A stretch of 30,788 nt of DNA, from positions 1 through 30,788 of the IMG/VR virus record IMGVR_UViG_3300028844_001798. One strand, given 5' to 3'. Shown here one piece after another: positions 1 through 30,788 of the stretch (its first letter is position 1; every line of letters begins with the position of its first letter). This DNA comes from a virus. The position numbers and the translations under genes were made by a program. The notes below the pieces were generated by a model. That model searched no databases, was not told the DNA's origin, and saw only the letters and a list, made by a program, of their open reading frames with translations.

Positions 1-1
1 A

Positions 2-1372
2 GAAAATACTATTGAGAAGGCAGATTCTACTCGTCTTGTAAAAGAAGGAGAAAGTGGAGTTGTTGCTGACTCAGGCGGTGCTACCGTATCTGGTGGCTGG
101 GGAGGTGTAACTGATCCAGGCTACCCAGGTGTAGGTCCATTCGCAGCTACTGACGCAGGCATTGGGCTTGCCCCTTTCGCGGAAGGAAGCACTTCAGGGC
201 CAAACGCAGTAAACCCAACCGGAAACCTAGGAGGGCAACTAAACCCAGAACAGGCTAATCGTTTTATTGATTACGTTTGGGACGCTACTGTACTGGCTAA
301 GGATGGCCGTCGTATCAACATGCGTGCAAACACTATGGAGATTGATAAAGTCAACGTAGGTGAGCGCGTAATTCGTGGTGCGAAGCAGGCACTTGCTATT
401 TACGAGAACGCTGCTGCAAAGTTCACTAAGATTGAACTGGTAACCACCAAGATTCGTCTTGACTGGGAGGTTTCAACTGAAGCACTTGAAGATAACATCG
501 AGGGTGCTGCTCTTGAGGACCATCTGGTGCGTTTGATGACCAATGCTTTTGGTAATGATCTAGAAGATTTGGCTATCAACGGTGATCGCAACATTCAGGT
601 AGGTGACCCACTAGGTAATGGTGGAGTTGCTACTGATAATGATGTTGCTTTCCTGAGCATTCTTGATGGTTTCTGTACTCAGACCGTGAATGGTGCTCGT
701 AACAGCGCCAATCTAGGAGATCAGGCTGCTCACTTTGTTGAGGGGCCTGTTCCCGGTGATGATGGCCTTATCATTTGGTCACCTGAGATTCTACAGAATG
801 TCATCAATGCATTGCCACGCAAGTACCGTGCAGTTCGATCTGGTCTAAAGTTCTACGCTAGTACCGACACTTTCAACAATATTGTTCAGAGTAACGGAAC
901 CGGCCCATTTGGAACTTACGATCAAAACATCTGGACTTACGAATCTCGTAACACCTACCTAGATGGAAATGATCAGACCATTGGACCTGCTAGGCAGACT
1001 CGTGTTCTCGGTATTCCTGTTCTTGAGGTTCCTTACTTCCCCGACAATCATGTTGAACTGACATTCCCCGCCAACCGTGTGTGGGGTTTCCAGCGCAACA
1101 TTACTGTCAACCGGGAGTACCAGCCTAAGAAGGATACCATTGAGTACACTGTGTTTGTTCGTTTTGGTATTGCCTGGGAAGAGTTGGACGCAGTTGCTTA
1201 CGCTACTGCTAGTGATGATTCATCAGATGGTTCATTTGATGGCATCTACTACCCACAGATTCCTGAGCCTTACTGGGACTGTGATACTGCTGAGCGTATT
1301 GCTGGTGCAGCCGTTTGTGATGACGCATCATCTGATGATTCAGGTGATGATTCAGACGGACTACTGCCGTAG
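2..1372 (+). CDS. major capsid protein (HK97 fold), 5' end missing
   Basis: The reading frame is open from base 2 to the TAG at 1370-1372, so 456 residues are visible and the true start lies upstream of the window; the internal ATG at 320 is not the start. The product forms the icosahedral head shell. The stretch around visible residues 80-120 (LNPEQANRFIDYVWD, then RINMRANTMEIDKVNVGERV) is the kind of segment found in major capsid proteins of actinobacteriophages. The C-terminal half (GFQRNITVNREYQPKK, FVRFGIAWEELDAVAYA) fits the last strands of an HK97-like fold. The very C terminus is an unusual Asp/Ser-rich acidic tail with two cysteines. Codons ending in C (AAC, TAC, TTC) are more frequent here than in the neighbouring genes, as expected for an abundant protein. 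A terminator follows at once. Family assignment is from recognition, not a search. Confidence 0.88.
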   Translation, partial: ENTIEKADSTRLVKEGESGVVADSGGATVSGGWGGVTDPGYPGVGPFAATDAGIGLAPFAEGSTSGPNAVNPTGNLGGQLNPEQANRFIDYVWDATVLAKDGRRINMRANTMEIDKVNVGERVIRGAKQALAIYENAAAKFTKIELVTTKIRLDWEVSTEALEDNIEGAALEDHLVRLMTNAFGNDLEDLAINGDRNIQVGDPLGNGGVATDNDVAFLSILDGFCTQTVNGARNSANLGDQAAHFVEGPVPGDDGLIIWSPEILQNVINALPRKYRAVRSGLKFYASTDTFNNIVQSNGTGPFGTYDQNIWTYESRNTYLDGNDQTIGPARQTRVLGIPVLEVPYFPDNHVELTFPANRVWGFQRNITVNREYQPKKDTIEYTVFVRFGIAWEELDAVAYATASDDSSDGSFDGIYYPQIPEPYWDCDTAERIAGAAVCDDASSDDSGDDSDGLLP

Positions 1373-1383
1373 TATCTGTTAAT

Positions 1384-1427
1384 ACATGTTGGGGCAGCCT
1401 CGTTTGGGGCTGCCCCTCATGTGTTTT
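1384..1427 (+). terminator. intrinsic terminator after the capsid gene
   Basis: A 9-bp perfect stem GGGGCAGCC (1391-1399) / GGCTGCCCC (1408-1416) has an 8-base loop. It is extended by an outer stem ACATG (1384-1388) / CATGT (1418-1422) and followed by TTTT at 1424-1427. It lies 12 bases after the capsid stop codon and just before a -10 element, so it probably separates abundant capsid mRNA from the neck operon. Confidence 0.85.
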
Positions 1428-1429
1428 CG

Positions 1430-1438
1430 TGGTATAAT
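1430..1438 (+). promoter_or_regulatory. extended -10 promoter TGGTATAAT for the neck operon
   Basis: TGG followed by a perfect TATAAT (1433-1438). No recognisable -35 lies 16-18 bases upstream, where the terminator stem is. The start of transcription would be near 1445, giving a leader of about 20 bases with the GGAGGA ribosome site before the ATG at 1464. The same TGNTATAATNG motif recurs five more times in the window. Confidence 0.72.
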
Positions 1439-1463
1439 GGTTGAGAGACTAGTTGGAGGAAAA

Positions 1464-1964
1464 ATGTCTTTGAAGAATAAAAGTTTGAAAGAGTTAAAGG
1501 AGATTGCTGCTGATAAGGGCATCAATGTTAATGGTCTGAAGAAGGCTGATGTTGTTGATGCTCTTGAGCGTGATGCACAATTGGATGCTAAAGGTATTCT
1601 GATTCGTAAGCCTGTTGAGGCTGAAGAACCAGCACCAGAAGAAAATGTTATTACTTATGATCCTAAAGAACAAAAGGGTCAGAAGAGCAAGTCTAATCCT
1701 AACATGGTTTATGATGGTAATAATGCTATGGTGTCTAAGGGTGCTGGTCATAGTGTTCCTACTGGCCCTGCTCCTAAACGTCCTGCAAATGTTAACAATA
1801 AGATTGCTTTGTTTTTAGGCAACAGTGTTTCTTCAAAGGCTGGTAAGTTTCCATCTGGTTATAATTTTGTTACAAGGGAGGTAGCCAATAAGTTGATGCG
1901 CTATCCTTTTGTGCGTCTTGCTTCGCCTGAAGAAGTTGCGCGTCACTATGGCGTTAAGAAGTGA
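1464..1964 (+). CDS. SAP/Rho-N-like small head protein, unknown function
   Basis: 166 residues. I chose the ATG at 1464 because GGAGGA (1455-1460) sits just upstream; the longer frame from the ATG at 1386 would start inside the terminator hairpin and upstream of the promoter. Residues 5-38 (SLKELKEIAADKGINVNGLK and on) have the two-helix pattern of SAP, HeH or Rho N-terminal domains, which bind nucleic acid or act as small protein-binding modules. The middle (about 45-100) is low-complexity and polar. The C-terminal 60 residues look folded, with no function I recognise. It lies between capsid and adaptor genes, so a head-associated or DNA-contacting role is possible. It overlaps the next gene by four bases (GTGA). 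Confidence 0.75.
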   Translation: MSLKNKSLKELKEIAADKGINVNGLKKADVVDALERDAQLDAKGILIRKPVEAEEPAPEENVITYDPKEQKGQKSKSNPNMVYDGNNAMVSKGAGHSVPTGPAPKRPANVNNKIALFLGNSVSSKAGKFPSGYNFVTREVANKLMRYPFVRLASPEEVARHYGVKK

Positions 1965-2275
1965 GTCGTCACAGTCACATTCACGTTAATTACAAGGCTA
2001 AAGAGTATGTTGTTAAGCCTGATACTGAGGTGGCAAACTGGTCTAGTGCTAACAGGATTTATTTGTTTCCTATCAAGCCTAATGATTGGTTGGGCGGGGT
2101 AAAGCCAAAGCCACCTGTTATTATTAAGCCACCAATTAATCCTGATCCACCTATTGTTGGTTTAAAGAACTATAATGTTTTAAAGAGTTGGTTTGTCAAT
2201 TCTTCAAGTAATTGCTGTTACAACAGTAATGCTTGGAATCAAGTTACTAATTACGATGAGTTAGCGAGTGTATAA
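1961..2275 (+). CDS. small proline-rich protein, unknown
   Basis: 104 residues from a GTG at 1961 that overlaps the previous TGA (GTGA), so translation is probably coupled; the upstream AAGAAG is a poor ribosome site. Residues about 45-70 form a Pro/Lys/Ile-rich linker (KPKPPVIIKPPINPDPP), and the C-terminal third is Asn/Ser/Cys-rich. Its TAA overlaps the ATG of the adaptor gene by one base. No family recognised. Position between capsid and adaptor suggests a minor head or neck component. Confidence 0.65.
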   Translation: MSRHSHIHVNYKAKEYVVKPDTEVANWSSANRIYLFPIKPNDWLGGVKPKPPVIIKPPINPDPPIVGLKNYNVLKSWFVNSSSNCCYNSNAWNQVTNYDELASV

Positions 2276-3348
2276 TGGAACTTTTGCGTTTGCCTCCTAA
2301 TCCTCTTGAGTTAGAGTTGACTGGTTTTCAGCCAGGTTTGCCAGTTGCTATTGCTATTTATTCTGATAAGAATGAAGTGTTGCAGCCTTGCTATTTTTCT
2401 AAGGATGATACTCTTGCGTTGGAGAAGGAAAACTTTTTTTGTACTGAGGCAGACGGTGGTGGAGTTATTGAGTTGACTTTACCTCATCAGTTCTCTCGCT
2501 ATGATCGTGAGTACACTGTTAGTGTTTATGATAATTCTGAGGGGGTATGGGATTATGAGACTTTTGAGCAGTGTTACACTGGCATGTTTTTAGAGCATCC
2601 TGAGGACGATTTGTTGTTTACTGAGAATCTTCGTATCTACCGCCCATATATTGATATTGAGCAATTGTCTCCTAGTGAGGATCAAGTTGCTCGGTATATT
2701 AATGCTGAGCGTCTTGCCCGTTTGATGATTGACAACATTGTTGGTCTTGGCACTTATACTGGTGGGTTCTATTATCGGTTACAGGTTATTGATTTGCAGG
2801 GCTTGGGTACTGATCGTTTGAGTGTTGGTGATCGTGCTAACAAGTTGTTACGTTTGGATGAGAATAATCGGACGGTATATCTTAAAGATTGTAAGACTAA
2901 TGAAAAGTATTATAAGTTAAACTCTGACAAAAACTCTATCGTTCCTTGGTATCCTCATGGCTATCATCATAATCGTCTTGATCGTAGGCTTCCTCGCCAT
3001 AGCATTCCAGGCCGAAGTTCTGATTCTTACCAGTATGGATATAACTATGGTCTTGCTTTGGGCGGTAGAGGTGCTGAGTTTAAAAATGGTTACAACTATA
3101 CTGCTTGGTTAGAGTGTGGTTGGCCTATGGTTCCTCAAGATATTCAGGATTGTACTGCACTAATTATTAACGATATGATTTGTGGTGCGCCTAACTATTG
3201 GTCACAGTATGTTGATAAATATGAAACCAAAGACTTTAAAATTACTTTTAACACTATGCGTTTGGATGGAACTGGAAATAGAATTGTTGACCAAACCCTA
3301 ATGAGATATTTTGGTGACCAACTGTATAGTAACGTAAGGGTGTTGTAG
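2275..3348 (+). CDS. putative head-tail adaptor (connector)
   Basis: 357 residues. The ATG overlaps the preceding TAA (TAATG), implying coupled translation. Residues about 130-205 and 285-335 have the feel of gp6/gp15-type adaptors that form a ring under the portal: QVARYINAERLARLMIDNIVG, then LQVIDLQGLGTDRLSVGDRA, and late in the protein WPMVPQDIQDCTALIINDMI followed by an NYWSQYVDKYETKDFKITF segment. The first 130 residues look like a beta-rich extra domain, which makes the protein longer than a minimal adaptor (about 100-200 residues). Gene order (capsid, this gene, stopper, gp10-like, terminator, tube) supports the role. An alternative is another neck or minor head protein. Confidence 0.6.
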   Translation: MELLRLPPNPLELELTGFQPGLPVAIAIYSDKNEVLQPCYFSKDDTLALEKENFFCTEADGGGVIELTLPHQFSRYDREYTVSVYDNSEGVWDYETFEQCYTGMFLEHPEDDLLFTENLRIYRPYIDIEQLSPSEDQVARYINAERLARLMIDNIVGLGTYTGGFYYRLQVIDLQGLGTDRLSVGDRANKLLRLDENNRTVYLKDCKTNEKYYKLNSDKNSIVPWYPHGYHHNRLDRRLPRHSIPGRSSDSYQYGYNYGLALGGRGAEFKNGYNYTAWLECGWPMVPQDIQDCTALIINDMICGAPNYWSQYVDKYETKDFKITFNTMRLDGTGNRIVDQTLMRYFGDQLYSNVRVL

Positions 3349-3350
3349 TT

Positions 3351-4076
3351 ATGCCTAGGATGCGTATGAAGCGTGGTGGACAGGTAATGCCACGCCATGA
3401 ACTTTTAGAAGGCTGCTTTTTGCCTGGTTCTGGTGTAGATGATGAACTATGTCCAGACTGGAAGCCGCCTCCCCCTGACATTATTGATCCTCCTGATCCT
3501 GATAACTGCCCCCCGTGGTGGCCTGATTGGGCGTGTGATGGCACTGGCCGTCCCGAAGAGTCTGATGACCCCGATAATAGCGGCGGCGGTGGTGGTATTA
3601 CTTGGCCACCTTTCCCTGACTTTCCTGGCTTTGAATCAACTCTTTATCCTATGTTTGCTGTTGTTTGGTATGCTGCTCACGATCAAGATGATTTTGGTCA
3701 TATTAAAAAGAAATGGTTTCCTGATCATATCTTTTACTCTAATGTTAGTCAGACTACTAACTATAAAGATCAGCAGGTCACTCCTAATCAGATTATTATT
3801 GTTGAGGACATGTTGGCTTTGCAAACTTTAGACGATGTTCGTGTTGACAGATTTGGTGGTCTGCACTCTATGACAGACATTTTAATTTCGCACATCGGAT
3901 ACTATAGTTCTTATGATCGTGGATACAAAAACATTTACTACGAATCTGGCGGAACCCGTAAGGGGCAGCCAACCTTGTATGAAGTTTCAGGTGTATTGCC
4001 TCACAATGGTTTTGAAGGCAATGACTACTTTAAGGTTGTTGTTTCTCGCAGTATGCATCAGGAGTTGTTAGACTAA
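3351..4076 (+). CDS. putative head-tail stopper (head closure)
   Basis: 241 residues from the ATG at 3351, two bases after the previous stop, with AAGGG at 3336-3340; in-frame ATGs also occur at 3360 and 3366. The N-terminal third is an odd Pro/Trp/Asp-rich stretch (KPPPPDIIDPPDPD, then CPPWWPDWACDG) followed by a five-glycine run, probably a flexible linker. The C-terminal 130 residues are beta-rich and end LYEVSGVLPHNGFEGNDYFK followed by VVVSR, as in small barrel stopper proteins that seal the adaptor ring and dock the tail. The role is mainly inferred from gene order. Confidence 0.5.
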   Translation: MPRMRMKRGGQVMPRHELLEGCFLPGSGVDDELCPDWKPPPPDIIDPPDPDNCPPWWPDWACDGTGRPEESDDPDNSGGGGGITWPPFPDFPGFESTLYPMFAVVWYAAHDQDDFGHIKKKWFPDHIFYSNVSQTTNYKDQQVTPNQIIIVEDMLALQTLDDVRVDRFGGLHSMTDILISHIGYYSSYDRGYKNIYYESGGTRKGQPTLYEVSGVLPHNGFEGNDYFKVVVSRSMHQELLD

Positions 4077-4747
4077 TGATTACTGCTACTGCTAATACTG
4101 CTATGGCTGAGGCTGTTTTAAGGAATGGTGCTGCCTATACCGAAGGTTTTGGTGTTGGTGCTAAAGATGGACTAGACATTTTGCTAACCAAGATTGGTGT
4201 TACTGCTGTTGAGGCGGCGGGTATTTTTATGGACAAAATGGCTGCTGCCAATCATCTTCATCATATTTATGAGTGGGGGCAGACAGGCAGTGCTGGTGGC
4301 AGACTGTTTGACTATGACTTTGTTGTTTCTGGAAATAGTGTTTTATTTTCAGGTGATTTAAAAGTTTCTAACACTGTTGCTCCTACTTCAACTGAGGTGT
4401 TTGGAAAGAAGGCTTTTGTTATGGAGGCAGGAGAGACTGTAACTATTAGTCCACAGTCAGCAGAAGCGTTAGCATTTAATTTTGGTGGAGAACAAGTTTT
4501 TGTGCGCGGTTCTGTCAACGTTTCTTGGCCTGGTGTTGCTGGAACTTTTCAAAGATATTCACAAGTATTCTTTGGAACTTATTTAAGGCAATCATTTTTG
4601 TTTGACATTATGAAACAACTAGAGACTGCTGACGAGTTTGTTGCTGGCTGGGCTGCCGGAGCAACGGGTGGCGGATTTGGTGCAGGTAGGGCTGCCGGTG
4701 TGAAATATATTAGTTCTCCTAAAATTGGTATTGCGGGTGTAGGCTAA
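4076..4747 (+). CDS. HK97 gp10-like neck / tail completion protein
   Basis: 223 residues; the ATG overlaps the previous TAA (TAATGA) and CAGGAG lies 11 bases upstream. The segment LHHIYEWGQTGSAGGRLFDY (about residues 62-81), followed by FGKKAFVMEAGETVTISP and FGGEQVFVRGSVNVSWPG, matches the sequence pattern of gp10-like proteins that lie at the head-tail joint of HK97-type phages. The N terminus is helical (GAKDGLDILLTKIGVTAVEA) and the C terminus Gly/Ala-rich. It sits between the putative stopper and terminator, as in other siphophages. The exact structural role in this phage is inferred. Confidence 0.6.
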   Translation: MITATANTAMAEAVLRNGAAYTEGFGVGAKDGLDILLTKIGVTAVEAAGIFMDKMAAANHLHHIYEWGQTGSAGGRLFDYDFVVSGNSVLFSGDLKVSNTVAPTSTEVFGKKAFVMEAGETVTISPQSAEALAFNFGGEQVFVRGSVNVSWPGVAGTFQRYSQVFFGTYLRQSFLFDIMKQLETADEFVAGWAAGATGGGFGAGRAAGVKYISSPKIGIAGVG

Positions 4748-5334
4748 TGTCAACTGCACTATATAGAATGTTTCCTCCACCAGTTTTAGGAATTAATAAA
4801 TATATTTGGGGGCAGATGTGCCTTATTGATCCTAGTCTTTCAGGCCAATACACTCTTGATAGTGGAAAAGAAATAATGCCGTTTTTTCCTCTCGCAGATT
4901 CGCGGGGTGGAGATTCAACCTGGGGAGAAAAACCATATGTAGTATATGACCAACTATTCAAAGTAAATGGACGACCTTTACCATATATCCACAGAGCACA
5001 GTTCGTTTACTATATTCGTGGACAAGCAACAGATAACGTAGTATGGTCAACAGCAATGCAACACATTGTTGATCGTGGAGATGACGCAGCACAAGACTGT
5101 AACGAATTCATTTGCAGAGAAAACTATGATCAACCAACATCAATATTTTACACAAAACTAAGAGGATTTATTATTGACGAAGCCCGAGATCAAAGAATTG
5201 ATTTGCAGGTAAGACAATACTATACAACGTCACTAATTGTAGAAGCAGACTACAGATACGATAAAGCAGCAAACAACGCTATTCCTAGCCAACCCTGGAC
5301 ATGGCCAGGAGTACAAGAAGACTGTTGTGACTAA
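4747..5334 (+). CDS. putative tail terminator protein
   Basis: 195 residues; the ATG overlaps the previous TAA. Tail terminators form the ring that caps the tail tube and joins it to the head. The pattern PYVVYDQLFKVNGRPLPYIH followed by RAQFVYYIRGQA and RGDDAAQDCNEF is compatible with this fold, and the gene lies directly before the tube gene, where terminators usually are. Codon use is strikingly different from the preceding gene: AGA for Arg, CAA, GCA, ACA and other A-ending codons instead of T-ending ones. It ends in DCCD. The family call rests on position plus weak pattern similarity. Confidence 0.55.
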   Translation: MSTALYRMFPPPVLGINKYIWGQMCLIDPSLSGQYTLDSGKEIMPFFPLADSRGGDSTWGEKPYVVYDQLFKVNGRPLPYIHRAQFVYYIRGQATDNVVWSTAMQHIVDRGDDAAQDCNEFICRENYDQPTSIFYTKLRGFIIDEARDQRIDLQVRQYYTTSLIVEADYRYDKAANNAIPSQPWTWPGVQEDCCD

Positions 5335-5339
5335 AACGA

Positions 5340-5348
5340 TGTTATAAT
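5340..5348 (+). promoter_or_regulatory. extended -10 promoter TGTTATAAT for the tail tube gene
   Basis: TGT plus perfect TATAAT (5343-5348), six bases after the preceding stop codon, followed by AG as at other members of the family. No -35 at the right distance. Transcription would start near 5355, giving a leader of about 47 bases before the tube ATG at 5402, the longest leader among the promoters here. Confidence 0.72.
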
Positions 5349-5401
5349 AGAGGTTGAGGAAACACGCCAAACTTTATAGTAAAGGAGTTGAAAAAAATAA
5401 T

Positions 5402-6340
5402 ATGGCTTATATTCGTGGAAATTCTAAAAACGTTCTCGTTGGTGCAGCAGCACTGTTCGTAAACGAGAACGGCCCAATCCCTTACCTCGGTAAAGAGTGT
5501 GAAGGCGGTCGAGCAGGTATTTGTACCCAGGAAGAGTATGACTACATGGTTGCAAACAAGTTGCCTGACCCTGTGTCAGCAATTTCTTACAAGAACACTC
5601 TTTCTTGCCCGTATTTGCCCGTACAAGATCACGTTGATCGGGACGAGGCAGACAGCGGCTGTGGTACATGTGGTGTCGATCAGAGCGATGATTGCACCTA
5701 CACCGAAGAAGGTGATGCTTGCCGTGAAAACCCTTACCGTAACGTAGGATACACTAGTGAAGGTATCGAGATCATGTTTGAGCCTGACTTCGGTGAAGTA
5801 CAGGTTGATCAGGTTCTTGACACCGTGAAACTATACAAGCAAGGTATGAAGGTTATGCTAAAGACTGCTTTTGCTGAAGCAACTTTGGAAAACCTATTGT
5901 ACGCTATTGCTGGCGGTAAGAATGATCTATGGGAAGAAGAGTTGGCGACTGGACAGACTGCTGCTGGGGACAATGATCCTAACCCCGCTGGTGGTCGTCC
6001 ACATAACTTTGATTCCAGGTGGGATGATGCTACTGCTTCATTAGACCTTGCGTCTGGTGAATTGGGCGAGTGCCCTGTGGAGCGTGGTCTTGTTGCTGTT
6101 GGTCCTGGCATTGGTGAGTGTGGCGATACCGAAGAGCGTATTTACATTGCTTATCGTGCGCTTTCAATTGAAACTGTAACTGTTTCAATTAAGCGTGACG
6201 AAGAGACAAAGTTTGACGTTACCTTCCGTTTGCTACCTGAAGATGTTACTGGTTCATACGGTAAGATCGTTGATCGTGACTGGCGACCAGATGCTGCAAC
6301 AGGTGAAGTTGATGCTTGCGGTAACACTGTAACACCTTAA
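5402..6340 (+). CDS. major tail tube protein, cysteine-rich
   Basis: 312 residues. I chose the ATG at 5402 over an upstream in-frame TTG at 5354, which lies at the predicted transcription start. AAGGAG (5382-5387) is 14 bases upstream, rather far. The gene has its own promoter and terminator, is followed by the chaperone/tape-measure pair and uses C-ending codons, all typical of the abundant tube subunit. Residues 119-170 (EGIEIMFEPDFGEVQVDQVL then KLYKQGMKVMLKTAFAEATL) and 274-291 (TFRLLPEDVTGSYGKIVD) fit a tube-type beta sandwich. Ten cysteines occur (33, 41, 69, 87, 90, 98, 107, 224, 240, 306), four within residues 87-107. That is unusual for a tube protein and could support disulfides or metal binding. 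Confidence 0.78.
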   Translation: MAYIRGNSKNVLVGAAALFVNENGPIPYLGKECEGGRAGICTQEEYDYMVANKLPDPVSAISYKNTLSCPYLPVQDHVDRDEADSGCGTCGVDQSDDCTYTEEGDACRENPYRNVGYTSEGIEIMFEPDFGEVQVDQVLDTVKLYKQGMKVMLKTAFAEATLENLLYAIAGGKNDLWEEELATGQTAAGDNDPNPAGGRPHNFDSRWDDATASLDLASGELGECPVERGLVAVGPGIGECGDTEERIYIAYRALSIETVTVSIKRDEETKFDVTFRLLPEDVTGSYGKIVDRDWRPDAATGEVDACGNTVTP

Positions 6341-6363
6341 TAGGTTCACCAATACAATTTAAT

Positions 6364-6405
6364 ATGTGAGTTGGCCCCCTGTGTAAAAGCAGGGGGCTTT
6401 CTCAT
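6364..6405 (+). terminator. intrinsic terminator after the tail tube gene
   Basis: GCCCCCTG (6374-6381) pairs with CAGGGGGC (6390-6397) across an 8-base loop and is followed by TTTCT. A weaker outer stem, TGAG (6367-6370) with CTCA (6401-6404), extends it. As after the capsid gene, the base of the hairpin contains CATG and runs straight into a TGGTATAAT promoter. Confidence 0.83.
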
Positions 6406-6406
6406 G

Positions 6407-6415
6407 TGGTATAAT
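6407..6415 (+). promoter_or_regulatory. extended -10 promoter TGGTATAAT for chaperone and tape measure
   Basis: TGG plus perfect TATAAT (6410-6415), directly abutting the terminator's outer stem; no -35 is visible. Predicted transcription start is near 6422. The AAAAGGAG site (6433-6440) precedes the ATG at 6446. Confidence 0.73.
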
Positions 6416-6445
6416 AGTAAAGAGCATTTATAAAAGGAGTTTAAA

Positions 6446-6757
6446 ATGGCTACTAAGGTTTACGAGACAGAAAAGGTTTCTCTTTATAGTGGAAAAGAAT
6501 TGAGTCTGCGTCCTTTAAAGATTGCAGTCCTTCGTGACTTTATGACTAAGTTTGAAGACCTTGGGGGCGTTGCTGATGATAGTGCAAAGTCTTTGGACGT
6601 TATTATTGATTGTGTCCAGATTGCTATGCGTCAGTATGCACCAGAACTGTCAGAAGATCGTGAAGCGTTGGAAGACGAAATTGATCTTCCCACTGCCTAT
6701 AAAATCATTGAGGTTGGGTCAGGAATTAAACTGAACGATGATGACCCAAACCAGTAG
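6446..6757 (+). CDS. tail assembly chaperone, short (G-like) form
   Basis: 103 residues with a good AAAGGAG site five bases before the ATG. This is the unshifted product of a two-frame chaperone gene placed between tail tube and tape measure, where lambda has G and GT. It likely coats the tape measure protein and recruits tube subunits during tail assembly, then leaves. The protein is helical and acidic with a conserved-looking start (YETEKVSLYSGKELSLRPL). The last codons before the TAG hold the slippery heptamer. Role from family knowledge, gene order and the frameshift signal. Confidence 0.82.
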   Translation: MATKVYETEKVSLYSGKELSLRPLKIAVLRDFMTKFEDLGGVADDSAKSLDVIIDCVQIAMRQYAPELSEDREALEDEIDLPTAYKIIEVGSGIKLNDDDPNQ

Positions 6758-7170
6758 GCGGTGACGGTCCAGGGTGGAAAGATTTGGACCTAGCCGCACT
6801 AGAGGCAGAAGCGTTTCTTTTAGGCATTTGGAAAGATTTTGCCGAGTTGGAGGAATCGCTATCTATGGACGAACTTACAGCAGTAATTGAGGCCAACAGA
6901 GATAATGTTCACCAAGAGAGAAAATTCTTTGCAGCATTAAAAGGTGTTGATCTTGATGAAGCAGGCGGCAGTCGTTCCAGTTCTGGTGAAAGTGGTTCAG
7001 GTAATCCTTGGGAAGATATGAAGGCTCGCGTCTTTTCTGGCGGTATAGCCAAAGACGCTAGAGACATTGCTTCTCTACAAGGCATTAACGGCGCAAAAGC
7101 AGGTATGCAAGTAGGAGCAAGCCCCAAATCTGACATTCAATACTCTAAAGCCAGAGGTGATGGCTGGTGA
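6446..7170 (+). CDS. tail assembly chaperone, -1 frameshift (GT-like) form
   Basis: Predicted fusion: bases 6446-6751 in the first frame, then a slip back by one base and bases 6751-7170 in the -1 frame, giving about 241 residues. The -1 frame is closed by TGA at 6742-6744 and opens exactly at the slippery site (6745). It has no ATG and no ribosome site near its own beginning; the first possible start is a TTG at 6784. The T-like part is helical and acidic (LDLAALEAEAFLLGIWKDFA), then has a Ser/Gly linker and a basic tail. In lambda, the GT fusion binds both the tape measure protein and tube subunits. The stop overlaps the GTG of the tape measure gene (GTGA). Confidence 0.8.
6745..6751 (+). 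promoter_or_regulatory. -1 ribosomal slippery heptamer C_CCA_AAC
   Basis: Read in the first chaperone frame the bases divide as C CCA AAC, the canonical X_XXY_YYZ pattern, six to eleven bases before the TAG. After re-pairing, the codons are CCC AAA and translation continues CCA GTA GGC in the -1 frame. A possible weak downstream stem is GGTCC (6766-6770) with GGACC (6786-6790). Confidence 0.85.
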
Positions 7171-10100
7171 GTTATGTAAATGCTGGCGTTAATATTAACG
7201 TAATAGCAAACACAAAAGCGGCAACTGCTGGACTAAAACAAGTACAAGCACAGTTAAAGGGTTTGTCAGCAACAATGGCTGCTGCTGGTGCTTCTGGTGC
7301 TCAAGCACAAAGAGCAATGTCAGCAGTTCCCGCTGCCCTAGGTGCTTTAAATAACGCTGGCTGGACTTCTGGCGTAAGGAATATGACCACTGAGGTTGGT
7401 CGTTTACAACAGGCTCTTGATAAGGGCAGTGCCTCTAATGCTGATCTTAAAAAGATGACCAGGGGTTCTGCTGTAGTTCAGGCTATGGCTGCTGAACGTG
7501 TCCGTACTTTACAAACTAGGTATGCTGCTTTAGGTCAGTCTGTTGACGGCACACAGCGCGTGATGCGATCCGTACCTAATGAAATTATGACTTCGGCAAG
7601 GGCTGTTAATGAACTAAGTGCAGGCACAGGCCGTTATGCACAAAAGGCTACTGTCGCTGCTCAGACTGCTCAGATCATGTCTCAGAAGCAAAAGTTGTTG
7701 GCACAGAACACAATTAATGCTGGTAAGAATATGCAGTGGGCTGGCCGTCAGATGGTTGTAGGTTTTGGTGTTCCGTTTGGCTTGGCTGCTGCTGGTGCTG
7801 TTTCTGCTTTTAAAGATATTGAAGAGCAGTCTATTGCTTTTAAGCGTGTTTATGGTGATCTTACCACTTCGTCTGCTGAAAAGTCTAGGATGCTGGGTGA
7901 GGTTGTTAATGGTCTTGCTAAGGATATGACCACTTATAATGTGGCGGCAGCGGATACTGTTGAGGTTGCTTCTCGTGTTGCGGCGGTAGGGTATCAAGGC
8001 CAGGACATGCTAGATGTTACTAGAGAAACATTACGTCTAGCAACATTGGGTCAAATGGATTACAGCACTGCACTAGAAGCCACTATTGCTGTGCAGACTG
8101 CTTTCGATATTAAAGCGAAAGATATGGCTAAGACTACAGACTTTTTGAACGCGGCTGAAAACCAAACTATTTTGTCTATGGAAGATATGGCTATTGCTTT
8201 CCCTCGTGCAGCATCAGTCATCAAGGGTTTTAATGGTGAGGTTGAAGACCTTTCATTCTTGATGGTTGGTTTGCGTGAGGGTGGTGTTAAGGCTGAACAT
8301 GCTTCTAACTCTTTGAAGTCTATGCTTTCGTCTATGGTTAAGCCAACACAGCAAACCAAAGACATGATGAAAGACCTGGGTATCAATTATGGTGGGGTAG
8401 CCAAGTCATTAAATCAAGGTAACCTTATTGGTGCGTTTAAAGAATTAGACGTACAGATGAAAAATTTGGGTCGTGGCGATAGGCAGCGTTTTTTGACTCA
8501 GGCTTTTGGTAAGTATCAGTTCGCTCGTGCTGTTGCATTGTTTAAGAGTTTAGAAACTTTGCGTAAGGGTGGTGACACTCAACTAGATCAAATTGAAAAG
8601 TTAGATAAGATGAGTGCAGCCAAACTTGCTAAAATATCTGAGGGCGAGTTGTCGCAAATTGCTGAAAGCCCTCTAACAAAAATGATGGCAGGTTTTGAAA
8701 AGTTTAAACTTGCTGTTGTTCCTTTAGGTGAAAAGATTGCAACATCTATTGCTGCTATCTTTGAAAAGATTAATCCTTTCCTTGAAAAGTTTTTAAGTAA
8801 CGATACGGCAACATGGTTTACCTTGGCAACTGCGGGTGCATTAGGTTTATTTGCTGTGGGCAAAATGTTGGCCGGTGTATTTTTAAACCTAATAGGTTCA
8901 TTAAGAGCAGCGTTCTTCGGATTCAAAGACTTTATTAAAGGAACAAGATATGCTACAACTGAATCATTAGCAACTTCCGCAGCACAAAGAGATTTAGCAA
9001 CAGCAGCAGGGTTAGCAACAACTAGTTTCCAAAGGGAAACTGCTGCTGTTACTGCGTTGACTACTGCTTTGCGTGGCTTGGCTGGTGTTAGCAGAGCAAT
9101 GCCCCCTCGTGGTGGTGGCGGTGGTGGTGCTGGCCCTGCTGGACGACCTGTTCTCCCTATTGTTCCTGTTGGCCCTGGTGGTGGACAAGGACGAACTTTA
9201 GTGCCTGGAACTGTTGTTTCTGGCGGTAGAGGTACTGGTGGTGGAACTCCAAAACCTATTCCAGTTGTTCCTGTTGCCCCACAAGGTAGAAACCCTAGAG
9301 GAACAGGTGTCACTCTGCCCGGTGGTCTAGTAGTACCACAATCTTCTGTTATCCCATTAACAACAGGTAAGCCAGGGGCGTCTTCTCCAATTGACACGCC
9401 TAGTCAAGTTGCTAGTAAAATAGATCAACTACAAAGAACTTTAACTGCGTCTACTGCTCCTGCTGCTGCTACTGCTGCTGCTAGTATTGCTGCTAGTTTG
9501 GCTGGCGCAAACATGATGGGTGGTACTGGTGGGCTTCCTGTTCCTGCTCCTGCACCTGACACTGTTCCTAAGTCTGGTCCAACTCCACCTGCTGCCCCTG
9601 CTACACCTGAGCCTGCGCCAGTAGCACCCGCACCTGCGCCACCTCCAACTACTACAGAGGCTACACCTGCCCCTACTGCTCCTGCCCCTGCTGGTCCTGC
9701 TGGAACTGGTGCTGATCCTGTTAAAGTTGAGCCTGCTAAGCCTGCCAAATATAATCCTGAGGGGCAGCACATGGGTCATTTTGGTGGTGGTTCTGGTGCT
9801 GTTGCTGAGTTAAACGATGTTGTGACTGGTTTGTCAGGCGATGAATCTAACTTTAACCAGGCTGATAGTAGCGGTAAGCGAAGAATAAATAAAAATGCAC
9901 TTAAAGCCGCAATCAAAGAGGCACAAGCCCAGCCAGATTCCACCATCCCTGCAAGAATGGGTGGAATGGATACTGCGGATTGGATTTCTAAGACAGCCGC
10001 AGATGACTTTATTTTTGGAGAAAACTCCCCAAGAGTTCTTAGTTCGCTGTTCCACTTACAAGAGGGTGAAGGAAATTTGCAGGGCGGCGCGTTGGGCAGA

Positions 10101-13100
10101 ATGAGTCCAGAGCAGTTGGCAGATCAGTGGTCTTCTTCATCAACTCAAACCAGTATGGCTTCTAAGCGTCTAGGCTTGGAATGGGCAAGCATGACTCCTG
10201 AGCAACGTCTAGAGGCTCTTCCTGACCTAGAAGATAATAAATATACTCAACCGGGTGTGCGTGGTTTATCTCCTGCTGAGAGAGATGTTCTTACTGCCGA
10301 AGGTTTGCTTGCTTTTTCTGAAACCGAAAGGGGTCAGAAGAATTTGGCTGCTACTGGCGCGATATATGATGAGGCTGCTAGGCGAGTTCGTGAGTCGGAT
10401 ACTGTACTTGATGCTATTCAACAAAAGGATTTTCTTCAAGAAACCGCTAGAGATATGGACCCAGATGTGGCGGGTAGTTTTGCTGATGATTTAGATGCAC
10501 TTGATTCAACTGCTGCTGAGATAACAACTGCAAACGATAGGACTGCGCTGGGTGCAGTTAGCGTAAATGAAGACAACAGGAAAGAGGATAATCCTGGTGG
10601 TAAGCGTGGTCAGCAGTCAAGGGATCAGGCAGCAAGAAATAAAAATTCGGCTGCTCAACAGGCTCTTGCAGAAAAATTAGAGGCAACAAAACAGCAGACG
10701 CAGGATGCTGCTACTGTTGTTGCTGATGCTCAACAAACTCAAGCCACTGTTGTTGAGGATGCTGCTGATGCTGCTACTGATGCTGCTGATGCTGCTGATG
10801 CTCAACAAACTCAAGCCACTGTTGCTGAAGAGCCTGTTGAGTCTAAAAAAACTCAGAGTGATTATGAACGAAGGAAGAGTGCTTTAGTAAGAGATGTTGA
10901 GGATGAAAGACGGCAGGTTAGAGATGATTTCATTAATGATAGGATTACTGCTGATGAAGAGCAGCGTAGGTTGGCAGATATTGATGCTGCTGCCGCAGAA
11001 GCAAATGCAAATATAGAGGCCGCAGAAGCGAATCCTTATAGAGATGTTGCTGGTGACACTGATCGTGCTCGGGTACAAGCAAAGCAAAATCAGATAGAAA
11101 AGGCTCTTGAGGTTGAAAGACAGAAGGCTGCTATTGGGAATAATGAAGAGTTAACTCGTAGTCAAAAGCAAATACTGTTGGATCAGGTAGAGGGCACAGA
11201 CACTAGTTTAATTAGTGATTCTGCTATGCAAAGTATTATTGCTGAGGCTGAGGCTGATGCTAAAAATACTGGATATTTTGATAAGAGAGAACAGGTTAAG
11301 CAGGCTAGGGCGCTTGAGCAGGATGCTATGCTGCAAGATCGTATTCGTAATGAGGCAGTTAATCAGGGTCTTGATCCATTTGATTTGGCTGATTCTGATG
11401 AAGCAAGAATTCGTGAAGAGATAAGGGCACAAGATTCTGATTTGACAGAAGCCAAAAAAGCAAGAGCCGCCACGTTGACTGATAGTGATGTAGAAACATT
11501 GCGTCAGCAATTAGATGATCCAATAGTTCCAGATGCTATCAAGGAAGATATTAGAGAAACTTTAGGTGAAAGAACTAAGTTTGATGATGAGCAGATTGCA
11601 ACTGATAGAAAAGAGTTGGAGTCTGCTAGGCAACAAAGGGCTGAGGCTGCTGAAGCAATGTACGCCGCAGAAATGGAAGCAACTGAAGCCATGAATGCTG
11701 GCACTGCGGAAGAGAAGGCTGCTGCTAGTGATAAAGCAAAGCAGGCTAAGGCAGAGTTTGATGCAGCGCAAGAAAAAGAAAAATCACTGATTGATTCTGC
11801 GGGTAAAGAAACTAGTCAAGAAACACTTGATCGCTTAAGGGCTGAAGAAATAGATGCTATTGATGAATCCAACAAGGCTACTACTGAGCAAACTGCGGCT
11901 AGAGAAGACTTTGAGGAAAAGAAGAAGCAGCAGTTAAGAACTGAACAGGATTTGCGTCAAGCAGGTTTGGACGCAGAAGAGGCACGAACAAGAGTCGGCG
12001 CATTAGAAATGGCTGATACTCCATTTGATGACCCTGTGCTTCTTGAAGAGCAGCAAAAACTTACTGACGCTACAGAAGCACAAGTGACTGCGATGAATGC
12101 TAATGAAGAAGCAACAGCAAATTTGGCTACTTCTCAAACTAAACTTGATGACACAAATAAGAAAGCAAACGCGGCAATGGACAAAAGAGTTGATGCCACT
12201 AACAAAGCCACAAGACAACAAGAAACAGTTAATCGTACTAACGCTAAAACTCCTGCTCGTACTCCCACTCCTGCTGGTCCTAATGGTTTAGGAATGCCAA
12301 TTTTCGGTTCAGGTAAAGATGGATTTAGTGGAGGGTCATTTGCGCCTGGTGCTGGGGGTTTGCTTCGTTCAGGTCTTGGTGCTTTGAGTGGTCCTCTTGG
12401 TACTGCTTCCAATGCAGTCATTAATGGTGCCACAAGAGCCAGTGATGGTTTACGGGCACTACCTGGCATGGTTGGAACTGGAACTAGAAATTTACTTGTT
12501 GATCAGGCTAACAAGGCAGAGCAAGAGAAGCAACAGAAGGCTGCTAAGAAAGCAGCAGGTATGGAGGCTAAGAACGCAAGAATAGAAGCAGGACAGCAAG
12601 CACAGGCTCGTTGGGGTAACCGTATGCAGTTTATTGGTATGGGCGGAATGATGGGAACTATGGGTGCTAGTATGGCTGGTGCTGAAATTCCTATGTGGGC
12701 TAATATGCTTCCTATGGCTGCTATGACTGCGGCTATGTTGCCTGGTGGTTTTTACTCTGGCATGGGTAAAGGCTTTAAGGGCGCAGGCAAGGGTATTGGT
12801 GGTCTTGGGACTAAGATGACTGAGGGCCTTGCTAAGCGAGCGTTTAAGTCAGGAACCTATGCTCCCGGTCGGATGAGTCTTTCTCAAGGTTCTAGCACAA
12901 TTGGTAAAAGGTCTGGTGTGATGGGTGTTGGCAAGAAAGCAATGGTGGCTCAGGGCGCTTTGGGTGCGCTGGGTAGCATTGGTAGGGTTGCAGGCAAGGC
13001 TGGTCCTATTGGTGCTGCTGTTGCTGGCATTATTGCTGCTGGCACTGGTGTTACTTTAGCATTTAGAAAAATGCAGAATGCTGCTGCTGAATCAGGTGAG

Positions 13101-16100
13101 CAGATGGGCAAACATGCTATTGCTACTTCAGATACTATTAATGCTTTGGGTGAGGCAACAGGTAAGCAAAGTCTTTCTTCAAAGGCTATTGCTGAAAGAG
13201 AAGCGAAGACTTTGGGTACTGATGCAGAGACTAAAGCAAAGGTTGATCAGATTGCTGATTCTGAAATTGGTCAGGAAATGTCTAAGGCTTATGAAACTCA
13301 GTCACAGATGATGGGCACGGAAAGTGCTAGACAGTCTATGTTGAATACTGTTCAGACTGCAATGCTTGAGGGCGTTATGAATATGAAGGAGGCCAAGGCT
13401 TTCCTTGGCTCTCAGTTGGGTGATAATGCAATTCCTCTAGTTTCTCAGTTGGAAAAGGATATGAAGGGCGGTGGGGTTTCTACTGATGCTGCTGGTGTTG
13501 CTCTTGATTTGGCTAAGAGTAACTTTCTTACTGCTTTTAAGATGGAAATGGGTGCTCAGAATCAGAGCATGAGTTACTGGGATAATTTAGGTGCGGCTGA
13601 TCGTGACAGACAAGAGCGACTTAATTCTGGTCAAGCAGGTGTAGGTGAGCAGTTTGCTTTTTGGGATACTTGGTTTGATGCTGCTGATAAGACTGCTGAG
13701 GCTACTAAGGCTCGTTCTGCTGCTGCTTTAACTTGGAGTGGTGCTCTTAGTTCTTCATATACTAATCGTATTGCTGCTGAAGAACGAATTGCTATGGCTG
13801 TTGATGATCGCAAGAAGAAAGAAAAAGAACTTGCTGACATGGAAGCGAAGGGCTTAAAGGGCACTGATGAATACAACAAGTTGGCGAATCAGATAGAAAA
13901 GTCTAACAATCAGATTAATAAGGGCAAGCAGAATCTAAAGGATTTTGACGCAATGACTGAAAAGACTGCTAAAGGAGCGATGGACTCGTTTAGAAGTTTA
14001 ATGAATGATGGTGATAGCACTGCTCAAGATCAGTTTATTGAAAGTTTGAGGACGACTGGTGAAGCCAGGATGGACGCAATTTCGCCTCAAATGAGAATTG
14101 ATTTTCTTCAGGATTCAGGAATTAATGATGCTCAAGCAGAAATAGTTGCTAATAGAGAGATGGAGCAGGGGCTAATAACCCCTGCCGAAGGTCAAACTAT
14201 AGAAGAAGCGCGAATTTCAAGATTAAACGAACTAAAGGGCGCTTACTATATGGCAATTAACTCTGGACTTCAAGCCGGTAGTGTAAGTAGTGGTTTGCTT
14301 GATAGTCTTTCAGGAGGTCGAGGTGCAGGAGCGTTACTTGCTGATGCAATTTCGGTTACTTCTGGTGGCACGATTCAAGAAGTTCTTGCTGCCACTCAAG
14401 GTCTAAAAGCCAAAGATAGCACTGGTTTGGTTGGTCAACTAATAGGAAAGGCAGACAGCAATCAAGATTGGCAGAGGCTCACTAATATTCTTCCAGAAAT
14501 TTCAGAACTAAGTAAGAAGCAGCAGGGCGCTATTCTTAATGAACTTCTTGGTAAAGATGAGATTCCAAATCTAAAGAAAGCCAAAGACTTAATAGATGGT
14601 ATTGTCGATGGTAAAGATAAGAATGACAAAAAAGGCACTGGTGGTGGCAAGGACAAAGATAAAGATGATCAAGATGATCAAGATGATCAAGATGATCAAG
14701 GTGGTCAAGGTGGTCAAGGTGGTCAAGGTGGAAACAAAGATGATGACCAAGACCAAAGTACTGGTAAAAATCAGTCTACTCCCCCTACCCCTTCCATAAT
14801 CCCACTACTACCTGGCCTGGGTACAGATCAGTCTGGTGTTTCTGGTGTTCCACCTCTTCTTGCTCTTCCTGACCAGTCTGGTGTTCCTGCTTCTACAACT
14901 ACTCCTACAACTACTCCTACTCCTACAACTACTCCTACTACTACAACTACTCCTACTCCTACAACTACACCTACAACTGACCAGAGTGCTGATGTTGGTG
15001 AATTGCCGCAAGAAGATCAGCAGGTTGAACTTAAGTACAACATTGTTATGGAGGGTGATAGTGAAGAGATTACTAATAAGTTAAATGCTATCACTGATGC
15101 TGTTGAGAAGGCTCAAGGTAAGGCCACTAAGATTAAAGTTAGAGTTGATATGGCTGGGGATAAGCCTGGTAGGATTGCTTCTCAGTTAGAAACAATGGTT
15201 GAGAGAGTTAAGGCTGTTAAAAAAGAGATGCCTAAAAAGATTAAGTTGAGCATTAAGGTTTCTGGTGTTAAGGCTTTGGGAACTGCTGCTGATAATGCTA
15301 ATAAACTTAAGAACAAGTTGGTTGCTGTTAAAGATAACAGTGATATTGATATTAATATTACTGCTAATACTAGTCAGGCTTATGCTGCGGTTGATCAACT
15401 GGTTGCTGATATTAATAGTCGGTCTGCTACTGTTGCGGTGAAGGTTGGAAAGGCTGATGGTGGTCTTGTCTTTAATTCCGGCGGTGCAGTGAGAGGCCCT
15501 GGTACTGGTACTTCTGATAGTATTCCTGCCATGTTGTCTAATGGCGAGTATGTGATTCGTGCTTCTTCTGTTAATAAGTATGGTACTGATATGTTGGATA
15601 AGGTTAATGTTGGTAAGTATGCTAGTGGTGGTGCTGTTGGTATGAAGAGGGGTGGCAAAGCCAAAAAAGGTTTTGATCCTGAGGAGTGGGTAGCGCGTTG
15701 GATGAAAAAACCAGGCGCGGACGGTGAAGCGGTTGGTGGTGGTGGAGAACTCATAGGACAAGGTGTTCGTAGGAGATTAAAGTCAGCACAAAAAAAGAAA
15801 AGAGCAGCAGAGAAAGAAAAAGAAGATGAGAATAAGGATGGTGATGATGATGGTAATGAAGTAAAAAATCAGTTAAAGCAGTTGGATGATTCTATTAAGA
15901 AGTTGACTGCTATAATGGGAAATACTGGTAAGCAGTTTGCTAAGGGCACAAAGAGTCTTGTTAATAAGATTAAAGAGAATTTTAAGTTTAATGGCAAGAA
16001 TCAAAAAGTTTTTGGCAAGAAGACTAGTTTTTTGCAGAAGTCTACTGCTGCTGATAACATTGATACTAAGGTTTTGAAAAAGGCTAGTAAGTCTGAACTT

Positions 16101-18485
16101 AAAAGTATTTTCAATAAGATGATGCAGAATTTTCGTTTGACTGCTGAGTATCAGGCTAAAGTTCAAAAGTCAATGTTGAACAAGCAGTTAAGTTTGTTTA
16201 AGAAGCATCATTACAGTCGTTATGATATTATTGCTAATTTGAGCAATGAAGAACTTGCTTCGCTTGGTAAAAATAAAAAGAAGCAGTTGGAGTTAATTAA
16301 ACTTAAAGAAAAGTCTGCTGAAAAAGAACTTAGGTTGCAAAAGAAGTTGGATCGCGCAACTTGGATGACTGACTTTTTTAATCAACAAGAGCAGAAGGCT
16401 ATTGATGCTGGTAGAAATGCTATTCAGGCTACTGTTGATAAGCAGGGAAGTGCCAAGAGTGCTGCTGGATATTCTGAATATTTGGCCCAGAATCAGGATA
16501 AATCGCCTGAAGAAATATTGACTCAGGAAGAATGGCAAACCACACAAGACCTTGACAGTCCTGAAGCAAAAAAGATAAGAAAAATTCAACAAAAAGAATA
16601 TGATAAAAACAAAAAGAAAGCAAAGAAGCGATTAAGGCAGACTATAAAAAAGTCTGGACTAAAGAATTTAAAGAATTCTAAACTTCCGGCGACTTTTAAA
16701 GATGGTAGACTTGTTACAAGAGAAGGTACTGGAAAATCATTCCTTGAGAATCCAGATTTGTGGCCTAGTACTAACTCAGGAGGCGAGCCGGGATCAGTAA
16801 AAGAGATACCAGTTCTTAAAAAGAGAAAACAAAAAAAATATCTAAATCTTGACTTTGATGTAAGTAAGAAAAAATTTAATCAACAGTTGGACGAGGGAAA
16901 TTTTAGTAAAAAAGAAAAGAAGGTATTGAGGCGGGCTTTCAATGAAGAGTTAGTTCTTAGTGACAAAAAATTAAAGAAACTTGGTAAGTCAGCAAATGAG
17001 AGTGCTGATAAGTTAGATGAGGTTACTCAATCTGCTGCTGACCTTGCAGCGGTAGCAAAGGCACAAAAAGTTATTGACAATATGCTTCAGTTGCAGCAGT
17101 TGTCTTATGTTGATGCTCTTGGTCAAGTTGTTTCTCAAATGGACAACGTTATTAATGCTTTGACTAATCAGGAAAAAAATATTGCTACATTGGCTTTTTC
17201 TAATCTGAATGGACAAACTCAATCGGGATATATGGCTGGTGTTGCTAACTTTGATCCCAACGTTATGAATCCCGATAACCTTACTCGTAATCAAGTTAAT
17301 GCACAGATGCAAATGGATCAGGCACAATTGACCATACAACAAAATCAACTTGCTGATATTAATGAGAAGTATGATGAGCAGGCTGAAGTTTTGCAGGAAG
17401 TTAATGCACAGCAAGAGCAATTAGAGGCTGTGTCGCAGTCTCGTTTATCGGTTGCTGCTGCTTTATCACAAGGAGATGTTGCGGCTGCTGCTTCGGCTCG
17501 TAATGAGGCTCAGAGGCAATCTGCTGCTTTTGCTAGAGAATCTAGGCAACTTGGTTTGGAGCGCGCTCGTGAGGCTGCTGTTGCTGGTTTGGAAGAGAAG
17601 ATTAAAGATGCTACTAAGGCTCTTCGTGATCAGCAGGCTCAGTTAGGTTTATGGGATGCTAAGGTTGCACAGTCTGTGGCAGATGCAACAGCCGAAATGG
17701 AAAAAGCAAGAGCATTGTTTATAGATAATACAAATTATTATCCTCAAGTGCAGCAAGAGGCTCTGGATAAGATAGGTGAACTTTTTGCCGCGCAAGAACA
17801 ACTGGCCACTAATATGTTGACACACCTTAAAGGTGTTAGTGAAGATGTAGTAAAACAAATTACGAGTGCGACAACAACAGCCAAAGAAGCATATGACGAG
17901 GCTTTGGGTACTGTTAATAGTGATGATCCTGCTGGTGATGATCCTGCTGGTGATGAAACAGGGTCGAATCCGCAATTAAGTAGAAAAGAGAAGTGGAAGA
18001 AGCATTGGGACAAACTTAATGGCAAGCAGAAAGAAAAACTTAAAGGTTGGGGCTGGGCCAGAAAAGGCGGTAGAAAGTGGGATAAGTTAACAGATGGTCA
18101 GAAGGACAGGGCTATTAAATTGCTTAGGCAAAAAGAGTTGAAGAGGTTTAAGAAGCCTGCTGCTAAGTTTTCTGCTGGTGGTTGGGTGCCTGGTAGTGGC
18201 ACGGGGGATACTGTTCCTGCTATGCTTACTCCTGGCGAATTTGTTGTTAATAAGGCTGCTGCTCAACAGTATAGTTCTTTGTTGAAGAGTATTAATTCTC
18301 CTGGCTTTGCTATGTCTGGTAAGACTGGCAGTATCTCTAGTGCTAAAAAGAGTGATATTGGTCACAACGAATATAACTATTCGGTTACAGTTAATGCTGG
18401 ATCGGATGCTTCTGCCGATGATATTGCTCGTATGACTTTGACAAAGATAAGAGACTTTGATAAAATGTCTATGAGGAGGAACTAA
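7167..18485 (+). CDS. giant tail tape measure protein
   Basis: 3772 residues from a GTG overlapping the previous TGA; GAGGTGA (7154-7160) is upstream. It sets tail length and is ejected ahead of the DNA. In order: N-terminal helices; residues about 183-405 a TP901-type tape measure domain (NMQWAGRQMVVGFGVPFGLA, DIEEQSIAFKRVYGD, VAAVGYQGQDMLDVTRETLR); hydrophobic segment about 551-578; Pro/Gly/Ala-rich linker about 644-868; an unknown, probably folded region to about 1090; charged coiled-coil-like region to about 1690; Gly/Met/Ala-rich hydrophobic region about 1700-1970 with two or three membrane-compatible stretches; helical region to about 2480; Asp/Gln/Gly and Thr/Pro repeats about 2485-2604; an alpha/beta region; a PAMLSNGEYVI motif near 2790; a Lys-rich helical region; a second PAMLTPGEFVV motif near 3690; and a C terminus ending in SVTVNAGSDASADDIA and more. 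No peptidase or lysozyme motif was recognised. Confidence 0.92.
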   Translation: MSYVNAGVNINVIANTKAATAGLKQVQAQLKGLSATMAAAGASGAQAQRAMSAVPAALGALNNAGWTSGVRNMTTEVGRLQQALDKGSASNADLKKMTRGSAVVQAMAAERVRTLQTRYAALGQSVDGTQRVMRSVPNEIMTSARAVNELSAGTGRYAQKATVAAQTAQIMSQKQKLLAQNTINAGKNMQWAGRQMVVGFGVPFGLAAAGAVSAFKDIEEQSIAFKRVYGDLTTSSAEKSRMLGEVVNGLAKDMTTYNVAAADTVEVASRVAAVGYQGQDMLDVTRETLRLATLGQMDYSTALEATIAVQTAFDIKAKDMAKTTDFLNAAENQTILSMEDMAIAFPRAASVIKGFNGEVEDLSFLMVGLREGGVKAEHASNSLKSMLSSMVKPTQQTKDMMKDLGINYGGVAKSLNQGNLIGAFKELDVQMKNLGRGDRQRFLTQAFGKYQFARAVALFKSLETLRKGGDTQLDQIEKLDKMSAAKLAKISEGELSQIAESPLTKMMAGFEKFKLAVVPLGEKIATSIAAIFEKINPFLEKFLSNDTATWFTLATAGALGLFAVGKMLAGVFLNLIGSLRAAFFGFKDFIKGTRYATTESLATSAAQRDLATAAGLATTSFQRETAAVTALTTALRGLAGVSRAMPPRGGGGGGAGPAGRPVLPIVPVGPGGGQGRTLVPGTVVSGGRGTGGGTPKPIPVVPVAPQGRNPRGTGVTLPGGLVVPQSSVIPLTTGKPGASSPIDTPSQVASKIDQLQRTLTASTAPAAATAAASIAASLAGANMMGGTGGLPVPAPAPDTVPKSGPTPPAAPATPEPAPVAPAPAPPPTTTEATPAPTAPAPAGPAGTGADPVKVEPAKPAKYNPEGQHMGHFGGGSGAVAELNDVVTGLSGDESNFNQADSSGKRRINKNALKAAIKEAQAQPDSTIPARMGGMDTADWISKTAADDFIFGENSPRVLSSLFHLQEGEGNLQGGALGRMSPEQLADQWSSSSTQTSMASKRLGLEWASMTPEQRLEALPDLEDNKYTQPGVRGLSPAERDVLTAEGLLAFSETERGQKNLAATGAIYDEAARRVRESDTVLDAIQQKDFLQETARDMDPDVAGSFADDLDALDSTAAEITTANDRTALGAVSVNEDNRKEDNPGGKRGQQSRDQAARNKNSAAQQALAEKLEATKQQTQDAATVVADAQQTQATVVEDAADAATDAADAADAQQTQATVAEEPVESKKTQSDYERRKSALVRDVEDERRQVRDDFINDRITADEEQRRLADIDAAAAEANANIEAAEANPYRDVAGDTDRARVQAKQNQIEKALEVERQKAAIGNNEELTRSQKQILLDQVEGTDTSLISDSAMQSIIAEAEADAKNTGYFDKREQVKQARALEQDAMLQDRIRNEAVNQGLDPFDLADSDEARIREEIRAQDSDLTEAKKARAATLTDSDVETLRQQLDDPIVPDAIKEDIRETLGERTKFDDEQIATDRKELESARQQRAEAAEAMYAAEMEATEAMNAGTAEEKAAASDKAKQAKAEFDAAQEKEKSLIDSAGKETSQETLDRLRAEEIDAIDESNKATTEQTAAREDFEEKKKQQLRTEQDLRQAGLDAEEARTRVGALEMADTPFDDPVLLEEQQKLTDATEAQVTAMNANEEATANLATSQTKLDDTNKKANAAMDKRVDATNKATRQQETVNRTNAKTPARTPTPAGPNGLGMPIFGSGKDGFSGGSFAPGAGGLLRSGLGALSGPLGTASNAVINGATRASDGLRALPGMVGTGTRNLLVDQANKAEQEKQQKAAKKAAGMEAKNARIEAGQQAQARWGNRMQFIGMGGMMGTMGASMAGAEIPMWANMLPMAAMTAAMLPGGFYSGMGKGFKGAGKGIGGLGTKMTEGLAKRAFKSGTYAPGRMSLSQGSSTIGKRSGVMGVGKKAMVAQGALGALGSIGRVAGKAGPIGAAVAGIIAAGTGVTLAFRKMQNAAAESGEQMGKHAIATSDTINALGEATGKQSLSSKAIAEREAKTLGTDAETKAKVDQIADSEIGQEMSKAYETQSQMMGTESARQSMLNTVQTAMLEGVMNMKEAKAFLGSQLGDNAIPLVSQLEKDMKGGGVSTDAAGVALDLAKSNFLTAFKMEMGAQNQSMSYWDNLGAADRDRQERLNSGQAGVGEQFAFWDTWFDAADKTAEATKARSAAALTWSGALSSSYTNRIAAEERIAMAVDDRKKKEKELADMEAKGLKGTDEYNKLANQIEKSNNQINKGKQNLKDFDAMTEKTAKGAMDSFRSLMNDGDSTAQDQFIESLRTTGEARMDAISPQMRIDFLQDSGINDAQAEIVANREMEQGLITPAEGQTIEEARISRLNELKGAYYMAINSGLQAGSVSSGLLDSLSGGRGAGALLADAISVTSGGTIQEVLAATQGLKAKDSTGLVGQLIGKADSNQDWQRLTNILPEISELSKKQQGAILNELLGKDEIPNLKKAKDLIDGIVDGKDKNDKKGTGGGKDKDKDDQDDQDDQDDQGGQGGQGGQGGNKDDDQDQSTGKNQSTPPTPSIIPLLPGLGTDQSGVSGVPPLLALPDQSGVPASTTTPTTTPTPTTTPTTTTTPTPTTTPTTDQSADVGELPQEDQQVELKYNIVMEGDSEEITNKLNAITDAVEKAQGKATKIKVRVDMAGDKPGRIASQLETMVERVKAVKKEMPKKIKLSIKVSGVKALGTAADNANKLKNKLVAVKDNSDIDINITANTSQAYAAVDQLVADINSRSATVAVKVGKADGGLVFNSGGAVRGPGTGTSDSIPAMLSNGEYVIRASSVNKYGTDMLDKVNVGKYASGGAVGMKRGGKAKKGFDPEEWVARWMKKPGADGEAVGGGGELIGQGVRRRLKSAQKKKRAAEKEKEDENKDGDDDGNEVKNQLKQLDDSIKKLTAIMGNTGKQFAKGTKSLVNKIKENFKFNGKNQKVFGKKTSFLQKSTAADNIDTKVLKKASKSELKSIFNKMMQNFRLTAEYQAKVQKSMLNKQLSLFKKHHYSRYDIIANLSNEELASLGKNKKKQLELIKLKEKSAEKELRLQKKLDRATWMTDFFNQQEQKAIDAGRNAIQATVDKQGSAKSAAGYSEYLAQNQDKSPEEILTQEEWQTTQDLDSPEAKKIRKIQQKEYDKNKKKAKKRLRQTIKKSGLKNLKNSKLPATFKDGRLVTREGTGKSFLENPDLWPSTNSGGEPGSVKEIPVLKKRKQKKYLNLDFDVSKKKFNQQLDEGNFSKKEKKVLRRAFNEELVLSDKKLKKLGKSANESADKLDEVTQSAADLAAVAKAQKVIDNMLQLQQLSYVDALGQVVSQMDNVINALTNQEKNIATLAFSNLNGQTQSGYMAGVANFDPNVMNPDNLTRNQVNAQMQMDQAQLTIQQNQLADINEKYDEQAEVLQEVNAQQEQLEAVSQSRLSVAAALSQGDVAAAASARNEAQRQSAAFARESRQLGLERAREAAVAGLEEKIKDATKALRDQQAQLGLWDAKVAQSVADATAEMEKARALFIDNTNYYPQVQQEALDKIGELFAAQEQLATNMLTHLKGVSEDVVKQITSATTTAKEAYDEALGTVNSDDPAGDDPAGDETGSNPQLSRKEKWKKHWDKLNGKQKEKLKGWGWARKGGRKWDKLTDGQKDRAIKLLRQKELKRFKKPAAKFSAGGWVPGSGTGDTVPAMLTPGEFVVNKAAAQQYSSLLKSINSPGFAMSGKTGSISSAKKSDIGHNEYNYSVTVNAGSDASADDIARMTLTKIRDFDKMSMRRN
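10721..10824 (+). repeat. 32-bp direct repeat in the tape measure gene
   Basis: Two identical 32-base copies at 10721-10752 and 10793-10824 (period 72) encode ADAQQTQATV twice, separated by Ala/Asp runs made of GATGCTGCT units. The length keeps the frame, so repeat gain or loss would change tail length in whole turns of coiled coil. Confidence 0.85.
14664..14726 (+). repeat. 9-bp tandem repeat array (seven units)
   Basis: Four GATGATCAA units (14664-14699) followed by three GGTGGTCAA units (14700-14726) encode Asp-Asp-Gln and then Gly-Gly-Gln triplets. The array is in frame and probably a slippage-prone flexible linker in the tape measure protein. Confidence 0.9.
14894..14978 (+). repeat. 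Thr/Pro codon repeat tract
   Basis: Repeated ACAACTACT and CCTACT units encode a tract of about 28 residues made only of Thr and Pro. It lies about 170 bases after the 9-bp array and forms part of the same low-complexity linker region. Confidence 0.85.
17922..17951 (+). repeat. 15-bp tandem duplication
   Basis: Two copies of GATGATCCTGCTGGT encode DDPAG twice, in a linker between the Lys-rich helical part and the C-terminal part of the tape measure protein. Confidence 0.85.
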
Positions 18486-19312
18486 TGGCTGATAGAGCAT
18501 ATATGAATAATAGAAGAAAGTATCAACGTCCTCAGGCTTTGTTGTTTTCTAACTACCCCGGCACTATTGATGATTGTTTTTATATGTTACCTAACGGTCC
18601 AGGGGATCAATCAGATTCTCAAGAATTTGGTTTTGGAGCAGTTATTACTGATCAAAATGCGGGTGAGGGTTATTTCCCAGGATACAATGTCCCTGCTGGT
18701 CCTAACTTTTTAGTTTGTTCTGATGATAACCGTAATCCAATTAATCTAGATTTTGAACGTATTGAATCTAGGGAGCGCATGATTAATGGTCGTATGCGTT
18801 CTGTTTTTATTGATGACAAGTTGAGAATCAGTGTTGGTTGGGACATGTTGCCTTCTCGTGCTTTTGATGCTCCTTTCTATTCTTATAGCAACAATCTTGG
18901 TGGTGTCACTAGTAATGGGAAAATGCAAGGCACTATTGCTACTGTTCCATTAGATGTTAGTTGTGCGTGTGGCCCTTGTTTCCGTAATTCTGATGGCACT
19001 GTAAAGGATGAGATTAAAAAACTTCAGGCTCGTAAAGTTGCTTACACTACTGATGGTGGTGCTGGTGGTAATGATTTGTTGAAGTGGTACAAGGAGCATC
19101 CTGGACCTTTTTGGGTGTATTTGGCTTATGACAATTGGGATCACTTTAATACTTCTAATGCTAGTAATGGGCTTGAATTCCCTTGGGATAAGTGTCACTA
19201 CAAAAAATACAGTCATCGTATAGAAATGTATTTTAGTAGTTTTGACTATAGTATTGAGAAGCGTGGCAACTATGATTTTTGGAACATTAATTTAAGTCTT
19301 GAGGAAGTATAA
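18485..19312 (+). CDS. putative distal tail protein (Dit-like)
   Basis: 275 residues. The ATG overlaps the tape measure TAA and is preceded by GAGGAGGA. It directly follows the tape measure gene, where distal tail proteins that end the tube and start the tip usually lie. Residues about 95-125 (RMINGRMRSVFIDDKLRISV then GWDMLPSRAFD) and 195-225 (DLLKWYKEHPGPFWVYLAYD) with the C-terminal HRIEMYFSSFDYSIEKRG fit minor tail proteins known at this position in actinobacteriophages. A CACGPC motif (about residues 160-165) could bind metal or form a disulfide. No enzyme motif seen. The Dit name is inferred; minor tail protein is safe. Confidence 0.6.
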   Translation: MADRAYMNNRRKYQRPQALLFSNYPGTIDDCFYMLPNGPGDQSDSQEFGFGAVITDQNAGEGYFPGYNVPAGPNFLVCSDDNRNPINLDFERIESRERMINGRMRSVFIDDKLRISVGWDMLPSRAFDAPFYSYSNNLGGVTSNGKMQGTIATVPLDVSCACGPCFRNSDGTVKDEIKKLQARKVAYTTDGGAGGNDLLKWYKEHPGPFWVYLAYDNWDHFNTSNASNGLEFPWDKCHYKKYSHRIEMYFSSFDYSIEKRGNYDFWNINLSLEEV

Positions 19313-20643
19313 TGTTTTCTAGTATAAGAAAAGACTCTAATGGCGTTGTTGTTGGTGGAGAGTTAGAATCGGCGGTACGGAATAACCACACTATCAAATC
19401 TCGTACTGTTGTTATTACTGAATGGAACATTAATGATGCTGAGCATATTGTTCAGGTAGGTAACTATCGTAATCGTTGGTTTAAGGATGAAAGGAAAAGC
19501 ACTTCATCTTCTTGGCCTCATGAAGTTATTGAAGATACTTGGGATGAAAATGATGCCAGTAATTCTTGGACTAATGCTACTGATGCTAATATAGAGGTTG
19601 CTGGACTTCAGACAGAGGATGAGAACGGTGATCCGTTGCCTACTTTGTTTCAGGAAGAAGATTTAAGGTTTAAGTTTAATTATAGTTTAGAGCAATGTTT
19701 TTCTCAGCATCGCCCTAGGAGTGGTGTAAACTATCCTGTCTATTTTGGTGAGCCAGGAGATAAGGCCGGTACACAAAAGTTTGCTGGACTAAATTCTGTG
19801 TACGCTCCAAGGTATTATATGGGACATTCTGAAAACGATTTTAAGTATTGGACTTCCTATAGGCATGTTGATAGCCATGACGGTTTTGATGAAAGTGAAT
19901 CTGCTTTGGCTACTGATGAGATGGGCATATCTAAAGTTGGAACAAATAATGAATATTACATTCACGACGCAGCGCCTTTTGTTGTGTATGATGAAAGTTA
20001 TCCAACTAACAACATTGTTGTTAAGATGCAAAGCAATATGGGGGAGGCTGATGTTGAGCCTTTTAGTAGAGTTCATTCTTCTTTGCCTGCTAAGTGGAGA
20101 GTGGAAAAGTTAGATGTAAATAATAACTGGGTCACTGTCAAGTCTTTTACTGATGAGTCTACTTCTGATGACTTCTATCAAGTTTCTTGGGATGGTTATG
20201 TTGAGTTAAACTACGGTTGCATTTTAAGTCACGACGAACAGGATTGGACTGATTTGCCTGATGATAAAAGATTCTTGGGTTATTTTGAAAATCTTTCTTT
20301 GGTTCCTGAGTATGGTGTTGATGGAGATTACTATATTGTTTTAGATGGTAATAATAATGGCAAGGGGACTTGCTATGCTTGGCTTGGAGATAGTTCAAAT
20401 GCTACTCCTTCCAGTCCTGATCTTCTATGGTCTTTTAAAGAAGTTGATTTTGAATATGATTGGCATGTAGGTTCTGCTAATGTTGGCGAAGTTATTATGT
20501 CTGACTTTTGTGATTCTTTGTATGTTGATAACAATAAGAATGCATTTCGTGATTATGATTTAATGAAGGGGTTGCGTATTGTTGTTGACAGAATGGTTTT
20601 TAAGAATAGAACTTTTGATCTTATTGAGTTGTCTCCACGTTAA
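19312..20643 (+). CDS. minor tail protein, N-terminal part of a split hub gene
   Basis: 443 residues. The ATG overlaps the previous TAA and GAGGAAG lies four bases upstream. The protein is acidic and aromatic-rich, beta-type in appearance, with LPAKWRVEKLDVNNNWVTV and GYVELNYGCILSHDEQDWTD as blocks. Its C terminus, RMVFKNRTFDLIELSPR, ends at TAA (20641-20643). The next gene starts at the very next codon in the same frame and reads as a smooth continuation, so this is probably the N-terminal part of a hub protein that is one chain in related phages, as far as I recall them. It may work as two chains, be joined by readthrough, or be a recent split. Confidence 0.7.
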   Translation: MFSSIRKDSNGVVVGGELESAVRNNHTIKSRTVVITEWNINDAEHIVQVGNYRNRWFKDERKSTSSSWPHEVIEDTWDENDASNSWTNATDANIEVAGLQTEDENGDPLPTLFQEEDLRFKFNYSLEQCFSQHRPRSGVNYPVYFGEPGDKAGTQKFAGLNSVYAPRYYMGHSENDFKYWTSYRHVDSHDGFDESESALATDEMGISKVGTNNEYYIHDAAPFVVYDESYPTNNIVVKMQSNMGEADVEPFSRVHSSLPAKWRVEKLDVNNNWVTVKSFTDESTSDDFYQVSWDGYVELNYGCILSHDEQDWTDLPDDKRFLGYFENLSLVPEYGVDGDYYIVLDGNNNGKGTCYAWLGDSSNATPSSPDLLWSFKEVDFEYDWHVGSANVGEVIMSDFCDSLYVDNNKNAFRDYDLMKGLRIVVDRMVFKNRTFDLIELSPR

Positions 20644-20646
20644 GTG
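20641..20646 (+). other. in-frame TAA-GTG junction inside a tail gene
   Basis: The 443-residue frame ends in CGT TAA and the 1098-residue frame begins GTG GAA in the same register with nothing between. No Shine-Dalgarno sequence is evident within 15 bases upstream of the GTG. Reinitiation, stop readthrough, or mutation (or a sequencing error) of an ancestral sense codon would each fit. Confidence 0.8.
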
Positions 20647-23600
20647 GAAAAGGCTGTGGGGATTGTTGATTCTATTGCTCTACCTATTGGTGGTTTTCAG
20701 GCCGGTACGGGATCAGTAGAAATCTTAGACTACGACATGTCTTTTAATTCAAACAATAGAGACAGTATTATTCATAACATGTTAGACAGAAACACTTCCT
20801 TCTATATCTATGATTCTATTACTGTTGGCTACTACAACTATTATATTCCTGTTAAAAAACTTTTTAATGAATTTAAAGAACCCGAAGTTAATCAGTATTC
20901 TGTTTCTTACGATTTGCGTGACCTGTTTTATAAGTTAGAAAATATAGATGCCCCTAGTCTATCTTTGTTTGATGTTTCTTTAAGTTATGCTGTAGGAACT
21001 ATCCTTGATCTTATTGGTCACACAAACTATACCTTTAAATATATTGGAATGGATACCAAACAGAATATGGAAAAAGAACCAACCATTCCTTACTTTTTTG
21101 TTAATCCTGAAAAGAATGTTGCAGAAGTTTTAGAAGAGTTGGCTGTTGCCACACAGTCTGCAATGTTCTTTGATGAATATAATAATTTTGTTGTCATGTA
21201 TAAAGAGTTTTTGATGAGTAAAAAAGATCGGCCTTTGTCTACTACTACCAATAGAATTGCTTATATGACTGGCAATGAGCCACAAAAAGATGAGTGGAAT
21301 ATTAGAAAGTCTGCAATGAAAACTCGTGCTGCAAACCTGCAAGAGATTATTCAAGAAGAAGAAAGTTTTCCTGACATGCTCCCTAACATTATTGAGGTTG
21401 CATCAGATGAAAAGAAAACTTACAATCAGGGAACTATCAATTACTCCACCCGGCATTTAGAGCGAGACTCAGCAACGTTAAAGAATTCGCAACAACTAAA
21501 CATTGATCAGCGTTGGATATACAAGCCTGCAATGCTGTGGGAAGTGTCTGCTACTGATAATGTGAGATCAAAGAATGAAAAAGTTGCACAGGCTGGTTAT
21601 AGTTTAACTGCCTTGCCGTTAGAAAACGATTTAGATGATTCGGTTCCAGAAGTTGACAATGGTGTTGTTAAGAACAACACTATGTATGTTGGAGACAATA
21701 TTTTTTGGCTTGCACGATACAATGGCTATTTATATTCTGCTGGTGAAATTATTAAGTACGATGCTATGGAATATAAAGTTGTTGGAATGAAACCAGTTTA
21801 CAAAACAATAACAAACCCAGTTGACAATACTACTTATGAAAACTTTGTTGGATACGAGGAGAGTCAAACTGAAACTAGTACAGTGTGGATTTCCGACGCA
21901 GCCGACTATCAAAGGTATTTTGGTAACACTCCTTTTAACGGTAAAATGTATCCCACTGGTAGAATTAGAATTTGGACAGACTTAGAATATGACCAAAGCG
22001 ATACCATTGTAGGAATTAGTGAGCATGGCAGAGGTCAGTTTAATACTGATGTTACTAGTCATACTGCTGGTGTTAGTTCTGATTGGACTAGCAATAATAA
22101 TTGTTTTGGTTATTATGCTAACTTTTATAGTGCTTTTATGGAATGTCAAACTGTTGTGGACTCAAGTGGTGAACCTGTTTTGGACGACGATGACAATGAG
22201 GTGAAGGATTGCTCTATGATTCCTGACTGGACAAACAATTCTACCTTTAATAGTAGTGTTCCCAAAAGGTCTATTAGGCGTGGCTTTATTCAAAATTTTG
22301 CTAGGGAAGAAATTGATTCTGCTGCAACTAATATGAATGCTCGGAAGTTAACTGAATCAAATATGGTTCAGGCTTCTGCTCTTTATTTTAAAGGACCAAA
22401 AATTAAAAGAGGAAACGTTGATGATCCATTTCCTTCGTCAGCAATTACTTTTGTTAAAAAGAGTTTGCCCCAACAAGGAAAGTGGCAGCATTTTGGTGCT
22501 AGGGTCCGCATTTTAGGCGACTATGGCGATGCTGTTCAATTACCTAGTTCAAGTAATACTGATGAGCCTGGTTGGGAATATACTGGTAAAGTTTTGAAAA
22601 GTTCTTCAGGTGGTATTGCTTTTGGTGTCAATAGTGTTGGAGATGGTTACTATCTAGAGTTGAAGGCATTGGGGTATGACAATCCTGATGCCGAGTCTGA
22701 TCCTGAAACTGAGGCATTTATTCAACAAGTAGAGAACGTTATTTTTTGGAAAAAGAGTGGTTCCACTATCACTAAAATTGCTGGTGGGGTGTTAGACGTT
22801 CAGGTTGACAGTGGAGACTATGTTGGTATGCAGCGTCAGTCAGGAGAAGAAACTGGAACCACTGTCTATGATATTGCTGTTGAATATGCAGATAATATTG
22901 CGCCAGGAAAAAGAAGGTTCACTGTCTATGTTAATGGCGCTGAGGCTTTTGTTGTAGATGATCCTCTTCCAAACCCAGCAATAGATTATGGAACTATTGC
23001 GCCTTTTGTTCGTGGAAACTCTACACTTATGTTTGAACACATTTACGCTTTGGAACAAAGAATTACTAGTTCTAGAGGCAAAGGGCCTAATCAAAAGATT
23101 AAAGATGTTTTTAATATTGGTGAGGATCGTGCTGATGGTAGTCGTTATTTACCATATAGTGATTTTTACAAGTTTGGTATTAGTGGTTTTGTTCAAGAGA
23201 GTTATTTGAAAAGTATTAGCAAGGATAGTAACCCAGGATTTAATCTTTGGTATGAAGAGTTTGGTGCTATTATGAGAGAGGCTGCGTATTTTGATATTAA
23301 GTATGAAGCGTACCCCGCTTTTATTTCAAGAATTTCTCCTGCTCTTAATGGTCGTCCTGCTTTTGTTCATTCAGGATTTCAAGCAGGTCCGTATGGTGCA
23401 AAGTTTTTAATTTTTAATACTATGGATGCTCCCGTTGTTCTTGATGAAACTAGCGGTAACTATCTTCGTGTTCAGGGTGTTACCTTTACACAGGATACTA
23501 CAAAAGAATATACTATGGATGATTTATTGAATAAGGTTGCTAAGCCCGAATACAATTTTACAGGTATCAATGAGTATGAAACAAAGTTTTCTGATATTAA

Positions 23601-23940
23601 AAAGAATAGGTCTAAGTATGGCAAGGTTGATTGGAGTTTTGAAAATAGTTTTATTCAAAGCAATGATGCAGCAGAGGATTTGATGGAGTGGCTTATTGAT
23701 AAGACTACTAGGCCAAGGCAAATGGTTGGTTTAAAAATATTTCACAATCCTTTGATTCAATTAGGAGATAGAGTTAAAATTAATTACTCTAGAGACAGTC
23801 GTGATTGGGCTGACCCCGAAGATACTAGTCAGATGGTTGATGTTGTGTGTGATGCAGAAAAACTGTTTGTAGTGTATAATATAAGATACAGCCGTGGAAA
23901 TGGTAGCGTTTCTATGGAGATATATTTGAGTGAGGTTTAG
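20644..23940 (+). CDS. tail hub / tail-associated protein with a putative carbohydrate-binding insert
   Basis: 1098 residues from a GTG directly after the previous stop, same frame. The first 190 residues resemble the hub of siphophage tips: SIALPIGGFQAGTGSVEILD, then YYNYYIPVKKLFNEF, then VLEELAVATQSAMFFDEYNN. Residues about 573-796 look like a jelly-roll insert of the concanavalin/LamG type, with alternating strands (WQHFGARVRI, GGIAFGVNSVGDGYYLEL, RRFTVYVNGAEAFVVDD), probably for cell-surface sugar binding. The C terminus (TRPRQMVGLKIFHNPLIQLG then DRVKINYS and VYNIRYSRGNGSVSMEIYLS) is typical of hub-type minor tail proteins. No hydrolase residues recognised. The insert call is by pattern only. 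Confidence 0.7.
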   Translation: MEKAVGIVDSIALPIGGFQAGTGSVEILDYDMSFNSNNRDSIIHNMLDRNTSFYIYDSITVGYYNYYIPVKKLFNEFKEPEVNQYSVSYDLRDLFYKLENIDAPSLSLFDVSLSYAVGTILDLIGHTNYTFKYIGMDTKQNMEKEPTIPYFFVNPEKNVAEVLEELAVATQSAMFFDEYNNFVVMYKEFLMSKKDRPLSTTTNRIAYMTGNEPQKDEWNIRKSAMKTRAANLQEIIQEEESFPDMLPNIIEVASDEKKTYNQGTINYSTRHLERDSATLKNSQQLNIDQRWIYKPAMLWEVSATDNVRSKNEKVAQAGYSLTALPLENDLDDSVPEVDNGVVKNNTMYVGDNIFWLARYNGYLYSAGEIIKYDAMEYKVVGMKPVYKTITNPVDNTTYENFVGYEESQTETSTVWISDAADYQRYFGNTPFNGKMYPTGRIRIWTDLEYDQSDTIVGISEHGRGQFNTDVTSHTAGVSSDWTSNNNCFGYYANFYSAFMECQTVVDSSGEPVLDDDDNEVKDCSMIPDWTNNSTFNSSVPKRSIRRGFIQNFAREEIDSAATNMNARKLTESNMVQASALYFKGPKIKRGNVDDPFPSSAITFVKKSLPQQGKWQHFGARVRILGDYGDAVQLPSSSNTDEPGWEYTGKVLKSSSGGIAFGVNSVGDGYYLELKALGYDNPDAESDPETEAFIQQVENVIFWKKSGSTITKIAGGVLDVQVDSGDYVGMQRQSGEETGTTVYDIAVEYADNIAPGKRRFTVYVNGAEAFVVDDPLPNPAIDYGTIAPFVRGNSTLMFEHIYALEQRITSSRGKGPNQKIKDVFNIGEDRADGSRYLPYSDFYKFGISGFVQESYLKSISKDSNPGFNLWYEEFGAIMREAAYFDIKYEAYPAFISRISPALNGRPAFVHSGFQAGPYGAKFLIFNTMDAPVVLDETSGNYLRVQGVTFTQDTTKEYTMDDLLNKVAKPEYNFTGINEYETKFSDIKKNRSKYGKVDWSFENSFIQSNDAAEDLMEWLIDKTTRPRQMVGLKIFHNPLIQLGDRVKINYSRDSRDWADPEDTSQMVDVVCDAEKLFVVYNIRYSRGNGSVSMEIYLSEV

Positions 23941-23942
23941 TT

Positions 23943-24518
23943 GTGGCAATTACTGTAAGACCCCCTTCGGGCATTGTTATTAGTGGCTATCCAGGCAAAG
24001 ACTCAGATGTTCGGCAACCTATTACTTGGGAGCAGCAGTCTGAAGTTTTACCTCCTGAAGTTATGCAGCAACTAGTTTTGGGTGCTATCAGCGGTAGTGA
24101 ATTAATTAAACTTTCTACTCACGACAGAGTTCAGGGAGAAAGAATTCCTTTCTCACCTATTGTTGATGTTGATATTTATTCAACACAGTTTAAGTTTAAA
24201 GGTCTTGTTAATTATGTTAGAACTTTAAAGTCTTATAAAAGAAATTTTTCTTTAGACGTTAATGATTTTTATGTTGAAGAGGCTCCTGAATACTCATCGT
24301 CTGTTTTAATGAGTGAGAACAAAGAAATTTTTGCTGGTATTACTTCTACCAATAATGCTTCTTATGTTGAAACAACTTTAGAGGTTGAGAGTTCGTCTAC
24401 ACAATATACTACATCAAACAGTCTTGCAACAACTAATGGTTCTTTGCAAATTTCAAATATTAATAATACTTATGCTTATGTTGTTCCTAAAGGAAAGGTT
24501 GGTATTTTTGCAGCATGA
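23943..24518 (+). CDS. minor tail protein, unknown
   Basis: 191 residues from a GTG two bases after the hub stop; GAGTGAGG about eight bases upstream supports it. The N terminus (ITVRPPSGIVISGYPGKDSD) is followed by a mixed middle and a Ser/Thr/Asn-rich C-terminal half (about residues 115-191) that looks beta-structured. It overlaps the next gene by four bases (ATGA). Position between hub and fibre genes suggests a tip or fibre-linking protein. No family recognised. Confidence 0.7.
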   Translation: MAITVRPPSGIVISGYPGKDSDVRQPITWEQQSEVLPPEVMQQLVLGAISGSELIKLSTHDRVQGERIPFSPIVDVDIYSTQFKFKGLVNYVRTLKSYKRNFSLDVNDFYVEEAPEYSSSVLMSENKEIFAGITSTNNASYVETTLEVESSSTQYTTSNSLATTNGSLQISNINNTYAYVVPKGKVGIFAA

Positions 24519-25867
24519 TAACAGAACGAGGCAAAACTATTCTTGGTAAATATATGGCTGGACAAAACGAATCTACTTTTTCTTATCTGGCTATTGGTAT
24601 TGGGGCTAAACCTGCTTTTAGCACAAACATTGTTGAAGATGCTGACCGGAGTGCTTATGGTGACTGGGCACCACCCAGCAGTTCTGGTGATCGTTGGAGT
24701 TATTATTATTATCCTGAACCTGCTACAAACCCCTCACCTGTAGATAAGGGGTTTGTTCCAGAGTACACAAAGATTGCTGTCGATTCTAATGATACGGATG
24801 GTATTATTAAATATTCTCATGTAAATCAGTTGGATTATGAAGTTTTGCGTGTTCCTATTACTGAATCAGGTGTAGAGTTTGTTAAACTATTAACTCAATC
24901 TGATGAGGCGGGTAATACTTATTCTAGTCTTACAGACATTGTTTTGACAGGAACTCTGCCCAGCCTTGGTGATTATAGGTTTACAGAGATTGGTATTTAT
25001 TCTGCTCAGAGTAACGCTATTTCTTCTAGTAAACCTAGCCAGGTTTTGTTTAACTTTGCTAATGTTTTAGAGTCTTGGTTTCAAAATGACGGTGCCACAA
25101 CAAGTGCAGTTGAACTAAAGGAAAATAATGTAAACCCCCAAGATGGTGGTGTTGGGTTTTATGCATCAGGTAACCAAAATTTTGCGGGTGGCAAAACACA
25201 AAGTAGGCCACGTTCAGGACAATCATGTTTATATTTAAAGAACCTTAGTTCTGTCACACATGATGCAAGTTCTTTTGATTTTAGTAATGTTCGACCAGAT
25301 GACGAGTTCAGATTGGCTTACTTTTTGGACGACACAACATATAGTTTTGATCATAGTTATGAATATATTGTTGAGGTTACTTTTAAAGACAGTAATGGCG
25401 TTCAGGCTAGGGCAAAACTTAGGTCAAATACAAAATATTTTAATAATTCTGACGGTGGCTGCATTCCTAGTACATATAAAAATAACCGTTATGGTGTTGC
25501 TCTTGCTCAAGTTAAAGATTTTACGATCACTGCCAATTCGTCCAGTAGCAATCCTGACAGTACTTTTAGTTGGTCTAATGTGGCTAGTATTACTATAAGC
25601 ACTGTTCTTAGAACTGATAGCGTCAACAACAATGAAATAAGTGTGTTTTTAGATTCTTTTAAATATGAGTCTACTAACTATAACAATCCTAACTATGGTC
25701 TTGTTGCGTATAGTGTGGTGCAAAATAGAGCAGCCACGGACACGGTAAATAATGATGAAATTGCCATACCAGACTCTTTACATAAAAGTCAAGACTTAGA
25801 GACTTTGTTGCAGTATCGTGTTCGTATCAACAACTCTTTAAATGGAGAGGACTATTTAAGTGGCTGA
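24515..25867 (+). CDS. putative tail fibre protein
   Basis: 450 residues from an ATG overlapping the previous TGA. The N terminus (MITERGKTILGKYMAGQNES then FSYLAIGIGAKP) and the later DYRFTEIGIYSA resemble the attachment end of phage fibre and fibre-like proteins, where an LxxGxG block and an FTEIGIY block recur. Residues about 185-400 form a beta-rich domain with aromatic and Asp/Asn-rich loops (FRLAYFLDDTTYSFDHSYEY then IVEVTFKDSNGVQARAKLRS), which could be a carbohydrate-binding sandwich. The last 8 bases overlap the next gene. Receptor binding is inferred. Confidence 0.6.
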   Translation: MITERGKTILGKYMAGQNESTFSYLAIGIGAKPAFSTNIVEDADRSAYGDWAPPSSSGDRWSYYYYPEPATNPSPVDKGFVPEYTKIAVDSNDTDGIIKYSHVNQLDYEVLRVPITESGVEFVKLLTQSDEAGNTYSSLTDIVLTGTLPSLGDYRFTEIGIYSAQSNAISSSKPSQVLFNFANVLESWFQNDGATTSAVELKENNVNPQDGGVGFYASGNQNFAGGKTQSRPRSGQSCLYLKNLSSVTHDASSFDFSNVRPDDEFRLAYFLDDTTYSFDHSYEYIVEVTFKDSNGVQARAKLRSNTKYFNNSDGGCIPSTYKNNRYGVALAQVKDFTITANSSSSNPDSTFSWSNVASITISTVLRTDSVNNNEISVFLDSFKYESTNYNNPNYGLVAYSVVQNRAATDTVNNDEIAIPDSLHKSQDLETLLQYRVRINNSLNGEDYLSG

Positions 25868-26426
25868 GCGGGTTAATCCAACAAAGGTTGTTTCTAGGTT
25901 TTTTGATTCGGCTGCTCATTCTTTGCCTATAACTTTTTATAATCGTTTTACTCCTGATTCATCAGGGGGTTCGCCCACTGAAAGCACTCCTTATTATCCA
26001 AACGAATATCCAAAAGTTGATGGCACAAACGTAGTTAAATTAACTGGTACTACTTTAAGTTGGAAATCAGTTGTAACTGACAAATATAAATTTGATTCTG
26101 CTCTAACTAAAACTAGAGTTAAGTCTGTGTGGAGTTCTGACATTTCTAACTGGCACTATCCTAAAGTTTTTCATCCCGGTTTTGAGTATGCCATCTGGGG
26201 AATCAGTGAAGTTGATGAAAGTGGTGATGGTGATTATGATTGGTCCCTTATTTACAAAGTGGCAGACATTCCCAACAGTAACATGACTTATGTCAGTTCC
26301 TCTCTTTCCAATTTTTCAACAATTATTGTTATGATTCACAACTCTAACTATCCACCAACAACAAATATTCTTACTGCTACTCCTAAACCTGATTGCTGGC
26401 ATTTTCTTGTAGGCGAAGCAGTGTGA
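25860..26426 (+). CDS. minor tail / fibre-associated protein, unknown
   Basis: 188 residues from a GTG at 25860, overlapping the previous gene by eight bases; GGAGAGG (25844-25850) is at good distance. The sequence is rich in aromatic residues, Ser and Thr (SVWSSDISNWHYPKVFHPGF then EYAIWGISE), beta-type in appearance, with no signal peptide or membrane segment. Its TGA (26424-26426) is part of the TGATATAAT promoter of the next gene. Likely a tail-tip component by position only. Confidence 0.65.
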   Translation: MAERVNPTKVVSRFFDSAAHSLPITFYNRFTPDSSGGSPTESTPYYPNEYPKVDGTNVVKLTGTTLSWKSVVTDKYKFDSALTKTRVKSVWSSDISNWHYPKVFHPGFEYAIWGISEVDESGDGDYDWSLIYKVADIPNSNMTYVSSSLSNFSTIIVMIHNSNYPPTTNILTATPKPDCWHFLVGEAV

Positions 26427-26432
26427 TATAAT
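26424..26432 (+). promoter_or_regulatory. extended -10 promoter TGATATAAT, leaderless type
   Basis: TGA plus perfect TATAAT (26427-26432), followed by six bases (AGAGTC) and the ATG at 26439. A start of transcription about seven bases after the -10 element would fall on the A of the ATG, so the mRNA should lack a 5' leader. No -35 is visible. Confidence 0.75.
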
Positions 26433-26438
26433 AGAGTC

Positions 26439-26870
26439 ATGGCAGTAGCAGAACCATCTAGGGGAACACCAATTGACGCAAATCTTTTGTCAACATATGC
26501 TCAAGAGATTAATAAAATTTCAGGCATTCTTGCCAACACAAGCAAAATGTCAACAGTTATTTCTCCACCTTTGAATCAGGCATCAGAAACAAGAAGTGTT
26601 ATTACTCCTGAATTGTCTTTTCATGCAGGATACCACAAAGTAAGCCACGAAACCGCAAAGTCATCTGATGGTACAGTTTCATTCGGTGCCAACAAGGTTT
26701 TTGCTATCACCCCTATAGTTGTTGGAACAATGTTTAGTCAGACTGGTAGTGCCGAAGTTTTGCTGACTAATGCCACAACTTCTGGGGCAACTTTTAAAAT
26801 CACTAGCACTGGAAGGTTTGAAGGATACCTTAACTACATTGCTATTGGCGTGTCAGATAAAATGCTTTAG
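26439..26870 (+). CDS. putative receptor-binding tail protein, leaderless
   Basis: 143 residues. There is no Shine-Dalgarno sequence before the ATG; the bases upstream are a -10 element, so translation is probably leaderless, a common mode in actinobacteria. The N-terminal 50 residues are helical (LLSTYAQEINKISGILANTS), likely a coiled-coil trimer stalk. The C-terminal 70 residues (KVFAITPIVVGTMFSQTGSA then EVLLTNATTSGATFKITSTG and YLNYIAIGV) have the short-strand pattern of H-type-lectin-like fibre tips; this is by eye. It is the last structural gene before the regulatory and replication genes. Confidence 0.6.
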   Translation: MAVAEPSRGTPIDANLLSTYAQEINKISGILANTSKMSTVISPPLNQASETRSVITPELSFHAGYHKVSHETAKSSDGTVSFGANKVFAITPIVVGTMFSQTGSAEVLLTNATTSGATFKITSTGRFEGYLNYIAIGVSDKML

Positions 26871-26878
26871 GAGGTTTT

Positions 26879-27454
26879 ATGGGTGAACACCGTTGGATGA
26901 GAAATGATAAATATAAAAATGCCCAAGACATGCAAAGCATGGACAAGTACAATGACTCCAAAGTTGTTCGGGCTAATAAAAGTTTGTGGTTTATCAATGG
27001 CGATCTTGTTCGTGTTCATCACAAAAGCAGAGGCGAAGGTACTATTACTCTTTACAACATAACAAAAGATAAGTTTATGGGTATCTTGGCTGATGAGTGG
27101 GTAAAGAAAAGGAAACGAGCATATGGTGTAAGGCAGGCTGGATTATTGTTAAATAGAAATCCTCAATACCTGTCACACCTGTATGCCCATGAAGTAATTA
27201 GGGCACCACTACCCGCAAACAAAGATGGTAAGAGGGCACGAGGTTTTCATTCTTATTATTCTGAAGAAGACATTTTTGAGTTGCGGGACTTCTTTTCTAC
27301 TCGGCATTGGGGTCGAGCAAGAAAAGATGGTTTAGTTACTAACAACACAACGCCAACTAAGGCTGAGTTGAAGCGCAAGATGGGTGACGGCATCCTGCAT
27401 TACACTAAAAACAACCAGGGAGAAATTGTTCCCATTTGGTCCGAAAGCATTTGA
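26879..27454 (+). CDS. MerR-like helix-turn-helix DNA-binding protein
   Basis: 191 residues with a strong AGGAGG (26869-26874) overlapping the previous stop codon. Residues about 82-140 (YGVRQAGLLLNRNPQYLSHL, a basic loop with KDGKRARGF, then HSYYSEEDIFELRDFFS) fit a MerR/excisionase-type winged helix: recognition helix, basic wing and the characteristic YSxxD helix. The N-terminal 80 residues are basic and polar and include FINGDLVRVHHKSRGEGTIT, possibly a small beta domain. The gene lies between late structural and replication genes, and its stop codon lies within the next promoter, so it may control that promoter, including its own region. An excisionase role is less likely because no integrase is seen here. 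Confidence 0.68.
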   Translation: MGEHRWMRNDKYKNAQDMQSMDKYNDSKVVRANKSLWFINGDLVRVHHKSRGEGTITLYNITKDKFMGILADEWVKKRKRAYGVRQAGLLLNRNPQYLSHLYAHEVIRAPLPANKDGKRARGFHSYYSEEDIFELRDFFSTRHWGRARKDGLVTNNTTPTKAELKRKMGDGILHYTKNNQGEIVPIWSESI

Positions 27455-27479
27455 CAGTCCCGTTCTGGGCTGGTACAAT
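27451..27479 (+). promoter_or_regulatory. strong sigma-70/SigA-like promoter of the replication operon
   Basis: Perfect -35 TTGACA (27451-27456), 17-base spacer, extended -10 TGG-TACAAT (27474-27479). The -35 contains the stop codon of the MerR-like gene. An imperfect inverted repeat, CAGTCCC/GGGCTG (27455-27472), fills the spacer. The predicted start near 27486 leaves a 22-base leader with AGGAAGGA (27495-27502) before the ATG at 27509. Confidence 0.88.
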
Positions 27480-27508
27480 GATAGTACGTTCGACAGGAAG
27501 GATAGAAT

Positions 27509-27715
27509 ATGTCAGACGAGCGCAAAGTAAAAGTATCATTGGGGTACACACTAAACCTTGGGAACTTTGAGTCCCTGAGGATTGATGTAGGTGTTGAAGA
27601 TCGCGTCATTGGTGACGAGAATATTGACGGTGCAATGGAACGCACTTACAAGTATGTGGAAGAGTTGCTGACCATTAAGGTGAGCGAGGCTAAGGCTGAG
27701 TTGAATGGCGAATAA
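27509..27715 (+). CDS. small conserved-looking phage protein, unknown
   Basis: 68 residues with a strong AGGAAGGA six bases upstream and the best promoter in the window. VSLGYTLNLGNFESLRIDVG followed by VEDR is a beta-type N-terminal half; the C-terminal half is one acidic helix (MERTYKYVEELLTIKVSEAK). It overlaps the next gene by 11 bases. It is the first gene of the putative early replication operon, where small host-takeover or regulatory proteins are common, but nothing in the sequence proves this. Confidence 0.78.
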   Translation: MSDERKVKVSLGYTLNLGNFESLRIDVGVEDRVIGDENIDGAMERTYKYVEELLTIKVSEAKAELNGE

Positions 27716-28001
27716 GAAGCAGGGCTTTGCTGCTGTGTCTTATTTTGATAAGCAGGTTAGCCCTGATCAGCCTATCAACAAGTATGCTGCTAAGTGGGCT
27801 GCTGAAGATTTGATTGCTTCGTATGGTTATGACACTCTGCGGGACATGATTGATTATTATGCAGTGCATGGTATGAACAAGTCTTGGAATAATTTTTGCT
27901 ACAGTGCTGCAAAAGTGTTCAAGAACATGATGGGTGAGCGCGATGATCAGCGTCGTAGAGCATTTCAGAAGCAGAAGGCAGAAAGTTGGTTAGAGGAATG
28001 A
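27705..28001 (+). CDS. small helical protein upstream of the helicase, unknown
   Basis: 98 residues, ATG within the end of the preceding gene, stop overlapping the helicase ATG (ATGA). It is helical with a Lys/Arg/Glu-rich C terminus (MMGERDDQRRRAFQKQKAES); GYDTLRDMIDYYAVHGMN is the most distinctive block. Tight coupling to the helicase gene makes a helicase partner or loader possible by context only. Confidence 0.75.
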   Translation: MANKKQGFAAVSYFDKQVSPDQPINKYAAKWAAEDLIASYGYDTLRDMIDYYAVHGMNKSWNNFCYSAAKVFKNMMGERDDQRRRAFQKQKAESWLEE

Positions 28002-29215
28002 GTATAGAGACAAAGGTTTTGACGGCGGTACTGAGAGATAAACAAGTTCATGTTCTAATGCAGAACAACATTGGTGAATACTTGGTAACGCATGGTGATG
28101 TTTGGGAGTTTATTAGTAACTATGTAGACAAAAATGGCTCACTACCCCCTGAAACTGTCGTCGTAGATAACTTTAGAGATTTCATTCCTCCTAGTGCTGT
28201 TGGCACTACCAAGCATCACTTTGATGAGTTGCGTACACAGTGGCGTGATGAAAAGGTTAGGGAAATCTTGCGTCACGCTGCAACACAAGTTCAAGAAGGT
28301 CATCCTGATTCTGCTATTGATACTTTGATTAGTCAGACAGCAGAGTTGAAGAAGGCTACGTCTGCTATCAAGGACATTGATTTGGTTGATGTTGACTCTG
28401 CTATTGCTCATTTTGAGTTGGTGCAGCAGTTGAATGAGCGCGGTTCCTATGGTGTTAAGACGGGTCTACCAGGCTTTGACGCTATGTTGCCTAGTGGTAT
28501 TACCCCAGGAATGCTAGGCGTTTTCTTGGCTTATCCTGGCATTGGTAAGTCTTGGCTTGCATTGTATTTTGCTTTCAAGGCTTGGCAGCAGGGCAAGGTT
28601 CCTTTGGTGTTGTCTCTTGAGATGAGCGAGGCTGAGGTTCGTAATCGTCTATTTACTTTGGCTGGTGAAGGCATTTGGTCTTTGCGTAAGTTAGGTATGG
28701 GCGAGGTAGAGATTGATATGTTTAAGAAATGGCACGCCAAAGTGTTCTCTGATAAGCCTCCGTTCTATATTGTGAGTACAGAGAATGAGGGTGAGATTAA
28801 TCCTAGTGTTGTGAAGTCTAAGATTGATCAGTATAAGCCTGACTTTGTTGTGCTTGACTATCTACAGTTGATGATGCCTAATGCCAAAACTGATAACGAA
28901 ACGGTAAAGATGAAGAATTTGAGTCGTGAGTTAAAGCAATTGGCTCGTAATAGTGATTTGCCTGTGCTTGCTATCTCGTCTGCTACCCCAGATGATGTAA
29001 CTAATTTGTCTCAACCACCTACATTGGGACAGACTGCATGGAGTAGGCAGATTGCTTACGATGCTGATTGGTTGATTGCTTTGGGTCGTGATTCTGATAG
29101 TGACGTTTTGACGGGGGTATATAGGAAGAATCGTCATGGCCCAATGAATGAATTTTATGTTCAAGTTGATTTTGATTCTGGTCGATTTGTTTATGTAGAT
29201 GACCCAGATTTTTAG
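27998..29215 (+). CDS. dnaB-like: DnaB-like replicative DNA helicase
   Basis: 405 residues from the ATG at 27998, overlapping the previous TGA. An in-frame TTG at 27986 (four codons longer) has better spacing from AGAAGG (27973-27978) and may be the real start. It should unwind DNA at the fork as a RecA-fold hexamer. Residues 1-130 look like the N-terminal primase-binding region. The helicase core has Walker A AYPGIGKS (178-185), the strand with LSLEMS (E208), Walker B FVVLDYLQL (D287), and an arginine-finger-like YRKNRHG (375-381). The expected Gln of the LSQ-type motif appears replaced in AISSATPDD (325-333). It pairs functionally with the primase encoded downstream. Confidence 0.9.
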   Translation: MSIETKVLTAVLRDKQVHVLMQNNIGEYLVTHGDVWEFISNYVDKNGSLPPETVVVDNFRDFIPPSAVGTTKHHFDELRTQWRDEKVREILRHAATQVQEGHPDSAIDTLISQTAELKKATSAIKDIDLVDVDSAIAHFELVQQLNERGSYGVKTGLPGFDAMLPSGITPGMLGVFLAYPGIGKSWLALYFAFKAWQQGKVPLVLSLEMSEAEVRNRLFTLAGEGIWSLRKLGMGEVEIDMFKKWHAKVFSDKPPFYIVSTENEGEINPSVVKSKIDQYKPDFVVLDYLQLMMPNAKTDNETVKMKNLSRELKQLARNSDLPVLAISSATPDDVTNLSQPPTLGQTAWSRQIAYDADWLIALGRDSDSDVLTGVYRKNRHGPMNEFYVQVDFDSGRFVYVDDPDF

Positions 29216-29224
29216 GAGAAAAAA

Positions 29225-29518
29225 GTGAAGAGTATGGAATTTGATGATAAGGCACGAGTTGTTGCTGAGTGTTGGATGGTTGTTCGTGATCACGATGCTT
29301 GGGACGAGATTGTTCAGTATGGTGATCTTGGCTTTCCTTTAGCATACAGTCATATTGCTAAGTTGTCGGAACTGACTGATGATGGTAAAAAATTAGTTGT
29401 AGATGTTTATGATATTATTCTTAAATCTTTAGAGGTTGAAGATAAGTTTTATCGTACTTTTGAAGATGTTCTTGATGAAAAAATTGCTCTTCAAGAAGAC
29501 GAAGAAGAAGACGAATAA
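29225..29518 (+). CDS. small acidic protein, unknown
   Basis: 97 residues from a GTG at 29225, chosen because AGGAG (29214-29218) is six bases upstream; an ATG three codons later (29234) would be 15 bases away. The protein is helical (YSHIAKLSELTDDGKKLVVD, then VYDIILKSLEVEDKF) and ends in a run of Glu and Asp, a feature of some DNA mimic or host-interaction proteins, though this is weak evidence. Last gene before a leaderless promoter. Confidence 0.75.
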   Translation: MKSMEFDDKARVVAECWMVVRDHDAWDEIVQYGDLGFPLAYSHIAKLSELTDDGKKLVVDVYDIILKSLEVEDKFYRTFEDVLDEKIALQEDEEEDE

Positions 29519-29520
29519 AG

Positions 29521-29529
29521 TGCTATAAT
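29521..29529 (+). promoter_or_regulatory. extended -10 promoter TGCTATAAT, leaderless type
   Basis: TGC plus perfect TATAAT (29524-29529), two bases after the previous stop codon, followed by six bases (TGAGTT) and the ATG at 29536. Spacing and flanking bases match the promoter at 26424-26432. No -35 is visible. Confidence 0.75.
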
Positions 29530-29535
29530 TGAGTT

Positions 29536-29862
29536 ATGAACTTTCATCATAAGTCAATTAAAAAGTTCAAGTTGTCTGGAACTATTTATGACGAGGCACA
29601 TACTGATCGTCTAAAAACAGAATACTTGAGTTTGCTAACTATGCAAATGCGTGATTCAGGTTATGTACCTCGCATTGATATTGACTATGATTTTACAATG
29701 ATGTATAATCTAGAGAAGAACGAATACAACTTCATAATGTCAGTCTATGGTGTCTATGTCGGGCCTAAGAAGGCTCAGCAGATTAAGGCAGTGATGGGCT
29801 TTAAGCCTATCTATGAGAGGGCAGACATGTATGATAAAGATATGATAACTCAAGGAGATTAG
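29536..29862 (+). CDS. small protein upstream of the primase, unknown, leaderless
   Basis: 108 residues with no Shine-Dalgarno before the ATG; the -10 element ends six bases upstream, so a leaderless mRNA is expected. The N terminus is basic, the middle has an aromatic block (IDYDFTMMYNLEKNEYNFIM then SVYGVYVGPKKAQQ), and no known family is apparent. It ends at the TAG directly before the primase ATG, so the two form a unit. Confidence 0.75.
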   Translation: MNFHHKSIKKFKLSGTIYDEAHTDRLKTEYLSLLTMQMRDSGYVPRIDIDYDFTMMYNLEKNEYNFIMSVYGVYVGPKKAQQIKAVMGFKPIYERADMYDKDMITQGD

Positions 29863-30771
29863 ATGCATTACACTGAGGACCAGACAGAGGCAGTCCTTAG
29901 TGCTATTGGATTAGACATTCGACAAGAGGCAGGAGACAATTGGATTGTTTTTTGTCCGTACCATGATAATTGGAGAACACCTGCTGGTGAAGTTTCCAAG
30001 GACTCTGGTGTGTTTTATTGTTTTTCCTGTAGTACTACTGTCTCGTTAGAAGAGTTAGTTATGAAGGTGTCTGGTAGGACATTCTTTGAAGCGATGAGAT
30101 TGATTAAGTCTAAGGAGACTGAAAGTGATTTGGTTAAAGACATTGGTAAAACATTGGTGGTCGAAGATTTGGTAGAGTTTGATCTTGATCTGATTGACCG
30201 TCTGCATATTGCGGCGGTACAGAATGAAAGACCAAGCAACTACCTAGTGTATAGAAACCTTACAGAGAGTAGTGTAACTAAGTTCAAGATAGGTTACTCT
30301 ACAAACCAAGACATGATCATTGTGCCAGTGCATAATCCTGATGGTATTGCTTTAGGTTTTGTTGGCAGATCAATCGAGGGTAAGCGTTTCAAGAACAGCA
30401 CAGGACTTAAAAAGTCTAAAACCTTGTTCAACATTCACAGGGTAAAGGCTAGTCCTTTTGTGTTTGTTGTTGAGTCATCCTTTGATGCTATCCGTCTAGA
30501 CCAGTATGGAATTCCAGCAGTTGCTACGTTGGGTGCTGGACTTTCTAAGCACCAGTGTGCTATACTAGACAAGTATTTTGGTACGATCTATTTTATTCCT
30601 GATGCTGATAATGCCGGGGTAGAGATGAACACTAAAATGCACAAAAAACTTGGTAGTAAAGTAACAACAATCAACCTCCCAACAGGAGCAAAAGATGTTG
30701 GCGAACTATCAGGAAAACAAATAGAAAAACTACGCACCCTACTAGACAACCCTCTAGTTGGTGTGCTATAA
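29863..30771 (+). CDS. dnaG-like: DnaG-like DNA primase (zinc finger plus TOPRIM)
   Basis: 302 residues; AAGGAG (29852-29857) precedes the ATG. It should make RNA primers for the DnaB-like helicase. Residues 31-56 form a CHC2-type zinc finger (Cys31, His34, Cys53, Cys56). Residues 140-175 resemble the start of the primase core (FKIGYSTNQDMIIVPVHNPD). The TOPRIM domain follows: VVESSFDAI with the acidic Glu204, and FIPDADNAG with Asp247 and Asp249. It is much shorter than bacterial DnaG (about 580 residues) because the C-terminal helicase-binding domain is absent, as in many phages. The TAA (30769-30771) is part of the TATAAT promoter at the window's end. Confidence 0.9.
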   Translation: MHYTEDQTEAVLSAIGLDIRQEAGDNWIVFCPYHDNWRTPAGEVSKDSGVFYCFSCSTTVSLEELVMKVSGRTFFEAMRLIKSKETESDLVKDIGKTLVVEDLVEFDLDLIDRLHIAAVQNERPSNYLVYRNLTESSVTKFKIGYSTNQDMIIVPVHNPDGIALGFVGRSIEGKRFKNSTGLKKSKTLFNIHRVKASPFVFVVESSFDAIRLDQYGIPAVATLGAGLSKHQCAILDKYFGTIYFIPDADNAGVEMNTKMHKKLGSKVTTINLPTGAKDVGELSGKQIEKLRTLLDNPLVGVL

Positions 30772-30772
30772 T
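30743..30772 (+). promoter_or_regulatory. promoter overlapping the primase stop, reading outward
   Basis: Extended -10 TGC-TATAAT (30764-30772) with TAGACA (30743-30748, five of six bases of TTGACA) 18 bases upstream. It would drive the next gene beyond the window. The 16 bases that follow contain no start codon, so the mRNA would have a leader, unlike the two leaderless cases. Confidence 0.68.
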
Positions 30773-30788
30773 TGAATACAACAGCCCA

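Follow-up and report, generated by a model that had tools for sequence, protein, structure and literature searches.

The tail hub of Streptomyces and Rhodococcus phages is encoded by one gene of ~1060 to 1785 codons, at the same place in the tail operon as the two frames considered here. Among other phage genes, DNA polymerase B has been described in split form, with an intein (PMC6892783), and the structure of the tape measure gene varies among Clostridium perfringens phages, where fission, fusion, or indel was left open (PMC3118219). A limited keyword search of the open-access literature brought up no case of a hub divided in the present manner. Termination-reinitiation, by which adjoining genes may be translated in a coupled way, was strongly dependent on distance in published tests (PMC10666635). 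The role of the Shine-Dalgarno sequence in reinitiation is gene-specific, and the sequence is often not essential; in E. coli its removal lowered reinitiation in four of the five pairs tested (PMC6728339).

The window, i.e., the whole stretch of DNA that was analysed, is a virus record of its own with 30,788 bases and 41% GC, and its source is a single metagenome-derived contig. The tail module contains the tape measure gene (7167-18485), a distal-tail-like gene, two hub frames, and minor tail genes, and is followed by helicase and primase genes. In the operon, the hub pair follows the tape measure gene and the distal-tail-like gene, as do the hub genes of the phrog_10359 family. The features around the junction are listed in Table 1. 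The tape measure frame has 3772 codons, as against ~2100 in related Streptomyces phages, and known tape measure profiles match its first part only, within the portion scanned. The longest gene-free gap in the window (27455-27704, 250 bases) separates the helicase region from a tail-module gene.

Table 1. Features of the hub junction and its neighbouring genes in the window.
Feature	Positions	Strand	Description
Distal-tail-like gene	18485..19312	+	275 aa; 1-nt overlap with hub start; gene order common to relatives
Upstream hub half	19312..20643	+	ATG start, 443 aa; EWN motif region (N-terminal), inserted discoidin-like domain, end TFDLIELSPR-stop
TAA stop	20641..20643	+	At the place of 13 sense codons, the first Leu, in all measurable relatives; net -12 codons
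GTG, candidate reinitiation codon	20644..20646	+	Directly 3' of TAA; without Shine-Dalgarno site
Downstream hub half	20644..23940	+	GTG start, 1098 aa; hub domain and C-terminal parts; phrog_10359
Small tail gene	23943..24518	+	191 aa; directly downstream of hub halves; gene order common to relatives

The two hub frames lie in one register and touch at TAA|GTG with a spacing of 0 nt, exactly as the original prediction had read them. A frameshift is ruled out, because a single frame is common to both halves. The pattern FDLIE[x]SPR followed by a stop occurs once in the window and in none of 100 shuffles. The upstream half starts ~11 residues before the start of most relatives (19312-19350), and in two of the relatives, L072 and L079, the frame is likewise open further upstream.

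The downstream half alone matches phrog_10359 (minor tail protein; PHROGs) from profile position 250 of 1081, with 119.5 bits and an E-value of 2.3e-34. The read-through product gives 137.1 bits (E 1.1e-39), and its best stretch, 418-647, spans the stop. The joined protein also aligns co-linearly with the hubs of the Streptomyces and Rhodococcus phages. By sequence homology, the two frames together make up a single hub gene ('minor tail protein', phrog_10359). All measured relatives have a single uninterrupted chain, and the chain of the window is interrupted by the TAA at 20641. The original statement that actinophage hubs are usually one chain of over 1000 residues is borne out, since those of the Streptomyces, Rhodococcus, and IMG/VR relatives are all single-chain. 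In the hub of the Rhodococcus phage NiceHouse (L006:2609-6664), the conserved AEWN motif is followed by a PA14-like insert, whose match (E 5.8e-5) falls slightly short of the Pfam cut-off.

Used as a single-protein query of viral_contigs, each half returned no match, and the relatives were found by profile search; in genome_contigs there was no confirmed relative. The profile scans of viral_contigs yielded at least 230 loci of uncultured phages (the best 80 per scan, with some contigs repeated), which were reduced to 118 distinct junctions, 117 of them measurable on both sides. The measurable IMG/VR relatives, the nearest ones, are 34-43% identical, and at best ~43% over the downstream half. 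In all of these 117, exactly 39 nt separate the codons that match window residues 443 and 445, while the window has 3 nt (TAA) at this place and is 12 codons short. The 13 codons in the relatives are of the LVVDISDKVIDFN type, and their first residue is always Leu (117/117). The change of 12 codons is a loss in the lineage of the window, because the stretch is kept even in the more distant phages of Streptomyces and Rhodococcus.

A gap scan places the loss best at the stop or no more than three residues from it. A gap placed instead so as to remove the loop that follows the first hub strand was rejected, as the score falls from ~55 to 48 or less beyond three residues from the stop. A nonsense change and a sequencing error had both been offered in the original prediction; if a single base were concerned, neither would be sufficient, because a conserved 12-residue stretch is gone exactly there. 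A lone nonsense codon is thus ruled out, and so is an intron or intein, since sequence is missing rather than added. The earlier view of one continuous domain across the junction is incomplete, since the 12 residues are missing there.

No stop or frame change was seen in the compared hub region of the 118 distinct relatives, so that a second split hub is not among them, and homologues encoded as two separate genes were likewise not seen (117 of 117 measurable relatives are single-chain). The pattern FDLIE[x]SPR with TAA or TAG directly after it was found nowhere in viral_contigs, although it does detect the window. Records very near the window may be left out of this search, and a close sibling that carries the stop may therefore have escaped it.

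Two of the possible explanations concern the reading of the TAA. In the first, the stop would be read through to give a minor full-length hub of 1542 residues beside the short form. The single register on both sides and the match of the joined protein to the family across the stop agree with regulated readthrough, but the fused product would still be without the 12 conserved residues, the stop is kept in no relative, and the RNA structure at the junction is not unusual (z -0.61). It is considered very improbable. In the second, TAA would be read as an amino acid in a recoded genetic code. Nothing more than the open frame on both sides speaks for recoding, whereas TAA is an ordinary stop that ends 10 of the 24 genes of the window, the homologues of one of these TAA-ended genes (18485-19312) match it to its last residue, and no tRNA genes are present in the window. 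Recoding, which had been set aside from the outset, is refuted for practical purposes.

The position of the loss may be related to the domain structure of the hub. In the model of one relative, L014 (mean pLDDT 67), the strand DLIEMSPRLVVN lies at 395-406, and the next strand, VVDFNIK, follows directly at 411-417. In Foldseek, this model has hits to three hub proteins, Mu gp44, the MuSo2 tail protein, and VgrG; a hub (Mu gp44 / VgrG-like) fold is tentative, as the E-values are 1e-4 to 1e-3 for the models of both the relative and the window, at modest model confidence. In a Streptomyces homologue, an F5/8 type C match, weak and below threshold, is situated just ahead of the corresponding point. 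It appears from these observations that the stop separates a discoidin-like domain from the hub domain. The lost residues would then be the last part of the linking strand together with most of the first hub strand. The AlphaFold model of the read-through region of the window has a mean pLDDT of 54, too uncertain to place the downstream N-terminus or a replacement for the lost residues.

The near-invariant positions of the family are kept to 65% in both halves, which shows past selection on both halves. Such selection gives no date for the split, because the branch of the window is long: in the tree, the window stands by itself on a deep branch with either half. At the junction, the last strand of the upstream half, FDLIELSPR, is intact, while divergence is seen at the start of the downstream half, where one of four conserved positions is kept (small numbers).

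The contig could also lack, through a fault of assembly or sequencing, a short stretch that is present in the real genome. That the sequence is one metagenome-derived record and that the relatives are uniform at the junction are in favour of such a fault. The gap, however, is in-frame and without a causal repeat (no junction k-mer of 11 or more bases recurs in the window), no other gene is broken, and the 118 related contigs are without such a fault in the compared hub region. The two halves are similar in composition and have the same deep placement, so that neither composition nor tree gives a sign of a chimeric contig. A fault of this kind is considered unlikely.

If the downstream half is translated separately, its start would be the GTG. 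The best pairing energy of a ribosome site before it is -2.9 kcal/mol, which equals the background median, in keeping with the original reading that no convincing site is present; an alternative GTG start at 20656 was rejected, with a pairing of only -3.3. The codon occupies a Val/Ile position of the family. None of 79 relatives uses GTG there, while 21 have another Val codon, and GTG makes up 12% of the Val codons of the window. The absence of GTG at that codon in the relatives may be taken as a suggestive, though not strong, sign of a working second gene. A spacing of -4, -1, or 0 nt, within the range of coupled translation (PMC10666635), is found at 10 of the 23 gene junctions of the window, the hub junction included, and coupled translation is therefore a local style. 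A second same-register pair with zero spacing (29862-29863, TAG|ATG) differs from the hub junction in that its Shine-Dalgarno site is strong (dG -8.3).

The best single reading of these data is a lineage-specific fission of the hub gene, in which both halves would be produced by termination-reinitiation and assemble without a covalent link; we judge the probability of this reading to be evenly balanced. Between the discoidin-like and hub domains, a net 12 codons would have been lost in frame, which brought a TAA directly before the GTG. The ribosome would then complete the 443-residue half, terminate, and restart at the GTG next to it with no Shine-Dalgarno site, and the two halves, made together, would assemble non-covalently into the tail tip. 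Translation of both halves, a working restart, and a functional two-chain hub are all presumed in this scheme. In its favour, there is more than a stop at the junction: 12 conserved codons are missing at a probable domain boundary, and a candidate start follows directly. The avoidance of GTG at this codon in the relatives, the close spacing of many junctions, the family positions kept in both halves, and the intact last strand of the upstream half are also in its favour. Stop-start reinitiation stands as the best of the options first proposed. Against fission, the GTG is without a Shine-Dalgarno site. The first hub strand is part of what is missing, according to the L014 model, and the downstream half may therefore fold poorly; moreover, the split is seen in a single record, with no second split hub among 118 distinct relatives.

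One deletion could also have yielded both the missing codons and the stop without any functional meaning. This would be a recent in-frame loss of 36 nt in one strain or defective genome, which created the stop, and the contig would represent a damaged or minority variant. The loss removes a conserved strand, and it is common to no relative. However, the rest of the window is open, including the 11.3-kb tape measure frame, and a possible start codon lies directly after the stop. The tail hub is expected to be essential, and therefore a dominant genotype without it would not persist. A recent loss of function is held to be improbable. The degrees of probability given for all the readings are judgements and were not computed.

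Returning to gene fission, a more specific form of it is a stable split into two coupled proteins at the boundary between a sugar-binding-like module and the hub, with the linking strand lost and the receptor-facing module held non-covalently in the tail tip. This form is plausible but tentative, with a probability slightly short of even. If the split is real, two chains made separately can do the work of the central tail-tip protein in a large phage family. The locus would then show a surface-facing module that has naturally come apart from its hub, as well as a zero-spacing stop-start pair without a Shine-Dalgarno site that is suited to the study of reinitiation. If the split is not real, the window contains one damaged or mis-assembled copy.

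The locus may be compared with known systems. The uncultured IMG/VR phages (loci L010-L239) have the TFDLIE[MIL]SPR motif just before the site, as in the window, but their hub is one chain of ~1400-1510 residues with 13 codons in place of the TAA. The phrog_10359 proteins of the Streptomyces phages StarPlatinum (gp63), Francob (gp40), Jay2Jay (gp66), and TunaTartare (gp40) are alike in operon place and show co-linear homology across the stop; they differ in being single chains of ~1060 residues in which the linking stretch is present. The hubs of the Rhodococcus phages Trina, NiceHouse, and Dorin, which share the gene order of the window and can be aligned across the junction, are also one chain (1345-1785 residues) with the linking stretch. 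With pairs coupled by termination-reinitiation (PMC10666635, PMC6728339), the hub junction shares the short distance between stop and start (0 nt, where overlap or a distance within ~10 nt is expected); a Shine-Dalgarno site, which is helpful but not always needed in such pairs, is absent from it. As proposed for the hub halves, coupled pairs often encode subunits of one complex; the hub pair differs in that it is derived from one ancestral chain, and its coupling is putative.
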